From the NCBI RefSeq assembly GCF_023015985.1, contig NZ_JALKAO010000007.1:62001-126000 (forward strand): a DNA stretch of 64,000 nucleotides, read 5' to 3'. The position numbers and the translations under genes were made by a program. The notes beneath the pieces were generated by a model. It saw only the letters and a list, made by a program, of their open reading frames with translations, did no database searches and was not told the origin of the DNA. Positions 1 through 64,000 of the stretch are shown one piece after another. Each line of letters starts with the position of its first letter. Within the stretch, counting starts at the first letter, position 1. This DNA comes from Marivita sp. S6314 (GTDB lineage Bacteria > Pseudomonadota > Alphaproteobacteria > Rhodobacterales > Rhodobacteraceae).

Positions 1-1307
1 GCTGCGGTTGGCTGCCAGCCGTAGATGTCGAAATGCACGTAGCGGTCGTCTTCTTTCACAAAGCGGCGCAGGAAAAGTGCCGCCGTGATTGCACCGGCAA
101 AGCCGCCCTTGGGCGCATTGTCGAGATCCGCGATCCCCGGTTCAATCATCTCTTCGTACGGGGCGTGAAACGGCATCCGCCACACCGGGTCGGCAACGCG
201 ACGGGCCGACAGGTCAAGCGAGGTGGCGATGACGTCATCATCGGTGAAATACGGGGCGAGGTCAGGGCCCACCGCAACGCGGGCCGCACCGGTCAGGGTC
301 GCCATGGAGACAATCAGGCTGGGCTCCTCCTCGGCAGCAAGGCACAAGGCATCGGCCAGAACAAGCCGCCCTTCGGCGTCGGTGTTATTGATCTCGACCG
401 TGAGGCCCTTGCGCGAGGTGAGAATATCCTGCGGCCGGAAACTGTTGCTGCTGACACTGTTTTCCACCGCCGGAATCAAGACACGCAGACGCAGGGGCAG
501 GTTTGAGGCCATGATCATATGGGCCAGCCCCAGCACGTTGGCGGCACCGCCCATATCCTTTTTCATCAGACCCATGGACCCGCCGGGTTTGAGGTTGAGT
601 CCGCCGGTGTCAAAGCACACGCCCTTGCCAACCAGTGTCAGGTGCGGGCCTTGCGATCCCCAGGTCATGTCAATCAGGCGCGGCGCGCGGCTGGAGGCGC
701 GCCCAACCGTGTGGATCATCGGGAAATTCTGGTCGAGCAGCGCGTCGCCGGTGATGACCGAGATCGTGGCACCATGCTGGTCAGCCAGGGCCCGGGCGGC
801 GGCGTCCAGTTCATCCGGCCCCATATCTGACGCCGGGGTGTTGATCAGGTCGCGGGTGAGAAATTCGGCTTCGGCGAGGGTGTTGATCCGGTCCGCGTCA
901 ACACCGTCCGGCGCGACCAGCGACGCCATGTCAGACTTGGCGTCGCTGTAGCGGTCGAACTGATAGCTTGCCAGAAGCCACCCCAGCACTTCCTGTTCCA
1001 GCTGATCCTCGGGCACGCCACTGGCGATGCGGTAGGTGCCCGGCGCCAGTTTGGGCAGCGCCGCCGCAAGGGCAAAGCGGCTGCGCTTGCGTTTTGCCGC
1101 CGTGCCATAGCCGATCAACGCCGCTTCGGGTTGGCCCAGATCGTTCGGGATCATCAAGGCCGATCCCAGCGCGCCTTTGAAGCCGCTTGCGTCGACCCAG
1201 GTGCGGATTTTGTCGCTTTGCTGTCCGGCCCATAGCGCGACGTCGTCACTGCCAAGGACGTGAAGTGGCACAGCTTTTGTGCCCGCAGGCGCAAGTGCTA
1301 CGGTCAT
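1..1307 (-). CDS. M17 leucyl aminopeptidase family protein (3' end cut by window edge)
   Basis: Cytosolic metallo-aminopeptidase of the M17 (leucyl aminopeptidase/PepB) family, which removes N-terminal residues from peptides using two bound metal ions. About 435 codons are in the window. The start is ATG at 1307. The N-terminal part (to about residue 165) is the variable non-catalytic domain. The catalytic domain follows, with the metal-binding stretch VGKGVCFDTGGLNLKPGG near residue 225 and the family signature NTDAEGRL near residue 310. The C-terminal end, reading PKGGFAGAITAALFLRRF, is also typical; only the last few residues are lost at position 1. Family assignment is firm; the exact peptide preference is not visible. 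A small gene of unknown function lies 60 bases upstream on the same strand and may share its transcript. Confidence 0.93.
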   Translation of the reverse strand, partial: MTVALAPAGTKAVPLHVLGSDDVALWAGQQSDKIRTWVDASGFKGALGSALMIPNDLGQPEAALIGYGTAAKRKRSRFALAAALPKLAPGTYRIASGVPEDQLEQEVLGWLLASYQFDRYSDAKSDMASLVAPDGVDADRINTLAEAEFLTRDLINTPASDMGPDELDAAARALADQHGATISVITGDALLDQNFPMIHTVGRASSRAPRLIDMTWGSQGPHLTLVGKGVCFDTGGLNLKPGGSMGLMKKDMGGAANVLGLAHMIMASNLPLRLRVLIPAVENSVSSNSFRPQDILTSRKGLTVEINNTDAEGRLVLADALCLAAEEEPSLIVSMATLTGAARVAVGPDLAPYFTDDDVIATSLDLSARRVADPVWRMPFHAPYEEMIEPGIADLDNAPKGGFAGAITAALFLRRFVKEDDRYVHFDIYGWQPTA

Positions 1308-1367
1308 GAAGATCCCCTTTGTCGCTTGGTCAAAGGGTACGCCGATGACCGACCGCTGCAAGGGAAA

Positions 1368-1751
1368 TCAGAGCGACAGGTCCATTCCAACTTCGGCACA
1401 GGAAATGGCAAGTTCCGCGCTGCGCAGCAGGCGGCACAGCGTGGCCGCCAGTGCAACCCCTTCGCCGCGATCCACACAGATCACCACGTCTTCGGCGATG
1501 GTCGCGACACAGGGCAAACCGATCTGTTCGGCGATTGGAATCAGCGCGCGTACGGATTTGCGCAATTCGGGCGTTTCCGCCCGCGTGTAATGTTCGCGGA
1601 TCTGCGACAGGCGCGATGCCATGTCTTCAAGCGCGCGGCACAGAATGTTCTCAGCCACGTTTGGCCCCAGATCCCGACTCAGCGCATTGAGCGTGTCTTC
1701 ATCGAAATATGCGGTATCATGCGGATGCAGAACCGAGATTTGGTCCACCAT
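1368..1751 (-). CDS. Small helical protein of unknown function, Hpt-like
   Basis: A 127-residue protein with no signal peptide or membrane segment. The start is ATG at 1751, chosen because GAAAGGAA sits just upstream; an in-frame start further out (1796) would add a poor, GC-random extension. The sequence is mostly amphipathic helix, with FDEDTLNALSRDLG near the N-terminus, then a regular run of charged and leucine residues. This layout resembles histidine-phosphotransfer (Hpt) four-helix bundles, but I cannot find the phosphorylatable histidine in its usual HxLKG-type context, so a phosphorelay role is only a guess. It lies between the aminopeptidase and a divergent carbonic anhydrase gene. 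Confidence 0.7.
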   Translation of the reverse strand: MVDQISVLHPHDTAYFDEDTLNALSRDLGPNVAENILCRALEDMASRLSQIREHYTRAETPELRKSVRALIPIAEQIGLPCVATIAEDVVICVDRGEGVALAATLCRLLRSAELAISCAEVGMDLSL

Positions 1752-1884
1752 CGTTTTTCCTTTCTCACCCCAACCTTGAAGCGGTTCTGGCAGCAATCGG
1801 TTTCCATCCGGTGACTCCCGCGACGGTTTTTCTCTCGAATTCCGATCAAATTCGACGTATCCCGCATGGAATGACGTATGACGA

Positions 1885-1893
1885 GGCGGAGGA
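1885..1893 (+). promoter_or_regulatory. Ribosome binding site deciding the carbonic anhydrase start
   Basis: GGCGGAGGA lies a few bases upstream of ATG 1898. An earlier in-frame ATG at 1871 lacks such a site, so 1898 is preferred. Confidence 0.6.
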
Positions 1894-1897
1894 ATTC

Positions 1898-2548
1898 ATG
1901 AACGCCGCGAAGCCGCTGCCTTCTTATCTTATCCAGCGTTACCATGGCTGGAAGGCGACCACCTATTCAGACAATCGGGCCTGGTACAAACGGCTTGCCA
2001 CCGAAGGGCAACGCCCCCGGGCGATGGTGATTTCCTGTTGTGACAGCCGCGTCCACGTGACGTCGATCTTTGGCGCTGATCAGGGTGAGTTCTTTATCCA
2101 CCGCAATATCGCGAACCTCGTGCCGCCTTATGAACCGGACGGCGATCATCACGGCACGTCCGCCGCGATTGAATACGCGGTGACCGCGCTGAAGGTCGCG
2201 CATCTGGTTGTGCTGGGGCATTCAAGCTGTGGCGGTGTACAGGGGTGTTATGACATGTGTTCCGGCAATGCGCCGCAACTAGAGGAAAAATCGAGCTTTG
2301 TGGGCCGCTGGATGGATATCCTGCGCCCCGGGTTCGAGCGGGTGACGGCCTCGAATACAGCCGAAGATCCCGTACGCGCGCTGGAAAAGGAATCGGTGAT
2401 CGTATCTTTAGAAAACCTGATGACGTTCCCGTTCGTGTCAGAAGCGGTCAAGGATGACAGCCTCACATTGCACGGCCTGTGGACGGATATCGGCGAAGGG
2501 GGCCTGGAATATTTCGAACCGACCTCGCGGTCCTTCCAGCCGGTGTAA
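1898..2548 (+). CDS. Beta-class carbonic anhydrase
   Basis: Catalyses reversible hydration of CO2 to bicarbonate with one zinc ion, in the cytosol. The 216-residue length fits the beta class. Zinc-site residues are visible: CCDSRV gives Cys47 and the Asp49-Arg51 dyad, and GHSSCGG gives His108 and Cys111. The start at 1898 is set by the strong upstream GGAGGA; the resulting N-terminus (MNAAKPLPSYLIQRYHGWK) is what I expect for alphaproteobacterial members. The gene diverges from the small Hpt-like gene and meets the next minus-strand gene end to end with no intergenic bases. Identification is firm; whether it serves carboxylation, pH control or another role cannot be told from the sequence. 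Confidence 0.95.
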   Translation: MNAAKPLPSYLIQRYHGWKATTYSDNRAWYKRLATEGQRPRAMVISCCDSRVHVTSIFGADQGEFFIHRNIANLVPPYEPDGDHHGTSAAIEYAVTALKVAHLVVLGHSSCGGVQGCYDMCSGNAPQLEEKSSFVGRWMDILRPGFERVTASNTAEDPVRALEKESVIVSLENLMTFPFVSEAVKDDSLTLHGLWTDIGEGGLEYFEPTSRSFQPV

Positions 2549-2875
2549 TCAGTTTTGCAGCGTCGCGGTTGACCCGGCACAATCGCTGCGCAACTTCGGA
2601 CGCCCCAACCGATCCGCAAGGCGCGACAATGGCGATCCGATCATGGCGCCGGTGCACACCGGTTTGCCCTGTTCATCGGCAAGCACCAGATGCCCGAAAC
2701 GGAACGTGATCTCGTACCCTTTGGCCCCCAGCCGCTTGCACAGGTCGCCCCAACTGGTCGCGTGTTCAAAATGCGGAAGCAGCACGGTGCGCAACAGCAT
2801 CGCCGTTTCGCTATCCAGCGGGGTCGGCATACTGACGGATTGATCTGCCACAATGGGCCCGGTCTGCGCTGTCAT
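2549..2875 (-). CDS. Conserved-looking small protein of unknown function
   Basis: A 108-residue protein, probably starting at ATG 2875, with AGGTGA nine bases upstream. An in-frame GTG three codons earlier is possible. It has no signal peptide, membrane helix or cysteine motif. It contains a compact central part (WGDLCKRLGAKGYEITFRFG, then HLVLADEQGKPVCTGAMIGS), which reads like a short alpha/beta domain with strands around a conserved-looking glycine turn. Its stop codon directly abuts the carbonic anhydrase stop, so the two genes converge. I do not recognise the family and assign no function. Confidence 0.72.
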   Translation of the reverse strand: MTAQTGPIVADQSVSMPTPLDSETAMLLRTVLLPHFEHATSWGDLCKRLGAKGYEITFRFGHLVLADEQGKPVCTGAMIGSPLSRLADRLGRPKLRSDCAGSTATLQN

Positions 2876-3050
2876 CTCTATCACCTATACAAACATGCCC
2901 CCGCAAAAAACAGCCTGCGAATCAAATGAGGCAGAATTGGGGCAGTCGCGTGCGGTGATTGAGGGTGTGAAGTTTACGCAACATACAGTTGCGATACGTG
3001 ACACCGCGTGACGTAAGCGCAGGATGTCTTGACTATGGCGAAGAAAACCC

Positions 3051-4142
3051 ATGAGTGTCGCGGCAGGTGGTGGTGTTCATAGGTGTCGTGTTGTGTCGAA
3101 GATTACCACCATCCAGGTCCTGCGTGGCGTGGCCGCAACGCTTGTTGCGGGACATCACCTGCAACGCGCGTCCTTGGCCGAAGGCGGCGATCCGGGGCTG
3201 TTCCAGGTTTTTGACGGCGGTGCCATCGGTGTGGACATCTTCTTTGTCATCAGCGGGTTTATCATCTTCTACGTCTCAACGCTGCGTCCGGCGCAGTCGG
3301 GCCGCGACTTTATACAGGCCCGGTTCTGGCGGATCGTCCCCCCCTATTGGGCCATCCTGACGCTGTACGTGCTTGCCGCCACAACACTGGCGTACGGTCT
3401 TGGCCAACCGGATGCGTTGCCCGACCTGCGAAGCCTCATTGTCTCGTACCTGCTGCTGCCCTATCCGGACCACGTGATCATTATCGCCTGGACGCTGGCA
3501 ATCGAGCTATTGTTCTACGCGCTGTTTGCGGCCACGTTCTTTGGTCGCAACGGAACACACCGCCTCGTGCTGGCGATGGGGGCGTGGATTCTTGCATCGC
3601 AGGTGTTCCTGCATGCCGTCGATCCCAAACCGCTCTGGCTTGTTTTGGGTCTGCATTCCGCAGTGCTGGAATTCCTGCTTGGGATCTGGATTGCGATGCT
3701 GTTTCTCAGCGCGCCGGACCGGGTCCGGCAATTCCGCTGGCCTGCTCTGATCCTGGGCGGCACCGGTGTCGGGGTGTATCTTGTCACCGGTGGTTTTGTC
3801 ATCGGCCCCTTCGGCCGAGAGATCGCGGCCGGTCTTCCTTCGGCGCTGCTTGTGTGTGGCGCGCTGGGGTTCAGCCTTGCCAGACATGAGGTGCTAGAGA
3901 CGTGGGGCGAAAGCTCTTACATTCTGTATCTGCTGCATCTTTTGTATTTTTCGATCGCCGGCACCGTGTTCACCCTTGTGACAGGGCAAAGCATTTACCA
4001 CTCACAGCTTTGGATGGTGGCGCTGCTGATCTCGGTCACGGTGATCAGCTACGGTTTGACGGTCTGGGTCGAACGCCCCTACCAGGCCTGGACAAGCCAG
4101 CGCCGCAAACGAAACACCCTCGCGCTGGATGCACGAGGGTGA
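3051..4142 (+). CDS. Membrane acyltransferase, family 3 (OafA/NodX-like)
   Basis: Integral membrane O-acyltransferase of the acyltransferase-3 family, which moves acetyl or similar groups to extracytoplasmic sugars of polysaccharide, lipopolysaccharide or peptidoglycan. The 363 residues contain about ten hydrophobic segments. Family marks are the N-terminal LRGVAATLVAGHHLQRA (conserved arginine and histidine), FFVISGFIIFY and RFWRIVPPYW (an RxxR pair). The ATG at 3051 gives the longest frame, but the family usually begins close to the TIQVLRG segment, so GTG at 3093 is a real alternative. It stands alone, 27 kb from the polysaccharide cluster, so any link to that product is unproven. Confidence 0.9.
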   Translation: MSVAAGGGVHRCRVVSKITTIQVLRGVAATLVAGHHLQRASLAEGGDPGLFQVFDGGAIGVDIFFVISGFIIFYVSTLRPAQSGRDFIQARFWRIVPPYWAILTLYVLAATTLAYGLGQPDALPDLRSLIVSYLLLPYPDHVIIIAWTLAIELLFYALFAATFFGRNGTHRLVLAMGAWILASQVFLHAVDPKPLWLVLGLHSAVLEFLLGIWIAMLFLSAPDRVRQFRWPALILGGTGVGVYLVTGGFVIGPFGREIAAGLPSALLVCGALGFSLARHEVLETWGESSYILYLLHLLYFSIAGTVFTLVTGQSIYHSQLWMVALLISVTVISYGLTVWVERPYQAWTSQRRKRNTLALDARG

Positions 4143-4176
4143 CAGTGTTGCTTGATGCGACAGCACCGGGGGCCGG

Positions 4177-5199
4177 TCAGCCCTTTTTCAGAACCTCACG
4201 CCCCAGCACTTCGGCGATCTGAACCGCGTTCAGGGCAGCGCCCTTGCGCAGGTTGTCAGAGACACACCAGAGGTTCAGGCCGTTGTCGATTGTGCTGTCC
4301 TGCCGGATGCGGCTGATGAAGGTCGCGAAATCACCCACACATTCCTTGGGCGTGACGTAGCCACCGTCCTCGCGCTTGTCGATCACCATGATGCCCGGCG
4401 ATTCACGCAGGATATCGCGGGCTTCGTCTTCGTCGAGGAAATCTTCAAATTCGATGTTGATCGATTCCGAATGGCCAACAAACACCGGCACGCGCACGCA
4501 AGTGGCTGTGACCTTGATGGATGGGTCGACGATTTTCTTCGTCTCGGCGACCATCTTCCATTCTTCCTTGGTCGATCCATCTTCAAGGAACACGTCGATA
4601 TGCGGAATGACGTTGAACGCGATGTCCTTGGTGTAGACCTTGCGCTCGTAATCCGCTGTCGGGTTGTAGACCGCCTTCGTCTGGTCCCACAGCTCGTCAA
4701 TCGCGTCTTTGCCCGAACCAGAGACGGACTGGTACGTGCTGACGACAACGCGCTTGATGCGCGCACGGTCATGCAACGGCTTGAGGGCCACAACCATCTG
4801 CGCCGTCGAACAGTTCGGGTTCGCGATGATGTTCTTCTTGGAATAGCCGTGAATCGCATCGGCGTTACATTCCGGCACGATCAGCGGCACGTCGGGGTCA
4901 TAGCGATAGAGCGACGAGTTATCGATCACCACACAGCCCGCTTTGGCCGCGATGGGCGCGTATTTCTTCGTCGCGTCAGAGCCAATGGCAAACAGCGCAA
5001 AATCCCAACCCGTAAAGTCGAACGTGTCCAGATCCTGCGTTTTCAGCGTCTTGTCGCCAAAGCTGACCTCCGTGCCCAGGGACCGGCGCGACGCAAGCGC
5101 GACGATCTCGTCTACGGGGAACTGGCGCTCGGCCAGGATATTCAGCATTTCGCGGCCCACATTTCCGGTGGCACCGGCAACAACGACTCTGTAGCCCAT
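4177..5199 (-). CDS. asd: Aspartate-semialdehyde dehydrogenase
   Basis: Reduces aspartyl-4-phosphate to aspartate semialdehyde with NADPH, the branch point to lysine/diaminopimelate, threonine and methionine. The 340 residues match the bacterial enzyme. The N-terminal NADP-binding loop GATGNVG is at residues 9-15, and the catalytic cysteine is Cys130 in NPNCSTAQ. The catalytic-domain stretch VSTYQSVSGSGKDAIDEL is also characteristic. AAGGAGAG stands eight bases before ATG 5199. It is transcribed alone, but two later lysine-pathway genes (dapD, dapE) lie within 10 kb. No riboswitch-like leader is apparent upstream. Confidence 0.97.
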   Translation of the reverse strand: MGYRVVVAGATGNVGREMLNILAERQFPVDEIVALASRRSLGTEVSFGDKTLKTQDLDTFDFTGWDFALFAIGSDATKKYAPIAAKAGCVVIDNSSLYRYDPDVPLIVPECNADAIHGYSKKNIIANPNCSTAQMVVALKPLHDRARIKRVVVSTYQSVSGSGKDAIDELWDQTKAVYNPTADYERKVYTKDIAFNVIPHIDVFLEDGSTKEEWKMVAETKKIVDPSIKVTATCVRVPVFVGHSESINIEFEDFLDEDEARDILRESPGIMVIDKREDGGYVTPKECVGDFATFISRIRQDSTIDNGLNLWCVSDNLRKGAALNAVQIAEVLGREVLKKG

Positions 5200-5297
5200 G
5201 TGGCTCTCCTTTCACTGGCCAGCCAACGGTCGTGACGCGGCTGGACTGGCGCGGCTCATACAGCAGGTGCTGCATGTGCGAAAGGGGGCGTTTTGGC

Positions 5298-6140
5298 CTA
5301 TCTGCCGGGAATACCGTCGCGCGGCGGGGCGGGTTCCCAGTTCTCGATGATCTCGGCCGCCTCTTCCGCGGTTTCGACAAAGCGGAACAGGTCCAGGTCT
5401 TCGGGGCTGATGGTGCCCGCGTCCTTCAACGCGTCCCAGTTGATGATGCTGTCCCAGAATGCCTTGCCAAAAAGCAGGAACGGCACACGGTCCATGCGCC
5501 CGGTCTGGATCAGGGTCAGGGATTCAAACATTTCATCCAGCGTCCCGAACCCGCCGGGAAAGATGCAGATCGCGCGGGCACGCATCAGGAAATGCATCTT
5601 GCGGATCGCGAAATAGTGAAAGTTGAAGCACAGCTCGGGCGTGACATATTCGTTCGGCGCCTGTTCGTGCGGCAGCACGATATTGAGACCGATGGATTTG
5701 CCCCCCTCGTCCATCGCACCGCGGTTGCCCGCTTCCATCACGCCGGGGCCTCCACCGGTGACAACCACGAATTCACGGTTCTGCGTTTCCAGCGATTTGC
5801 GCGTCATCAGGCGGGCGAAACTGCGCGCCTCGTCATAGAAATGCGACAGCTTGGCCAGCGTTTCGGTGCGCGCGTGATCCTTGTCCGCAGGACGCGGAAT
5901 ACGGGCCCCGCCGAACAGCACAATCGTGCTTTCGATCTGGTGTTCGTCCAGCAAAAGCTGTGGTTTCAGCAATTCAAGCTGCAACCGCACCGGGCGCAGA
6001 TCCTCGCGGCACAGGAATTCGTCATCCGCAAAGGCCAGTCGGTAGGCCGGAGACCGTGTCTGGGGCGTATCCGGCACCTCGCGCGCGGTGCTGCGATCCA
6101 GTTTGGCGTCCCGGAACGGGCTGGTGCGGTGGTCTTTCAT
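5298..6140 (-). CDS. LOG-family protein (TIGR00730; putative nucleotide 5'-monophosphate nucleosidase)
   Basis: A member of the family often misnamed lysine decarboxylase; characterised relatives (LOG, PpnN) hydrolyse nucleoside 5'-monophosphates to base and ribose 5-phosphate. The two defining motifs are present: GGGPGVMEAGNRGA in the middle and PGGFGTLDEMFE towards the C-terminus, which together hold the phosphate-binding glycines and the catalytic Arg/Glu region. At 280 residues it is longer than plant LOG proteins, with an N-terminal extension of roughly 80 residues. AAGGAG lies about nine bases upstream of ATG 6140. Substrate is unknown; physiological cytokinin production should not be assumed. 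Confidence 0.9.
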   Translation of the reverse strand: MKDHRTSPFRDAKLDRSTAREVPDTPQTRSPAYRLAFADDEFLCREDLRPVRLQLELLKPQLLLDEHQIESTIVLFGGARIPRPADKDHARTETLAKLSHFYDEARSFARLMTRKSLETQNREFVVVTGGGPGVMEAGNRGAMDEGGKSIGLNIVLPHEQAPNEYVTPELCFNFHYFAIRKMHFLMRARAICIFPGGFGTLDEMFESLTLIQTGRMDRVPFLLFGKAFWDSIINWDALKDAGTISPEDLDLFRFVETAEEAAEIIENWEPAPPRDGIPGR

Positions 6141-6212
6141 ATGGAACGGCTCCTTGTTCGCGTCTCGACAGACCTATAGCGTCCGACATCAACGCACCAA
6201 AGAGGGGTTGGG

Positions 6213-7127
6213 ATGGATTGGCAAGCCGAGATTGAAGCCGCAGCCAAACGGATCGCGGGTCATGTTGTCGAAACACCTGTTTTGCGGTCGGATGCCTTTG
6301 GTCGCCCGCTGGAGCTGAAGCTTGAGCAGATGCAGTACACCGGCAGCTTCAAGGCGCGCGGCGCGTTTGCCACCCTGTTGGCCTCTGATGTGCCAGAGGC
6401 AGGTGTTGTGGCCGCGTCAGGCGGCAATCACGGCGCGGCGGTGGCCTTTGCTGCCAAAGCGCTGGGACACCGCGCCAAGATCTTTGTGCCGGAAATTGCA
6501 GGCCCTGCGAAAATCGGATTGATCGAGCGGGTCGGCGCGGACCTGACCGTCGTGCCGGGCGAATACGCGAACGCGGCCGCGCTGGCCGACCGTGAGGCGT
6601 CCGAAAGCGGCGCGATGCAGATCCATCCCTATGATGCCGATATGACCGTGATCGGTCAGGGTACGGTGATGCGGGAATGGGAAGCCCAGGCGCTGGACGC
6701 AGACACGGTGCTGATCGCCGTGGGCGGCGGCGGGTTGATCGCCGGGGCGCTGCACTGGCTGGCCGGACGGCGCAAGGTTGTCGGGGTCGAACCCATGACG
6801 GCCTGCGCGCTGCATGCCGCACTGGAGGCCGGTGAACCGGTGGATGTGCCGGTGTCGGGTGTGGCCGCCAACGCACTGGGGGCGCGGCGGATCGGAGAGA
6901 TTTGCTTCCAGACCTCGCTCAAAGCGGGTCTGGATGTTGTGCGCGTGACCGACGGCGCGATCACCGAGGCACAAAAAGCGCTGTGGCAGGCACACCGTCA
7001 ACTGGTTGAACCGGCAGGTGCGGCAGCTTTGGCGGCGCTTCTGTCGGGCGCGTATACGCCGGAACCGGGCGAACGCGTAGCGGTGCTGGTCTGCGGCGGG
7101 AATATCGCGCCGGACCCCGATATCTAG
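6213..7127 (+). CDS. PLP-dependent serine/threonine dehydratase-like enzyme
   Basis: Fold-type II pyridoxal-phosphate enzyme related to threonine/serine dehydratase and serine racemase; the usual reaction eliminates water from L-serine or L-threonine to give a 2-oxo acid and ammonia. The PLP lysine is Lys47 in GSFKARG; the asparagine loop ASGGNHG follows, and the phosphate-binding glycine run is VGGGGLIAG. It has 304 residues and no C-terminal ACT regulatory domain, so it is the short, unregulated (catabolic-type) form. The gene is monocistronic and its end overlaps by four bases the end of the convergent nitronate monooxygenase-like gene. Exact substrate is not visible. Confidence 0.9.
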   Translation: MDWQAEIEAAAKRIAGHVVETPVLRSDAFGRPLELKLEQMQYTGSFKARGAFATLLASDVPEAGVVAASGGNHGAAVAFAAKALGHRAKIFVPEIAGPAKIGLIERVGADLTVVPGEYANAAALADREASESGAMQIHPYDADMTVIGQGTVMREWEAQALDADTVLIAVGGGGLIAGALHWLAGRRKVVGVEPMTACALHAALEAGEPVDVPVSGVAANALGARRIGEICFQTSLKAGLDVVRVTDGAITEAQKALWQAHRQLVEPAGAAALAALLSGAYTPEPGERVAVLVCGGNIAPDPDI

Positions 7128-8188
7128 GCCAGCAACGCGCGGGCATCCTCCCACATCTCGGTCACGATCTGTGTTGCCGGATGGGCCTTGGCCAGACCGG
7201 CGGACTGGCCCGCCCAGGCTTGCATCGTGTCGATGCTGTCGGCCTTGGTGGCAGCCCCCCGCATCGGTGCCGTCAGCGCCCGTTGCACCGGGTACGGGGC
7301 CGGATCGGGCGCGTCGGGTTGCGCGGCTGCGGTGACATAGCTGTTGGCAATGGCCCGCCCCAGTCGCCCCGAAAACGCGCGGGTCGGCAGGGTGTCCTCG
7401 GGGGCAGCAGCGCCAATCGCGTCGGCCCAGGCCGGGGCCACACCCGCCTCGGGGCTGCGCAACAGGGCGGTGCCAACAACAACAGCAGACGCCCCCAGCA
7501 CCAGCGCTGCCGCCAAGCCCCGCCCGTCGGCCACACCCCCTGCGGCAACCACGGGGATATCGACCGCATCCACCACGGCGGGCAGCAGCGAAAACAATCC
7601 AACAGACTTCGCCAAGGCGTCTTTTGCCTCAAACGCCCCGCGATGGCCCCCGGCCTCTGCCCCTTGCGCAATCAGAACATCGGCCCCGGCCTCAACTGCG
7701 GCGCGGGCTTCGGACACGGTGGTCACGGTGGCAAACCAACGGATGCCGCGCGCCTTCATCTCGGTCACCACATCCGGCGGGTACAGCCCCATGATCGACG
7801 ACATGACCGTTGGACCCGCCGCAATCATCGCCGCGCATTGATCGGCAAACTGCGGCCCGCCGAGATCAACAGGCGGCACGTCCGGCCCCCAGGTTTCCAG
7901 CCAGTCGCGCAGCCGCGCTTCGTGGGCGTCATCGCGCACCGGGTCCGGATCGGGGATCCAGGTGTTGAGCATGAACGCCCCGTTGCTTGACCGACGCATC
8001 TGCTGGGACCAGTCGGCAATGCCCCCTGCATCCATCAGCAACGCGCCACAGGCCCCCATACCACCGGCATCCGCCACAGCCGCGGCAAGCGACACCGGAC
8101 AGGCCCCCGCCATCGGGGCCATCAGGATCGGAACCCGAAGACCATAGCTTTGCGCAAAACCCTCTGCGCGTGTCAGGGCTGCTTTCAT
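7124..8188 (-). CDS. Nitronate monooxygenase family FMN protein
   Basis: FMN-dependent TIM-barrel enzyme of the nitronate monooxygenase (2-nitropropane dioxygenase) family, which oxidises toxic alkyl nitronates; many members have unknown substrates. Visible marks are the N-terminal PILMAPMAGA, the central IAQGAEAGGHRG (flavin phosphate and catalytic-histidine region), and PVVAAGGVADGRGLAAALVLGASAVVVGTALL, the standard FMN phosphate-binding segment. The 354-residue length is normal. A clear AGGAGGG precedes ATG 8188. It converges on the PLP dehydratase gene (four-base overlap) and diverges from dapD. The assignment is to the family rather than to a proven nitronate substrate. Confidence 0.9.
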   Translation of the reverse strand: MKAALTRAEGFAQSYGLRVPILMAPMAGACPVSLAAAVADAGGMGACGALLMDAGGIADWSQQMRRSSNGAFMLNTWIPDPDPVRDDAHEARLRDWLETWGPDVPPVDLGGPQFADQCAAMIAAGPTVMSSIMGLYPPDVVTEMKARGIRWFATVTTVSEARAAVEAGADVLIAQGAEAGGHRGAFEAKDALAKSVGLFSLLPAVVDAVDIPVVAAGGVADGRGLAAALVLGASAVVVGTALLRSPEAGVAPAWADAIGAAAPEDTLPTRAFSGRLGRAIANSYVTAAAQPDAPDPAPYPVQRALTAPMRGAATKADSIDTMQAWAGQSAGLAKAHPATQIVTEMWEDARALLA

Positions 8189-8276
8189 GGGTGTTCCCTC
8201 CTGTCAGAGATGATTGCGCCTATGCGCCCCAAACACTATAGGCGTCTGAAAGTTCGTCGGAACAAGGGGAAGTTTG

Positions 8277-9104
8277 ATGTCCAACGCACAGCTTGAAACC
8301 GCCATCGAAGCCGCATGGGAAGTCCGTGACACCATCACGCCTGCCACATCAGGCGAAACGCGCGAGGCCATCGAAGACACGCTGAACGCGCTCGACAGCG
8401 GCAAATTGCGCGTGGCCGAGAAGCAGGGCGATGGAAGCTGGCATGTCAACCAGTGGGCCAAGAAAGCCGTGTTGCTGGGGTTCCGGATCAAGGACATGGA
8501 ACAGCAGGACGGCGGCCCGCAGGCCGGTGGCTGGTGGGACAAGGTTGACAGCAAGTTCAAAGGCTGGGGTGACAATCAGTGGAAAGCGGCAGGGTTCCGC
8601 GCCGTGCCAAACTGCGTCGTGCGCAAATCCGCGTTCATCGCACCCGGCGTGGTTCTGATGCCGTCATTCGTGAATCTTGGGGCTTATGTAGACGAAGGCA
8701 CAATGGTCGACACCTGGGCAACCGTGGGCAGCTGCGCGCAGATCGGCAAAGGTGTTCACCTGTCGGGTGGCGTGGGCATTGGCGGCGTTCTGGAACCCAT
8801 GCAGGCCGGGCCCACCATCATTGAAGACAACTGCTTCATCGGCGCGCGCTCCGAAGTGGTCGAAGGCTGCATCGTGCGCGAAGGCTCGGTTCTGGGTATG
8901 GGCGTGTTCATTGGCCAGTCCACCAAGATCGTGGACCGCGAAACCGGCGAAGTGATGTATGGCGAAGTGCCGCCCTATTCGGTGGTTGTGGCAGGCTCCA
9001 TGCCGTCCAAGAACGGCATCAACCTGTATTGTGCGGTTATCGTGAAGCGCGTGGACGAACGCACACGCTCCAAGACCGGCATCAACGAGTTGCTGCGCGA
9101 CTAA
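8277..9104 (+). CDS. dapD: 2,3,4,5-tetrahydropyridine-2,6-dicarboxylate N-succinyltransferase
   Basis: Succinylates tetrahydrodipicolinate with succinyl-CoA in the succinylase branch of lysine and meso-diaminopimelate synthesis. It has 275 residues from ATG 8277, with AAGGGGAAG upstream. The N-terminal helical domain is followed by a left-handed beta-helix of hexapeptide repeats (for example [20 protein letters not shown], then the histidine/glycine-rich [16 protein letters not shown]) and the C-terminal [22 protein letters not shown], which is diagnostic for DapD. The partner gene dapE is 5 kb downstream on the same strand, separated by minus-strand genes. A short hairpin GTCTG-TCCGG-CAGAC follows the stop but has no T-run. 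Confidence 0.97.
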
Positions 9105-9143
9105 ACCCCTGTTTCGGTCTGTCCGGCAGACGCCGGGCGGGCC

Positions 9144-10598
9144 TTATGTCGGCGCGGCCACCGATTGCTGCGCCGATAACAGCTCTTCGATCAACAGATC
9201 GATATCCGCCTTGTCGGTCGCGTGATTGATAATCGACACACGCACGATCTGGTGACCCTGCCAAACCCCGTGGCTTGGATAAACGCGACCGCGCGTTTGC
9301 ACCTGTTCAAGCACTTTGGTTGTGACCTCATCGCTTTCAAAAGCGATGGCCACCTGGTTCAGAACAACATCATTCAGAATCCGGATTCCCGGGATCACGG
9401 AGAGCTGGTCCGCCAGGTACACCGCCAGATCACAATGCCGCCGGATCATGGCCCGCACGCCATCCGCGCCCAGATGTTTCAGTATCGCGTAGCTGGGCAC
9501 CCCGCGGGCGCGGCGGCTCAGCTCCAAGGTCGATTCGCTGGGTTCCCAAGTCTCTCCGATCTCGGGCAGATACGCGCCGCGCGCGGTCATGGATGTCACA
9601 AGGTCGGTGCGATCCTTCACGATGCACAGCCCCGCGTCGTAAGGTGCGTTCAGCCATTTGTGCAGATCCACGGCCCAACTGTCTGCTGTCTCAACGCTGG
9701 CGGTGCGATCGCGCATCTCTGGGATCGCGTTGGCCCAAAGACCGAACGCACCATCAACATGCACCCAGCCCCCCGCCGCGTGAACACGCGGGATCGCCTC
9801 GGCGAACGGGTCAAACGCCCCGGTATTGATCTGTCCCGCTTGCAGGATGACCAGTGGCGGCGTTTCGCAGGTGTCCAGCGCAGCCTGTAAAGCATCCATG
9901 CGGATGCGCCCCTGATCGTCGGTGTCCAGCCGTGTGGCCCGACCAAGGCCCAGCCCGGCATAGCGAATGCCCGCCATAGGCGCGGAATGGGCATCCGCAC
10001 CGATAAGGACGGGAATATGCGGCGCGCCGAACAGACCTTGATCACTGATGTCCCATCCCTGCCGCGCCAGCAACGCATCCCGCGCCGCGATGATGGCTTG
10101 CGTGTTGGCCACCGTGGCCCCGGTCACGATGCCGACACCGCAATCAGGTGGCAGCCCCAAAAGATCAAGACACCACCGGCACACGGTTTGTTCGATCACG
10201 GCGACCGACGCGCTCTCCCATGAGGACGCTGCGTTCTGCCCCCAGGACGTGACAAGAAAATCCGCTGCCGCGCCCACCGGCATGGACCCGCCGCAGACAT
10301 AGCCAAAGAACCGCGAAGAGCTGTGCGCGTGTATGCCATCGGCTGACTGAGCAACCATGTCTTCGATCACCGAAAGCGCGTCTTGCCCGGATTTCGGCAA
10401 ATCCCCCTTGAAGCGGTCAACCACCGCCGAAGGGCGTTTATCAGGCGCGGCGCGCGCCGCATCGAGACCGGCACGATAGGCCACGGCATGGCGCGCGGCG
10501 GCTTCCATTGCCTTGCGGTCGTCATCGTCAAGGCATGACAAGGATTGCGTCAATGACGGGTTTGCCCTGGACCGATCTGGCGTGTGATCGTTGCTCAT
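9144..10598 (-). CDS. PLP-dependent group II amino-acid decarboxylase family protein
   Basis: Fold-type I PLP enzyme of the aromatic-L-amino-acid/glutamate decarboxylase family. The PLP lysine is in DSWAVDLHKWLNAPYDAG, the aspartate that contacts the pyridine nitrogen is in HVDGAFG, and the C-terminal domain has the usual RVSIINHATDKADID segment. The start is taken at ATG 10598 (484 residues); a longer frame to 10643 would read back into the rhodanese gene. The rhodanese-like gene ends only 13 bases upstream on the same strand, so the two are probably cotranscribed. Several relatives are annotated as decarboxylases, others as aldehyde-forming synthases; I cannot tell the substrate from sequence. 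Confidence 0.88.
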   Translation of the reverse strand: MSNDHTPDRSRANPSLTQSLSCLDDDDRKAMEAAARHAVAYRAGLDAARAAPDKRPSAVVDRFKGDLPKSGQDALSVIEDMVAQSADGIHAHSSSRFFGYVCGGSMPVGAAADFLVTSWGQNAASSWESASVAVIEQTVCRWCLDLLGLPPDCGVGIVTGATVANTQAIIAARDALLARQGWDISDQGLFGAPHIPVLIGADAHSAPMAGIRYAGLGLGRATRLDTDDQGRIRMDALQAALDTCETPPLVILQAGQINTGAFDPFAEAIPRVHAAGGWVHVDGAFGLWANAIPEMRDRTASVETADSWAVDLHKWLNAPYDAGLCIVKDRTDLVTSMTARGAYLPEIGETWEPSESTLELSRRARGVPSYAILKHLGADGVRAMIRRHCDLAVYLADQLSVIPGIRILNDVVLNQVAIAFESDEVTTKVLEQVQTRGRVYPSHGVWQGHQIVRVSIINHATDKADIDLLIEELLSAQQSVAAPT

Positions 10599-10611
10599 CT
10601 GGCCCCGCTTT

Positions 10612-11004
10612 CTAAGTGTCTTTTTTGCGCTGCGCCACGTCACCGCCCGACGCCACCCAGCCTGTGAAGCCGTCAGTCATATGGCTGACGTTTTTCAGCC
10701 CCATCTCTTGCGCGGTTTTTGCCGACAGGGCGGACCGCCAGCCAGAGGCACAGTAGAACACGATGCGGTTGCCGGTCTGGAACTGCGGTTTTGCGTAGGG
10801 GCTGTCCGGATCAATCCAGAATTCCAGCATCCCGCGCGGGCAATGAAACGCCCCCGGGATCATGCCCTCGCGGTCCAGTTCGCGCGGATCGCGCAGATCC
10901 ACAAACGTGACCCCATCCTGCCCGACCAGATCCAGCATCTCGGCGGCAGGCGCATGTTCGACAACACGATTGGCGGCAGCCACCATGTCCTTGACTGATT
11001 TCAT
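10612..11004 (-). CDS. Rhodanese-like sulfurtransferase
   Basis: Single-domain rhodanese of 130 residues, no signal peptide, so probably cytosolic. Such proteins carry a persulfide on a catalytic cysteine and pass sulfur to an acceptor. The active-site cysteine is Cys85 in FYCASGWRS, and the other family landmarks are VDLRDPRELDREGMIPGA and the C-terminal GFTGWVASGG. It lies 13 bases upstream of the PLP decarboxylase gene, the only neighbour on the strand, which suggests one transcript. The acceptor is unknown. The loop after the cysteine (ASGWRS) is typical of alphaproteobacterial single-domain members. Confidence 0.93.
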   Translation of the reverse strand: MKSVKDMVAAANRVVEHAPAAEMLDLVGQDGVTFVDLRDPRELDREGMIPGAFHCPRGMLEFWIDPDSPYAKPQFQTGNRIVFYCASGWRSALSAKTAQEMGLKNVSHMTDGFTGWVASGGDVAQRKKDT

Positions 11005-11118
11005 GGGGTCATTCCTCTTGTTCCGGGGCAGTATGCGCAGAGTTGGAATGGCGACAACCCTCGACCTGCGCAGCGTTTCGTGTCAGAGGCTGTGCCGCAT
11101 CCAGAAACAGGTTCCCCC

Positions 11119-11466
11119 ATGAGCGACGCCCCCCGCAAACCGAAGAAACCCCAGCATGTGTATACGTTGGTCGTTGAGGTTGGCCGCAAGTCCGGCGATG
11201 GCCTGCCCAAGAAGGCAACCGGCGCAGGCCTGATGTGCTATGCCTCGGGCGTTGACGAAGCCGAAGCCGTGCGCGAGACGGTTGCGATCCTGAAGCAGGC
11301 CGATATGGCTCCGCTGGATGTGACCGGCTATGGCACGCTGGAAGAGCGCAAGGCGCAAGGCCACGAGATCGAGCCGGACGAGATCGAACTGATGCAGAAA
11401 GCACTGGACGACAATGCGGTGATCGTGGCGCAGGTCACGCCGTATTACGGCGACGACCGCGACTAG
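11119..11466 (+). CDS. Small conserved-looking protein of unknown function
   Basis: A 115-residue protein starting at ATG 11119; an upstream in-frame ATG at 11080 is possible but gives an unconvincing extension. It has a lysine/proline-rich N-terminus (RKPKKPQHVYTLVVEVGRK), then a segment with the pattern GAGLMCYASGVDEAEAVRETVAILKQADMAPLDVTGYGTLEE, and an acidic C-terminus. The alternating strands and helices look like a small alpha/beta domain of ferredoxin-like type. No membrane segment or catalytic motif is visible. Its stop overlaps by four bases the stop of the convergent Hint-domain gene. I do not recognise it. Confidence 0.72.
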   Translation: MSDAPRKPKKPQHVYTLVVEVGRKSGDGLPKKATGAGLMCYASGVDEAEAVRETVAILKQADMAPLDVTGYGTLEERKAQGHEIEPDEIELMQKALDDNAVIVAQVTPYYGDDRD

Positions 11467-12542
11467 GCGGCGCGGGCTTCGGCCAGTGAAATCGCCTCGA
11501 ACGCACGCAGCACCTGGTACCCGGCGCGGTGGTGTTCGGGCAGCAAGGATCGCGACACGTCGCTCAGAACCGACGCATTCAGCTGCGCCTTATCCCGCCG
11601 CATCCGGCCGATATACAGGGATTCAAGCGCTGCATCCGGGGTTTGCACCGTGTCGTGATGCGGCAGCAGGATCTGGTGGTAGGTCACGAAACGCGGCGCG
11701 GGTTCGAAATGCCCCGCGTACCCGTTCACAAGCGCCGATGCCGGGATCAGCACCTGTTCCCGCCCGAACAGGTATTCCACCTCGGGACCGCTGACCAGCA
11801 AGCGCTGGTGGCGGGACACCACCACATCCTGCGTCAGTCCGAAATACGGCGCTCTGAGCCGAACAGGGCGAAACGACCCAAGGCTTGGCACAGCGCGCCG
11901 AACCGTGTGGAGCACCGGAACCAGCTTGCCATCCGCCGCGCGCACCACATCCCCCGGTTTCAGCGACATGGCCAGTTTCGGCCCCTGCGCCGTTTGAAGC
12001 GGAACGGAGGGTGCAAGCGTGGGCATAGGCCCCACAGGCTCAATATCCGACGACAGCGCCACGAAAATCACATCCGGATCCACCTCGGTCAGCCCTTGCG
12101 GACGGGACAGGGCCACCAGATCAGACAGCAACGGCGGGTGGGGCATTGCGAAATTGCGGATCAGCACATGTTCGGTTTCAGGCCGCGCCACCACCAGCCG
12201 CCCGACGCCGCTTGCAACATCCCAACTGATCGTCACCTGCAACGTATCGGTGCGCGCTTCGCGTCCGCGCTCCATGACTTCGTGCACAACGGTGTCGCCA
12301 TGCGCGATAACCAGAACAAGACTGCCATGCGGTGTCGACATCAGCGAAAAGCTCGCTGTTGCCCGGGTGTCGCGTCGGTATGAAATCAGCGTCTGCGGAC
12401 GGGCATCCGGCGACAACCGCGTTTCAAGCACAACCGACCCGCGCGGCACGCAGGCCTTGGGACGCTTGGCCAGAACGTCCTCCACGTCCTCGCGCACCCA
12501 CGGCTCACGCGCCCCGCAGTCAAGCAGCGCAAACCAGCTCAT
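11463..12542 (-). CDS. Hint-like domain protein lacking the catalytic cysteine
   Basis: A 359-residue protein related to the Hint (hedgehog/intein) proteins common in Rhodobacterales. The C-terminal half carries MSLKPGDVVRAADGKLVPV, followed by LRAPYFGLTQDVVVSRHQRLLVSG and FGREQVLIPASALVNG, which matches the Hint_2 pattern including the conserved histidine. However, the CFxAGT entry motif with its nucleophilic cysteine is replaced by TAQGPKLAMSLKPGD, so self-cleavage by the usual route is not expected. The N-terminal half is of unknown type. It starts by ATGA overlap with the stop of the larger Hint protein upstream, so the two are translationally coupled. It may be a regulatory or structural paralogue. 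Confidence 0.82.
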   Translation of the reverse strand: MSWFALLDCGAREPWVREDVEDVLAKRPKACVPRGSVVLETRLSPDARPQTLISYRRDTRATASFSLMSTPHGSLVLVIAHGDTVVHEVMERGREARTDTLQVTISWDVASGVGRLVVARPETEHVLIRNFAMPHPPLLSDLVALSRPQGLTEVDPDVIFVALSSDIEPVGPMPTLAPSVPLQTAQGPKLAMSLKPGDVVRAADGKLVPVLHTVRRAVPSLGSFRPVRLRAPYFGLTQDVVVSRHQRLLVSGPEVEYLFGREQVLIPASALVNGYAGHFEPAPRFVTYHQILLPHHDTVQTPDAALESLYIGRMRRDKAQLNASVLSDVSRSLLPEHHRAGYQVLRAFEAISLAEARAA

Positions 12543-14113
12543 GCAGCGGACCCGAACAGCATTCTGGCCTCGTGTTTCTTGAGAATCTGTCGCGCCGCAT
12601 CGCCATAGCCTTCTCCTGTCTCCAGATCGAGATCGGGAAACAGCTGGGCAATCTCATCAACGATATCGTCCTCGAACGCATCCACCGTTTGCGGACCGGG
12701 CAGGAAGCTTTCTGTCGCCAGCCCGTTGGCCATGACAATCTCGTGCTGGTCGAAAAGCAAATGCACATAGGTGACGCTGCCGCCCTCGACCGACTGAACG
12801 TTGCGCCCGTCCACCAGATGTTTCGCGGCAACCAGCACTTCGGGTGTACCGAACACCAGATCTGCCAGCGGATCGCGGACAAGAATGCGGTGCTGCGGCG
12901 ACAGCATCAGGTTCGCGTGATCCCCAAAGGTCCCCGCCTTGACGCGCACCGGCGCAAACGTGCCCGTCGCCGCGACAGTTCGCTGACCAATCCAGCGCAA
13001 CGGCTGCAATCCGCGGTCCATCGACCACACCATGTCGCCGGGACGCAGATCCTCGACACGGGCCTGCCCGTCCTCTGTCCGGATCAGGGTGCCCGCCACA
13101 AAGCACGGCACCGTGGCGATGGTGACAAAGCCGGTGTCGATTTCGCCATCGCCATTTTCGATGCCGTAGGTGAAATTGACGGTTTCGAAATCATTGTCGG
13201 ATGTCACCGAAAGGGTGCCGTCCGCATTCAGCGTAATCGTCTGCCCGGAGGTCAGGGTGACGCTGTCGCCCGCGATCACGGCGATGCCGTTGATATGGGT
13301 GATAACCATACCACCCGTGCCGTAATTGACGTCATTGTCCAGAACGTCGAGCACTTTGGTCTGGTTGGTGTACATGCTGATGAGGTCAGACTGCGCAACC
13401 AATTCGGTCTGGATCGAATCCGCCGCGATCAGCAGGTTGGAATCGTAGTTGGAGTCGCCCACATCCGCGATGCCGATGCGGATGGAATTCGGCTCGCCCG
13501 CATTGACCTGGATGGTCATGGTCAATGTGACGGTAAAGCCATCCATTTCCGTGTTGTAGGCGTCGCCCGTGTTGTTGTTGAACAGGTTGACGTTTTGCGA
13601 CGTGTTGAGGTTTGCCGGGTCAACGTCACCGTCACCGGCAACGATTTCAACCTGCACCCCGTTCACCCAGACGCCGACGAAATCCTGATAAATGGAATTC
13701 GTGAATTCGGGATATTCCTCGGACGAAAAGACGAAGCGCATCGTCATCAGGTCATTTTCGGGCGTGAAATCGACATCAAGATAATTGGCGTCGTAGGTTC
13801 TGGTGTTGCCGGCTGCGATGTTGAATTGCTGCAGGTTGTTTTGGCCGCTGTTGCTGCTTGTGGTCGATGCGCTGCGGTTGGGATCGCCAGAGGATTGTGT
13901 GAACCGGTCAACCCGGCCGGTGGACAGGATCACACCCGTGTCGCTGGGCGTGACCCCCGGAGCCAAAGCATCGCCGTTGCTGAAAATGGCGGACGCGTTG
14001 GAATCGCCGGTAAAGCTGGCACCATCAATTGTCACGCCGGTGCCAAAGATCGCCTGCGCCATCGCCAGAGGGCTGGCCCCGGTGTTGTACGTAAGCTCTG
14101 CGCCTGTTGCCAT
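12539..14113 (-). CDS. Choice-of-anchor-L / Hint domain surface protein
   Basis: A 524-residue protein. Residues about 1-260 match the choice-of-anchor L pattern (FGTGVTIDGASFTG, TGVILSTG, MRFVFSSEEYPEF, DFVGVWVNGVQV), a beta-rich module of secreted or surface proteins. A short cadherin-like/tandem segment with LDVLDNDVNYG follows. From about residue 335 comes a Hint domain that begins with the nucleophile-containing VPCFVAGTLIRTEDG and includes LMLSPQHRILVRDP. Nothing long follows the Hint domain, as in other Rhodobacterales members. There is no classical signal peptide; export by a type I system is plausible, but no transporter lies nearby. It shares an ATGA overlap with the second Hint gene. 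Confidence 0.88.
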   Translation of the reverse strand: MATGAELTYNTGASPLAMAQAIFGTGVTIDGASFTGDSNASAIFSNGDALAPGVTPSDTGVILSTGRVDRFTQSSGDPNRSASTTSSNSGQNNLQQFNIAAGNTRTYDANYLDVDFTPENDLMTMRFVFSSEEYPEFTNSIYQDFVGVWVNGVQVEIVAGDGDVDPANLNTSQNVNLFNNNTGDAYNTEMDGFTVTLTMTIQVNAGEPNSIRIGIADVGDSNYDSNLLIAADSIQTELVAQSDLISMYTNQTKVLDVLDNDVNYGTGGMVITHINGIAVIAGDSVTLTSGQTITLNADGTLSVTSDNDFETVNFTYGIENGDGEIDTGFVTIATVPCFVAGTLIRTEDGQARVEDLRPGDMVWSMDRGLQPLRWIGQRTVAATGTFAPVRVKAGTFGDHANLMLSPQHRILVRDPLADLVFGTPEVLVAAKHLVDGRNVQSVEGGSVTYVHLLFDQHEIVMANGLATESFLPGPQTVDAFEDDIVDEIAQLFPDLDLETGEGYGDAARQILKKHEARMLFGSAA

Positions 14114-14390
14114 GCCTGCCTCGATCCATGCGAAGGCAAACGGCCCATACCGATGATAAATTCACACGCGCATGACCGGTGTTTTCACCGTGCCGCGCCA
14201 CCGTTTGTATGACCGCCTGCCTCGTGGCGTATTATTATTAAAAGATTTTTAACACAGCTTTGCCACGGCTGTCATCTTTGACGCGACGGACACGGACCGG
14301 CGCACCCTTGATGTTGCGCTTTTTTCGTCACATTTGCCCTTTTGCGCGGTTGGCGGTAGCCAAGGCGGACCGTTTGCAAAGAGGCCCGAC
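14114..14390 (+). other. Divergent intergenic region upstream of dapE and the Hint operon
   Basis: 277 bases without a gene. Around 14230-14252 there is an AT-rich block (TATTATTATTAAAAGATTTTT) that could hold a minus-strand promoter for the Hint pair. I cannot place convincing -35 and -10 boxes. No small gene or RNA is apparent. Confidence 0.4.
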
Positions 14391-15539
14391 ATGACCACAA
14401 CCGATCCCATCGAATTGACAGCCGCTTTGGTGAAATGCCCGTCGGTGACGCCCGAAGAGGGCGGCGCGCTGGTCTTGCTGGAGAAGCTGCTGTCTGACGC
14501 AGGGTTTGCGTGCACGCGCGTGGATCGGAACGGCATTTCGAACCTCTATGCCCGCTGGGGCGACAAGGGCCACCCCAAGACGTTTGGTTTCAACGGTCAC
14601 ACCGATGTGGTGCCGCTGGGCAATCCGGACGATTGGACCATGCCGCCCTTCGGGGCCAAGATCAAAGACGGTTTTCTTTACGGGCGCGGGGCGACGGATA
14701 TGAAATCCGGCGTTGCCGCTTTTGCCGCCGCCGCCGTGGATTTCGTGCGCGACACCCCTCCGGAAGGCGCCGTCGTTCTGACCATCACCGGGGACGAGGA
14801 AGACGAAGCAACCGACGGCACCGTCGCGCTGTTGGACTGGATGGAGGCAGAGGGCGAACAGATGTCGGTCTGCCTAGTCGGAGAGCCAACCGCACCCAAC
14901 CATATGGGCGAGATGATGAAAATCGGGCGGCGCGGGTCGATGACAGCGTGGTTCACGACAACGGGCAAACAGGGGCATTCGGCCTATCCGCACCGCGCGC
15001 TGAACCCGATGCCCGCAATGGCGCGGTTGATGGATCGGCTGTCGTCGCATGTGCTCGACACCGGGACAGAGCATTTCGATCCGTCCACGCTGGCGGTGCT
15101 GACGATTGATACCGGGAACCCGGCGACAAACGTGATCCCGGCTGTGACCAAAGCGTGTGTGAACATCCGCTTCAACGACACCCATACCGGCGCGGATTTG
15201 TCTGACTGGCTATTGGCCGAAGCGGCAAAGGTCGATGCGGAATTCGGGACAACGACCGAGGTGAAGATCAAGATCTCGGGCGAAAGCTTTATCACCCCGC
15301 CCGGCCCGTTGTCCGACCTGATTTCCAAAGCGGTCGCGGCAGAAACAGGCGTTGTGCCAGAGATGTCGACAACCGGTGGCACCTCGGACGCGCGGTTTGT
15401 GAAAAACCACTGCCCGGTGGTGGAATTCGGCCTTGTTGGCAAAACCATGCATGCGGTCGATGAACGGGTCGAGATCGCGCAGATCGTCGAATTAAAGCGC
15501 ATCTACACCCGCATCCTGAAGGACTATTTCGCCGCATGA
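14391..15539 (+). CDS. dapE: Succinyl-diaminopimelate desuccinylase
   Basis: Zinc hydrolase (M20 family) that removes succinate from N-succinyl-LL-diaminopimelate in lysine synthesis. It has 382 residues from ATG 14391, set by the family N-terminus [20 protein letters not shown]. Metal and catalytic motifs are in order: [37 protein letters not shown] (catalytic Glu pair), VGEPTAPN and, near the C-terminus, [13 protein letters not shown]. The upstream 277 bases separate it from the divergent Hint gene. The downstream GNAT gene overlaps by ATGA and rnr follows, making a dapE-GNAT-rnr run. Together with asd and dapD it gives three steps of the succinylase pathway in this window. Confidence 0.97.
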
Positions 15540-15964
15540 GTGTGACAATCAAGCAGGTCAAGGACCTCAGCGACTGCCTTGCGCTGCGCCATACCGTGTT
15601 CGTCGAAGAACAAAACGTGCCGGTGGACCTTGAACGCGACGAACTGGATGCGTCGGCGATCCATTTGTTGGCGACGGTGGACGGCACACCCATGGGGACA
15701 GCCCGGATTGTGATCAAGGATGTGACAGGCAAGATCGGGCGCGTCTGCGTTTTGAGAGAGGCGCGCGGAACCGGGTTGGGTGCCGCGTTGATCAAGGCGG
15801 CGTTGGAGGTTTTGCGGCAAACCCCCGGCATTGAGCGTGCCGCACTTGGCGCACAGCTTGATGCGCTTGGCTTTTACGAACGGTTTGGCTTTGCCGCCTA
15901 TGGCGATGTGTTCGACGATGCGGGCATTGATCATCGCATGATGGAATTGCGCTTCGACACCTGA
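15536..15964 (+). CDS. GNAT-family N-acetyltransferase
   Basis: A 142-residue acyl-CoA-dependent acetyltransferase of the GNAT superfamily, closest in layout to ElaA/YjcF-type proteins of unknown substrate. The core beta-strand and P-loop for acetyl-CoA reads [26 protein letters not shown]; the C-terminal part [23 protein letters not shown] is also characteristic. The ATG at 15536 overlaps the dapE stop (ATGA), so it is translated by coupling from dapE. The rnr gene follows by 24 bases. The linkage to dapE is positional; no evidence says the enzyme acts in lysine synthesis. Confidence 0.92.
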
Positions 15965-15988
15965 CGGGCCGCGTGCTACCTCAGGACT

Positions 15989-18277
15989 ATGAGCAAACTG
16001 CCGACCAAAGGCGATATTCTTGAATGGATCGCCGCGAACCCGACCCTCACCGCGAAACGCGACATTGCCAAAGCCTTTGGCATCAAAGGTGCTGCGCGCA
16101 TTGATCTCAAGCGCCTGCTGAAAGAGCTGGAGCATGAGGGCCATCTGGAAAAGCGCAAGAAAACGTACCGCGATCCCGACCGCCTGCCGCCCGTAAGCGT
16201 GTTGCAGGTCAAGGAACCGACGCCGGATGGCGATCTGTTTGCGCAACCCCTGGAATGGCACGGCGAAGGGGTGGAGCCGATTGTGTTGATCATCCCGCGC
16301 GCGTCGGACCCCGCCTTGGGCGAAGGCGACCGCATTCTGGCGCGGTTGCAGGTGGTGCACGAGGAAGACCACAACTACGAGGCCCGCCTGATCCGCCGGA
16401 TCGGCGCGAACCCGCGCAGGGTCGTGGGCATCTTCAAAAAAACGTCCGAAGGCGGGCGCATCCAGTCGATTGATAAAGGCTCCGACAAGGAATGGATGGT
16501 CGCCGCAGACGCGATGGGCGGGGCCAAGGACGGTGAGTTGGTCGAGGCCGAACAAGCCGGGCCTGCAGGCCGCATGGGCCTACTCCGCGCGCGCATCACC
16601 GAACGGCTGGGCGACCCATCTGCCCCGCGCGCGGTGTCGCTGATCGCGATCCACCAGCACGGCATCCCGGACAGTTTCCCCGATGCGGTGATCGCAGAAG
16701 CCGACGCGATGAAACCTGCGGGCCTGTCGGGCCGCGAAGACCTGCGCGACATGCCGCTGATCACCATCGACCCGGCGGATGCGCGCGACCATGACGATGC
16801 GTGTTACGCCCATGCCGACGATGACCCAAAGAACGAAGGCGGCCACGTCATCTGGGTCGCGATTGCAGATGTGGCGCATTACGTGACGCCGGGATCGGCA
16901 CTGGATATTGAGGCGCGCAAGCGCGGCAATTCCAGCTACTTCCCCGACCGCGTAGTGCCGATGTTGCCGGACCGGTTGTCCGGTGACCTGTGTTCGCTGC
17001 ACGAAGGTGTGCCGCGCGCCTGTATTGCAGTGCGGATGCAGGTTGATGCCAAGGGCAAAAAGATCGGCCACCGCTTTGTGCGCGGATTGATGAAATCGCC
17101 CGCGTCGCTGAACTACCAAGAGGTTCAGGCGGCGATGGATGGCGACCCGAACGACAAGGTCGCGCCTTTGGTGTCGGAGGTGATCCGCCCGTTATACGCC
17201 GCCTATGCTGCCTTGGTGAAAGCGCGGAACGAACGCCAGCCGCTGAACCTTGATCTGCCGGAACGCAAGATCGTTCTGGCCGAAGACGGGACGGTGAAGT
17301 CGGTGGATTTCGCGGAACGGCTGGACGCGCATAAGCTGATCGAGGAATTCATGGTGCTGGCCAATGTCGCCGCTGCAGAAACCCTGATCGCAAAACGCAC
17401 GCCCCTGCTGTTCCGCGTGCATGAAGAACCGCCGCCCGAAAAACTCGACAGCCTGCGTGAAACGGCGGATGCAGCGGGATTGACCCTCGCCAAGGGGCAG
17501 GTTCTCAAAACCGCGCATCTGAACCGGTTGCTGAACGCAGCCGCAGGTACAGAAGAGGCCGAACTGATCAACCTCGCCACGCTGCGATCCATGACGCAGG
17601 CCTATTACAACCCGGCCAATTTCGGCCATTTCGGGCTGGCCTTGCAAAGCTACGCGCATTTCACGTCGCCCATCCGGCGCTATGCCGACCTAATCGTGCA
17701 CCGTGCCCTGATCAAAGCACATGGCTGGGGTGATGACGGGCTGTCCCCCGAGGATATCGAGCGGCTGGAAAACACCGCGCAACACATCAGCGATACCGAA
17801 CGCCGGTCGATGATGGCCGAACGCGACACCACCGACCGCTATCTCGCGTCGTTCCTGTCCGACCGCGTCGGGGCTGAATTTGGCGGCCGCATCAGCGGCA
17901 TCGCGCGGTTCGGGGTGTTTGTGAAACTGGACGAAACCGGTGCCGACGGGCTGATCCCGATCCGGTCTCTGGGCAACGAATACTTCCATTTCGATGCCGA
18001 CGCCGCAACGCTCATGGGGGCTGATACCGGCACCATGATCACGCTGGGTCAGCGGGTGACGGTCAAGCTGATTGATGCAGCAGCCGTGACCGGTGGGATC
18101 GGTCTGGAACTGCTCACGCTCGAAGACGCCAAACTGCCCGGTGGGTCCGGCAAAGGCCGCATGGGACGCGGATCGCGCCCCAAGGGCAAAGGTGGGCCAA
18201 AGCGCAAACCGGCCAAGGCGAAAAAGAAAGACGCCAAGACCAAGCGCAAGGTCACGCGGCAGCGGCGGAACGGATAG
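15989..18277 (+). CDS. rnr: Ribonuclease R
   Basis: Processive 3'-5' exoribonuclease of the RNB family, which degrades structured RNA and takes part in RNA quality control. The 762 residues show an N-terminal helix-turn-helix, cold-shock-type domains, the RNB catalytic core with the acidic motif ITIDPADARDHDDACYA, the typical GNSSYFPDRVVPMLP, and the segment YAHFTSPIRRYADLIVHRAL. An S1 domain follows (GRISGIARFGVFVKL), and the protein ends in a lysine/arginine-rich tail of about 50 residues, normal for RNase R. The 3' end overlaps the convergent GST gene by 26 bases. It is third in the dapE-GNAT-rnr run. Confidence 0.97.
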   Translation: MSKLPTKGDILEWIAANPTLTAKRDIAKAFGIKGAARIDLKRLLKELEHEGHLEKRKKTYRDPDRLPPVSVLQVKEPTPDGDLFAQPLEWHGEGVEPIVLIIPRASDPALGEGDRILARLQVVHEEDHNYEARLIRRIGANPRRVVGIFKKTSEGGRIQSIDKGSDKEWMVAADAMGGAKDGELVEAEQAGPAGRMGLLRARITERLGDPSAPRAVSLIAIHQHGIPDSFPDAVIAEADAMKPAGLSGREDLRDMPLITIDPADARDHDDACYAHADDDPKNEGGHVIWVAIADVAHYVTPGSALDIEARKRGNSSYFPDRVVPMLPDRLSGDLCSLHEGVPRACIAVRMQVDAKGKKIGHRFVRGLMKSPASLNYQEVQAAMDGDPNDKVAPLVSEVIRPLYAAYAALVKARNERQPLNLDLPERKIVLAEDGTVKSVDFAERLDAHKLIEEFMVLANVAAAETLIAKRTPLLFRVHEEPPPEKLDSLRETADAAGLTLAKGQVLKTAHLNRLLNAAAGTEEAELINLATLRSMTQAYYNPANFGHFGLALQSYAHFTSPIRRYADLIVHRALIKAHGWGDDGLSPEDIERLENTAQHISDTERRSMMAERDTTDRYLASFLSDRVGAEFGGRISGIARFGVFVKLDETGADGLIPIRSLGNEYFHFDADAATLMGADTGTMITLGQRVTVKLIDAAAVTGGIGLELLTLEDAKLPGGSGKGRMGRGSRPKGKGGPKRKPAKAKKKDAKTKRKVTRQRRNG

Positions 18278-18974
18278 TCTTCGGGTAAAGCGCGGCGCGC
18301 CCACGGTCGATATAGGCCATAAGCGTCGCATTGCGGCGCACCGTCTCGCGCAAGGCGGTGCTGGCAGGCAACCCGGCCAGCATGCTCAGCACCGGGACAG
18401 CAATCGTGTCGGGCGCGGTCGGATGATCCCCAAGCAGGTACGGCGTGTCCCAAAGGTGGTCGGTCAGACAGTCCAGATCAGGCTGAAAACAGGCCATCCG
18501 CTGCGCCTCTGTCATCCGCGCAAAGCCCTGACTTTTCAGACCTGATCGCACCTGTCGCCGGGCCATGGTCGCCACCGCCGGGCGGATGGGCGCAGGCACG
18601 GACGCAAACGCCACGGGTTTCATTTTCTCCCAGCAGGCATCCACCAGCCAGCGATCATGCGCAATCCCAAGGCGCAGATGCTCTTCGATCATGCGCACCA
18701 ACGCATGAGCCCGGACGCGCGCCACGCTGGACAGGCCCATGTGGAAAACAGCCCCCTGCCCTTCAAGATAGGTCTGGATAAACCCCGATTCGGGGATCAC
18801 GCCCTCCGGCGTTCGCAAGGCAGGCAAGCGACCCAACGGACCATCACCGGGAGTCCCGGTATATTCAGGTCGCCAGTCCACCCCCGCCATGTCCAACTGT
18901 ATCATGGCTTTCACGCAGAACGGGCTAAGGCTGGGTTCATCAAAGCCGTCGGGGAACGTGATCAAAGTCAACAT
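18252..18974 (-). CDS. Glutathione S-transferase family protein
   Basis: A 240-residue cytosolic protein with an N-terminal thioredoxin-like half (LITFPDGFDEPSLSPFCVKAMIQLDMAG, with a cysteine in the SPFC position) and an all-helical C-terminal half, as in glutathione S-transferases. The cis-proline region is GPLGRLPALRTPEGVIPESGFIQTYLE. It resembles the subgroup with FAXC/metaxin-type C-terminal domains. GGAG lies about eight bases upstream of ATG 18974. The gene diverges from a WYL-domain regulator with 88 bases between the starts, which suggests that the regulator controls it. The substrate is unknown. Its last 26 bases overlap the rnr 3' end on the opposite strand. Confidence 0.87.
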   Translation of the reverse strand: MLTLITFPDGFDEPSLSPFCVKAMIQLDMAGVDWRPEYTGTPGDGPLGRLPALRTPEGVIPESGFIQTYLEGQGAVFHMGLSSVARVRAHALVRMIEEHLRLGIAHDRWLVDACWEKMKPVAFASVPAPIRPAVATMARRQVRSGLKSQGFARMTEAQRMACFQPDLDCLTDHLWDTPYLLGDHPTAPDTIAVPVLSMLAGLPASTALRETVRRNATLMAYIDRGRAALYPKTIRSAAAA

Positions 18975-19023
18975 GGTGCAATCTCCAAACAGAATGTGTC
19001 TGGGCTTTTTCTATCCATATGTA

Positions 19024-19039
19024 CTGTCAATTTCTGTCA
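19024..19039 (+). promoter_or_regulatory. Candidate operator: direct repeat CTGTCA, one helical turn apart
   Basis: CTGTCA occurs at 19024-19029 and again at 19034-19039, ten bases apart, in the 88-base gap between the divergent GST and WYL-regulator starts. Such a phased repeat would suit binding by the adjacent regulator, but this is inference from position only. Confidence 0.35.
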
Positions 19040-19062
19040 GCATGCGCGACCATGCTCATCCT

Positions 19063-19770
19063 ATGAGCCGCACCCATCGCCTGTTCCAACTGATGCAAGC
19101 CCTGCGCAGCCTGCCTTCTCCCGCCACGGCGGCACACCTGGCGGATGCGACGGGTGTCTCTGCGCGAACGCTCTACCGTGACATCGACACGCTGCGCGGA
19201 CTTGGGGCGGTGATCGACGGCGAAGCCGGGTATGGCTACACCTTGATCGAAGACGCGCATCTACCGCCCCTGGGGTTCAAGGACGCAGAGCTTGAGGCGC
19301 TGGTGCTCGGCTTGCGCGAGGTGGCGGCGGTTGGCGATCCGGCGCTGGCCGATGCCGCACGCACCGCCCTGACCAAACTGCGCGCGCGATTGCCGAAACG
19401 GCAGGCGCACAGGTTGCGTCATTCGGTGCTCGTGGCCCATCGCTTCAACCCGCCGACCAAACCCAATATCGACTCAGGTGTGCTGCGCGAAGCGTGTTGG
19501 GAGGAAAAAATCGTCGGGTTCGACTACACCGACAAAAACGGCACCCCCACCCGGCGCGAGGTCAAACCACTCAGCATCATGCTGTTCGATCAATCACATT
19601 GCCTGTTGGCCTGGTGCCTGACGCGCGAGGATTTCCGTGCCTTTCGGCTCGACCGCATGGCAACCCTCGTGGTGACAGACCGATCCTTCCGGCCAGAGCG
19701 CGCACCGCTGATGAAAACCTACCTTGCAAACCTCAAAGCAGCGGCAGGAGATCGCTTGGTCCCGTTTTGA
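19063..19770 (+). CDS. YafY-type HTH/WYL transcriptional regulator
   Basis: A 235-residue DNA-binding regulator. Residues 1-60 form a DeoR-like winged helix-turn-helix (RLFQLMQALRSLPSPATAAH, then ATGVSARTLYRDIDTLRGLG). The WYL domain follows, with the ligand-sensing strand pattern EEKIVGFDYTDKNGTPTRREVKPLSI and FDQSHCLLAWCLTREDFRAFRLDRM. The start is ATG 19063; a longer open frame upstream overlaps the divergent GST gene and is not credible. Members of this family respond to small ligands or nucleotides and often control the gene next to them, so the divergent GST gene is the likely target. The CTGTCA direct repeat between them is a candidate site. Confidence 0.92.
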   Translation: MSRTHRLFQLMQALRSLPSPATAAHLADATGVSARTLYRDIDTLRGLGAVIDGEAGYGYTLIEDAHLPPLGFKDAELEALVLGLREVAAVGDPALADAARTALTKLRARLPKRQAHRLRHSVLVAHRFNPPTKPNIDSGVLREACWEEKIVGFDYTDKNGTPTRREVKPLSIMLFDQSHCLLAWCLTREDFRAFRLDRMATLVVTDRSFRPERAPLMKTYLANLKAAAGDRLVPF

Positions 19771-19847
19771 TTGCTTCGCAAATGGAAACAATCGCGGTAG
19801 GCTTTGTTCAAGTTCGGGAAACGAACACGAGCAGCAGGATTGTGAAC

Positions 19848-21191
19848 ATGCGTCTTCGAGTGATTGCATCGGTACTGGCAACAATTGGAACATGGGCCGC
19901 CGCAGGCCCGGTCGAGGAATCGACCAGACCGGTGGACCGGGCGGACACAGACGCTGCGGTCACCCGCAACGCGGTGTCTTTGGTGTCCGTCATCGCGCCA
20001 CAGAATTCGCTGCGCCCCACGTTGCGGCCCACGCTTGCCCCGAACCTGAACGCGGTGGTGCCCGCCGCCGATCAGGCCGGGTTCGACAGCTGGATCCGCG
20101 ACTTCCGGTCCCGCGCGTTGCGGCAGGGCATCTCGGCCGCCGTCTTTGATCGCGCCTTGGCCGGTGCCCGTTACGATGCCGATGTGATCCGCCGGGATCG
20201 CAACCAATCCGAATTCACCAAGACAATCTGGGATTACCTCGACAGCGCCGCGTCAGACGCCCGCGTCCGCAATGGCAAAGACGCGCTGCGCAAACACGGG
20301 GCCTTGCTCGACCGGATCGAGGCCCGGTTTGGTGTCGACAAGGATGTCATTGTGGCGATCTGGGGTCTGGAATCGGCCTACGGCACGTTTCGCGGCTCCA
20401 ACCCGGTGATCGGATCACTGGCGACCCTGGCCTATGACGGACGCCGCGGGAGCTTTTTCGAGGCCGAACTGATCGACGCGTTGAAGATCCTGCAAAGCGG
20501 CGATGTCGCGCTGACAAACTTCACCGGAAGCTGGGCCGGGGCCATGGGGCACACCCAGTTTATCCCGTCATCTTATCAACGGCTTGCGGTGGATTTCACC
20601 GGCGACGGCAAACGTGACATCTGGTCCGACGATCCCGCAGATGCGCTGGCCTCCACGGCCAATTACCTTGCCAAGAACGGTTGGGTCAAAGGCGCGCCCT
20701 GGGGGGTTGAGGTTCAGATCCCCGATGGGTTCGATTACCTGCTGGCCAATCGCGACATCCAGAAACTGCCGTCCGAATGGGCAAAACTGGGTGTAACCGG
20801 TTTGAACGGGACGTCGGTCGAGGATTTTGGGCAGGCCTCTGTCCTTCTGCCCGCAGGCGCGCGCGGGGCGGCGTTTTTGATCTTCAAGAACTTCGACGTC
20901 ATCGAAACCTACAACACGGCAGATGCCTATGTGATCGGTGTCGGCCATCTGAGTGACCGGATCACCGGCGGGGGGCCGATCCTGTCCGACTGGCCACGCG
21001 AAGACCGCGCGCTGACCTTTGACGAACGCAAGGAAATGCAGCGGCTTCTGACCGCCAAGGGGTTCGACACCAAGAAGATCGACGGCAAGATCGGCCCGCT
21101 GACCATCAACGCCGTGCGCCGCTACCAAACATCGGTGGGCGACATTCCGGATGGCTACGCGTCGTTGCGAATTCTCAAAAAACTGCGCTAG
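19848..21191 (+). CDS. Lytic murein transglycosylase (MltB-like) with peptidoglycan-binding domain
   Basis: Periplasmic enzyme that cleaves peptidoglycan glycan strands with formation of 1,6-anhydro-N-acetylmuramic acid. It has 447 residues from ATG 19848. A hydrophobic signal sequence (LRVIASVLATIGTWAAA) is followed by a low-complexity stretch (SLRPTLRPTLAPNL) and the SLT_2/MltB catalytic domain, with the catalytic glutamate in IWGLESAYGTFRG and the motif SWAGAMGHTQFIPSSY. The C-terminal about 60 residues form a peptidoglycan-binding domain (LLTAKGFDTKKIDGKIGPLT). There is no lipobox, so it is probably soluble. It stands alone between the WYL regulator and the convergent rppH-linked gene. 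Confidence 0.94.
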   Translation: MRLRVIASVLATIGTWAAAGPVEESTRPVDRADTDAAVTRNAVSLVSVIAPQNSLRPTLRPTLAPNLNAVVPAADQAGFDSWIRDFRSRALRQGISAAVFDRALAGARYDADVIRRDRNQSEFTKTIWDYLDSAASDARVRNGKDALRKHGALLDRIEARFGVDKDVIVAIWGLESAYGTFRGSNPVIGSLATLAYDGRRGSFFEAELIDALKILQSGDVALTNFTGSWAGAMGHTQFIPSSYQRLAVDFTGDGKRDIWSDDPADALASTANYLAKNGWVKGAPWGVEVQIPDGFDYLLANRDIQKLPSEWAKLGVTGLNGTSVEDFGQASVLLPAGARGAAFLIFKNFDVIETYNTADAYVIGVGHLSDRITGGGPILSDWPREDRALTFDERKEMQRLLTAKGFDTKKIDGKIGPLTINAVRRYQTSVGDIPDGYASLRILKKLR

Positions 21192-21202
21192 TCAGCACGG
21201 CC

Positions 21203-21697
21203 TCACCGGGACGGGGCGCGGTCTTCCCTGCATCCTTCGCCACGCATGCAGCTCAAGACGCGCGCCTCGTGGCCGGGTGTCGGGTCCGGATAAGACATGC
21301 TGCCACAGGCCGTGGCCATCATGACAAAGCTGGTCCCCTCGCGCTTCAGAAACGCAAGATACGGCCCCTTGGCCGCCCCGCCGCACCATGGTCCAGCGCA
21401 CGTCACACGCAGGATGATGTCCCGCTGAAACCTTCGGTCAAACCCCGCTTGCGACAGGGAATGCCCGTCCAGCCATGCCGGGATATCGGTCTGCGGCGGT
21501 GTGCGTGTCTGGTTGGTGAAATCGGTTTTCGGCAGCGCCGTTTCATCAAAGAACAAAGCGCCTTTGACGACGATATACGCATCCTCTGACGCCGCAGCGC
21601 GATTGAAATCCCGGGCAATGTCGTTGGGCAGACAGCTCAGCGCCCAGACCGGACCCGCCAAGGCCCACAGACAGGCCGCCAGAAGCGCCCGGCGCAT
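21203..21697 (-). CDS. Secreted cysteine-containing protein of unknown function
   Basis: A 164-residue protein with a clear signal peptide ([19 protein letters not shown], then LSCLPND), so probably periplasmic. Mature cysteines occur in SCLPND, VTCAGPWCGG, TACGSMSY and SCMRGEGCRE, enough for several disulfides. The start is ATG 21697, which overlaps the rppH stop as TGATG; the two are therefore likely translated in series. The spacing of hydrophobic residues (AYIVVKGALFFDETAL, RDIILRVTCAGPW, PYLAFLKREGTSFVMM) suggests a small beta-barrel. I do not recognise the family and see no catalytic motif. Confidence 0.8.
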   Translation of the reverse strand: MRRALLAACLWALAGPVWALSCLPNDIARDFNRAAASEDAYIVVKGALFFDETALPKTDFTNQTRTPPQTDIPAWLDGHSLSQAGFDRRFQRDIILRVTCAGPWCGGAAKGPYLAFLKREGTSFVMMATACGSMSYPDPTPGHEARVLSCMRGEGCREDRAPSR

Positions 21698-22179
21698 CAC
21701 AGGTGGTCCTTGAAAGCCGCCAGAACGCGTTCATACACATGCCGTTTGAACGGAACGATATGGTTGATCAACTGATCCGGTTCCATCCATTTCCAGCGGC
21801 TGAATTCCTGATGTTCGGTGGCGATATCCACCTGATCATCGGTGCCCTGAAAGCGCATCAGGAACCACTTCTGTTCCTGCCCCCGATACCGCCCTTTCCA
21901 GAGCTTTGCGATCAGATCGGCAGGCAGATCATACGGAATCCACTCCTTTGATTCCGCGTCGATTTTGACCAGATCCGACGTCACGCCGGTTTCTTCCCAC
22001 AACTCCCGCAGCGCTGCATCACGTGGGGCTTCGCCCTTGTCAACACCACCCTGCGGCATCTGCCAGGCCGGGCCCGGATTGTCGATCCGCTGGCCCACAA
22101 ACACATGACCGTCGCGGTTCACAAGCATCACCCCGACACAGGGTCGGTAGGGCAGTTTTGCGATGTCAGCAGGGGTCAT
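21697..22179 (-). CDS. rppH: RNA pyrophosphohydrolase
   Basis: Nudix hydrolase that removes pyrophosphate from 5'-triphosphorylated mRNA and so starts RNase E-dependent decay. The 160 residues match RppH rather than other Nudix types: [20 protein letters not shown] at the start, then [26 protein letters not shown] (complete Nudix box with both metal-binding glutamates) and [10 protein letters not shown]. The downstream secreted-protein gene overlaps its stop. The upstream 232 bases carry the ctpA terminator, so rppH has its own promoter; a possible one is noted at 22258-22285. Confidence 0.95.
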
Positions 22180-22257
22180 GGTCAGGTCGTTCCTTGTCTT
22201 TCAGCGCGGCAGCAACAGTCGCGCACGTCATCCGCAAGACTATGCGCACGTTCCTGT

Positions 22258-22285
22258 TCGATACACCAACAGATTACGATTTCAA
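22258..22285 (-). promoter_or_regulatory. Weak sigma-70-like promoter candidate for rppH
   Basis: On the minus strand, TTGAAA (22285-22280) and TATCGA (22263-22258) are 16 bases apart, upstream of the rppH start. The -10 box matches the consensus at only three of six positions, so this is tentative. Confidence 0.3.
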
Positions 22286-22351
22286 ATGCCGGGACGGTTG
22301 CCCGGGGCGTGTCCCGCACACCTGAACATCATGCCCGCCCCATAGTGGCGC

Positions 22352-22385
22352 AAAAAAACCCGGACGCACAAAGGCCTCCGGGTTT
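22352..22385 (-). terminator. Rho-independent terminator after ctpA
   Basis: Read on the minus strand, AAACCCGGA pairs with TCCGGGTTT (nine base pairs) around a twelve-base loop, and the stem is followed by a run of seven T (22358-22352). It lies 27 bases after the ctpA stop and closes the gpmI-envC-ctpA operon. Confidence 0.9.
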
Positions 22386-22411
22386 GATTGTCACATCATT
22401 CGCGCTGCAGA

Positions 22412-23752
22412 TCAGTCGTCAGACGGTTGAAGGGCCGTCAGACCCTTCAGGATATCAATGGCATAGGCCAGTTGGTAATCCTCTTCCCGCAGTGCCGCCG
22501 CCGCTTCGGCCTTGGCGCGGTCCGCTTCGATCTGCTGGATTTCGTCTTCCGTCAGGCTGTCATTGTCGAGGCTGCCGCGCAGGTCGGCTTCGGACCGGCT
22601 GAAGGCGTTGGTTTCTTCCTCGGTCTCCTCGGACGCGTCAGCCCGGCGCGGTTGCGCCACGACGATGTCCGGCGACACACCCAGCGACTGGATCGACCGG
22701 CCCGACGGCGTGTAATACCGCGCCGTGGTCAGGCGCATGGCCCCGTCCCCGCGCAGCGGCATCACCGTCTGAACCGACCCTTTGCCAAAGGACTTGGTGC
22801 CCACCACGATCGCCCGGCGATGATCCTGCAACGCCCCGGCGACAATCTCGGACGCTGACGCCGACCCGCCGTTGATCAGCACGACAATCGGCTTGCCTTC
22901 GGCAAGATCCCCCGGCGTCGCGTTGTAGCGATCCCCGTCTTCGGGCTGGCGGCCCCGGGTGCTGACGATCTCGCCTTTCTCAAGGAACGCGTCGCTGACA
23001 CGGATCGCCTGGTTGAGCAGACCACCGGGGTTGTTGCGCAGGTCAAGAACGATGCCTTCGACATTGTCCATGCCGCCCGCCGCCTCGACCTGTTCGGCAA
23101 GCCCTTCTTCCAGGTTCGGATAGGTCTGGTCATTGAACGTGGTCACACGCAGCACCACCGCATCACCCTGCAGACGGGTGCGCACGGCGGTGAGTTTGAT
23201 CGTGTCACGAATGATCGACACGTCAAACGGTTCGGCCTCGCCTTCGCGCACCACGGTGATGATGATCTCGGACCCGACCGGGCCGCGCATCATGTCCACC
23301 GCTTCATCCAGCGCCAGCCCCAGAACCGAGTCGCCATCGACATGGGTGATGAAATCCCCCGCTTCGATCCCGGCGGCATCCGCTGGCGTGCCGTCAATCG
23401 GAGAGACCACTTTCACAAAGCCGTCTTCCTGCGTCACCTCGATGCCAAGACCGCCAAATTCGCCGCGCGTCTGCACACGCATGTCGGCGGCGTCATTGGG
23501 AGACAGATAGCTGGAATGCGGGTCAAGCGATGTCAGCATGCCGTCAATGGCCGCTTCGATCAGGTCCCCTGCATCGACTTCCTCAACATATTGGGCGCGG
23601 ATGCGTTCAAAGATGTCGCCAAAAAGATCAAGCTGTTCATAGACATTGGTGGATCGCGCGTTTTCCTGCGCAACAAGCGGACCCACGAACTGGGTTGTGG
23701 CGACGATGCCTGCCAGCGTGCCACCCATTGCCGCCATGACTACTTTCTTCAT
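22412..23752 (-). CDS. ctpA: S41 family C-terminal processing peptidase
   Basis: Periplasmic serine protease that trims or degrades envelope proteins; relatives control peptidoglycan hydrolases. The 446 residues comprise a signal/anchor segment (VVMAAMGGTLAGIVATTQFVG), a PDZ domain (EFGGLGIEVTQEDGFVKVVSPIDGTPADAAGIEAGD), and the tail-specific protease core with the catalytic serine in NGGSASASEIVAGAL and lysine in GTKSFGKGSVQ. The C-terminus is acidic and alanine-rich. Its ATG overlaps the envC stop (ATGA), so the pair is translationally coupled. A strong terminator follows. The linkage with an EnvC-like activator suggests joint work on cell-wall hydrolysis at division. Confidence 0.95.
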   Translation of the reverse strand: MKKVVMAAMGGTLAGIVATTQFVGPLVAQENARSTNVYEQLDLFGDIFERIRAQYVEEVDAGDLIEAAIDGMLTSLDPHSSYLSPNDAADMRVQTRGEFGGLGIEVTQEDGFVKVVSPIDGTPADAAGIEAGDFITHVDGDSVLGLALDEAVDMMRGPVGSEIIITVVREGEAEPFDVSIIRDTIKLTAVRTRLQGDAVVLRVTTFNDQTYPNLEEGLAEQVEAAGGMDNVEGIVLDLRNNPGGLLNQAIRVSDAFLEKGEIVSTRGRQPEDGDRYNATPGDLAEGKPIVVLINGGSASASEIVAGALQDHRRAIVVGTKSFGKGSVQTVMPLRGDGAMRLTTARYYTPSGRSIQSLGVSPDIVVAQPRRADASEETEEETNAFSRSEADLRGSLDNDSLTEDEIQQIEADRAKAEAAAALREEDYQLAYAIDILKGLTALQPSDD

Positions 23753-24882
23753 TCGGTCATTCCCTTATCCTCTGCGAACCACCCAAGCGGGTCCTCTGGC
23801 GTATCGCCAAGTCTGACCTCTATATAGAGCGTTTCAGACAAGGCTGCGCCAGCCCTTTCACCAGATGGTGATAGAATATCGTTTACCTGCCCCACAGGGC
23901 CGCCCATCACACCCACAGGACTGCCCTCGGGCAGGACTTGCCCGGTCTCCCCAAAAACGGTGTCCAGACCCGCAAACACAAACAAAATATCGGGTTCCGG
24001 TTCAAGAATGGTCACCAACCCGTAATCCAGAAGCGGGCCGCGATAGCGGATCGTCGCCGCCGCAGGCGTTGTCACAAGCGCGCGAGGCCGGGTCGCCACA
24101 AGCACACCGGGCCGCGTCACACCCGCCGCATCGGTTTCCCCGGCGCGGCGCAGGATCTCTCCGGACACGGGCAACGGCAGCCGACCCTTGCGGGCCGAAA
24201 CGGTCGGCAGAGCGATATCCGTCTCCACATCGGTGATCTGGCTCAGGCCGCTGGCAAACCCGTCCAACGTTTCGCTGGCCGCGATCAGCAAGGCGGTGCG
24301 CACAGGGTCTTCGGTGAACTTGCGCGGCAGGTCGGTGCGGTCGGCCATCGCCTGACTGAGTTCCGTGCGCGCCGTCTGAACCGATTGCAGCCCGGCCTGC
24401 AACGTGTTCGCGGCATCCTGCTGAAGCTGCCGCAGGATGGTGGCCTCTTCCACATCGGCGCGCAGTTCTGCTGCCGCCTCGGACAGCGCCGGCGTGACCG
24501 AAGCCATCAGCAGCCCCGCCCGTGCCGCGCCAATCGGACCATCGGGATGCACAAAGGTCTGTGGCCCCACCGTCGGCCCCAGCGCAGAAAGCGCCGCAAG
24601 AAGCCGCGTCACTTCGGCATTGCGCGCATCCAGATCGCGCCGCAATTCGGTTTCGCGGATCGACGCCGCGCGCAACCCGTCCCGCATCGCGCCAAGCCCG
24701 GTTTCGAACGCCTGCACCGCATCGGTCAGCGCGCGCACACGATCCCGCGCCGATCCGGCGGCGTCCAGTTTGCCGGTCGCCGTTTCAAGCGCGGCAATGG
24801 CCGTGCGCGCGGCCTGCGCCGGGGTCTCCGCCGCCAGCGGCCCCGTAAGACCCACACAGAACGCCAGCGCCAGTCGCATCAT
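23749..24882 (-). CDS. EnvC-like murein hydrolase activator with degenerate LytM domain
   Basis: A 377-residue periplasmic protein: signal peptide (MRLALAFCVGLTGPLAA), a long coiled coil from about residue 20 to 220 rich in Ala/Leu/Arg/Glu, and a C-terminal LytM/M23-type fold (RYRGPLLDYGLVTILEPEPD, FAGLDTVFGETGQVLPEGSPVGVMGG, ETLYIEVRLGDTPEDPLGWF). The zinc-binding histidines and aspartate of active M23 peptidases are absent, as in EnvC of E. coli, which activates amidases instead of cutting the wall itself. It starts inside the gpmI stop codon region (four-base overlap) and its stop overlaps ctpA. Assignment is by architecture and context. Confidence 0.9.
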   Translation of the reverse strand: MMRLALAFCVGLTGPLAAETPAQAARTAIAALETATGKLDAAGSARDRVRALTDAVQAFETGLGAMRDGLRAASIRETELRRDLDARNAEVTRLLAALSALGPTVGPQTFVHPDGPIGAARAGLLMASVTPALSEAAAELRADVEEATILRQLQQDAANTLQAGLQSVQTARTELSQAMADRTDLPRKFTEDPVRTALLIAASETLDGFASGLSQITDVETDIALPTVSARKGRLPLPVSGEILRRAGETDAAGVTRPGVLVATRPRALVTTPAAATIRYRGPLLDYGLVTILEPEPDILFVFAGLDTVFGETGQVLPEGSPVGVMGGPVGQVNDILSPSGERAGAALSETLYIEVRLGDTPEDPLGWFAEDKGMTE

Positions 24883-26396
24883 GTCCGGATCAGGCTTTCG
24901 CCGGTCATTTCGGCTGGTTTGTCGATCTGCATCAGTTCCAACAGCGTCGGCGCAAGATCGGCAAGTCGCCCATCGCGGAGTTCTGCACCCTCCGGTCCCC
25001 CGAACAGAACCACCGGCACAAGGTTGGTGGTATGCGCCGTATGTGGCCCCCCGGTGTCCGGATCGACCATGGTTTCGCAATTGCCGTGATCAGCGGTCAC
25101 AATCATCGCGCCCCCGGCCGCCTTGACGGCCTCAAGCACCTTGCCCAACCCCGCATCCACCGCTTCGCAGGCCTTGATCGCCGCATCAAGATCACCGGTA
25201 TGGCCCACCATATCGGGATTGGCATAGTTGGTGACGATCAAATCATACCCCGCCTCAACCGCCGCCACGAATTTCTCTGTGACTTCATCGGCGGACATCT
25301 CGGGCTGCAGATCATAAGTCGCCACGTTCGGGCTTTTGGGCATGAACCGGTCTTCCCCGTCTTCGGGCGTTTCCTGCCCACCGTTCAGGAAAAACGTCAC
25401 ATGCGGGTACTTTTCGGTCTCGGCCAACCGAAACTGCGTTTTGCCATGTTTTGCGACCCATTCGCCCAGCGTGTTCTTGATCTCCTGTTTCGGATACGCC
25501 GTGCTCATGTAGGCGTTATGGGCCTTGGAATAATCCACCATCCCCAGCAACGCCGAAAGCTTTGGGGCGTCACGCTCGAACCCGTCAAACGCGGGATCCC
25601 CAATCGCCGACAGTATTTCCCGCGCGCGGTCAGCCCGGAAGTTCAGGCAGAAAAACCCGTCTCCCTCCGCGACACCCGCGTAATCACCGATGACACGCGG
25701 TTCGATAAATTCATCGTTCTGATCCTTGGCATAAGCGTCCTCAACCGCCTTGATCGCAGTCTCTGCAGGCACGCCCTGTCCCTTGATCATCGCATCATAC
25801 GCCCGTTCGACCCGGTCCCAGCGCGTGTCCCGGTCCATCGCGAAATAGCGCCCGATCACCGTGCCGATTGTGGCGCCGTCAGGCAGCGACGCCGTAAGAT
25901 CCGCCACGAACCCGCCCGCCGAGGTCGGCGCCACATCGCGCCCGTCGGTGATGGCGTGCAGCACGACATCCACCCCCTGATCAGTCAGCAATTTCACCGC
26001 CGCCTTTATATGGGAGATATGCCCATGCACCCCGCCATCCGAAACCACACCCATCACATGCGCCCGGCCGCCCCCGGCCTTCACGGTGTTTGCAAACTCC
26101 AGGATCGCGGCGTTTTCAAAAAAACTGCCATCTTCGATCGCCAGGTCAATCTGGCCCAGATCCATCGCCACAACCCGCCCCGCGCCGATATTGGTGTGCC
26201 CGACCTCGGAATTGCCCATCTGCCCGCTCGGCAATCCGACATCCGGCCCATGCGTGATCAGCGTCGCATTCGGACAGGTCGCCATCAGGTGATCCATCGT
26301 TGGCGTATTGGCCAATTTGGGGGCGTTGGCCGTCGCGTCATCGCGCAGACCCCAGCCGTCAAGGATGGTCAGGACAACAGGTTTCGGGATGGTCAT
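24879..26396 (-). CDS. gpmI: 2,3-bisphosphoglycerate-independent phosphoglycerate mutase
   Basis: Manganese-dependent glycolytic enzyme that interconverts 3- and 2-phosphoglycerate. The 505 residues match the family: N-terminal PVVLTILDGWGLRDD, the phospho-serine region MGNSEVGHTNIGAGR, AITDGRDVAPTSAGG, and the second metal site in VTADHGNCETMVDPDTGGPHTAHTTNLVPVV. It is the first gene of a tight operon with envC and ctpA (overlaps of four bases each), an arrangement recurrent in alphaproteobacteria. The upstream 174-base gap contains a long GC palindrome rather than an evident promoter. Confidence 0.97.
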   Translation of the reverse strand: MTIPKPVVLTILDGWGLRDDATANAPKLANTPTMDHLMATCPNATLITHGPDVGLPSGQMGNSEVGHTNIGAGRVVAMDLGQIDLAIEDGSFFENAAILEFANTVKAGGGRAHVMGVVSDGGVHGHISHIKAAVKLLTDQGVDVVLHAITDGRDVAPTSAGGFVADLTASLPDGATIGTVIGRYFAMDRDTRWDRVERAYDAMIKGQGVPAETAIKAVEDAYAKDQNDEFIEPRVIGDYAGVAEGDGFFCLNFRADRAREILSAIGDPAFDGFERDAPKLSALLGMVDYSKAHNAYMSTAYPKQEIKNTLGEWVAKHGKTQFRLAETEKYPHVTFFLNGGQETPEDGEDRFMPKSPNVATYDLQPEMSADEVTEKFVAAVEAGYDLIVTNYANPDMVGHTGDLDAAIKACEAVDAGLGKVLEAVKAAGGAMIVTADHGNCETMVDPDTGGPHTAHTTNLVPVVLFGGPEGAELRDGRLADLAPTLLELMQIDKPAEMTGESLIRT

Positions 26397-26504
26397 GCAA
26401 GGGGCCCTCTGCTCGGCGTGGTATTGGCGCGCGGTGTAGCAGAACTGCGCCGGGATGTGGAGGGTCGCCAGATGATCAGGATCGAACCGCTGCGCGGTCC
26501 GACC

Positions 26505-26544
26505 GGTTGGGGGGCCAGCCCCCCAAACCCCCCGCGGTATTTTT
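26505..26544. repeat. GC-rich palindrome followed by CCCCCCGCGGTATTTTT
   Basis: TTGGGGGG (26507-26514) pairs with CCCCCCAA (26519-26526) around CCAG, and is followed on the plus strand by a C-run, GCGG and TATTTTT. No plus-strand gene ends here, and on the minus strand no T-run follows the stem. It looks like the dispersed intergenic element seen in many Rhodobacteraceae genomes rather than a simple terminator. Confidence 0.5.
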
Positions 26545-26570
26545 AAACCGAAGAAGGGGAAACCGATGGA

Positions 26571-27188
26571 CTAGGTGTGATCGCGGGAAAAAAGCCGCCA
26601 TCCCGCCATCCAGCGGGTGATGGTGGTGATCGCACAGAGCGCGGCAAAGCCGTAGGCGAGCCATGGGAAAAGCGCAGGAAACAGGCACATTGCCACAAAC
26701 AGGGCGATGGTTTCCGTGCCTTCCGTCAGACCACCCAAATAGTAGATGCCCTTGGTCGGATACGCATCCGACGTGATCCCGCGCTTTTCGGCGATGATCG
26801 AAAAGGCCAGAAAGCTGGAGCCCGTGCCGATAAAACTGGCAATCAGAACCGCCGCAGGCAGCGCGTTGGTGGGCGCGTCGTGCAGCGCGAAGCCAAGCGG
26901 AAACAAGCCGTAGAACATGAAATCCAGCGCAATATCAAGAAACGCGCCCCGGTCGGTCGGCCGGGTCAGGCGCGCCACCGCACCATCCAAGCCGTCTGCC
27001 AGACGGTTCAGGGCAAGGCACAGCAGCGCTGCACCAAACAGCCCCGCCGCCGCAGCCACAACACCCAAGAGGCCAATCCCGAACCCGGCAAGGGTGATCT
27101 GATCCGCGCTGATCCCGCGTGCCACAAGGGCGCGGGCAGGCCGGTCAAGCGCGCGCTTGATAAAGGGCAGGAGACGGGCGTCGATCAT
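26571..27188 (-). CDS. ynjF: CDP-alcohol phosphatidyltransferase family membrane protein (YnjF-like)
   Basis: Integral membrane enzyme of 205 residues with about five hydrophobic segments. It carries the CDP-alcohol phosphatidyltransferase signature: NRLADGLDGAVARLTRP, then DRGAFLDIALDFMFYG, giving the expected spaced aspartates that bind metal and CDP. Such enzymes join a CDP-activated lipid or alcohol to an acceptor alcohol. It diverges from a YnjBCD-type ABC transporter operon with a 163-base gap; in E. coli the homologous genes ynjBCD and ynjF also sit together. The symbol rests on this family plus context and the alcohol acceptor is unknown. Confidence 0.85.
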   Translation of the reverse strand: MIDARLLPFIKRALDRPARALVARGISADQITLAGFGIGLLGVVAAAAGLFGAALLCLALNRLADGLDGAVARLTRPTDRGAFLDIALDFMFYGLFPLGFALHDAPTNALPAAVLIASFIGTGSSFLAFSIIAEKRGITSDAYPTKGIYYLGGLTEGTETIALFVAMCLFPALFPWLAYGFAALCAITTITRWMAGWRLFSRDHT

Positions 27189-27284
27189 GGCGGGTCACAT
27201 TGTTTCAGGTCGCGCCATGCCTTAGCCGCCCCGCCAAAAGCCGTACACTGAAATCTTGCACACCTGTTTGTCATTTGACCCAGA

Positions 27285-27308
27285 CGGGGTATCGCTGGTT
27301 TTACCCCG
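27285..27308. promoter_or_regulatory. Inverted repeat between divergent ynjF and ynjB-like genes
   Basis: CGGGGTA (27285-27291) and TACCCCG (27302-27308) form a perfect seven-base dyad with a ten-base spacer, 44 bases before the ynjB-like start. It may be an operator or a leader hairpin. Confidence 0.4.
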
Positions 27309-27351
27309 ATGATCCCGGGCCTGCGCCCAAACGACCAAGGAAGACAGACCT

Positions 27352-28557
27352 ATGCGTTCACTTGTAGCGGCCACCCTGGCCACGTTCACCGCGTTTGCGG
27401 CCACAGCCGAGCCTGACCCCTCCAACTGGCAAGCCGTCACCGAAGAGGCCCGCGGGCAGACCGTCTATTGGAACGCCTGGGGCGGGTCGGACACGATCAA
27501 CAGCTTCATCGCGTGGATCGGATCGCGGGTGAGCGAAGACTACGGCGTCACGCTGGAACATGTGAAACTGTCAGACACGGCCGACGCGGTCAGCCGCGTT
27601 CTGGCCGAGAAATCGGCTGGCAAAGACGCAGGCGGCGCGGTCGACATGATCTGGATCAACGGCGAAAACTTTGCCGCCATGAAACGGCAGGACCTGCTGT
27701 TTGGACCGTGGGTGGAACAAATGCCGAGCTGGGCCAATGTGGATGTCGCGGGCAAACCGGCGGTGATTTCGGATTTCACTGTGCCGACCGACGGGCTTGA
27801 AGCACCGTGGGGCATGGCGCAGGTGGTGTTCTACTATGACACTGCCCGGCTTGAGACACCGCCGACCACCATGCCCGATCTAGCGGCATGGGCGGCTGAA
27901 AACCCCGGGCGGTTCACCTATCCGCAACCGCCGAATTTCCTTGGTGGGACGTTCCTCAAACAGGCGCTGATCGAATTTGTACCAGATGCGTCGGTGTTGC
28001 AGGCCCCGGTAGAGGACGCCGACTACGCCGCCGCAACCAAAGATCTCTGGACATTTCTGGACGGTATGACTCCGAACCTCTGGCGGTCGGGGCGGGCCTA
28101 TCCGCAGAATGAATCGCGTCAGATCCAGTTGATGGCGGACGGGGAAATCGACCTGGCCATCAGCTTCAACCCCAACGAGGCCAGCAACGCGATTGCGAAT
28201 TCCGAACTTCAGGACACCGTCCGCACCTTCGTGATGGACGCAGGCAGCATCGGCAATGCAAGCTTTGTCGCCATCCCCTACAACGCCAATGCCAAGGCAG
28301 GTGCCATGGTTGTCGCCAATTTCATGATGTCGCCCGAAGCGCAGGCCATGATGCAGGATCCCAATGTCTGGGGCTTGGGCACGGTGCTCGACCTTGAAAA
28401 GCTATCGGTAGAAGACCGCGCGCGGTTTGATGCGCTGGAACTGGGCATCGCCACCCTGCCCCCGGCAGAGCTTGGCGCAACCCTGCCCGAACCGCACCCA
28501 AGCTGGATGGTCAAACTCGAAGAAGACTGGACCGAGCGTTACGGGGTTGCGCAATAG
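27352..28557 (+). CDS. ynjB: ABC transporter substrate-binding protein, YnjB-like
   Basis: Periplasmic solute-binding protein of 401 residues with a signal peptide (RSLVAATLATFTAFAATAEP). The body is a family-1-type binding fold beginning GQTVYWNAWGGSDTINSFIAWIG, with later VDMIWINGENFAAMKRQDLLFGPW and IDLAISFNPNEASNAI. The pattern matches YnjB of E. coli, whose substrate is not settled. AAGGAAG lies upstream of ATG 27352. The permease gene follows by nine bases and the ATPase overlaps the permease, so the three form one operon. The divergent CDP-alcohol phosphatidyltransferase repeats the E. coli neighbourhood. Confidence 0.9.
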   Translation: MRSLVAATLATFTAFAATAEPDPSNWQAVTEEARGQTVYWNAWGGSDTINSFIAWIGSRVSEDYGVTLEHVKLSDTADAVSRVLAEKSAGKDAGGAVDMIWINGENFAAMKRQDLLFGPWVEQMPSWANVDVAGKPAVISDFTVPTDGLEAPWGMAQVVFYYDTARLETPPTTMPDLAAWAAENPGRFTYPQPPNFLGGTFLKQALIEFVPDASVLQAPVEDADYAAATKDLWTFLDGMTPNLWRSGRAYPQNESRQIQLMADGEIDLAISFNPNEASNAIANSELQDTVRTFVMDAGSIGNASFVAIPYNANAKAGAMVVANFMMSPEAQAMMQDPNVWGLGTVLDLEKLSVEDRARFDALELGIATLPPAELGATLPEPHPSWMVKLEEDWTERYGVAQ

Positions 28558-28566
28558 GCTCTGGCC

Positions 28567-30285
28567 GTGACGCCCCCCTGTGCCTCCACCTCTGCGCGGC
28601 CTCGGTTGTTGCCCTGGGCCCCGCTTCTGACGGTTGCGATCATGGTGGGTCCGGTTGCGGCGGGTGTGCTGGGCACGCTTGCGCCCGCCTTTGGTGTCCT
28701 GCCCGCGCTTGGCGGCACTGAGATCACGCTGGATGCCTTTGCGATGCTGTTTGACTGGCCGGGCATCACCCGCGCCAGCGTGCTGAGTGTCACCACCGGG
28801 TTGATCGCCACAACCCTGTCGCTGCTTGTGGTGTCCCTGATCTGCGCTGCCTGGAGCGGATCTGCGGCGTTTCGCGTGATCGAACGCGCGCTGTCGCCCT
28901 TGCTGTCGGTGCCCCATGCCGCTGCGGCCTTCGGGCTGGCGTTTCTCATTGCCCCGTCCGGCTGGATCGCCCGCGCCGCGTCGCCCTGGCTGACGGGGTG
29001 GGACCGTCCACCCGATGTGCTGATCCTGCAAGACCCGCAGGGCCTGTCGCTGATTGCCGGGCTGGTGGTCAAGGAAGTCCCGTTCCTGCTGCTCATGACC
29101 CTGGCGGCGCTGTCGCAGATCCGCACGGCGCAGGCCCGCGATACCGCCATGGCGCTTGGCTATGCGCCGGTGTCGGGATGGTTCAAAACCGTGTTCCCGC
29201 GCGTCTATGCCCAGATCCGCCTGCCGGTGTATGCCGTGCTGGCATTCTCCATGACGGTCATCGACGTGGCGCTGATCCTGGGGCCAACCACACCGCCGAC
29301 GCTGGCGGTGCAAATCCTGCGCTGGATGAATGATCCCGACCTCAGCCTGCGCTTTCTCGCCTCTGCGGCGGCGCTCTGGCAACTCGCACTGGTGATCGGC
29401 GCGCTGCTTCTCTGGCGTGTGGGCGAAATCTGCGTGGCGTGGATGGGCCGCCGCTGGGTGGCCTCCGGCAGGCGCGGGGGCGGGACGCGAACGGTGCGGC
29501 TGGTATCGCTCCTGGCCGCCACGGTCAGCGCCGCTGCAATCGTGTTTGGTCTCTTTGGCCTTCTGGTGTGGTCCTTCGCCGGGTTCTGGAGCTTTCCGGA
29601 CGCCCTTCCCAATGGCTTTTCAACCCGCACATGGATGCGGCACGCGATGGGGCTTTGGCCGGTGATAGGCGAAACCCTGATCATTGCAACCGTGGCCACA
29701 CTGATCGCGCTGTTGCTGACCCTGGCCTGTCTCGAAGCCGAGGACCGGCACGGCTTAAAACCCGGCACCCGCGCGCTCTGGATGCTTTATGTCCCGCTGA
29801 TCGTGCCGCAGATCGCGTTTCTGACCGGTCTGCAAACGCTTGCCATTTTCACCGGGCTGGATGGCAACCGCACGGCGGTGATCGCGGTGCATACGATCTT
29901 TGTCCTGCCCTACGTGTTTCTGTCCCTGGCCGATCCGTTCCGCGCCTGGGACGCGCGCTACGGGTCCGTTGCCCGGGCCTTGGGTGCGTCCTGTGACGGC
30001 GTCCTGTGGCGGGTGCGCCTGCCGATGCTGCTGCGCCCGATCCTGACGGCGGCCGCGGTTGGGTTCGCCGTGTCCATCGGACAGTTCCTGCCAACGCTTC
30101 TCGCGGGCGCCGGACGCGTGCAGACCTTGACCACCGAAGCGGTCGCACTGGCCTCCGGCGGCGACAGGCGGGTGATTTCGGTCTACGCGCTGACCCAGAC
30201 CGCCGTGGCATTCCTGCCTTTTGCACTGGCCGTCTTTGTCCCGGCCATCGTCTGGCGCAATCGCAAGGGGCTTCGCCATGTCTGA
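28567..30285 (+). CDS. ynjC: ABC transporter permease with two fused membrane domains, YnjC-like
   Basis: A 572-residue inner-membrane permease carrying two copies of the binding-protein-dependent transport domain, so one polypeptide supplies both halves of the channel. About twelve hydrophobic segments are visible. The coupling (EAA) loops read AQARDTAMALGYAPVSGWFK in the first half and YGSVARALGASCDGVLWRV in the second; these contact the ATPase. The start is GTG 28567, nine bases after the ynjB-like stop. The fused layout is that of YnjC. The ATPase gene begins eight bases before this stop. Confidence 0.9.
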   Translation: MTPPCASTSARPRLLPWAPLLTVAIMVGPVAAGVLGTLAPAFGVLPALGGTEITLDAFAMLFDWPGITRASVLSVTTGLIATTLSLLVVSLICAAWSGSAAFRVIERALSPLLSVPHAAAAFGLAFLIAPSGWIARAASPWLTGWDRPPDVLILQDPQGLSLIAGLVVKEVPFLLLMTLAALSQIRTAQARDTAMALGYAPVSGWFKTVFPRVYAQIRLPVYAVLAFSMTVIDVALILGPTTPPTLAVQILRWMNDPDLSLRFLASAAALWQLALVIGALLLWRVGEICVAWMGRRWVASGRRGGGTRTVRLVSLLAATVSAAAIVFGLFGLLVWSFAGFWSFPDALPNGFSTRTWMRHAMGLWPVIGETLIIATVATLIALLLTLACLEAEDRHGLKPGTRALWMLYVPLIVPQIAFLTGLQTLAIFTGLDGNRTAVIAVHTIFVLPYVFLSLADPFRAWDARYGSVARALGASCDGVLWRVRLPMLLRPILTAAAVGFAVSIGQFLPTLLAGAGRVQTLTTEAVALASGGDRRVISVYALTQTAVAFLPFALAVFVPAIVWRNRKGLRHV

Positions 30286-30916
30286 CCCCGGATTGATCCT
30301 GCAAAACATCACGATCCGCCGCGACGGGCGCGTGCTGGTTGACCTGTCAGACCGGATCGACCCCGGCGATGTGCTCACCGTGATGGGACCCAGCGGGTCG
30401 GGCAAGTCCACCTTGCTCGCCTATATCATCGGCACGCTGGATGCCGGGTTCACCGCCTCAGGACGGGTGATCCTGAACGGCATCGACATCACCGACCTGC
30501 CGCCGGAACAACGGCGCGTTGGCATCCTGTTTCAGGACGAATTGCTGTTCCCGCATCTGTCGGTTGGCGAAAACCTCGCCTTCGGGCTGCGCCCCACGGT
30601 CAAGGGACGCGCCGCGCGGCGGGACCGGATCGAAACCGCGCTGAACGACATCTGGCTCAGCGGCTTTGCCGACCGTGACCCCGAAACCCTGTCCGGCGGA
30701 CAAAAGGCGCGGGTCGCCTTGATGCGGATGCTCTTGTCAGATCCCAAGGCCCTGCTGTTGGACGAACCGTTTTCCCGGCTCGACACGGAACGGCGCGATA
30801 TGATCCGCACATTGGTGTTCGATCAGGCGCGCGCCAAGGGCCTGCCGGTTCTGCTGGTCACCCACGACCACGCCGATGCCGCCGCCGCCGGCGGGCCGGT
30901 TCACACGCTGGACTGA
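30278..30916 (+). CDS. ynjD: ABC transporter ATP-binding protein, YnjD-like
   Basis: Cytosolic ATPase subunit of 212 residues. Walker A is GPSGSGKST, the Q-loop is in GILFQDELLFPHLSVGENLAFGL, the ABC signature is LSGGQKARVALMRMLL, Walker B is ALLLDEPFSRLD, and the switch histidine is in LLVTHDHADA. It starts at ATG 30278 inside the permease 3' end (eight-base overlap), confirming the operon. The protein is shorter than most importer ATPases and lacks the C-terminal regulatory TOBE domain, as in YnjD. It converges on the WecG-like gene four bases away with no visible terminator. Confidence 0.92.
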   Translation: MSDPGLILQNITIRRDGRVLVDLSDRIDPGDVLTVMGPSGSGKSTLLAYIIGTLDAGFTASGRVILNGIDITDLPPEQRRVGILFQDELLFPHLSVGENLAFGLRPTVKGRAARRDRIETALNDIWLSGFADRDPETLSGGQKARVALMRMLLSDPKALLLDEPFSRLDTERRDMIRTLVFDQARAKGLPVLLVTHDHADAAAAGGPVHTLD

Positions 30917-30920
30917 CCGC

Positions 30921-31703
30921 CTACCGTTCCGAGGCCGGTTGATCCGACACGGACCCGGCGCGCAGTTTCAGCGCATGGGCAATTTCGGTGGGCAATATGG
31001 CAAAGCACTTTGCATAGCGCGGGATGAGCCGCCCCGGTTGTGACAGCGCCCGCCAGAGCCATTCCATCGCAATCGCCCGCACCCAGGCAGGGGCGCGCAC
31101 CTGCGATCCCGAAAAGAAATCCAGCCCCGCGCCAATGGACACAAACCCGACGCTGTCCAGCTGACCCCGACCATACGCCGCAAACAGCTCCTGCTTGGGC
31201 GCGCCCAGCGCCAGAAACGCCATGTCGGCCCCGGCCGCGTCCAACCGTTCCAGCACGTCATCCGCACTCTGGCCCACCGGATCAAACCCCATCGGCGGCG
31301 CAATCGTTGCCACCACCCGCGTTCCGGGAACCGTGCGTTTCAGATAGACCTTGGCGTCCTGCAACGTGTCCTCGGTGCTGCCGACCAGCGCGATCGACTT
31401 GCCATGCGCCGCCGCAATCCGCGTCAGGGGCAGGATTGCGTCGGACCCCGGAATCAATTCCACCGGTCGCTTGGCCAGCTTCGACATCCAGACAATCGGA
31501 TTGCCATCGGCCACCACCAGATCCTGCGCCGCATAAGCGTCCCGAAACCGCGGATCGGTGCGCAGTTTGACCAGATGATCCAGATTGATGGTCGCCAGCG
31601 AAAACCCATCGCCGTTGCGCAGCCGTCCGGACACATGCCGCTCAAGTGCCACCCAATCCCGTACATTGACCGACACGTCATACGCGTCACCCCAAAAGCG
31701 CAT
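30921..31703 (-). CDS. WecG/TagA/CpsF family glycosyltransferase (GT26)
   Basis: Transfers a sugar (ManNAcA, ManNAc or similar in known members) from UDP-sugar to a lipid-linked acceptor on the cytoplasmic membrane during polysaccharide assembly. It has 260 residues from ATG 31703, chosen because AAGGAG stands six bases upstream; in-frame ATGs at 31718 and 31748 have weaker sites. Family motifs are present: ATINLDHLVKL, LVVADGNPIVWMSKL and FLALGAPKQELFA. It is the first member of the polysaccharide locus and is divergent from the rest, across a 264-base regulatory gap. It could add the second sugar of a repeat unit; the donor is not readable. Confidence 0.92.
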   Translation of the reverse strand: MRFWGDAYDVSVNVRDWVALERHVSGRLRNGDGFSLATINLDHLVKLRTDPRFRDAYAAQDLVVADGNPIVWMSKLAKRPVELIPGSDAILPLTRIAAAHGKSIALVGSTEDTLQDAKVYLKRTVPGTRVVATIAPPMGFDPVGQSADDVLERLDAAGADMAFLALGAPKQELFAAYGRGQLDSVGFVSIGAGLDFFSGSQVRAPAWVRAIAMEWLWRALSQPGRLIPRYAKCFAILPTEIAHALKLRAGSVSDQPASER

Positions 31704-31967
31704 CTGCGGCTCCTTCATCGTCTTCGAGGGATCGGGTACAGGGTCCATAGGGCCAAATCGGGGCGAGAGCGCTGCAAAATCAAGACATGATACAAGGAAA
31801 TCGCCGGATTGCCGTGAGATAATCCAGTTTTGTCGAAATATGACCATTATTGATTGTTCTAAGGCACCTGAAAACACGAGATTAATTCGAGAGCAGATCG
31901 TGACATCACTGACCACCCGTCCTTTCCCCGGCACGCGCTGGGGTGATCCCCGCATTGGGGGTGTCCT
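31704..31967. other. Divergent regulatory gap of the polysaccharide locus
   Basis: 264 bases between the WecG-like gene and the first oxidoreductase. The middle (31790-31890) is noticeably richer in A and T than its flanks and probably holds promoters for both directions. I could not assign -35/-10 pairs with confidence. No small gene is apparent. Confidence 0.4.
31710..31715 (-). promoter_or_regulatory. Ribosome binding site deciding the WecG-like start
   Basis: AAGGAG on the minus strand, six bases before ATG 31703, which favours this start over two upstream in-frame ATGs. Confidence 0.65.
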
Positions 31968-33095
31968 GTGACAGGTGTGGTGTCCATCATCGGATGCGGG
32001 TTTGTCGCCGATCTCTACATGCGGTCCCTGCAGGCGATGGACGGAATCACCGTGGCCGGTGTCTATGACCGCGACGCCACCCGTCTTGCGCAGTTCTGCG
32101 CGCATTGGAACGTGCCAGAAGTGTCTTCGTTGCAGGCCCTGCTCAACGCCCATCCGCGCGATGGGGTTGTGCTCAACCTCACCAACCCGTCCGCACATTT
32201 CGAGATCAACACCGCTTGCCTTGATGCCGGGTGCCACACCTATTCCGAAAAACCGCTGGCCATGTCCGTAAAAGACGCCAAGGCGCTGCACCAACGCGCA
32301 CATGACGCCGGCCTGATGCTGGCCTCCGCACCCTGCAGCGTCTTGGGCGAGGCGGCCCAGACATTGGGCCATGCCCTTCGCGCCGATATCGCGGGAACCC
32401 CCCGCGTCATCTATGCAGAGTTGGACGACGGCTTTGTCCCGCAGGCCGCCTACAAGAAATGGCTGTCAGAATCCGGCGCCCCCTGGCCCTATGAGGACGA
32501 GTTTCGCGTCGGCTGCACCCTCGAACATGCCGGATATTACCTGGGCTGGCTCATCGCGTGGTTCGGATCGGTGCGCACCGTGGTTGCCGCCTCGGCGGAA
32601 ACGATCCCCGACAAAGAAGGCAACGGCCCCTTTGCCCCGGACCTGTCGGTCGCAACCCTGTTTTTCGAAAACGGACCCGTGACCCGTCTGACCTGCTCAA
32701 TCGCGGCCCCCCATGACCACCGCATCCGCATTGTCGGCGACAAGGGTGTGCTGGCCTGCAAGGCGGCGTGGGACAATTCCGCCAAGGTCACCTTTGCCAA
32801 ACGCATGACCCTGCGGCGACGGCTGATGGAATCGCCCTTCCCGAAACGGCTGAAGCTCGCGCAACCCACACATCCCAAAGTGAAACGCTGGGGTGCTGCG
32901 GCGATGAACTTCATGCTTGGGCCAGCCGAAATGCTGGACGCCCTGCGCGAAAACCGACCAACGCGGATGTCGAACGATTTTGCCCTGCACATGACCGAAG
33001 TGACCCTTGCCATGCAGAACGCCGGGGAAACCTCGGGCGCGCAGGCGATGACCACACGCTGCGATCCGATGGAGCCGATGCCATGGGCAATGTGA
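31968..33095 (+). CDS. Gfo/Idh/MocA family sugar oxidoreductase
   Basis: NAD(P)-dependent oxidoreductase of 375 residues, of the family that oxidises or reduces sugar ring hydroxyls, often at C3 of a nucleotide sugar. The Rossmann start is VVSIIGCGFVADLYM and the catalytic-lysine motif is CHTYSEKPLAMS; the C-terminal alpha/beta domain follows. The start is GTG 31968, the first in-frame start after the intergenic gap. The next gene (SDR epimerase) begins 13 bases before this stop. The pair of an oxidoreductase and an SDR matches the two halves of the fusion protein at 36248-38356, so both probably serve nucleotide-sugar conversion for the local polysaccharide or glycoconjugate. Confidence 0.9.
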   Translation: MTGVVSIIGCGFVADLYMRSLQAMDGITVAGVYDRDATRLAQFCAHWNVPEVSSLQALLNAHPRDGVVLNLTNPSAHFEINTACLDAGCHTYSEKPLAMSVKDAKALHQRAHDAGLMLASAPCSVLGEAAQTLGHALRADIAGTPRVIYAELDDGFVPQAAYKKWLSESGAPWPYEDEFRVGCTLEHAGYYLGWLIAWFGSVRTVVAASAETIPDKEGNGPFAPDLSVATLFFENGPVTRLTCSIAAPHDHRIRIVGDKGVLACKAAWDNSAKVTFAKRMTLRRRLMESPFPKRLKLAQPTHPKVKRWGAAAMNFMLGPAEMLDALRENRPTRMSNDFALHMTEVTLAMQNAGETSGAQAMTTRCDPMEPMPWAM

Positions 33096-34018
33096 CCCGC
33101 ATCCTCATCACGGGCGCATCCGGCTTCATCGGGCGCGCGACCGTAGATGCGGCATTAGCCGCCGGGTTGGATGTCGTCGCCGTTCAGCGACAGAGCGGCG
33201 CGGACAGGCCCGGCGTCACGTACGTTTCAACGGACCTGACCGTACAGGATTGCGTGCCCGTTCTGGCCGACGCCCTGAACGGATGCGATGCCGTGATCCA
33301 CCTTGCTGCGGCCATGACCGGCGCAGCGTCCGACCACAAGCGCCTGACCATTGGCGGAACCGAACATCTGATCGAAGCGATGCGGCGCGCCAGGGTTGCG
33401 CATCTGACACTCGCCAGCTCAATCGCCGTTTTCGACACCAGCCATGTCCCCATCGGCGGTGACCTGACCGACGATTGCCCCCTGGAAAACCCCAGCCTGT
33501 CGCGCGATGTCTACTCTGGTGCCAAGGTCCAGCAGGAAGCATTGGTGCGCGCGGCGCGGCTGGGCTCGACAGCCATCCTGCGGCCCGGCATCGTCTATGA
33601 TGCAGACCACCTGTGGAACGCCCATCTGGGTGTGGGCTTCGGGCCTGTGCTGCTGCGAATCGGCGGCGAGGATCCCTTGCCGATGTGCCATGTGGACCGC
33701 TGTGCCGCGGCGCTCGTTCACGCAACTGTGCATAAGGTAAATGACACGTTTACCATTCTTGACCCTAGGTCACCCACACGCGGGCAGGTCATCGCCGCGT
33801 TGCGTCAGACCGGCTGGCCGAAACAAGTTGTGCCGCTCCCCTGGCAAATCTTGTGGTCCACCGCGCGGATATTGCGCCCGTTTTCGGCAAAACTTCCCGG
33901 CCTTTTGCGCGAAAATGTCCTGCGCCAGCGCGGGTTACCCATGGGTAACCGCATGAAAAAACCGTTTGGTGCAGACGTTTTGCCCGACCCCTCCCCTGAC
34001 TGGGGGGCCACGACATGA
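33083..34018 (+). CDS. NAD-dependent epimerase/dehydratase (extended SDR)
   Basis: Extended short-chain dehydrogenase/reductase of 311 residues, as used for nucleotide-sugar epimerisation, dehydration or reduction. It begins ILITGASGFIGRATVDAAL, the NAD-binding glycine motif. The Ser/Tyr/Lys catalytic set is in LTLASSIAVFDTS and RDVYSGAKVQQEALV (YxxxK at Tyr-Ser-Gly-Ala-Lys). The start is ATG 33083, 13 bases inside the preceding oxidoreductase gene, so translation is coupled. The following GT4 gene overlaps by four bases. Substrate is not readable. Confidence 0.9.
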   Translation: MGNVTRILITGASGFIGRATVDAALAAGLDVVAVQRQSGADRPGVTYVSTDLTVQDCVPVLADALNGCDAVIHLAAAMTGAASDHKRLTIGGTEHLIEAMRRARVAHLTLASSIAVFDTSHVPIGGDLTDDCPLENPSLSRDVYSGAKVQQEALVRAARLGSTAILRPGIVYDADHLWNAHLGVGFGPVLLRIGGEDPLPMCHVDRCAAALVHATVHKVNDTFTILDPRSPTRGQVIAALRQTGWPKQVVPLPWQILWSTARILRPFSAKLPGLLRENVLRQRGLPMGNRMKKPFGADVLPDPSPDWGATT

Positions 34019-35271
34019 CGCGGCCCAAGATCGCCTATCTGACCGGAGAATACCCCCGCGCCAGCGACACGTTCATTCAACGCGAAGTCGCCAATCTGCG
34101 CGCCCTCGGGCACGAGGTTCTGACCTGTTCGATCCGCACAACCGGGGCCGAACATCTGGTCGGCCCCGAACAGCGCGACGAACACGCCCGCACGTTCAAA
34201 GTGCTCGACACGGTCAAGACACCCGCCACCACGCTTCGGGCGCATCTGCGCTGGATGAAAACGCCGGGCCGATACCTGTCCGCCCTCGGCCTTGCATGGA
34301 AAACCGCGCCCAAGGGGATCAAGGGGCGGCTCTACAACCTGATCTACTTCGTTGAAGCGGGCGTGCTGGCCGACAAGCTTGACCGCGAGGGCGTCACGCA
34401 TCTGCACAACCACATCGCCAAGGCCTCTTGCACCGTCGCCATGCTGGTCGGGGCGCTGTCAGGCATCCGTTGGAGCTTTACCATCCACGGGCCGGATATC
34501 TTTTTCGAACCGCATCACTGGCGGATCGATGAAAAGGCTGCGCGCGCGTCTTTCGTGGCCTGCATCAGCCATTTCTGCCGCTCGCAACTGATGTGTTTCG
34601 CGGACGCTGTGCATTGGGACAGGTTCCATATCGTGCATTGCGGCGTTGATCCGTCGCGCTATGCCACACCGCCCGCGCATACCGGGAAAACCGCGCTCTT
34701 TGTCGGGCGTTTGGCCGGGGTCAAAGGCGTGCCGATCCTGATCGACGCCATTGCGCGTCTGGCGACCACCCACCCCGATCTGACACTGCGGCTTGTCGGC
34801 GATGGGCCGGACCGCGCCGCGCTGGAAGCCGAGGTCAGGGACCGAGGGCTCACAGATCGCGTGACGTTTCTGGGGTACAAGTCACAAGCCGAAGTGGCCG
34901 GGGAACTGGCCCAAGCCGACGTGTTCGTCCTGCCCAGCTTTGCCGAAGGGGTTCCCGTTGTCCTGATGGAAGCCATGGCCGCACAGGTGCCGGTGATCAC
35001 AACGCGGACCGCGGGCGTGCCCGAACTGGTCGAAGACCATGTCAGCGGACGCGTCGTGCCGCCGGGCGATGTAGAGGCCTTTACCGCCGCGCTGGATGAC
35101 GTGCTGACGGACGGCAACCTGCGACGCGCCTACGGTGCGGCAGGCCGGGCAAAGGTTGTGGCCGATTACGATGCCGCCGCCGAAGCCCGCTGGCTGTCAG
35201 AGCTGTTCTGCGCATACGCCAACACCGCCCCGTCCCCCGGATTGCGCCCCAATCGGAAGGTGCCGGAATGA
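34015..35271 (+). CDS. Family 4 glycosyltransferase
   Basis: GT-B fold, retaining glycosyltransferase of 418 residues, soluble or peripheral on the inner membrane. The N-terminal acceptor domain starts KIAYLTGEYPRASDTFIQRE, as in colanic-acid and exopolysaccharide GT4 enzymes. The C-terminal donor domain has FVGRLAGVKGVPILIDA, LRLVGDGPDRAALEAEV and the E-x7-E-type motif VFVLPSFAEGVPVVLMEAMA. It overlaps the SDR gene upstream and the GT2 gene downstream by ATGA on each side. It probably adds one sugar of the repeat unit; donor and linkage are unknown. Confidence 0.93.
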   Translation: MTRPKIAYLTGEYPRASDTFIQREVANLRALGHEVLTCSIRTTGAEHLVGPEQRDEHARTFKVLDTVKTPATTLRAHLRWMKTPGRYLSALGLAWKTAPKGIKGRLYNLIYFVEAGVLADKLDREGVTHLHNHIAKASCTVAMLVGALSGIRWSFTIHGPDIFFEPHHWRIDEKAARASFVACISHFCRSQLMCFADAVHWDRFHIVHCGVDPSRYATPPAHTGKTALFVGRLAGVKGVPILIDAIARLATTHPDLTLRLVGDGPDRAALEAEVRDRGLTDRVTFLGYKSQAEVAGELAQADVFVLPSFAEGVPVVLMEAMAAQVPVITTRTAGVPELVEDHVSGRVVPPGDVEAFTAALDDVLTDGNLRRAYGAAGRAKVVADYDAAAEARWLSELFCAYANTAPSPGLRPNRKVPE

Positions 35272-36236
35272 GCGTCGATGTTGTCCTGATCGGCCGCAAC
35301 GAAGGTGACCGTCTGGTCAACTCGCTGGCCTCGGTCGTGCCACAGGCACGCCGGGTGGTGTATGTGGACAGCGGGTCCACCGACGACAGCGTCGCCAACG
35401 CGCGCCGCGTCGGGGCCGAGGTGGTCAACCTTGATATGTCCGTGCCCTTCACCGCCGCGCGCGCGCGCAACGAAGGGTTTCAGGCATTGACGGCCTCGGG
35501 GGATGCGCCCGATGCGGTGCAGTTTCTGGACGGCGATTGCATCATGGCTGACGGCTGGCTGGCCAAGGGGCAAGCATGGATGGCGGCGCATGACGATCTT
35601 GGTCTGGTGACCGGCCAAGCCGCCGAGATGCGGCGCGATGCGACGGTCTATAACCAGATGTTCGATGTCGAATGGAAACGCCCCGCTGGCGATATTCTGG
35701 CCTGTAGCGGCAACATGATGGTGCGCACCCGTGCTTTTGACGCGGTCGGCGGATTCGATCCCACCGTGATCGCGGCCGAGGATGACGAGTTTTGCACACG
35801 CCTCCGCAAGGCCGGATGGCGGCTGGAACGCATTCCGGAAGACATGGCGCGGCATGACGCGAATATGACCCGGTTTTCGCAATGGTGGAAACGCGCGGAA
35901 CGCACCGGACACGGGTTTGCACAAGTCGGGCATCTGCATCCGGACTACTTTGTCCGCGAACGACAGCGCGCCTTGGTCTATGGCGCGTTTTTGCCGTTTA
36001 TGGCGATTGCGGGGGCCTTTATGTCGCCTGCGGTTCCCGTTCTGATCCTTGGTGTTTATGCCTTGTCCTACACACGCACAGCCAAGGGATTGATGCAGGA
36101 TGGTTTGCCACGGTCAGAGGCGTTGCATCACGCGATCTATCTGACGCTGTCCAAATTTCCGAATGTCATTGGCATGATCCGCTATCACTGGCGGCGGCTG
36201 ACCCAAGCGCAAATGCGCATCATTGAGTACAAGTAA
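35268..36236 (+). CDS. Family 2 glycosyltransferase with C-terminal membrane segments
   Basis: GT-A fold, inverting glycosyltransferase of 322 residues. The start (DVVLIGRNEGDRLVNSLAS) and VVYVDSGSTDDS are the nucleotide-binding elements, VQFLDGDCIM gives the DxD-like metal site, and AAEDDEFCTRLRKAGW the catalytic-base region. Two hydrophobic segments near the C-terminus (FLPFMAIAGAFMSPAVPVLILG) suggest membrane attachment. It overlaps the GT4 gene by ATGA and is followed 11 bases later by the fusion oxidoreductase/SDR. Role: a further sugar transfer in the same repeat unit. Confidence 0.92.
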   Translation: MSVDVVLIGRNEGDRLVNSLASVVPQARRVVYVDSGSTDDSVANARRVGAEVVNLDMSVPFTAARARNEGFQALTASGDAPDAVQFLDGDCIMADGWLAKGQAWMAAHDDLGLVTGQAAEMRRDATVYNQMFDVEWKRPAGDILACSGNMMVRTRAFDAVGGFDPTVIAAEDDEFCTRLRKAGWRLERIPEDMARHDANMTRFSQWWKRAERTGHGFAQVGHLHPDYFVRERQRALVYGAFLPFMAIAGAFMSPAVPVLILGVYALSYTRTAKGLMQDGLPRSEALHHAIYLTLSKFPNVIGMIRYHWRRLTQAQMRIIEYK

Positions 36237-36247
36237 GGGGTGCGCAG

Positions 36248-38356
36248 ATGGCGTCTTCCAAAATTCGTGTTGGTCTGATCGGGGCCGGATATATCGCCAG
36301 TTGGCACGCAGATGCGTTGCGGGCGACCGACGATGTGGAAATCACAGCGGTTTGCGATCCGTCCGAAGCGGCGGCCAAGGCGCTGGCTGACGGGCTGGGT
36401 GTTCGGGTCTTTTCCGATGTGGCCGACCTGATCGACGCAGGCGTGTGTGATGCCGTGCATATCCTGACACCACCCCACCTTCACCATCCTCTTGCGCTGC
36501 AATGCCTGCGCGGCGGATTACATGTGCTGGTCGAAAAGCCGGTTGCGACCTCGGCGGCAGAGACCGCGGAAATGGAAGCGGTCGCGCGCGAAAATGGCGT
36601 GCGGTTTCATGCCGGGCACAATTTCATGGGGTTGCCGTCCTATGATCGGTTGAAGAGCATGCTCGACAAGGGCGCGTTGGGCCGCGTGTCGGTGGCGGAG
36701 GTGCATTGGTGCCTGCCCCTGGCCCCGTTGCGGTCCGGACCGTTTGGGATCTGGCTGCTGCGCGACCCCAAGAACCTGTTACTGGAACTTGGCCCCCACC
36801 TCATGGGGTTCATTGTTGATCTTTTTGGCGTGCCGGACGTGCAGTCTGTGCAATTGTCAAAACCGATTGACCTGCCGGGGGACGACACCCGCCACCAGGC
36901 CTGGCGCATTGTTGCGCAGGCCGGGGAGGTCGATGTCACGCTGACCATTTCGATGGTCGAAACGATTGACGACCGGTCGCTGACCCTGCGCGGATCATCC
37001 GGACGGGCGCGGTTGGATTTTGCGGCGGATACCTTGGTGGTGGAACGCGAGAACGCGTCGGATCTGGTGTTGAACCCGTTGCGGAAACAGTTGGATCTAA
37101 GCTGGCAACATCTGCGCGAAGGTCTGGGAAACACACTTACCCAAGTGGCGTCCCTGAACCGAAAATCCCCCTATGCGCTGAGCTTTCAGGGCATGAATGC
37201 CGCGATTTACGGCCCGCTGCGCAAGGACGCGGCACCCGACGCGCGGTTCTCGGGCGAAAGCGCGGTTGCGGTGATGACCGCGTTGGATCAGGCGCTGGAT
37301 CTGGTGCCCGAGGGTGATCTCAAACCCGCTGCGCCCAAAGCCAAAACCCGCGATCCCAAACCGACCGCGATGGTCATCGGCGGCACCGGCTTTATCGGGC
37401 GGGCACTGACCCGTGCCTTGGTGGCCAAGGGTCAGGACGTGCGTGTGCTGAGCCGGGGTCGGTTTGGCCCGTTCCCGGACCTGCCCGATGAGGTCGAGAC
37501 CGTGGGCGTGTCGCTTTACGACAAGGCAGCTCTGGTTGAGGCGATGCAGGGGATCGACGTTGTCTACAACCTTGCCCGGTCGCTGGAAGGCACATGGGAA
37601 GAGGCGCTGGAACATGATGTCGGCGTCGCGGTGCGCATCGCCGAGGCCTGTCAGGAGGCGGGGGTGAAACGTCTGGTCTATACCGGGACAATCGCCAGCT
37701 ATGACATGTCGACGCCGGCACAGAAGATCACGGAAGACACGCCATTTCCCGATGATATGAGCGACCGCAACATGTATGCGCGGTCCAAGGCGGAATGCGA
37801 AAAGCGACTGATGGAGATGCATCGCCGCGATGGGCTGCCTTTGGTCATTGCGCGGCCGGGAATCGTGGTGGGTCATGGAGGGCCCTTGCAGCACTGGGGC
37901 ATTGGCCGCTGGCATGGCGCGGGTGCGGTTCGGATCTGGGGCAATGGCCTGAACATCCTGCCTTTCGTGTTGATCGACGATGTGGCGGACGGGTTGATCC
38001 TGATGGCGGAACACCCGGACGCGATTGGCCAAAGCTACAACCTGATCGGGGAACCGATGCTGAGCGGTCAGGGGTATTTTGACGCGATCCACACATCCAT
38101 CGGCGCACGCATTCGTGTCAGCACCGGCAACCTGACCCTGTTCTGGGCGGCGGATGCGGTGAAACATGTGTTGAAGGTATATGCGCTGCGCCGCCGGGGG
38201 CTGACGCGCCCGTCGCTGGCCGATTGGAAAAGCCGTGCGCATCTGTCGCCGTTTGTGAACACCAAACCGAAGTCTGAACTGGGGTGGACGCCAGAGGCGG
38301 ATAAGGCGCGGTTTGTCGACGCCGCCATCAAACACGCCAACCTGTTTGGATTTTGA
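36248..38356 (+). CDS. Gfo/Idh/MocA oxidoreductase fused to NAD-dependent epimerase/dehydratase
   Basis: A 702-residue two-domain enzyme. Residues 1 to about 350 are a Gfo/Idh/MocA oxidoreductase (VGLIGAGYIASWHADAL; catalytic LHVLVEKPVATS). A short linker rich in Ala, Pro and Lys (LKPAAPKAKTRDPKPTA) leads to an extended SDR from residue 375 (MVIGGTGFIGRALTRALVAK), with the Thr/Ser region RLVYTGTIASYD and the YxxxK set in NMYARSKAECEKRL. Both halves look complete. The same two families exist as separate, adjacent genes 3 kb upstream, with low visible similarity to these halves. The fusion suggests substrate hand-over between an oxidation step and an epimerisation, dehydration or reduction step on one sugar nucleotide. 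Confidence 0.92.
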   Translation: MASSKIRVGLIGAGYIASWHADALRATDDVEITAVCDPSEAAAKALADGLGVRVFSDVADLIDAGVCDAVHILTPPHLHHPLALQCLRGGLHVLVEKPVATSAAETAEMEAVARENGVRFHAGHNFMGLPSYDRLKSMLDKGALGRVSVAEVHWCLPLAPLRSGPFGIWLLRDPKNLLLELGPHLMGFIVDLFGVPDVQSVQLSKPIDLPGDDTRHQAWRIVAQAGEVDVTLTISMVETIDDRSLTLRGSSGRARLDFAADTLVVERENASDLVLNPLRKQLDLSWQHLREGLGNTLTQVASLNRKSPYALSFQGMNAAIYGPLRKDAAPDARFSGESAVAVMTALDQALDLVPEGDLKPAAPKAKTRDPKPTAMVIGGTGFIGRALTRALVAKGQDVRVLSRGRFGPFPDLPDEVETVGVSLYDKAALVEAMQGIDVVYNLARSLEGTWEEALEHDVGVAVRIAEACQEAGVKRLVYTGTIASYDMSTPAQKITEDTPFPDDMSDRNMYARSKAECEKRLMEMHRRDGLPLVIARPGIVVGHGGPLQHWGIGRWHGAGAVRIWGNGLNILPFVLIDDVADGLILMAEHPDAIGQSYNLIGEPMLSGQGYFDAIHTSIGARIRVSTGNLTLFWAADAVKHVLKVYALRRRGLTRPSLADWKSRAHLSPFVNTKPKSELGWTPEADKARFVDAAIKHANLFGF

Positions 38357-38504
38357 CCGGCGGTGATTTGCGCGTTTTGATCAACAATCCCCTCAAATCG
38401 GACGTATTCTTGACAGATTGCGCTGCCATAGACGAGGGACGTGGATGTGTCTGCGTACAGTGTTTATGTGAGTGCGGAACGATGTCGGGATGCGGGGCTG
38501 AAAA

Positions 38505-39689
38505 ATGACAGAGCAGCCGAAATTTCAGCGCCGGAAACGGCGTATCTCCGAGGTTGAGGCTGCGCCTCAGGCTCCGACACGCCCATCGCCACAGAGCACA
38601 TCAGAGCGCGCCGCGCTTAAGGCGTTGCTGGCCGAAAAAGAAGCGTTGCTGCAGCGCAAGGCAGAGCTTGAGACACAACGTTTGCGCGCGGAAGTCGAGG
38701 CGGCGGAAGCCAAGCTCAAGACCGCCGCAGCGTCCAAATCCGCACCGCCCGCCCAAGAACCAACGGCCAAGCCCACGCCCAAATCGGCGGCGGAGCAAGA
38801 GGTTGCGGCACAGCCGAAGGTTGCCGAAACGCCCGCACCGGTGGCCGAGGTGACAGACGCACCTGCGGAACCCAAGCCAAAGCCAAAGGCCAAACCTCAG
38901 AAGCCGCTGGTGCTTGCCAAGGCGCCCGAGCCAAAGCCGTCCGCGCCGCCCCGGCACGATCCCGAAGCGGTCTGGAAGCAGATCGATCGCTTTGAACTGG
39001 ACCCGAAAGGTCTGGCCCGACGCAATGTGATCACAGCGCTGCGGGACAATGCGGCCCATGCCCGGTTCGACATCTTGCGCACACGGATGTTGCAGGCGCT
39101 GGCCGAAAATGGCTGGCGGCGGGTGGCGATTACGTCGCCAACAAAGGACTGCGGCAAGACCTTTACCTCCGCCAATCTGGCCATGAGCCTGTCGCGGCAG
39201 GAGAACTGCAAGACGGTTCTGCTTGATCTGGATATGCGCAGCCCAAGCCTGCACAAGATCTTTGGCGTGACCGATCCCGGTGTCATCGGGGATCTGCTGC
39301 GCGACGAGATTGCGCCCGAACATCATCTTCAGGGCTTTGCCCCCAACGCCATTTCTGCCGGATCGCATGTGGCGATTGGGTTTAACGGGTTGGTTGAACC
39401 CTATGCGTCCGAGCTGTTGCAGGATCCGTCAACAGAGCGCGTTTTGAAAGACATCGAAACCAAGTTCGACCCGGACGTGATGCTGTTCGATCTGCCCCCC
39501 GCGTTGCTGAACGACGATGTGCTTGCAATGCGTCCGCATATCGACGCGCTGCTGATCGTTGCGGCGGGCGGCATGACCAAGGCGAGCGATATCAAGGAAA
39601 CGGAACGCCGCCTGGGCGACAAGATACCGTTGCTTGGCGTTGTGCTGAACAAGGCCGAAGATGTCGAGGCCAGCGAATACGCTTATTGA
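38505..39689 (+). CDS. CpsD/BY-kinase-like ATPase of polysaccharide synthesis, with long Ala/Pro/Lys N-terminus
   Basis: A 394-residue cytosolic protein. Residues 1 to about 150 are low-complexity: a basic start, a short coiled coil (LLAEKEALLQRKAELETQRL) and a Pro/Lys/Ala stretch. The C-terminal P-loop domain is of the CpsD/CapB type, with Walker A variant TSPTKDCGKTFTSANLA near residue 210, Walker A' VLLDLDMRSPS and Walker B VMLFDLPPAL. It ends in SEYAY, so only two C-terminal tyrosines, not a tyrosine cluster. Its partner, the Wzz-like co-polymerase, is encoded convergently with a seven-base overlap. Together they should control chain length and export. Confidence 0.88.
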   Translation: MTEQPKFQRRKRRISEVEAAPQAPTRPSPQSTSERAALKALLAEKEALLQRKAELETQRLRAEVEAAEAKLKTAAASKSAPPAQEPTAKPTPKSAAEQEVAAQPKVAETPAPVAEVTDAPAEPKPKPKAKPQKPLVLAKAPEPKPSAPPRHDPEAVWKQIDRFELDPKGLARRNVITALRDNAAHARFDILRTRMLQALAENGWRRVAITSPTKDCGKTFTSANLAMSLSRQENCKTVLLDLDMRSPSLHKIFGVTDPGVIGDLLRDEIAPEHHLQGFAPNAISAGSHVAIGFNGLVEPYASELLQDPSTERVLKDIETKFDPDVMLFDLPPALLNDDVLAMRPHIDALLIVAAGGMTKASDIKETERRLGDKIPLLGVVLNKAEDVEASEYAY

Positions 39690-41017
39690 GCGTTGCGTTG
39701 GGCCATATGCATGCTCGCCCATTCCGTCAGCGGTTTTGCAACAAGGGCAATCGCCCCCAGCAATAACGCCACCGCGACCCCTAACCCGAACTTGGACCCG
39801 TTGCCTTTGCCGCCTTTCTTGGGCGGCGGTGGTGTATCAAGGATCGGAACCGAGATAACAGGACGCACGCCAAGAGCCCGCTCCATCTGCGACGCGGTGC
39901 GGATCGGGGGGTTCAGCATCTCAAGCGCCAGGGCGATACCGGCGGCCATGATCACGCTTGCAACGGCACCCAGCATCGCGACCGAGCGTTTGCTGCCCGA
40001 GGTCGCATAGACCGGCGGCTCGGCCCGTTCGAGCACTTCGAAGCGGGCAAGCTGTCGTTGCTCTTCCAGGCTCTGGCTCATTTCCGCGTCGGCCTTACGG
40101 CGCGAAATGACTGTGAATTGTTCCGTCAGCTGCGCGCGTTCGCGTTCCAGCGAGATCAGTTCACGCTCGACCCCGGGCGCGCGGGCCAACAGGCCGTTGA
40201 TTTCCACGATCCGGCTTTCGATCAGCGCGATCTGGTCTTCCAGGACATTGACCTGCCGCTCCAGCGCGTCCGCCCGGGTGCGGCCACTGTTGGATTCAAG
40301 GCTCAGGATCTGCTGACGCAAGGTGATGAGCGTGCCATTCAGGGTCGTCAATTCGCCCTGAAGGACCGTGATGTTGGACGGCAATACCTCTGCATTGGCG
40401 GACTTGAACTCTGCAACTGCATCTTCAGCGGCAGAGATCTCGGCCCGAATGCGCGCTTCCTCCGTGTTGAAGAAATCAAGCTCGAACCGGGCACGATCGA
40501 CGCTGCGAATGCGGGCTTCTTCCATGACGCGATCCAGCACGTCATTGGCGACATCCGCCGCTTTTTGCGCATCGTTCAGGTTGACATAAATCACCATGCC
40601 CGACACCGCCTGGTTGGGCTGCCACGGTTCACCTGACATGATCGCCTCGATCAGGATCGACTGCCGCATCGCGGTGATGCGTTCATTTGGCGTCATGCTG
40701 GGATTGTCGGCAAACAGGCCGTGCTCTTCCATGATTTCGAACAGGCTGCCACGGGACATCACCCGCTGTTCGATCAGTCGGACCGTACGGCTGGCATCCA
40801 GGCTGGAGCGCGTGTCGGGCGGCGCGCCGATAGTTGAGGTGGTGCCGGTGACCTGCGCATCCTCGATCTGGACAACCGCGATGGCGCTGTAGACCGGCTC
40901 TTTGATCAGGGCGACCACGAGCGAGATCACGCAGCCAAGCAGCGTGAGCGCAACGATCAACCCTTTCCGGCGTTTCAGCGCGGACAGGACCTCTGATATT
41001 GACTGAAAATACAACAT
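39683..41017 (-). CDS. Wzz/GNVR-type polysaccharide co-polymerase
   Basis: Inner-membrane chain-length determinant of 444 residues. A first membrane helix (GLIVALTLLGCVISLVVALI) is followed by a large periplasmic coiled coil and a second helix (AVASVIMAAGIALALEML) preceded by the usual PPVYATSGSKRS region. A cytoplasmic loop and a third hydrophobic segment (FGLGVAVALLLGAIALVA) end the protein. It pairs with the convergent CpsD-like ATPase. GGAG precedes ATG 41017. The gap to the SGNH gene upstream is 155 bases, enough for its own promoter, so it may not be part of the PKS/NRPS transcript. Confidence 0.9.
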   Translation of the reverse strand: MLYFQSISEVLSALKRRKGLIVALTLLGCVISLVVALIKEPVYSAIAVVQIEDAQVTGTTSTIGAPPDTRSSLDASRTVRLIEQRVMSRGSLFEIMEEHGLFADNPSMTPNERITAMRQSILIEAIMSGEPWQPNQAVSGMVIYVNLNDAQKAADVANDVLDRVMEEARIRSVDRARFELDFFNTEEARIRAEISAAEDAVAEFKSANAEVLPSNITVLQGELTTLNGTLITLRQQILSLESNSGRTRADALERQVNVLEDQIALIESRIVEINGLLARAPGVERELISLERERAQLTEQFTVISRRKADAEMSQSLEEQRQLARFEVLERAEPPVYATSGSKRSVAMLGAVASVIMAAGIALALEMLNPPIRTASQMERALGVRPVISVPILDTPPPPKKGGKGNGSKFGLGVAVALLLGAIALVAKPLTEWASMHMAQRNAQ

Positions 41018-41144
41018 ATTTTCCAGCTCCGGTCTAAGGCCCCCGCCTTACCTGCTTTGCAACAAGACCACGCTTTTGCGTCACAGACAGGTCACAATCT
41101 AGTCAAATTTGCCTTGTTTTGCCATCATTAAGGACGTCGATTCT

Positions 41145-41161
41145 GGAAACAGCGCGTTTCC
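41145..41161. repeat. Short hairpin GGAAAC-AGCGC-GTTTCC
   Basis: A perfect six-base stem with a five-base loop, 11 bases after the SGNH-gene stop (minus strand). No T-run follows, so it is at most a weak terminator or processing signal for the PKS/NRPS operon. Confidence 0.3.
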
Positions 41162-41172
41162 GCCAAGCCATG

Positions 41173-42123
41173 TCATGGTGGGGCCACGCCGGTCACGGGC
41201 AGCGTGCTGACCACGTCCCAGACCGTCGCCTGCATCAGCTCTGCCAACGCATCGGACGGGGCATTGGCCCGACCGCCATCCGCACGCCGCAGTTGCGTCG
41301 GAAGCCCGACGGGAGAGCGGTGATAGAGCACAGCGTAATGCGTGAGAGCGACGAGATACGCCCCAAGATCGTTGATATGAATGTGGTCGAGCGTTCCGTC
41401 TTCAAGACGTGCAAACAGGTCTTCGCGCGATGACATGCCGTCAACACCGCCCATCGATTCAACGCGCCGCACCAGTTCGGCCATGACCCGGCCCGCCGGG
41501 ATCACGTAGATCGGTCGGGTGTCCGGATCCTGCGCCATCGCACGTGCGATCAGCACGCCTTCCCAATAGCGCTCGGGATCGGTGTCCAGACGGGCGAGCC
41601 ATCCTTGCGGATCGTTCAGATCGTGCCAGGATTCGTACAGGTACACGCGGATGTCAGGGCGACCGTCACGCGCTGCTGAGGCCCATTTGTTCAGGTAGAG
41701 CGGCGCCTCGAAGTACTCGATTGCTGCTTCGATTTCGACCATTTCGGTAAGCACAAAGGCGTCAAACGCACCGCTGGCCAGTGCCGTCTTGGCGTCCTGG
41801 TAATGGTCGTGGTCGTTTTCGGTCGCAAAGCCCTGAATTTCGATATCGGGCTCCCAATGCGCCTTAAGCGGGGTGCCCCAACCAAGTTGCGACGCGTGGG
41901 TGTGCCCGGCAAGCTGCGCCAACATCGCGGGCATGTCGCGGCCAACCAACGAATGGCCCAGATGGTATACCGACAACGGGCCGTCAGGCGGGGACAAGGG
42001 TGTCGCAAACGCCGCCGTGCGTTCGGCGACCGTCAGCGCTTTGGGGGGTTTCACGTAGATCCAGCCCGCAGCCCCAAGCGCAAGTATGGCGAGACCCGCC
42101 AAAAGGGATTTGGCCGAGATCAT
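41173..42123 (-). CDS. Membrane-anchored SGNH-like hydrolase candidate
   Basis: A 316-residue protein with an N-terminal membrane anchor or signal (LLAGLAILALGAAGWIYV). The segment YHLGHSLVGRDMPAML places Ser58 in a GHS context like block I of some SGNH hydrolases, and near residue 246 DHIHINDLGAYLVALTHYAVLY gives the D-x-x-H of block V. The middle contains WESWHDL-type residues in LYESWHDLNDPQGWL. SGNH proteins in polysaccharide loci act as esterases or acyl transferases. Its start overlaps the NRPS stop as TAATG, so it is translationally coupled to it. A tailoring or release role for the NRPS/PKS product or for an acylated sugar is inferred only from this. Confidence 0.65.
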   Translation of the reverse strand: MISAKSLLAGLAILALGAAGWIYVKPPKALTVAERTAAFATPLSPPDGPLSVYHLGHSLVGRDMPAMLAQLAGHTHASQLGWGTPLKAHWEPDIEIQGFATENDHDHYQDAKTALASGAFDAFVLTEMVEIEAAIEYFEAPLYLNKWASAARDGRPDIRVYLYESWHDLNDPQGWLARLDTDPERYWEGVLIARAMAQDPDTRPIYVIPAGRVMAELVRRVESMGGVDGMSSREDLFARLEDGTLDHIHINDLGAYLVALTHYAVLYHRSPVGLPTQLRRADGGRANAPSDALAELMQATVWDVVSTLPVTGVAPP

Positions 42124-45100
42124 TATGACGCCCGCCTGCGTGCGCGCATTTCGCGGCGGCGGGACATCGCGTTTGCCCGCTGCGTTGCCCGGTCGGACGC
42201 ATCCTGCGACGGCAGGCTGATCACGGTCGACGACCCCGCCCCGCGCGATAGGGCGTGCCCACCAAGTGTCGCAACGCGGTCGGACAAGGCCCCGAGGGTC
42301 GGGAACTGGAAGATGTCGGTGATCGACAGTTTCGCAATATCCAGACGGTCGCGCAAAGCGCGGTGCGTTTGCACGGCCAACAGGGAATGCCCGCCAAGAT
42401 CAAAGAAATTGTCCTCTGGCCTGATTTTGTCGACGCCAAGAACTTCGGTCCAAATGCCGGCAATTCGGGATTGCAGTTCGGCGTCCGCCTTGTGCCCATC
42501 GGCTGGCGCGACCACCTTGGTTGGCTTTGGCCGCGACACGGTTTTGGTGGGCGCAGGCAAGGCGCTGCGGTCGATTTTCTGATTTGGCGTGACCGGAAAC
42601 GCGTCAAGTGTCACGAAATGCGCCGGGATCATGTAGTCGGGCAACCGATCCGCCAGATGGGCGCGCAACGCTTGCGTGTCCGCATCGGTGCGGCTGGTGA
42701 TATACGCCACGAGACGCACATCGCCGGGGGCGTCCTCGCGGGCCAGAACCACGGCGTTCGTGACGCCGGAAAAGGACTGGAGCGCGCTTTCAATTTCGCC
42801 CAGTTCGATGCGGAAGCCACGCAGCTTGACCTGATGATCCGTGCGGCCCAGGAAGTTCAGCTTCCCATCCGGGCGACGCTGCACCAGATCGCCGGTGCGA
42901 TAGAGGCGTCCGGGGCCAAACGGGTTCGGGCGGTAACGGTCACGGGTCAGATCCGCGCGGTTCCAGTAGCCGCGCGTCACGCCGCCACCGCCAATCCACA
43001 ATTCGCCGTCTTCACCGATGGCCACGGGTTCAAGCGCATCGTCCAGAACGTAAAGCTGTGTATTGGCGATGGGGGTGCCGATATTGACGGTGGCCTCATC
43101 CGCCTGGGCGCGTTCGGTTGATGACCAGATCGTTGTTTCGGTCGGGCCGTACAAGTTGGTGATCGTCGCCTGTGTCGCCTGTTCAAGATCAGCGACCAAA
43201 GCGCCGGGCAGCGCTTCGCCGCCAAGAAACAGATGTTTGAGCCCTGTCAGCTGCGCGCGTGCGTCGTCATCCATCGCGATCATGCGGGCCATTGAGGGCG
43301 TGCATTGCATGTGGGTGACATTGTGGCGGGCCAGCATTGCCGCGATCGAGAAATCCTCGTCCTCGTGATCGCGCGACGGGGCGGATTGGCGCACCACCTC
43401 GGCCAGTGGTTTCAGGCCGTCGAGCACCTGATCTGTCTCGATGCCGTAGTCGATCAGGCAGGCGATTTCGGACACGCCGATGTTCTTGAGTTGATCGACC
43501 CGATTCAACGCATCCTCAATCGTGCCGAACAGGCCCGAGTCGTTGAAGTACCGCTCGAACGCGAAGTCCAGGATGCCTTCGAGATCGTCTTCGCTCAGAT
43601 CACCGAGGTTCAGTTCAAAGGCGTTTTTCACGCCTTCGGGCTTTTTGAAGGCCGGGAAGGCCCAGGCGTATTGTTTGATCAGGCCTGCGGCAGAGCGCAG
43701 ATAGTCTTTCATCGGCTCGCGCGCGATGTCCCGCGCCTCTTCGCGGGTGGAGGCCAGACAGGTGTGCAGCATAAGCGTGATGGTGAAGTCATCCGGGTTG
43801 TGCCCGGCATCCCGCAGCGCGTGGCGGTAAATCCCGATCTTCTCCGCCACTTCATCGACGGATTGCCCCAACAGGTGCGTCAGCACATTGGCCCCGTTTC
43901 GCCCCGCCTCGCGCCAGGTTTCGGGGTTGCCTGCGGTTGTCACCCAGATCGGAAGGTTCCGGGACACAGGACGCGGCTGCGTGACCACCTCGTGCATCTG
44001 GCCGTCTTTGCGCGGGAACGCGACGGGTTCGCCGCGCCAGAGTTTGCGCACCTGGTCGATGGCGTCGAACATGGCCGGTTTGTTGTCGGGTGGTGTGTTT
44101 TCCGGGCGCAGTACGAAATCATCCGGCTGCCAGCCGCTGGCGATAGCAAGACCTGCCCGGCCATTGGTCAGGTTGTCAATCACCGCCCATTCTTCGGCAA
44201 TGCGCGCGGGATGGTGCAGCGGAGCCACGCAACTGCCGGCACGCACGCCGATCTGGCTGGTGACCGCCGCCACTGCAGCGCCTGTGACCGACGGGTTCGG
44301 ATAGGGGCCGCCAAAGGCGTGGAAATGCCGTTCCGGGGTCCAGACCGCGCAAAAGCCGTTGGCATCGGCAAATTTCGCGCCTTCCAGAAGCAGGCGGTAT
44401 TTGTCACGGCCAACGCCGTCATCATTGCCCCAGTAATAGATCGAGAAGTCCATCCCATCAGAGCCGGTGCGCGCCGCCCCGCTGGAGATCACACCCCGTT
44501 GGCTGGTGCTTGGCAGGACAACCTTTATGCCGCGCGACAAGGTGTAGAACAGCTCCAGCACCGAGATATCGAAACTGAGGCTGGTCACCGCAAGCCAGGT
44601 CGCATCCTCCCTGTCAGGCACAATCGCATCCATGCCGACACAGAAATTGAGCACGTTGCCATGTTCGACCATCACCCCTTTGGGCACTCCGGTCGAGCCG
44701 GACGTGTAGATCACGTAAGCCAGATCCTCTGACGCGGTGGTCGGTTCCGGATTGGTGCTATCGGCCTGCGCCAGATGCGGGTCGTGATCCATGATCAGGG
44801 TTTTCGCGCCGGTTTCCGGCAGGTCGTCTTGTAGTGCGGATTGCGTGATCACAATCGGGGCCTGGCTGTCGGTCAGGTAGTGGTCCAACCGATCCCTGGG
44901 GTAGTCGGGATCCAGCGGCAGATACGCCCCACCGGCCTTGAGAATGCCCAGCGCTGCGGCAACCAGATCGGGGCCACGGGCGCAATGCAGGCCAACCATT
45001 ATGTTTGGCCCGACGCCCATATCGCGCAGCCTGTGCGCGACGCGATTGGCGTGTTCGTTCAAAGCGGCAAAGGTGATTTCGGAGCGTTCATGCACAAGCG

Positions 45101-46703
45101 CGATGGCATCTGGCGTTTGCACAACTTGGGCTTCAAAGGCCTGATGCAGGGTCTTGTGTGGCGCCGGGGCGTTTTGGGTTGCGTTGAAGCGTTCCAGCAC
45201 GTCCCGTCGTTCGCCGGGGGGCAGCGGATCGAGGGCGTCGGGCGTTTTGCCGTCGCCGATCTGGGAGGCCATCCAATGCACCCGATGGATGAGGATTTGC
45301 GCGAAATCCGGCGCGATGCGGCCGGTGTCGATATGGGCCACCACCGCGTTGTTCGAAAGTTCGAAGGTGATGGCGACATTCGGGATGGGGCCGACGCGGT
45401 CGGATATGCCCAGCGCCGGGGTGTGCAAGGGTGGCAGGTTCGGATCTCGCAGCGGCAGATCGGTTGCGAACCCGACCTGAATATCGGGACCGTCGCGGCG
45501 CAGATCCTCGGGCGACAGGGGCACCCATGGATTGATCACGCGGAACCCGTCATCGGGGGCGATCTGCGGGTTGGCGCAGGCCAGCACCGTGCCGGGCGCG
45601 TCAGACAATCGGTTTGCCAAAGCGGCAAGCGCCGCGCGCAGGTGCCGGGCGTCGATGGCGGTTTCGACACGATCCAGCGCGGGGGGGTTGGAGGTCAGGA
45701 ACGGCAGCGTGATGGGAACGGATGCGCCCAACACACCCCGCCAATAGGCGTCGCGGGGCGCGACGCGCTGTGCGGCGTCTGAAATTGTGGTGCGGTCCTG
45801 CGCCGAGAGTGTCGGCAACACCTGCCCTAGCGAGACATGCCGCGATGGATCAAGGGGGGACCGGTCGCTGGCCCTGATCCCCGTCAGTTTCAGGGCAGCG
45901 TCCGCGAAGGCCACGGTCAGCGAGTGATCATCCACGTCAATCACCGTGCCGGGCGCCGCGCTGCTGTCCAGTCGCTGGGCCTGACCGATGTGCAAAAGTT
46001 GCTGTCCCGTCCAGATCTTGGCGGTGCACAGCGGGTTCCAGTATGGCCCGTGGTCCAAGGCGCGCACCAGCCGTTCGGCGGTGTCCGCCGGTCCTTCAAG
46101 GTGCAAAAGCCCGTTGGCATCGGGGCGGTCGGCAAGCCCGTGATAGCTGCGACGGGAGGCGTCCTGCGGTTGGCGGTTGGGCAGACCATGTGTCAGTTCG
46201 GTCAGCAGATCCGGAAAGCTGGACAGCGCGGCCTCATAGCATTTTGTGTTCAGCGTCAGGGCCGTGTCGTCCCGGGTGATGTCGATGCTGCGCTGCACCA
46301 GAATGTCACCGGTATCAACGCCCTCTTCAATCAGGTGCCAGGTGATGCCATGACGGGACTCGCCTTCGAGCAGCGCCCATACGGGCGCATTCAGGCCCGC
46401 ATGTTTTGGCAGCGGTCCGTCATGGAAATTCACCGCGCCCTGCCGGCCGCATTTGATCACATCACTGGGCAAAATGTGCAGGTTGGCGATGCTCAGCACC
46501 CAATCCACCGACACCGTGCCCATGCGTGCGCCCAGATCGCGGCCATGGGGTTCAACACGAATACTGCGGGAGCTGGCCCATTTGGCAATTTCGGGATTTC
46601 CCGTCACCAGAACCGCAATGCGGTGACCCTGCGCCAGCAGCGTTTCCGCGCAGTGCTGCGTCAGGCTTTCGTCACCGATCAGGATGCTGTCAAATGCGGT
46701 CAT
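42123..46703 (-). CDS. NRPS: formyltransferase - degenerate C - A(Gly?) interrupted by luciferase-like monooxygenase - PCP
   Basis: A 1526-residue synthetase. Residues 1-200 are a formyltransferase domain with the catalytic Asn/His region VNFHDGPLPKHAGLNAP and Asp in EEGVDTGDIL; a formyl_trans C-type piece follows to about 290. Residues about 310-500 look like the second half of a condensation domain, without HHxxxDG. The adenylation domain runs from about 510 (YTSGSTGVPKG near 668; SFDISVLELF near 712). It is split by an FMN-type luciferase-like monooxygenase (about 750-1105, starting MDFSIYYWGNDDGVG), then resumes with NLYGPTETTIW near 1186. The PCP has DLGGHSLLAVQ near 1436. There is no thioesterase. 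Hand alignment gives the pocket code DILQFGLIWK, one change from the glycine code. The insertion site matches MtaG/MelG-type proteins. Confidence 0.93.
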   Translation of the reverse strand: MTAFDSILIGDESLTQHCAETLLAQGHRIAVLVTGNPEIAKWASSRSIRVEPHGRDLGARMGTVSVDWVLSIANLHILPSDVIKCGRQGAVNFHDGPLPKHAGLNAPVWALLEGESRHGITWHLIEEGVDTGDILVQRSIDITRDDTALTLNTKCYEAALSSFPDLLTELTHGLPNRQPQDASRRSYHGLADRPDANGLLHLEGPADTAERLVRALDHGPYWNPLCTAKIWTGQQLLHIGQAQRLDSSAAPGTVIDVDDHSLTVAFADAALKLTGIRASDRSPLDPSRHVSLGQVLPTLSAQDRTTISDAAQRVAPRDAYWRGVLGASVPITLPFLTSNPPALDRVETAIDARHLRAALAALANRLSDAPGTVLACANPQIAPDDGFRVINPWVPLSPEDLRRDGPDIQVGFATDLPLRDPNLPPLHTPALGISDRVGPIPNVAITFELSNNAVVAHIDTGRIAPDFAQILIHRVHWMASQIGDGKTPDALDPLPPGERRDVLERFNATQNAPAPHKTLHQAFEAQVVQTPDAIALVHERSEITFAALNEHANRVAHRLRDMGVGPNIMVGLHCARGPDLVAAALGILKAGGAYLPLDPDYPRDRLDHYLTDSQAPIVITQSALQDDLPETGAKTLIMDHDPHLAQADSTNPEPTTASEDLAYVIYTSGSTGVPKGVMVEHGNVLNFCVGMDAIVPDREDATWLAVTSLSFDISVLELFYTLSRGIKVVLPSTSQRGVISSGAARTGSDGMDFSIYYWGNDDGVGRDKYRLLLEGAKFADANGFCAVWTPERHFHAFGGPYPNPSVTGAAVAAVTSQIGVRAGSCVAPLHHPARIAEEWAVIDNLTNGRAGLAIASGWQPDDFVLRPENTPPDNKPAMFDAIDQVRKLWRGEPVAFPRKDGQMHEVVTQPRPVSRNLPIWVTTAGNPETWREAGRNGANVLTHLLGQSVDEVAEKIGIYRHALRDAGHNPDDFTITLMLHTCLASTREEARDIAREPMKDYLRSAAGLIKQYAWAFPAFKKPEGVKNAFELNLGDLSEDDLEGILDFAFERYFNDSGLFGTIEDALNRVDQLKNIGVSEIACLIDYGIETDQVLDGLKPLAEVVRQSAPSRDHEDEDFSIAAMLARHNVTHMQCTPSMARMIAMDDDARAQLTGLKHLFLGGEALPGALVADLEQATQATITNLYGPTETTIWSSTERAQADEATVNIGTPIANTQLYVLDDALEPVAIGEDGELWIGGGGVTRGYWNRADLTRDRYRPNPFGPGRLYRTGDLVQRRPDGKLNFLGRTDHQVKLRGFRIELGEIESALQSFSGVTNAVVLAREDAPGDVRLVAYITSRTDADTQALRAHLADRLPDYMIPAHFVTLDAFPVTPNQKIDRSALPAPTKTVSRPKPTKVVAPADGHKADAELQSRIAGIWTEVLGVDKIRPEDNFFDLGGHSLLAVQTHRALRDRLDIAKLSITDIFQFPTLGALSDRVATLGGHALSRGAGSSTVISLPSQDASDRATQRANAMSRRREMRARRRAS

Positions 46704-46706
46704 AAA

Positions 46707-47726
46707 TCACTCTGTCCTGGCCCGGAGATGCATCTCGGGCAGGTCCGTGTTGGTTTGGATGGATGTTTCCGGCGTGGGCCGGAACACCGCCTGAACGTCA
46801 TGGCGGATCAGATCGCGCAGGAACCGGTTCGCATTGGTGTTGGGTTTGCGTTCGATCCAGCGGCGGATGCGCCAGAGAGACGTGCCGATCACGTTCATGG
46901 AGGTGGCCGCAATTGCGTAAAGGCGGCCGTAATTCTTGCTGTAGTAGTACCAGCGGCTTTCGTACCAGTAGCGCGGCGTGCGTTTCCACGTGCCCATCCC
47001 CGTCGACACCGACCCGATATGGCAGACCTTGCTGGCGCGGACGAAGTGAACCTCGTAGCCCGCGCGGTGCGCGCGCAGACACAGGTCGGTTTCTTCGAAA
47101 TACAGAAAGAAGGTTTCGTCAAAGAGGCCGATTTCAGACAACACGTCCGTCCGAACCAGCATCGACGCCCCGACGATCCAGCCCACCGGGCCGGATGTTT
47201 CGGGCAGATGCAGCGGGACAACGTAGTTCTTGAGAAGCTTCGTGACGGGCCCGAACCGGATTGAGGCTTCGAATTCGGACGCGATCCCGGGAAAGCGGAA
47301 GGCGCTGCAATCATCATGGCCGTCCTGGTTGTAGATCCAGCTGCCTGCAATCGCCGCTTTGGGATGGGATGTCAGATGGTCGACAAGGGCCGCAATGGCG
47401 TTTTCCTCGACCTGCGCGTCGGGGTTGAGGATGTAAACAAACTCGGCCTTCGGGCAGATGGACCGCCCGGCACGAATGCCGAAATTGTTGCCCGCGCCGA
47501 AACCGCCGTTCCGTCCCGATTGCAGCACCTGAACGGTCAGATGGTCCGGCCACGACAGGCCCGCGACCGCGGTCTGCATGACGTCAAGCGAGTCGTCCGG
47601 GGAGTCGTTGTCCACAAGGAGGATCGCGCCGCCGAATCCCGTCATGGCAACCGCAGCCGATTGCGCAGCCTTGACCGCAAGATCCGGCGTTTTGTAATTC
47701 AAGATAACGACGACAATCTCTGTCAT
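46707..47726 (-). CDS. Family 2 glycosyltransferase (rhamnosyltransferase-like) between PKS and NRPS
   Basis: A 339-residue GT-A glycosyltransferase of the WbbL/rhamnosyltransferase type. It starts VVVILNYKTPDLAVKAAQSA, has the metal and donor loop YILNPDAQVEENAI, WIVGASMLVR, and the catalytic ETDLCLRAHRAGYEV. The start is ATG 47726 with GGAG nine bases before it; an earlier in-frame ATG (47756) would overlap the PKS end. Four bases separate it from the PKS stop and three from the NRPS start, so it is translated in the same operon. That position suggests it glycosylates the PKS/NRPS product or links it to a lipid or polysaccharide; this is inference. Confidence 0.9.
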   Translation of the reverse strand: MTEIVVVILNYKTPDLAVKAAQSAAVAMTGFGGAILLVDNDSPDDSLDVMQTAVAGLSWPDHLTVQVLQSGRNGGFGAGNNFGIRAGRSICPKAEFVYILNPDAQVEENAIAALVDHLTSHPKAAIAGSWIYNQDGHDDCSAFRFPGIASEFEASIRFGPVTKLLKNYVVPLHLPETSGPVGWIVGASMLVRTDVLSEIGLFDETFFLYFEETDLCLRAHRAGYEVHFVRASKVCHIGSVSTGMGTWKRTPRYWYESRWYYYSKNYGRLYAIAATSMNVIGTSLWRIRRWIERKPNTNANRFLRDLIRHDVQAVFRPTPETSIQTNTDLPEMHLRARTE

Positions 47727-47730
47727 GCAG

Positions 47731-50700
47731 CTACTCCGCAGCCTCAGTGGCTTCAAAATTTATGATCTGGCCTTTGCCCTGCACTGAAGCCTCGGTCGCG
47801 ACAATGACGTTGCGCAGATGGCTGGCAAGAACCCGCACATTTGGTTCCAGAACCATGCTGTCATGGTCGCCGGGCACTTCGAACACTTCGATCTGGGGGG
47901 TGTATTGGCCCCAATCGTTGTCGTCAAAAAGGTAGGCCCGTTCATGGTTGACCCACCGCCCGCCGGACACCTGCCAGGTGCCGATCAGGGGCGGCCGGAA
48001 CAGAACGATCCGGCCATCCCAGCCGTCCATGTTGTACGCGGACACCGCGTGCAGGAACGCCTGTTCGATCTCTTCGTTGTGGAAGCTGTGCGCGGTTTGT
48101 GTGCCTTCGCTTGGCTGGCGTTTCTGGATTTCCCAGGCAATGCGATTGCGGAGCCAGACAAACGGATACGACAGGCCTTTCTTGCGGGTTTCTTCCCATT
48201 GAATGAGCAAGCGGTCCTTGCGGCTGAGCGGGCGGCGCTGCGGCAGAGGGGTGTCGAGCAGGACAACCATCGCGACCTCGTCCCCCATGTCGCGCAGTTG
48301 ATGCGCGATTTCGTACGCCGTGATGCCGCCGCCAGAAAAGCCGCCGATGAAATAGGGGCCTTCAGGCTGCACCTGTTTCATCTCGGCAATGTAGTCGCGG
48401 GCGGCGTCCTTGATCGAGGTGTGCGGGGCTTCGTCACCGTAAAGACCCTTGGCCTGAAGGCCGAAGAACGGTCGGTCCCGGCCAATCAACTGCGCCAGAT
48501 GGCGCAGGTTGAGGACGTTGCCAAACATCCCGGCCACAAGGAAGAACGGCGTTTTGGATCCGCCCTCGCCGTCATGCATCGCTACCAGGTGCTTGAACCG
48601 GCGATTGCGCTTTTTCGGCTTTGGCGCGGTGCTTTCCGAGGGGTCCGAAATCTCGGCGCGGTCTTGGATCAGGGTCGCACAGGCACGGATGGTCGGGGCC
48701 TCGAACAGGATCGAGATCGGGAAATCCACGTTGTAGGTTTTGCGGATCTTGGCAAAGAGCCGCACCGCGATCAGGGAATGGCCACCAAGGTCAAAAAAGC
48801 TGTCCTCAACGCCCACATTCTGCACGCCAAGCAGGTCTTCCCAGATGTCGACCAGCGTGCGTTCAACTTCGGTTTCCGGCGCGGCGTAATCGCCATCGAG
48901 CTGCGGACGGTCGAATTTCTGAATATCCGACGCGCTGTCGGCTGTTGCGCCTGCCTGTGCAATCAGATCGTCAAGATCAAGCGACGACACGAAGACGTGC
49001 GGTTTGTTCTGACCAAGCGCCCGCCAAAACGCCTCTGCCCCGTCGCTGGGCGGTATGCCTTGTGTCAGGTTGTGCTGAAGCCGCTCTTCGGAGGAGGACA
49101 GCGGTTGGGTGGCGCGGCTGAAATCCCGCGGTTCGAATTCAGACCCGGTGACTTTGACCGGGGCGGTCAGGACCGATGGGTCGTCCAGTTGCTTGATCGA
49201 AAAGCCTTCGATCTCCATGCAGACGGTGCCGTCGGGGGCCGCCAGGGTGATGTCGAAGGACGCTGTCGCGTCTTCGTTGCGGTTGGGGCCTGCCGACCGG
49301 ACCCAGCTGACGATCCGGTCCGGAAAGCGATGACACACCCGCACAGAGGCATAGGAGACCGGAACCCAAAGCCTGTCCGAGCGGTAACCGTCGATCAGTT
49401 CCATCGCCCAGCCGGTCGCGATATCCAGAAGCGCCGGGTGGTAATGCCAGTCCTCGGGATGATCGGCTTCGGGGTTCAGCGACAGGTCTGCAATGCCTTC
49501 GCCGTCGCCGAACGCGCAGGTGTCCAGCACCTTCCAGTTGGGTCCAAAGGCCAGTTGGGTTTCCTGCGCCGCATCGAGTTTGCGCCCGTTCGACGCGGTA
49601 CACAGCGGGCCGCACCGAGCGCGGATGGCCTTGATATCAAGCTTGCGCGGCTGGGCTTCGGGGATCAGGGACAGGTTGGCGGTTGCCACGGGAGCGAACC
49701 CGTCGCGGCCCGAATGCGTGCAACTGCCCAAGGCTTCGAGCGCATATCCTTCGTCTTTCCGTTTCAGCCGGACGCGAATGTCGCGATGCCCGTCCTCGGG
49801 CACATTCAGCGGGCGAAGGAAGGTCATGTCATGTACGGCAAAGGCATCACCTTCGCCCTGCCCGCGCAACGCCTGGGACGCCAGTGTCAGGTATCCGGCA
49901 CCGGGGAACAGGGCGTCGCCCTGCTTGGTGCGATGCTCGTCGATAAACCAGTCCGTTGTCGCGTACCGGGCCTCAAAGATCCGGTGACCGGATGGATCGA
50001 ACCCGGTCTTGTGCAGAAGCGGCAGGTTGGCATCGGTCAAAGGCTGTGGATCGCCATCGCCCAACCGGTCTGCCAAGGCGTTGGCGGCCATGCCCACGTC
50101 CGACCAGATGCCCCAATTGATGGCGACCACATGGGTGGCGTCGCCCTTGCGGGATTTGGCATAGGCGTTGAGATATTCATTGGCCGCGACATAGTCGATC
50201 TGGCCAGCGGGGGCGGTTTGCGTCGATGTGGACGAAAACAGCGCGATAAAGTCCGTGGAGCCATCGGGGAACACCTGGTCCAGCACCTTGGTCCCGTGAA
50301 TCTTGGCCGAGAACACCTGTTCCACGGATGCGGTGGTTTTGGACAGGATCAACGCATCGTCCATCACGCCTGCCGCATGGATCACGCCGTCGATCCGACC
50401 CAATTCGCGCTGCGTGTTCTGCACCATGTCAGACATGTCGGTCAGGTTGCACACATCAAGCGCGCACATCCGAACGGTTGCCCCGAGGGCTTCAAGCTCT
50501 TGCACCGCGCGAATGCGTTTGACGGCCCGGTCCTGCGGCGCGTGCAGTTGCAGGTAGCGGTCCCAGACGTCGCGGTCTGGCAAGGGATCCCGCCCTGTCA
50601 GGATCAGGGTGCAGCCTTCGGCCGCCAGCGATCTGGCAATCGTCAACCCGATGCCGCCAAGACCCCCGGTGATGAGGTAGATGCCGCCAGGTTTGATCGC

Positions 50701-53700
50701 GAGGCGGACATCTTCGGACAAGAGGGTTTTCTGAAGCGCCTTTTCGAACCGTTTTCCGGACCGCACCGCAACGACGCAGGTGTGCGGGTCTGAAACGAGT
50801 TCTTCCAGCACCTGATCGGTCAGCCGGGTCAAACCGTCGTCGTAGTCAGCGCTTTTGGGAACGAACCAAAGCCAGGATTTTTCCGGTGGTTCTGGCACAT
50901 CAAGATCAACGGAGGACACCGTCAATCCCGGAACTTCGTGCGGGATGACGCGCGCGGGTCCGGCAAGAATGGCCTTTTCCGGCGTGTTCAGGACCTCATC
51001 ACCAACCGCAGCGGCATTGTTGGTAAAGACCGAGATATGGGTCGGTTTGGGCAGGGTTTCGTCCACAATCGCCTGCGCGATGAACATGAGCGAATAGAAG
51101 CCGTGTTCCTGCACGCGGTGGAAAAAGCTTGATCCCGGTCGGTGGCTTTTGTCCTTTGTCACCCCCCAGAAATGCGCGATGCGGCTTGGCACCAATCCGC
51201 GCGCCAGCATGTCGCGGAACAACAGGTCATACCCTTCGCGTCCGCGTTCCGGGGCGATGACATAGGTGGTGTCATCCAGCCGCGCATAGCTGTCGCCGGG
51301 CCAGACCTCGACCACGGCATGCCCGGCATCCCGCAAACGCGCGGCTGCGCCAGAGGCGATGCCGACATCATCCATGAACATCAGCCAGCTTTGCGGCTCT
51401 GCCGCGCCCAGGTCACGCGCCACATCCAGCGATGTGTCGGCGTATTTGGGACGCCAGGACGGCACCCATCCCCAGTTCTCGATCCCGTCCAGACGGGTCA
51501 GGAAATTCGTGGCTTCGTGCGTTTGTGGTTGGCCCGGTTCGATGAAGTAGCGGGACCGCTGGAACGCGTAGTTGGGCAATGGCACGCGATGGCGCTTTGC
51601 CTCGCCCCAGTACTGGCCCCAGTCAAAGTCACCGCCCAGCGCCCAGATCCGGCCCAGCACCTCAAGAAGGTAGCGATCATCTTCGACGTCTTCCTCGGGG
51701 TGGCGCAGGCTCGACAGAACCTGTTGCCCGGTGATCCCTTCACATTGCCGCGCGAGACCTGACAGGGCTTTTCCGGGCCCAACCTCAAGATAGATGCGGT
51801 TGAGTGCGTCGCTGAGCGTTTCAAGACACTGCGCAAACAGCACCGTCCCGCGCAGATGCGAGACCCAGTAATCGGGGCTGGTTGCCTGATCGTCGGTCAT
51901 CCACGTGCCGGTTGTATTGGACGTGATCGGCAGGCGTGGTGGGTGCAGGTCGATGGACGACAAATAGGTGCGGAACCGCTCCAAAATCGGGTCCAGCATG
52001 CGCGAATGCGCGGCGATGTCGATCTGGATGCGCTGGTAGTCGATATCGCGGGCGGTAAGATCGGCCTCAAGTTTCGCAAGCGCATCGGCAGGGCCAGAGG
52101 CGACGCTGAGGCTTGGACTGTTGACCGCGCCGAGATCAAGCTCTGGCCCGAGGAGCGGGCGCAAGTCCTGTTCCGGCAAGGCCACCGAAATCATGCCGCC
52201 TTTGTCCACCGTGTCAAACAAGGTGCCGCGCAGGTGAACAAGGCCGATGCAATCCTCGAACGACATGACGCCCGCCAGACAGGCGGCGGTGTTTTCCCCC
52301 ATGGAATGCCCGGCCACCGCAGCGGGCCGAATGCCCCAACTGATCCAGAGCTGCGCCAGCGCATATTCGACGATCATGATCAGCGGCAGTTGCAAAGACG
52401 GCGTGCGCAGCGCATCGGCTGCTTGCGATTCCGCATCCGCGTCCGGCATCCAAAGGGCGCGGATATCGCGATCTTCCAGCGTATCCAGATGCGCCAATCC
52501 GCGATCCATCCATTCGGCAAAGACCGGTTCCGTTTCGTACAGATCGCGCCCCATATTGACGTATTGCGCCCCGCCACCGGGGAACAGGAACACCGTATCC
52601 GGTTGCTGCAATGCGTCGTGCGAATGGACCCGGTGACCCGTTTTCTGTTCCAGCAGCTTGGCCGCTTCGACATGGTTTGACGCAACCACCACGCGCCGCT
52701 TGTCAAAGGCGCGCCGCCCTTGTTGCAGGGTCCAAGCGACATCGGCGAGCGGTTGATCGGTGTTGGCGCGCAGATGGGCGGCAAGCTGCGCCGTGTTGGC
52801 CTCGAGCGCCGCTTTGGTGCGGCCCGACACGGTCAGGATCTGGAACGGCCAGTCGCTGTCTTCGGACAACCCGCGATCCGGCGCTTCTTCGAGTACGACA
52901 TGGGCATTCGTGCCGCCGACACCAAGAGAGTTCACCCCGGCCCGTCTTGGGTGATCTGATTGTTCCCACTTGGTCAGACGGTCGTTGACGCGGAAAGGCG
53001 AGGTTTCGAAATTAATCGTCGGGTTCGGTTTTTCGAAGCCCAAGCTCGGGGGCATCTGCCGGTTGTGCAACGCCATTGACGCCTTGATCAGGCTGGCCAC
53101 GCCTGCGGCGGTATCAAGGTGGCCGATATTGGTTTTGACAGACCCGATGCGGCAATGCCCGATTGCATCGCTTGTTTCGGAAAACGCCTGCGTGAGGGCG
53201 GCAACCTCGATCGGGTCACCCAGGTAGGTGCCAGTGCCGTGGCATTCGACGTAATCAATGCTGTCGGCTGTGACGCCCGCGATGGCATGTGCCTCGGCGA
53301 TGGCGGTGGCCTGCCCGTCCACGGACGGGGCCAGATAACCGGCCTTGGCGGCACCGTCATTGTTCACCGCGCTGCCCTTGATCACGGCCCAGATGTGATC
53401 TCCGTCGGCAAGCGCATCCTCAAGCCGGCGCAGCACAACCGCACCGGCGCCAGAGCCGAAGACCGTGCCTTGCGCCCGGTGATCAAAGGCATGGCATTGC
53501 CCGTCAGGTGACAGGATTTCGTTCTCTTTGTAGAGATATCCGCGCCCCTGCGGCAGTTCGATGGTGACCCCACCGGCCAGCGCCATGTCGCATTCGCCAT
53601 TCAGCAGCGACTGACAGGCGTAATGGGTCGCCACCAGGGAGGTGGAGCAGGCCGTCTGAACGCTGATCGACGGGCCATCAAGATCGAAGATGTGGCTGAC

Positions 53701-54207
53701 CCGCGTGGTCAGGAAGTCCTTGTCATTGCCGGTATGCCGCAACAGGAACATCCCGGTGTTGTCGACCAGATCGGGGTTCGAACACAGGTTGAAATAGAAA
53801 TAGCTGCCCATCCCGCAGCCGCCGAAAACGCCGATGCGCCCGTCGACCCGTTCCGGCATGTGACCCGCGTTTTCCAACGCCTCCCACGCGCATTCCAGGA
53901 ACTTGCGGTGCTGCGGATCCATGATCGCCGCGTCTTTGGGTGACAATCCAAAGAACTCGGCATCGAAGTGATCGAACCCGTCAAGCGGTGCGGCAAAAGG
54001 GACGTAATCGCGGTGGCGCAACAGACCGGGCGGCACGCCTGCCGCGATCAGGTCGTCCTCGTCCAGACGCCGGATCGAAGACACCCCGTCGCGCAGGTTG
54101 CGCCAGTATTCTGCCAGAGTGGCCGCGCCGGGCAAATGCGCCGACATACCAACAATCGCAATGTCGCTCTCCGAAATCAAAGGAGACGCGGTTGCTTCGT
54201 GAACCAT
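47731..54207 (-). CDS. Type I polyketide synthase module: KS-AT-KR-DH-ACP-TE
   Basis: A 2158-residue cytosolic synthase. The ketosynthase has its cysteine in VQTACSTSL near residue 186 and histidines in VECHGTGTYLGDP and VKTNIGHLDTAA. The acyltransferase has GHSMGE near 636. A ketoreductase follows (ITGGLGGIGLTIARSLA near 1184; Ser/Tyr region FSSTSTQTAPAGQIDYVAAN). A dehydratase comes next (DEHRTKQGDALFPGAGYL near 1424 as HxxxGxxxxP; YHPALLDIATGW near 1592). The ACP serine is in DLGGHSLIAVRL near 1807, and the terminal thioesterase has GGFSGGG near 1957 and GDHDSM near 2112. The DH lies after the KR, the reverse of the usual order. No loading domain precedes the KS. It is the first gene of the PKS-GT2-NRPS-SGNH operon, with a weak GGAATAGG site before ATG 54207. 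Confidence 0.93.
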   Translation of the reverse strand: MVHEATASPLISESDIAIVGMSAHLPGAATLAEYWRNLRDGVSSIRRLDEDDLIAAGVPPGLLRHRDYVPFAAPLDGFDHFDAEFFGLSPKDAAIMDPQHRKFLECAWEALENAGHMPERVDGRIGVFGGCGMGSYFYFNLCSNPDLVDNTGMFLLRHTGNDKDFLTTRVSHIFDLDGPSISVQTACSTSLVATHYACQSLLNGECDMALAGGVTIELPQGRGYLYKENEILSPDGQCHAFDHRAQGTVFGSGAGAVVLRRLEDALADGDHIWAVIKGSAVNNDGAAKAGYLAPSVDGQATAIAEAHAIAGVTADSIDYVECHGTGTYLGDPIEVAALTQAFSETSDAIGHCRIGSVKTNIGHLDTAAGVASLIKASMALHNRQMPPSLGFEKPNPTINFETSPFRVNDRLTKWEQSDHPRRAGVNSLGVGGTNAHVVLEEAPDRGLSEDSDWPFQILTVSGRTKAALEANTAQLAAHLRANTDQPLADVAWTLQQGRRAFDKRRVVVASNHVEAAKLLEQKTGHRVHSHDALQQPDTVFLFPGGGAQYVNMGRDLYETEPVFAEWMDRGLAHLDTLEDRDIRALWMPDADAESQAADALRTPSLQLPLIMIVEYALAQLWISWGIRPAAVAGHSMGENTAACLAGVMSFEDCIGLVHLRGTLFDTVDKGGMISVALPEQDLRPLLGPELDLGAVNSPSLSVASGPADALAKLEADLTARDIDYQRIQIDIAAHSRMLDPILERFRTYLSSIDLHPPRLPITSNTTGTWMTDDQATSPDYWVSHLRGTVLFAQCLETLSDALNRIYLEVGPGKALSGLARQCEGITGQQVLSSLRHPEEDVEDDRYLLEVLGRIWALGGDFDWGQYWGEAKRHRVPLPNYAFQRSRYFIEPGQPQTHEATNFLTRLDGIENWGWVPSWRPKYADTSLDVARDLGAAEPQSWLMFMDDVGIASGAAARLRDAGHAVVEVWPGDSYARLDDTTYVIAPERGREGYDLLFRDMLARGLVPSRIAHFWGVTKDKSHRPGSSFFHRVQEHGFYSLMFIAQAIVDETLPKPTHISVFTNNAAAVGDEVLNTPEKAILAGPARVIPHEVPGLTVSSVDLDVPEPPEKSWLWFVPKSADYDDGLTRLTDQVLEELVSDPHTCVVAVRSGKRFEKALQKTLLSEDVRLAIKPGGIYLITGGLGGIGLTIARSLAAEGCTLILTGRDPLPDRDVWDRYLQLHAPQDRAVKRIRAVQELEALGATVRMCALDVCNLTDMSDMVQNTQRELGRIDGVIHAAGVMDDALILSKTTASVEQVFSAKIHGTKVLDQVFPDGSTDFIALFSSTSTQTAPAGQIDYVAANEYLNAYAKSRKGDATHVVAINWGIWSDVGMAANALADRLGDGDPQPLTDANLPLLHKTGFDPSGHRIFEARYATTDWFIDEHRTKQGDALFPGAGYLTLASQALRGQGEGDAFAVHDMTFLRPLNVPEDGHRDIRVRLKRKDEGYALEALGSCTHSGRDGFAPVATANLSLIPEAQPRKLDIKAIRARCGPLCTASNGRKLDAAQETQLAFGPNWKVLDTCAFGDGEGIADLSLNPEADHPEDWHYHPALLDIATGWAMELIDGYRSDRLWVPVSYASVRVCHRFPDRIVSWVRSAGPNRNEDATASFDITLAAPDGTVCMEIEGFSIKQLDDPSVLTAPVKVTGSEFEPRDFSRATQPLSSSEERLQHNLTQGIPPSDGAEAFWRALGQNKPHVFVSSLDLDDLIAQAGATADSASDIQKFDRPQLDGDYAAPETEVERTLVDIWEDLLGVQNVGVEDSFFDLGGHSLIAVRLFAKIRKTYNVDFPISILFEAPTIRACATLIQDRAEISDPSESTAPKPKKRNRRFKHLVAMHDGEGGSKTPFFLVAGMFGNVLNLRHLAQLIGRDRPFFGLQAKGLYGDEAPHTSIKDAARDYIAEMKQVQPEGPYFIGGFSGGGITAYEIAHQLRDMGDEVAMVVLLDTPLPQRRPLSRKDRLLIQWEETRKKGLSYPFVWLRNRIAWEIQKRQPSEGTQTAHSFHNEEIEQAFLHAVSAYNMDGWDGRIVLFRPPLIGTWQVSGGRWVNHERAYLFDDNDWGQYTPQIEVFEVPGDHDSMVLEPNVRVLASHLRNVIVATEASVQGKGQIINFEATEAAE

Positions 54208-54311
54208 ACTCGTACCTATTCCCTTGATGGAGGTAGTATCTCACAAATATGATGAAACTTGGGCGATTTTTTCGTTTCCGGTCGCGGTTTCCGATGCCCT
54301 TTGCGACAGCG

Positions 54312-55688
54312 CTACAGCGCCGCCAACTCTGTCACGGCCCCTGCGTTCAACCAGAGCGCACCGGTAATGATCAGGGCCCCGATAATGGCGTAGACAAGAT
54401 CGTGCTTGGGATCCCATGCCCCCACCTTACGCGCCAGCCAGACAACAAATGGGTACGCCGCCAGACCTGCAACACCTTGCCCCACCAAAGCCCCCACCAG
54501 CCCGGCCGTGACCAGCCCAATGTACAGACACCCCAAGGTCAGGATCGCGCGGGCTGCGGACAGCACAAAGAACCTGCGCGAATCCCCTGCCGCAAGCGCG
54601 GCCTGTTCGTAGGTCAGCACGATCATGTGCGGGATCTGCATGGCCGCGATCAGCACAACCACGGCCCCGGCCATTTCGTAGCGCGGATCGTAGAGCAACG
54701 TGATCAGGAACACCCCTGCCGCCGATACAAACCCGGTCAGGCCGACCATGGCACCGGTCAGCAGAAATCGCATTTTCTGCAGCTTGCGAAAGTTTTCGAC
54801 ACTCTCTGCCGGGGGGCGTTCGCGATAAAGCGGGATCAATACTTTGCGTGTCAGGACGCCACCCATCAAAAGCGGAAAGCTCGCCAGGAAGAAGCCGATG
54901 TTGTAGATGCCGAACTGATCGAGCGGGAGAAACTTGCTGAGAAACAGCTTGTCCCCCTGCATATAGAGAAAGCCGCAGATCGTGCTGAGAAAGATCCACT
55001 TTCCAAATCCGATCAATTCGCCCGCGGCTGCGCGTTCCCAACGAAACCGATTGCGGGCCCCCGGCAGAAACGTGCTGTACAGCACCAGCTGGATCAGCGC
55101 CCATGCGATCCCGCTGATCACCAGCGCCCAGACCGACTGCATGTACCAGGCCAGCCCGACGGCAATGGCGATCATGCCCGCCTGGCTGATCAATTCCAGC
55201 AGCGTGAGCCGCCCCAGCAACAGGTGGCGATTGGCGGTGTCCATGCGCGTCGGATTGAAGCCCGCGATCAGTAGGTTCAGACCGGCGAACGGTATGATCC
55301 ATGCCAGCAGCGGTTCTTCGTAAAACGCGGCAAGCGGCAGAGCCATACCGCAGGCAAACAACCAGAGCAGGGCACCGCGGATCACCTGGATCGTCCAGGC
55401 CGTATCCAGAAAGTCCTGATCGTCACCGCGCTTGGATTGCATGATCGACGGGCTGACACCAACATCCGAGAACATGGCCAAGCCTTGAAGGATCACCGCA
55501 ACGAGGGCCATCAATCCAAACGCTTCGGGAAACAAAAGGCGGGTCAGAATAAGGTTGGACCCCAACCGCAACGCCTGCGCCGCGACGTAGCCCCCCATCG
55601 TGAATGCCGAGCTGCGCATGAAGCGCGCGTTCAGCGATCCTCCGAGAAAGCGCGTTTTGAGCGCCTGTATCACCGGCCCCTGCTCCAT
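54312..55688 (-). CDS. Wzx-type oligosaccharide flippase
   Basis: Integral membrane protein of 458 residues with about twelve to fourteen hydrophobic segments, of the polysaccharide-transporter/flippase type (MOP superfamily) that moves lipid-linked oligosaccharides across the inner membrane. Characteristic stretches are SAFTMGGYVAAQALRLGSNL and LILTRLLFPEAFGLMALVAV at the start and GDKLFLSKFLPLDQFGIYNI in the middle. Its start lies 19 bases inside the end of the upstream GT2 gene, so the two are cotranscribed; the PKS follows 104 bases downstream on the same strand. The substrate is presumably the repeat unit assembled by the neighbouring glycosyltransferases, possibly carrying the PKS/NRPS-derived group. 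Confidence 0.92.
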   Translation of the reverse strand: MEQGPVIQALKTRFLGGSLNARFMRSSAFTMGGYVAAQALRLGSNLILTRLLFPEAFGLMALVAVILQGLAMFSDVGVSPSIMQSKRGDDQDFLDTAWTIQVIRGALLWLFACGMALPLAAFYEEPLLAWIIPFAGLNLLIAGFNPTRMDTANRHLLLGRLTLLELISQAGMIAIAVGLAWYMQSVWALVISGIAWALIQLVLYSTFLPGARNRFRWERAAAGELIGFGKWIFLSTICGFLYMQGDKLFLSKFLPLDQFGIYNIGFFLASFPLLMGGVLTRKVLIPLYRERPPAESVENFRKLQKMRFLLTGAMVGLTGFVSAAGVFLITLLYDPRYEMAGAVVVLIAAMQIPHMIVLTYEQAALAAGDSRRFFVLSAARAILTLGCLYIGLVTAGLVGALVGQGVAGLAAYPFVVWLARKVGAWDPKHDLVYAIIGALIITGALWLNAGAVTELAAL

Positions 55689-56599
55689 TCCGGGGTCTTG
55701 GCGGGCGACAGCCGGACAGCCAGCGCGACGCCGCTATAGGCGGCAAATCCCAGCGGATCCCGAAGCGCGAGCTTCAGCTTGTCCCGTGTCGGGAAACTTG
55801 GTTTGTCGTCGTTCTTCATCAGGTCCGGATACAGTTTGTGGATCTCGTCGACACCCGCATTTTGCCTGCGGCGCACCCGGACAAGATTGCGCCATCCCTC
55901 CACCAGAGGCCACCGATACGGTGCGTCAACCGCAACCCGTTCGTGCGGCGCAAAACTCAGTCGGACAAACGTATCGTCGGAAATGATGTCCGGAAACGCT
56001 CCCCATCGCAGCCGACCCGCAGCGTTGACGGCAAACAGGCCAGCGCCGGGCACGCCGGTTTTCATGAAAGGCACCTGCGCGTAGATGCGTGCATAGGCCC
56101 GGGTTATCCAGCTTGACGACGGCGCAAGTTCGAGCGTGCCACTGGCATAGCGCGCCTGCGGCACATCGAGCGCATGAAACAGATCGCTCAGAAGATCGCG
56201 GGTCAGTTCCACATCGGCATCAAGATACACCCGAATGGCCCCCCGCGCGATTGCGTCACCCGCGTTGAGCGCCCCCAGCTTGCCACCCTCGGGCCGATCC
56301 AGCACGCGCAGCGCCCATCCTTTTTCGGCAAACGCAGAGGTGTAGTCTAACGCTTTGGAGGTGGTTTGGTCGGTGCTGCCGTTCGAAATCACAAGGATTT
56401 CGACGGTCTCGGGCCGGGACCAGGCGCTGTTCAGAACCGTGTCGAGGCATGTCCCGATCAGGGCTTCCTCGTTCGAGGCGGGGATGAGCACGCTCATCGC
56501 GGGGAGGTGTGCCTCAGCTGAGTCAGAACCGGTGCGGGCCATGCGGGATCCGATATATACCTTGGGAACGTTTACTGTACGACGCCGTGCGGGTGCCAT
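55670..56599 (-). CDS. Family 2 glycosyltransferase
   Basis: GT-A glycosyltransferase of up to 309 residues. The catalytic fold begins at MSVLIPASNEEALIGTCLD (residue 35), so the preceding 34 residues may be partly untranslated; ATG 56542 (residue 20) and 56497 (residue 35) are alternatives. Motifs are ILVISNGSTDQTT, RVYLDADVELTRDLL (DxD) and FPDIISDDTFVRLSF with the catalytic acidic pair. A weakly hydrophobic stretch (FAAYSGVALAVRLS) ends the protein. Its 3' end overlaps the flippase start by 19 bases. Role: another transfer in the repeat unit or its modification. Confidence 0.9.
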   Translation of the reverse strand: MAPARRRTVNVPKVYIGSRMARTGSDSAEAHLPAMSVLIPASNEEALIGTCLDTVLNSAWSRPETVEILVISNGSTDQTTSKALDYTSAFAEKGWALRVLDRPEGGKLGALNAGDAIARGAIRVYLDADVELTRDLLSDLFHALDVPQARYASGTLELAPSSSWITRAYARIYAQVPFMKTGVPGAGLFAVNAAGRLRWGAFPDIISDDTFVRLSFAPHERVAVDAPYRWPLVEGWRNLVRVRRRQNAGVDEIHKLYPDLMKNDDKPSFPTRDKLKLALRDPLGFAAYSGVALAVRLSPAKTPEWSRGR

Positions 56600-56640
56600 G
56601 AAATCGTGGCAATTTTAAGGATTGCGCGCCGAAAACGCGC

Positions 56641-58335
56641 CTATTCGACCGGCTTTTCCTGTGTCATGCGCAACGCCTCCCACCTGGGGTTTTGATCTTC
56701 CAGATGGCGCAAAGCACCCCAACTGCCCCATTTACTGGGGGCGGCGACATCCACAAACGCGTTGAACGGCCCGCCCCCAAGATCGCGCCATGCCGACACA
56801 GCCTCGGAATACAGCGCACCCATGTCGTCAGAATAGTTGAAGGCGATCAGGAACTGCGACAGTCGTTCATCCTCGACCGCTTCGCCCAATGGCGCAGCAT
56901 GTGTGCCACCCTCGTACATCAGCAAGTCCAGCCCGGCCGCCCGCGCCGCATCCGCGTGATACGGCCAGAACACTTCGATCATTTCGCGCAACGATCCGCG
57001 CCGGACAATCTCAGCCGCAATCGGGATCGCCACGGTGAACCGGTTTTCTGCAACATAAGCCCGCAGCGCCGCACGCGATAATCCTGCCTCTTGCCCGCGT
57101 TTCAGGGCATCGGCTTCTGCGCTGTTCAACGCGTTGGCCAATGTCGTTGACACACCAAGCTCATGCCCGAAATATCCGGTGACCGCATAAGCGTCGAAGC
57201 TATCCAGCGGCTTACTGCCAAGCGCCGCCTGCGCCGATGCTCCGAACAAGCTGGATTTTTCAAGCTCTGGCCAACCGGTATGCACCGACAGGATACGCTT
57301 TAGGCGCGCCTCCGATGACGCCCCGAAGACGTCAGACCAGATCTGCATGACCTGCGCTGCGCGCAAACCGTAAAATTGCATCCAGCCATCACCCAGATCA
57401 CCCCACCGCGATTCTGCCTGCGTGCGGGCCCAATGCGCCTGTTCGAAAATGAAATTCCACATCTCATTGGAATATTCGACATGCGCGACACGGTCGGCAG
57501 ACAATTCCTGATGCACGTAGTCTGCAAAGGTCTTGATCAACTCGTCATTGGCTAGATGCGGCATCGTAAACCACGGGTCCGCCCCCAACTGGTTCGACAG
57601 CGCAACCATGTCGGACAGTGGCACACCGCGCCATGCGTAGGAAAAATCGTCGGACTTGGGCAGGTCAGACCATGACACGATCTGCGAGTCGTTGGTCATC
57701 ATCCAATCCATAAAGCGAAGGCTGTGCACCGCGCCCAGCCGTGCCAACCAGTTCGGATTGTACACCTGCCCCGATTGGAAAGCCTCCAACTGGTCTTCTT
57801 TGACCACCCGGATGTTCCGAATTGGGTTCTGTGAGTCCGTTTCCTTGATCGAAATGGTGACCGAGCCCTCTCCGGGTCTGTACTGGAAAACCCACTGCCC
57901 CGGTTCTTTGCGGACCACGCGACCTCGTTCCGAGATGCCGATATCCCCATCCCCGTCGAACAGCAGGTGATAGCGTCCGGCAAGGCTCATCGCCGTTTCG
58001 GGCTGGTCAGTGAGAATACGGGTCTCCAGGCGCACCACTTCATTTGGCAGAGCAAGCGGCCAGCCCTGTTGATCCAGAAAACCGTCGGCCATGAGATCTT
58101 GGAAACTCCACCCGCCCCACGTATCGGGCAGATGCCCGATCCAGGGGCGCGACGTTTTCATCAGATCGATAAACGGATGCTGCGTTGACCAGTCGGAAAT
58201 TGCGTTCAAACCAAACGCAATTCCAGGCCGCGCCGCGCTTTGCTGCGCCTGCGTTGTCATCGGCGCTGCCAACAGGACGAGCAGCAGAAACGACGCACAA
58301 ATGCGCAAAATTATGTGGTGTACAAAGCGGGTCAT
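56641..58335 (-). CDS. Secreted glycoside-hydrolase-like protein of unknown specificity
   Basis: A 564-residue exported protein. The start is ATG 58335, giving a clean signal peptide (IILRICASFLLLVLLAAP, then MTTQAQ); a longer frame to 58407 would overlap the neighbouring gene. The mature protein reads like a clan GH-A TIM barrel: acid/base glutamate in HVEYSNEMWNFIFEQA near residue 290 and a second glutamate in LLMYEGGTHAA near 473 as possible nucleophile. The N-terminal 200 residues look like a beta-rich module. Polysaccharide loci often carry such an enzyme to trim or clear their product, so it may act on the local polysaccharide. Family and substrate are not recognised precisely. Confidence 0.75.
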   Translation of the reverse strand: MTRFVHHIILRICASFLLLVLLAAPMTTQAQQSAARPGIAFGLNAISDWSTQHPFIDLMKTSRPWIGHLPDTWGGWSFQDLMADGFLDQQGWPLALPNEVVRLETRILTDQPETAMSLAGRYHLLFDGDGDIGISERGRVVRKEPGQWVFQYRPGEGSVTISIKETDSQNPIRNIRVVKEDQLEAFQSGQVYNPNWLARLGAVHSLRFMDWMMTNDSQIVSWSDLPKSDDFSYAWRGVPLSDMVALSNQLGADPWFTMPHLANDELIKTFADYVHQELSADRVAHVEYSNEMWNFIFEQAHWARTQAESRWGDLGDGWMQFYGLRAAQVMQIWSDVFGASSEARLKRILSVHTGWPELEKSSLFGASAQAALGSKPLDSFDAYAVTGYFGHELGVSTTLANALNSAEADALKRGQEAGLSRAALRAYVAENRFTVAIPIAAEIVRRGSLREMIEVFWPYHADAARAAGLDLLMYEGGTHAAPLGEAVEDERLSQFLIAFNYSDDMGALYSEAVSAWRDLGGGPFNAFVDVAAPSKWGSWGALRHLEDQNPRWEALRMTQEKPVE

Positions 58336-58384
58336 CCTTAACTGATTAACACAGCCAGTTTCCAACATCTTCAAAGATCTGCGG

Positions 58385-60202
58385 CTACCGTTGCGCATCA
58401 TTCGCAAAGCGCGCGCTCAAGCTTTTTCGCAACGCCTCTGTCGTCGCAAGTTGCGCACCTGCCGCCGCAACGGATACCGCGATCTCGGCCTGCGATCGCG
58501 TCGAGTCTGCTTCAGAGCCTGATGGCTGCGTGCTATTGGATTGAACTGCATCAGGCGCTGCCGTCGCCGTCTGGTTGGGTTCTGACGTGCGCATTGCAGC
58601 AATCGGCGGGGTTGGCGCGTCTTCGCGTGTCGACTTAGCGCTGTCCTCGGCCATGGCGCTCGGTGCTTTCGTGACTTCGTTATTTGGATGACGGTCTAGA
58701 AATGCCTGCGCATGTTGATGAAATCCCGCGTCTTCAAGCCGGGTGTGGACCGCGGCAATAACCTCTGGTTCAACAGCCACGTCCAGATCAGGCATCTTCT
58801 CAACCGCAATTTGCAAAAGCGTTGTCGCGTCAGCGCTGTTCGCAATTTCCATTAAGGATCGATTGACGAATTTGCGTTTTTCGACAGGTGAAAGATCTGG
58901 CATGTCGCCAACCGCCGCAAGCGCATCGAAGTAACGGCCCGCCGCCAAGTAGGCTTCTTGCGCCGCACGCCAGCTTTCGACCGCGTGATCCGTGCCTTTG
59001 AACACCCGAGCCAAGGCGGCTGCATCATCGGGTTGGGTAACGTCGGACGCCGTGTCGACAGATGAATCGCTTGGGTCTTCAGGTCCGGGAGACATCTTCA
59101 TTTCGAGTCTTCGATGGGATTCCAGATCTTCATAAATGGCGAAATCATTTTTGCTACTGACCTTAACAAGCCTTGGATACAGTTCGAGTTGCCAGCCCAA
59201 AGGCAACGCAGCGATCGTCTCAATAAGCGTCATGACATCTTGCCGCGTCAAAGCTGCGAAGTTACGCCGCGAGGCCGTTGCGACAACTGCTTCGGACAGT
59301 GGTGTACATGCTCTAAGGGCGCTCTCTTCACTTGCTACCGCATCGTGAGTGAGCGCATCCATCAATCGCTTGAAGTTATCGGTTTCCGGGTATTCTAAAA
59401 GCGCGCTCTGAAGCGCCAAAACATCTCCAGACTCGATCACGTGATGTGACAGAGTTTCCTGGTCGCCTTCATTCGCAAGGTCAGTCTCAAGCAGACTCGA
59501 TGATTGGCTCATCACCAACACGACATCCGTTTTTGGTGTCTTGGTCAGTGCAGACCAAATGATGTCTTCGAGTTTGCACTCCTCGACCGCGGTTTGCTCT
59601 TGTTGATCCTCGGCGGCATCACCTGCCTCTTTGGGAGGTTTCGAAAACGGCGGACCCTTCTGCACGTCCACAAGCGGACCCGCAACGGTATTCAAGGGAT
59701 ACCGATCAAAAGACGCGACCGCGTCTTTTATGAGTTTCGAGGCTTCAGATCGGCGAAGCATTTCAGAGCGGATCGGTGCCTCGATGAGGGCCGCGCTTGC
59801 TGTACGATTGATGCTCTCTATGGGCTTCGTCTCCTGACCTGGGTCGGCGTCGAAGATATCAACCACGAGAAGCGTTTGATCGACTATCCTGGCATCAACG
59901 CGACAGTCACAAAGCAACTCAAGAGAAACTTTCTGATTACTCGCCGTTACCGCACCCAATCTGTGCCCATATAACCTTTCTTGAAGCCTGCTCGTATCTA
60001 AATCAACAATTTGGTTATTTACCTCAACTTGAACCAATCTATTTTTGACAACCGCAACATCAAGAATTTCAATTTTGGCGTCAAACTGTAGCGTTGCTCG
60101 TGTGAAGGTTCCATGCTCACCGCCGCGCGCAATTGCGTTCACAGCCCAGCCCGATGTTGGGATCAGGACAAAAAGCACGGCAAAAATGGAAAAAGCGTTC
60201 AT
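58385..60202 (-). CDS. Periplasmic flagellar-locus protein of unknown function (MotC/MotK-like position)
   Basis: A 605-residue protein with an N-terminal signal (SIFAVLFVLIPTSGWAV). Residues 25-130 look beta-rich (RATLQFDAKIEILDVAVVKN, KVSLELLCDCRVDARIVDQ). Residues about 190-520 are mostly helical with TPR-like spacing (ESWRAAQEAYLAAGRYFDAL; MPDLDVAVEPEVIAAVHTRL). The C-terminal about 100 residues are low-complexity (Ser, Thr, Ala, Pro). It begins one base after the motA stop and ends 49 bases before the glycosidase-like gene. Long periplasmic partners of MotB next to motA are known in alphaproteobacteria (MotC, MotK). The position and layout fit such a role, but sequence alone does not prove it. 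Confidence 0.75.
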   Translation of the reverse strand: MNAFSIFAVLFVLIPTSGWAVNAIARGGEHGTFTRATLQFDAKIEILDVAVVKNRLVQVEVNNQIVDLDTSRLQERLYGHRLGAVTASNQKVSLELLCDCRVDARIVDQTLLVVDIFDADPGQETKPIESINRTASAALIEAPIRSEMLRRSEASKLIKDAVASFDRYPLNTVAGPLVDVQKGPPFSKPPKEAGDAAEDQQEQTAVEECKLEDIIWSALTKTPKTDVVLVMSQSSSLLETDLANEGDQETLSHHVIESGDVLALQSALLEYPETDNFKRLMDALTHDAVASEESALRACTPLSEAVVATASRRNFAALTRQDVMTLIETIAALPLGWQLELYPRLVKVSSKNDFAIYEDLESHRRLEMKMSPGPEDPSDSSVDTASDVTQPDDAAALARVFKGTDHAVESWRAAQEAYLAAGRYFDALAAVGDMPDLSPVEKRKFVNRSLMEIANSADATTLLQIAVEKMPDLDVAVEPEVIAAVHTRLEDAGFHQHAQAFLDRHPNNEVTKAPSAMAEDSAKSTREDAPTPPIAAMRTSEPNQTATAAPDAVQSNSTQPSGSEADSTRSQAEIAVSVAAAGAQLATTEALRKSLSARFANDAQR

Positions 60203-60203
60203 A

Positions 60204-61061
60204 TCACTTCAGCGCTCGGATCGCCTCATCAAGCTCTGAAAAGCTGGGTCGAAATTCATGGGGGATGCCCTGACGCGCGACTTCAAGGCACATTTTCGGC
60301 GGATGATTGTGAAGATGCGATAGCAGTATCTCTTTAATTGCAAGGTAGAAATTCAGATCATCATCTGCAGCGGCCTTAACCTTGGCGGCAAACGGGGCAA
60401 CAAGGCAGTAAGCAAGAAAAACGCCAAGAAACGTTCCCACAAGCGCCCCGCCAATGAGTTTGCCAAGAACCTCGGGAGGTTGATCGATTGAGCCCATCGT
60501 CTTAATGACACCAAGCACGGCTGCAACAATTCCGAGGGCCGGCAGTCCGTCCGCAATGCTTTGCAAACCGTGCACGGACACATGACGATGGTGTTTTGTA
60601 TCGTCAACTTTCTTTGATAATAGCTCTTCAACCTGGTTCGGATCATCATAGTTCATTGTTGTTGACCGTAATGTGTCGCAGATTGCATCAATTGCTGCGT
60701 GATCCTGTTGCAACTTGGGGAATTGACTGAATATCTCCGACTCTTTTGGATTCTCGATATGTTCTTCCAAAGCTACTGGATTTTTCCTTGCTATCGAAAT
60801 AACCTGATACATTACCGTCAAAAGGTTACTGTAGTCGGCTGGTTTCCAATAACTCCCTTTGAAAACCATCATTGTATCCTTCAGCGTTTGCTTTAGGGAG
60901 TTGGTGGAATTCCCAACGGCGAAGGCTCCAATCGCCGCGCCACCAATCATCATTATTTCAAAAGGCAAAGACTTTAGAATGATCCCAAGCTTGCCACCAG
61001 CAAGCAGGTATCCACCAAAAACCATACCAAAGGTGAATACTATTCCGAATATTGCGATCAT
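60204..61061 (-). CDS. motA: Flagellar motor stator protein MotA
   Basis: Inner-membrane stator subunit that, with MotB, forms the ion channel driving flagellar rotation. The 285 residues have four membrane helices, the first starting IAIFGIVFTFGMVFGGYLLAG. The long cytoplasmic loop contains the charged segment VALEEHIENPKESEIF that faces the rotor. The two essential prolines are in ADGLPALGIVAAVLGVIKTM and LVAPFAAKVKAA. It lies between flgI (22 bases upstream) and the periplasmic gene. No motB is adjacent in this window. The base composition here is clearly more AT-rich than in the polysaccharide genes. Confidence 0.96.
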   Translation of the reverse strand: MIAIFGIVFTFGMVFGGYLLAGGKLGIILKSLPFEIMMIGGAAIGAFAVGNSTNSLKQTLKDTMMVFKGSYWKPADYSNLLTVMYQVISIARKNPVALEEHIENPKESEIFSQFPKLQQDHAAIDAICDTLRSTTMNYDDPNQVEELLSKKVDDTKHHRHVSVHGLQSIADGLPALGIVAAVLGVIKTMGSIDQPPEVLGKLIGGALVGTFLGVFLAYCLVAPFAAKVKAAADDDLNFYLAIKEILLSHLHNHPPKMCLEVARQGIPHEFRPSFSELDEAIRALK

Positions 61062-61083
61062 GTTACCCGATCCTGTTCACTGA

Positions 61084-62187
61084 TTACATGACAATAAAGT
61101 CGGCATGCAGCGCGCCGGCTGCTTCGATCGTCTTGAGTATGTCGATGAGGTCGCCCGGTGTGATCCCCAAGGCGTTGAGCCCTGTTACGACGTCCGCCAA
61201 AGTTGTGCTGGTCGGAACTTCCGCCAATGAAACGGCGGGAGTGTTTTCGATCTGTGCAGTGGTTCTTGGCACCACCACAGATTGACCTTCCGAAAAGGGA
61301 TCCGGCTGCACAACCAACGGCTGTTCCTGCACGGTAAGTGTCAGGTTGCCTTTTGCAATTGCGACACGGGAAACACGTACATTTTCGCTGATAACAACAG
61401 TGCCTGACCGCTGGTCCACCACGACCCTTGCAACCGTATCCGGCTGGATCTGGAGGTTTTCGATACGTGCCACGAAATGTGCCGGTGACACGACTTCCGC
61501 GCGGGCAATGTCTACCAACACCGTTCCCGAATCCATCATTCGTGCGCTTTGACGCCCGACAAGTGAATTGATGGCGCGCTCGATCCGAGATGCCGTTGAA
61601 AAATCTGGGGTTTTCAGTGCAATATTCAAGGTTTCCAGGGCGCTTAAGTCAAAGTCCACTTCGCGTTCGACATAGGCGCCCGACGGGATACTGCCCGAGG
61701 TTGGAACGCCTTGCACGGATTTTGCCGCCTCGCCTTCCGCAACAGCGCCTCCGGCCAGTATCGACCCCTGAGCAACGGCATAGATCTCTCCGTCTGCGGC
61801 GTTGAGCGGCGTCATGACCAGGGTGCCGCCCCGCAGACTGCTGGCGTCGCCTATGGCGGACACCGTAACATCGATCCGGCTTCCTGCCCGTGCAAATTCC
61901 GGGAGTTTGCTGGTCACGATGACAGCCGCTACATTTTTTGCGCGAAACTGTTCGCCAGTTACATTGACGCCAAGACGCTCGAGAATGTTGGACATCATGT
62001 CTTCGGTAAACGGAGAGTTCCGCAAACCGTCGCCGGTTCCGTTCAAGCCAACAACCAGGCCATATCCGACCAGGTCATTGCCACGTACACCTTCGAAATA
62101 TGCGAGATCCTTTAGACGGACACCTTGTGCTGCTGCCTCAATGTCGAATATACACATCAAGCTTAGTGCAAGGAGTAGGTATTTCAT
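61084..62187 (-). CDS. flgI: Flagellar P-ring protein FlgI
   Basis: Periplasmic protein that forms the P ring around the flagellar rod at the peptidoglycan layer. The 367 residues have a signal peptide (LLLALSLMCIFDIEAAA) and the strongly conserved N-terminal body VRLKDLAYFEGVRGNDLVGY and GLVVGLNGTGDGLRNSPFTE. Further family stretches are NVAAVIVTSKLPEFARAGSR, VTVSAIGDASSLRGGTLVMT and, near the end, LADVVTGLNALGITPGDLIDI. The ATG at 62187 overlaps the flgL stop by four bases. It is the third gene of the visible flgK-flgL-flgI-motA series. Confidence 0.97.
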   Translation of the reverse strand: MKYLLLALSLMCIFDIEAAAQGVRLKDLAYFEGVRGNDLVGYGLVVGLNGTGDGLRNSPFTEDMMSNILERLGVNVTGEQFRAKNVAAVIVTSKLPEFARAGSRIDVTVSAIGDASSLRGGTLVMTPLNAADGEIYAVAQGSILAGGAVAEGEAAKSVQGVPTSGSIPSGAYVEREVDFDLSALETLNIALKTPDFSTASRIERAINSLVGRQSARMMDSGTVLVDIARAEVVSPAHFVARIENLQIQPDTVARVVVDQRSGTVVISENVRVSRVAIAKGNLTLTVQEQPLVVQPDPFSEGQSVVVPRTTAQIENTPAVSLAEVPTSTTLADVVTGLNALGITPGDLIDILKTIEAAGALHADFIVM

Positions 62188-63185
62188 CTCAGGTACTCGG
62201 CCAGGCTGGTTCGATTTTGGCGGGCGGCAATGCGATATAAAACGTCCAAATTCTGTTGGACGGCTTCAAATTCAGTTGCGCTTTCATACTGATCGATACC
62301 GATTAAAGAGTTTTTATCTAATGAAAGCTGATGCAGCTTACTTTCTATTCCCGTCGCTTTCGTAGAAAAAAGTTCCTCTTTTGCACCAATATCGGCGCGG
62401 AGTGCGATGATATCATCCTTCGAGGCTATCAGTTCAGAACGCGCTGTTTCGATTACGTCCTGACGATCTGAGGCCGAAAGTGAGGTTGAATCATCTTGTG
62501 CAAATCTGGCCAACGCCGCTGCTTTTAAAATATCGCGTATCGCCTTATCATCTGCACGCAGGTCGAATGAAACAGTTGCCTCATCCCCGATCGGAAATCT
62601 GAGGTGACCGCTTGTGGCTCCTTGATATGCAATGGTTTCAAATCCACCTCCTGTATCGAACCAGGCGTCTATGCTGTTGATGAGATCAGATGACGAGGTT
62701 GCGCCTGCAATGGCAGCTTCGATCTCCAAAAGGATCGTGTCACCATTTATAAGTGGGGCATGCTGAGTGGATGTGCCAGAGAATAGAAAACGCCCGGCAA
62801 CATGGCTATTAAGAGAATTCACGATATCCTTAAATATGAACGACGCTTGTTTGGAGAGGCTATCGATCGCCTCGGGCGAGGCCTGCTGACTCACCAATGC
62901 CAAATCGTTGATCAACCTCTCAGAGTTCTCCTGGATTTCGCCAAGAACCAACTGCTGCGACTGCGCGACAAATGCAGCTTCCGTCAGATTGGTTTTGAAT
63001 TGCTGAAGCAAGTCCGATTTGCGGTCCAGCAGAGCCAAACCAATTGTTGACCCCCGCAGGTGGGCAGATTTTTCGGCAACAACGCCCGTTGTCATGGATT
63101 GGCCGAGCGACTGTGAGCGTGCCTCAAGCATGCTTTGCCGAACAGTCATAAAGGTAAGATTGGACAGTTCTCCAAGTGATAGCAC
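62184..63185 (-). CDS. flgL: Flagellar hook-filament junction protein FlgL
   Basis: Exported structural protein (333 residues) that joins hook and filament, of the flagellin/HAP3 family. The N-terminal helix region (NLTFMTVRQSMLEARSQSLG) and C-terminal helix region (YESATEFEAVQQNLDVLYRI) are the conserved coiled-coil ends; the middle is variable. It has no cleaved signal, as expected for export by the flagellar type III system. FlgL rather than flagellin is chosen because of its position between flgK and flgI and the divergent core (GRFLFSGTSTQHAPL). Its stop overlaps flgI by four bases, and the flgK stop lies ten bases upstream. Confidence 0.92.
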   Translation of the reverse strand: MLSLGELSNLTFMTVRQSMLEARSQSLGQSMTTGVVAEKSAHLRGSTIGLALLDRKSDLLQQFKTNLTEAAFVAQSQQLVLGEIQENSERLINDLALVSQQASPEAIDSLSKQASFIFKDIVNSLNSHVAGRFLFSGTSTQHAPLINGDTILLEIEAAIAGATSSSDLINSIDAWFDTGGGFETIAYQGATSGHLRFPIGDEATVSFDLRADDKAIRDILKAAALARFAQDDSTSLSASDRQDVIETARSELIASKDDIIALRADIGAKEELFSTKATGIESKLHQLSLDKNSLIGIDQYESATEFEAVQQNLDVLYRIAARQNRTSLAEYLR

Positions 63186-63195
63186 TGTATTTCCC

Positions 63196-64000
63196 CTAAA
63201 TCCGAAGCAACTCGGTCAGCATGTCGTCGACGACCTGAACCACCCGCGCATTGGCGGCATATGATTTCTCCAATGCGATGAGCTTTTGAAGTTCCTGATC
63301 GGTATTCACGCCCTTATCGAATATTGCTTGTTTTTGCGCAGCAAGCTGCGTTGTCGCGAATTCAAACGTCTCGTTCGATCTCACGCGATTGGTGGCTGTC
63401 TGTGAGGCAAATTCTTCCACATGACGGATGAGCGAAGTCGCACTTGTCGCCAAAGCTGGTGAAGACGGCGGGATATCCGCAAGAATGTGCCCGCGCAGGT
63501 CAATGAGCAACGCGGATTCGCCTGGTTCACCCTCGGCTGCCGCGTACAATCCGTCGCGCCAGCGCCAGAGTTCATCTGATGACGGTTTTAACGCGACATT
63601 CAGATCAATCCGCCCGGCGAGACCGCGTTCATTTGCGGCCAAAAACGCAGCGCCGTCATCGGCAAAGACACCGGCACTTCCGGGAAGAATGGTGGCGTCC
63701 GGCCCGCCTGGTCCGAACCGTTCGATCATGTCGCGCGCTATCCCGTCCAGTTTTGTTTGCGCGGCCGGGGAATGGAAGTCCCGGATGTCAAACAGCGCAG
63801 ACAGACGGCCGCCGGAGAGTGTGGTCATCGTCCGGGTATCCGCAGGCTCTCCGTTGATCAGAAGACCCGAGAGCAATCCGTTTTGAACGCTCATATGAGG
63901 CAATATGGTCGGTGTGCGTGCAAAGCCGAATTCCACGGCACGCCCATCAAGCAATGTGCGCCCTTGACCGGAAAACACGGACACCGCGCCGCTTTCGCGT
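63196..64000 (-). CDS. flgK: Flagellar hook-associated protein FlgK (5' part beyond window)
   Basis: C-terminal part (about 268 codons) of hook-associated protein 1. The open frame continues through position 64000 without a start codon needed inside the window; the edge reads ESGAVSVFSGQGRTLLDG, which matches the FlgK internal strand. The C-terminal helix VNTDQELQKLIALEKSYAANARVVQVVDDMLTELL is the conserved D0 end shared with flagellar rod/hook proteins. flgL begins ten bases downstream. No cleaved signal would be expected. Identification rests on these ends and on gene order. Confidence 0.93.
   Translation of the reverse strand, partial: RESGAVSVFSGQGRTLLDGRAVEFGFARTPTILPHMSVQNGLLSGLLINGEPADTRTMTTLSGGRLSALFDIRDFHSPAAQTKLDGIARDMIERFGPGGPDATILPGSAGVFADDGAAFLAANERGLAGRIDLNVALKPSSDELWRWRDGLYAAAEGEPGESALLIDLRGHILADIPPSSPALATSATSLIRHVEEFASQTATNRVRSNETFEFATTQLAAQKQAIFDKGVNTDQELQKLIALEKSYAANARVVQVVDDMLTELLRI

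What the first reader, a model, noticed from the sequence alone, without database searches (positions are those of the whole stretch)
41173..56599. Small PKS-NRPS pathway built into a surface-polysaccharide locus
A near-gapless minus-strand operon PKS, GT2, NRPS, SGNH-like gene (gaps of 4, 3 and -1 bases) lies between the polysaccharide co-polymerase gene and a flippase/GT2 pair. Sequence shows the coupling directly. PKS/NRPS pathways and Wzx/Wzz polysaccharide pathways are each well known; their interleaving with a glycosyltransferase inside the synthetase operon is what stands out. Inference: the locus makes an amino-acid/polyketide group that is glycosylated or attached to an exported glycan, or a secreted glycosylated small molecule.
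Basis: partly seen in the sequence, partly recalled or inferred. Interest (0 to 1): 0.9.

Follow-up and report, generated by a model that had tools for sequence, protein, structure and literature searches.

The report
NRPS-PKS module inside exopolysaccharide loci
Many marine bacteria related to the window's organism carry a small antibiotic-style assembly line locked inside the genes that build and export their surface sugar polymer, so that polymer probably carries an unusual glycine-derived group.

Summary
The window (genus Marivita by its named relatives) has the near-gapless run PKS, GT2, NRPS-like, SGNH between Wzx/GT2 and Wzz/CpsD. The 'NRPS' is unusual: no condensation domain (none in the genome), but a formylating start module with a luciferase-like monooxygenase inserted in its adenylation domain, then a PCP. 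The pocket, kept in 23 of 23 relatives, reads as glycine. The PKS is one module, KS-AT-KR-DH-ACP-TE. In the 80 best named relatives PKS-GT2-NRPS occurs in order in 75, and at least two polysaccharide gene classes flank 74; 0 of 20 arbitrary windows hold any. The pair also sits by polysaccharide genes in Shinella, Aminobacter, Methylobacterium, Hydrogenophaga and Deinococcus. Best reading: it makes an N-formylglycine plus one-malonyl acyl unit for the polysaccharide repeat, perhaps glycosylated by the GT2; the chemistry is inferred. A cluster that is probably this one has been drawn as an orphan antiSMASH 'NRPS-like/type I PKS' cluster (PMC10608839), without a polysaccharide link in the passages seen. 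New variant of a known kind.

The parts
47731..54207 (-). Monomodular type I PKS, 2158 aa: KS 14-439 (54168-52891), AT 539-813 (52593-51769), KR 1175-1370 (50685-50098), DH 1396-1677 (50022-49177), ACP 1784-1846 (48858-48670), TE from 1889 (48543 onward)
   Evidence: Pfam; KS, AT, KR, DH (His, Asp) and ACP residues kept in 17 of 17 aligned proteins, TE triad in 16 of 17
46707..47726 (-). GT2 glycosyltransferase, 339 aa from ATG (ORF extends to TTG at 47756), rhamnosyltransferase-like
   Evidence: Pfam and NCBIfam (TIGR01556 below cut-off); alignment; start seen
42123..46703 (-). NRPS-like start module, 1526 aa: F 56-287 (46538-45843), A part 1 523-734 (45137-44502), LLM monooxygenase 753-1103 (44447-43395), A part 2 1105-1383 (43391-42555), PCP 1413-1477 (42467-42273)
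   Evidence: Pfam/NCBIfam; F triad, A pocket, PCP Ser in 23 of 23
45159..45371 (-). Short remnant of the C-terminal end of a condensation domain (about residues 445-515)
   Evidence: hhalign probability 82.9, E 9e-6 against a profile of three C domains; no HHxxxDG in 23 of 23
41173..42123 (-). SGNH-like protein, N-terminal hydrophobic helix (membrane anchor inferred); invariant GHSL Ser58 and Asp246/His249
   Evidence: Alignment; predicted fold and Foldseek match to DUF4886 / GDSL esterases
54312..55688 (-). Wzx-type flippase
   Evidence: PF13440, PF01943; just upstream of the PKS in 29 of 78 named loci with a PKS
55670..56599 (-). GT2 glycosyltransferase beside the flippase
   Evidence: PF00535
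39683..41017 (-). Wzz-type polysaccharide co-polymerase
   Evidence: PF02706; TIGR03007 below cut-off
38505..39689 (+). CpsD-like polysaccharide tyrosine kinase
   Evidence: TIGR03018, TIGR01007 hits below cut-off
36248..38356 (+). Fused Gfo/Idh/MocA plus NAD-dependent epimerase
   Evidence: PF01408 + PF01370
34015..36236 (+). GT4 (34015-35271) and GT2 (35268-36236) glycosyltransferases
   Evidence: Pfam
31968..34018 (+). Gfo/Idh/MocA oxidoreductase and NAD-dependent epimerase, start codons uncertain (ORFs overlap)
   Evidence: Pfam
30921..32372 (-). WecG/TagA/CpsF glycosyltransferase (domain at residues 284-453 of the long ORF; true start probably further in)
   Evidence: PF03808

Best explanation
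The four genes are a conserved side-module of a Wzx/Wzy-type exopolysaccharide pathway. Proposed steps: (1) the adenylation domain loads glycine on the PCP; (2) the formyltransferase domain formylates its nitrogen; (3) the embedded luciferase-like monooxygenase oxidises it, probably at the alpha carbon; (4) the PCP hands the unit to the KS of the PKS, which adds one malonyl unit; (5) KR and perhaps DH reduce it, giving a 4-formamido-3-hydroxybutanoyl-type acyl (or its dehydrated or hydroxylated relative) on the ACP; (6) the TE moves it to a sugar of the lipid-linked repeat unit; (7) the operon's GT2 adds the next sugar, possibly on a hydroxyl of that acyl; (8) Wzx, Wzy, Wzz and CpsD export and polymerise; (9) the anchored SGNH protein trims or moves acyl groups outside the cytoplasm. 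Shown by sequence: domain order, intact catalytic residues, pairing and locus context. Inferred: every chemical step, the acceptor, and the roles of GT2 and SGNH.
For: Domains. F triad N92/H94/D130, PCP Ser and pocket DILQ(F/M/Y/L)G(M/L/F)(I/V)WK in 23 of 23. The pocket stretch matches best 5u89 (recalled: DhbF, glycine). The best whole-protein match is linear gramicidin synthetase A, which carries an F domain; its second A domain (recalled: glycine) scores above its first in the C-terminal half and in the A4 region. The monooxygenase is closest to PuwE (6ket, 335 bits). One-module PKS with KS/AT/KR/DH/ACP residues in 17 of 17 and TE in 16 of 17; in Deinococcus a condensation domain replaces the TE. 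Colibactin KS domains are sixth and seventh of the solved KS matches. NRPS precedes PKS in Methylobacterium and Deinococcus, matching the proposed order. Pairing: of the 18 best PKS places in plasmids, 16 lie next to an NRPS match covering at least 85% of the query, 1 next to a broken one (11 pieces, 72%), 1 next to a remnant. PKS and NRPS distances correlate 0.84 over 74 loci. Locus context: 74 of 80 against 0 of 20. The two locus types change once on each tree. The window genome has only this PKS and no other PCP beyond two ACP-sized ORFs.
Against: No chemistry or mutant data. The DH has a glycine where Q/H usually follows the catalytic Asp (usual motif recalled), so dehydration is doubtful. 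No Sfp gene lies in the window operon; two PF01648 genes lie on other contigs. No dedicated acyltransferase was found; the transfer is assigned to the TE by default. GT2 was not found in L131 and lies elsewhere in the locus in L154 and L156; Shinella has it apart and none was recognised beside the Aminobacter pair. Related F-A(MOX)-PCP plus PKS pairs stand without recognised polysaccharide genes in the 20 kb taken from G430 and beside nos genes in Aliiroseovarius M344, with GT2 and XrtD genes 14-19 kb off. L121, L069 and L082 (short contigs) and L095 show no class. The class references came from neighbourhoods of the same operon, and the 80 loci are the best-scoring of 589, so neither sample is neutral. 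Distances of PKS and NRPS also correlate with flippase and CpsD (0.55 to 0.71), as shared descent alone would give.
Confidence: 0.55

Rival explanations
1. The pair makes a free, secreted small molecule (glycosylated by the GT2) that merely shares regulation or export with the polysaccharide genes.
For: F-A(MOX)-PCP/PKS relatives occur without recognised polysaccharide genes in the stretch fetched from G430 and beside nos genes in Aliiroseovarius M344; the PKS ends in a thioesterase that could release a free acid. Annotation tools file such clusters as secondary metabolism (PMC10608839, passages).
Against: Among labelled genes of the 80 loci no transporter, regulator or resistance gene recurs, whereas Wzx/Wzy/Wzz/CpsD/WecG genes do; but 155 of 1039 chosen ORFs are unlabelled and the labels come from a small reference set. 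Locus types stay put on the tree.
Confidence: 0.2
2. The PKS makes a longer acyl chain that anchors the polymer in the outer membrane, as might be thought from capsule PKSs of the RkpA/WcbR type.
For: Type I PKS genes (wcbR/rkpA) sit in capsule clusters (PMC3908369, passages).
Against: One extension module without ER, paired with an aminoacyl-PCP module in nearly every relative examined, does not suit a saturated lipid; the loci look Wzx/Wzy-dependent. Not compared by sequence with RkpA or WcbR here.
Confidence: 0.1
3. The monooxygenase fragments the hydroxylated glycine, as recalled for the myxothiazol MtaG module, so the start unit is an oxo-acyl or amide-derived unit rather than an intact formamido group.
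For: Same recalled placement of the monooxygenase inside a glycine A domain; the insertion lies after the A4-type motif and before the YGPTE motif; relative of PuwE.
Against: A formyl cap would then be lost as formamide, which makes the invariant F triad (23 of 23) hard to explain.
Confidence: 0.1
4. The neighbourhood is incidental hitchhiking of a biosynthetic cluster in a variable region.
For: No NRPS match in 4 of 17 genomes of the genus (in two of these the contig ends beside the place where it would lie), and the pair is found on plasmids.
Against: Same order and context over many genera and in two phyla; 0 of 20 arbitrary windows hold any polysaccharide class.
Confidence: 0.05

Closest known systems
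[quoted passage not shown]
   Same: A cluster called by antiSMASH and shown as syntenic in four genera, one of them Aquicoccus porphyridii, in which I find the module (L102); probably the same cluster
   Different: The figure itself was not seen and the loci were not matched by tag; in the passages it is secondary metabolism, and the words exopolysaccharide and flippase do not occur in the text
PKS/NRPS genes of Phaeobacter inhibens (PMC4062626, passages)
   Same: A PKS (Inhi_1972) and an NRPS (Inhi_1974) two tags apart, the spacing expected for PKS-GT2-NRPS
   Different: Identity with this module not tested; no polysaccharide link stated in the passages
Linear gramicidin synthetase LgrA initiation module (F-A-PCP)
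   Same: N-terminal formyltransferase with N-H-D triad, then A and PCP; best PDB match of the whole protein
   Different: Here a monooxygenase interrupts the A domain, the F domain scores higher with ArnA than with LgrA, the pocket reads glycine, and a PKS is the expected next module instead of a C domain
Embedded luciferase-like monooxygenase domains (TIGR04020; PuwE; MtaG/MelG recalled)
   Same: Over the TIGR04020 cut-off (474 against 244 bits), nearest solved relative PuwE, inserted in a glycine-type A domain
   Different: Found in a formylating start module inside a polysaccharide locus; product unknown
RkpA/WcbR capsule PKS
   Same: Single type I PKS encoded inside capsule gene clusters (PMC3908369, passages)
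   Different: No NRPS partner is mentioned in the passages seen; here a formylating glycine module, GT2 and TE travel with the PKS in Wzx/Wzy-type loci
Acyl and aminoacyl groups of bacterial O-antigens (3-hydroxybutanoyl, 3,5-dihydroxyhexanoyl, N-acetylglycyl, linking hydroxyglutarate)
   Same: Show that hydroxyacyl and aminoacyl groups occur on surface glycans and can lie in the chain (PMC3210612, passages)
   Different: No NRPS-PKS source is described in the passages seen (the word polyketide does not occur in the text); organisms differ
Pks13 (recalled: its TE transfers the acyl chain to trehalose)
   Same: PKS thioesterase as sugar acyltransferase is the model for step 6; Pks13 TE is among the best solved TE matches
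   Different: Lipid product, no NRPS partner, other domain order (recalled)

Membership tests
Modular NRPS | Condensation domain with HHxxxDG | tested here: not met
   No PF00668 hit in the protein or in the genome; no HHxxxDG in 23 of 23; only a C-terminal remnant
Modular NRPS | Adenylation domain plus PCP with GGxS | tested here: met
LgrA-type formylating start module | N-terminal formyltransferase with N, H, D catalytic residues before A-PCP | tested here: met
   N92/H94/D130 in 23 of 23 (triad recalled); LgrA F domain aligns at residues 64-180
LgrA-type formylating start module | Formylates the PCP-bound amino acid | not testable with these tools
   Needs enzyme assay
Glycine-activating A domain | Specificity pocket DILQLGLIWK-like (code recalled) | tested here: met
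   DILQ(F/M/Y/L)G(M/L/F)(I/V)WK in 23 of 23; nearest solved pocket 5u89 (its glycine specificity is recalled)
TIGR04020 MupA/Atu3671 monooxygenase | Score above curated cut-off | tested here: met
   474 against 244 bits; over the cut-off in 41 of 147 genomes searched
Type I cis-AT PKS module | KS C-H-H, AT GHSxG, KR, ACP Ser | tested here: met
   17 of 17
Type I cis-AT PKS module | Working DH | tested here: inconclusive
   His1425 and Asp1595 in 17 of 17, but Gly where Q/H is usual and one extra residue in the HxxxGxxxxP motif (usual motifs recalled)
Wzx/Wzy exopolysaccharide locus | Wzx, Wzz/CpsD, glycosyltransferases together | tested here: met
Wzx/Wzy exopolysaccharide locus | Initiating transferase and polymerase | tested here: inconclusive
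   PF02397 39 kb beyond the window on the same contig and on contig C22; weak Wzy_C hits below cut-off on C22 and C36; in 25 of 78 named loci with a PKS a gene like L036:10780-12240, itself a below-cut-off Wzy_C hit, lies just upstream of it
RkpA/WcbR capsule PKS | Sequence clade of RkpA/WcbR KS domains | not tested
   No RkpA or WcbR sequence was compared
SGNH/GDSL hydrolase | Fold, block-I Ser, DxxH motif | tested here: met
   Foldseek DUF4886 E 1.2e-5 (TM 0.49/0.59, the only hit under 0.001), many GDSL/carbohydrate esterases after it; Ser58, Asp246, His249 invariant in 13 of 13; activity not tested

The most novel reading that the evidence does not exclude
An exopolysaccharide class of many Rhodobacterales whose backbone is not sugar alone: each repeat carries a formamido-hydroxy acid made by a two-protein NRPS-PKS line, and the operon's GT2 glycosylates that acid, so the assembly-line product becomes a link of the polymer chain.
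Probability: 0.3. Interest if true: 0.87.

Novelty: new variant of a known kind. Interest (0 to 1): 0.68.

Why it matters
If true, a widespread group of marine bacteria builds surface polymer from an assembly-line product, joining two fields usually annotated apart. It would give a function to hybrid clusters that genome mining now lists as orphan secondary metabolism (one such listing: PMC10608839), and it predicts a new glycan building block with formyl and hydroxyl groups. The claim is directly testable by NMR of a purified polymer.

Tried and rejected
Ordinary NRPS reading rejected: no condensation domain. SGNH as a fixed part of the unit rejected: 37 of 80 loci. An empty-site comparison in Marivita was weak: in L218 and L220 the contig ends at or near the edge of the missing block; L219 lacks the whole block with a truncated epimerase, but is one draft genome. 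Planktothrix PKS and Nostoc A-MOX protein sit in other kinds of clusters; the Vibrio stretch has no annotated feature. G300, G390 and G389 carry the monooxygenase domain in other synthetases. AT specificity (GHSMGE, IAAHS) could not be assigned. First Mantel runs with flippase and CpsD fragments gave undefined values and were repeated with length cut-offs. In the reference set two genes cut by a locus edge were translated out of frame (a dehydratase of L035 and the Wza of L038), so Wza was sought with one sequence only. Paper searches: searches found nothing; others returned listings (50, 51, 57 and 77 showed only part of their hits), of which I saw titles and the starts of abstracts. Passages were read of six papers: PMC3908369, PMC8739492, PMC5563371, PMC3210612, PMC10608839 and PMC4062626. 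The last two, opened only when checking this report, show that the cluster or its kind is already in print as secondary metabolism; I lowered the interest slightly for that (0.72 to 0.68) and dropped the statement that no description was found. Only openly licensed papers are held, so absence of the polysaccharide link from print is not shown.

Full report
WHAT IS THERE. The reported genes exist at the stated coordinates, and the gaps of 4, 3 and -1 bases hold if the GT2 starts at its ATG at 47726 rather than at the upstream TTG. Around them lie a Wzx-type flippase, Wzz, a CpsD-like kinase, several glycosyltransferases, sugar oxidoreductases/epimerases and a WecG/TagA gene, and then flagellar genes. 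Two genomes of the same genus have contig lengths equal to those of Marivita geojedonensis and M. lacus, which places the window in Marivita.

THE SO-CALLED NRPS. Pfam and NCBIfam read it as formyltransferase, adenylation domain split by a luciferase-like monooxygenase (TIGR04020, 474 bits against a cut-off of 244), and PCP. There is no condensation domain in it or in the genome; residues about 445-515 match the last 70 columns of condensation domains (hhalign probability 82.9, E 9e-6), so a remnant stays. In 23 of 23 aligned proteins the formyltransferase triad, the PCP serine and the adenylation pocket DILQ(F/M/Y/L)G(M/L/F)(I/V)WK are kept. That code is, from memory, the glycine code; the closest solved pocket is 5u89, recalled as glycine-activating DhbF. 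The monooxygenase is nearest PuwE.

THE PKS. One module, KS-AT-KR-DH-ACP-TE, with KR before DH. KS, AT, KR, DH (His, Asp) and ACP residues are kept in 17 of 17 aligned proteins, the TE triad in 16 of 17; the exception, Deinococcus, ends in a condensation domain instead. The DH second motif has Gly where Q/H is usual, so its activity is open. The five best solved KS matches bear only general PKS names; sixth and seventh are colibactin ClbK and ClbC, eighth and ninth are named hybrid NRPS/PKS and NRPS/PKS protein.

CONSERVATION. A scan of species genomes with the NRPS alignment kept the 80 best of 589 relatives. A PKS, whole or cut by a contig end, is present in 78 of 80. By ORF calling, PKS-GT2-NRPS in order on one strand is found in 66 of 80, with median gaps of -4 bases; of 12 loci re-examined by tblastn 9 have the GT2 in place, so 75 of 80. 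The other five: L131 no GT2 found, L154 and L156 GT2 elsewhere in the locus, L150 contig starts at the NRPS, L160 no PKS seen. Sfp genes are present in 60 of 80 and SGNH-like genes in 37 of 80. Within the genus, 13 of 17 genomes hold the NRPS, one of them split over two contigs. In plasmids, of the 18 best PKS places, 16 adjoin an NRPS match covering at least 85% of the query, one (Paracoccus marcusii NZ_CP143307) adjoins one broken into 11 pieces (72%), and one (Tateyamaria) a 287-aa remnant.

CONTEXT. Counting eight polysaccharide gene classes by BLAST against annotated neighbours, at least two occur in 74 of 80 named loci and 37 of 40 unnamed ones; none of 20 arbitrary 20-kb windows from the same relatives holds any. 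Without glycosyltransferases, at least two classes occur in 69 of 80 and at least one in 77 of 80. Caveats: the class references come from neighbourhoods of this same operon, the 80 loci are the best-scoring ones, the 80 and 40 overlap, and 155 of 1039 chosen ORFs stayed unlabelled. Loci with at most one class: L095, L121, L147, L148, L151, L160 of 80, and L061, L069, L082 of 40; L121, L069 and L082 are short contigs. Two arrangements dominate among the 78 loci with a PKS: Wzx just upstream (29) or a Wzy_C-like gene just upstream (25). These two labels change once on the PKS tree (54 labelled of 74 rows) and once on the NRPS tree (55 labelled of 81 rows), so the module stays with its kind of locus. 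PKS and NRPS distances correlate at 0.84 over 74 loci, more than either does with flippase or CpsD (0.55 to 0.71), though shared descent gives correlation too. Outside Rhodobacterales the pair lies by polysaccharide genes in Shinella, Aminobacter, Deinococcus, Methylobacterium and Hydrogenophaga (by BLAST labels, some weak). Against: Aliiroseovarius M344 has the NRPS beside nos genes and a larger partner, with GT2 and XrtD genes farther off, and G430 shows no recognised polysaccharide gene in the 20 kb taken.

OTHER PARTS. The GT2 keeps LN(S/P)DA- and FLYFEETD-type motifs in most of 17 aligned proteins and has no solved relative at E 0.001. The SGNH protein is predicted at pLDDT 92.7; its best match is a DUF4886 protein, with GDSL and carbohydrate esterases following at weaker E-values. 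The window genome has two PF01648 phosphopantetheinyl-transferase genes on other contigs and no second PKS.

MECHANISM. The simplest chain consistent with the parts is: glycine, formylation, oxidation by the embedded monooxygenase, one malonyl extension, keto reduction, transfer by the TE to a sugar of the repeat unit, glycosylation by the GT2, then Wzx/Wzy export. Gene order NRPS then PKS in Methylobacterium and Deinococcus agrees with that order of reaction. Every chemical step is inferred. Alpha-hydroxylation rests on recalled MtaG and PuwE work and on the palmerolide paper, which links a luciferase-like domain to an alpha-hydroxyl (PMC8739492, passages).

KNOWN OR NEW. Three things are in print. 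Capsule loci with a single type I PKS (wcbR/rkpA; PMC3908369, passages). O-antigens with hydroxyacyl or aminoacyl groups, even a hydroxy acid as a link (PMC3210612, passages). [quoted passage not shown] my locus L102 is Aquicoccus porphyridii, so this is probably the same cluster, though I did not match the tags or see the figure. That text does not contain the words exopolysaccharide or flippase. Phaeobacter inhibens has a PKS and an NRPS two tags apart (PMC4062626, passages), not tested for identity. So the genes are not new to print; what I did not meet, in searches of openly licensed papers and the passages named, is their reading as a formylating, glycine-type start module plus PKS fixed inside exopolysaccharide loci. 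I rate it a new variant of a known kind.

Noticed in passing
L219 (G002:C100:20000-39999), 8344-13687: In one same-genus draft genome the flagellar genes run straight into a truncated epimerase; Wzz, CpsD, NRPS, PKS and Wzx are all missing together.
   Followed up: partly
L223 and L227, Tateyamaria omphalii plasmid pDOK1-4-6: A 52-kb plasmid carries the PKS, a 287-aa NRPS remnant, Sfp, flippase, Wzz, WecB and exosortase genes.
   Followed up: partly
NZ_CP143307.1 248005-252426: In Paracoccus marcusii the NRPS is found in 11 pieces over short genes, i.e. decayed or badly sequenced.
   Followed up: no
L043 21327-27989: The Deinococcus plasmid version of the PKS ends in a condensation domain instead of a thioesterase, and a FemAB/GNAT-like gene lies upstream of the pair.
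   Followed up: partly
L106 16607-22612: Hydrogenophaga pseudoflava has the module plus a second synthetase with two AMP-binding and two PCP domains, a condensation domain and a TE, pointing to transfer between classes and a larger product.
   Followed up: partly
L074 1488-4052 and similar places in other loci: The second locus type often has an additional protein of about 840 aa, weakly like the SGNH protein; the one tested has no Pfam hit.
   Followed up: no
window 56641-63984: Flagellar genes (MotA, FlgI, FlgK-like) adjoin the polysaccharide locus, with two genes without Pfam hits (588 and 605 aa) between.
   Followed up: no
L037 26839-27625: In Ruegeria sp. SCSIO 43209 the gene at the SGNH place is very short and a transposase gene follows.
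   Followed up: no
Phaeobacter inhibens T5 Inhi_1972 and Inhi_1974 (paper PMC4062626): A PKS and an NRPS two locus tags apart in a well-studied marine strain; could be the same module and an easy test case.
   Followed up: no
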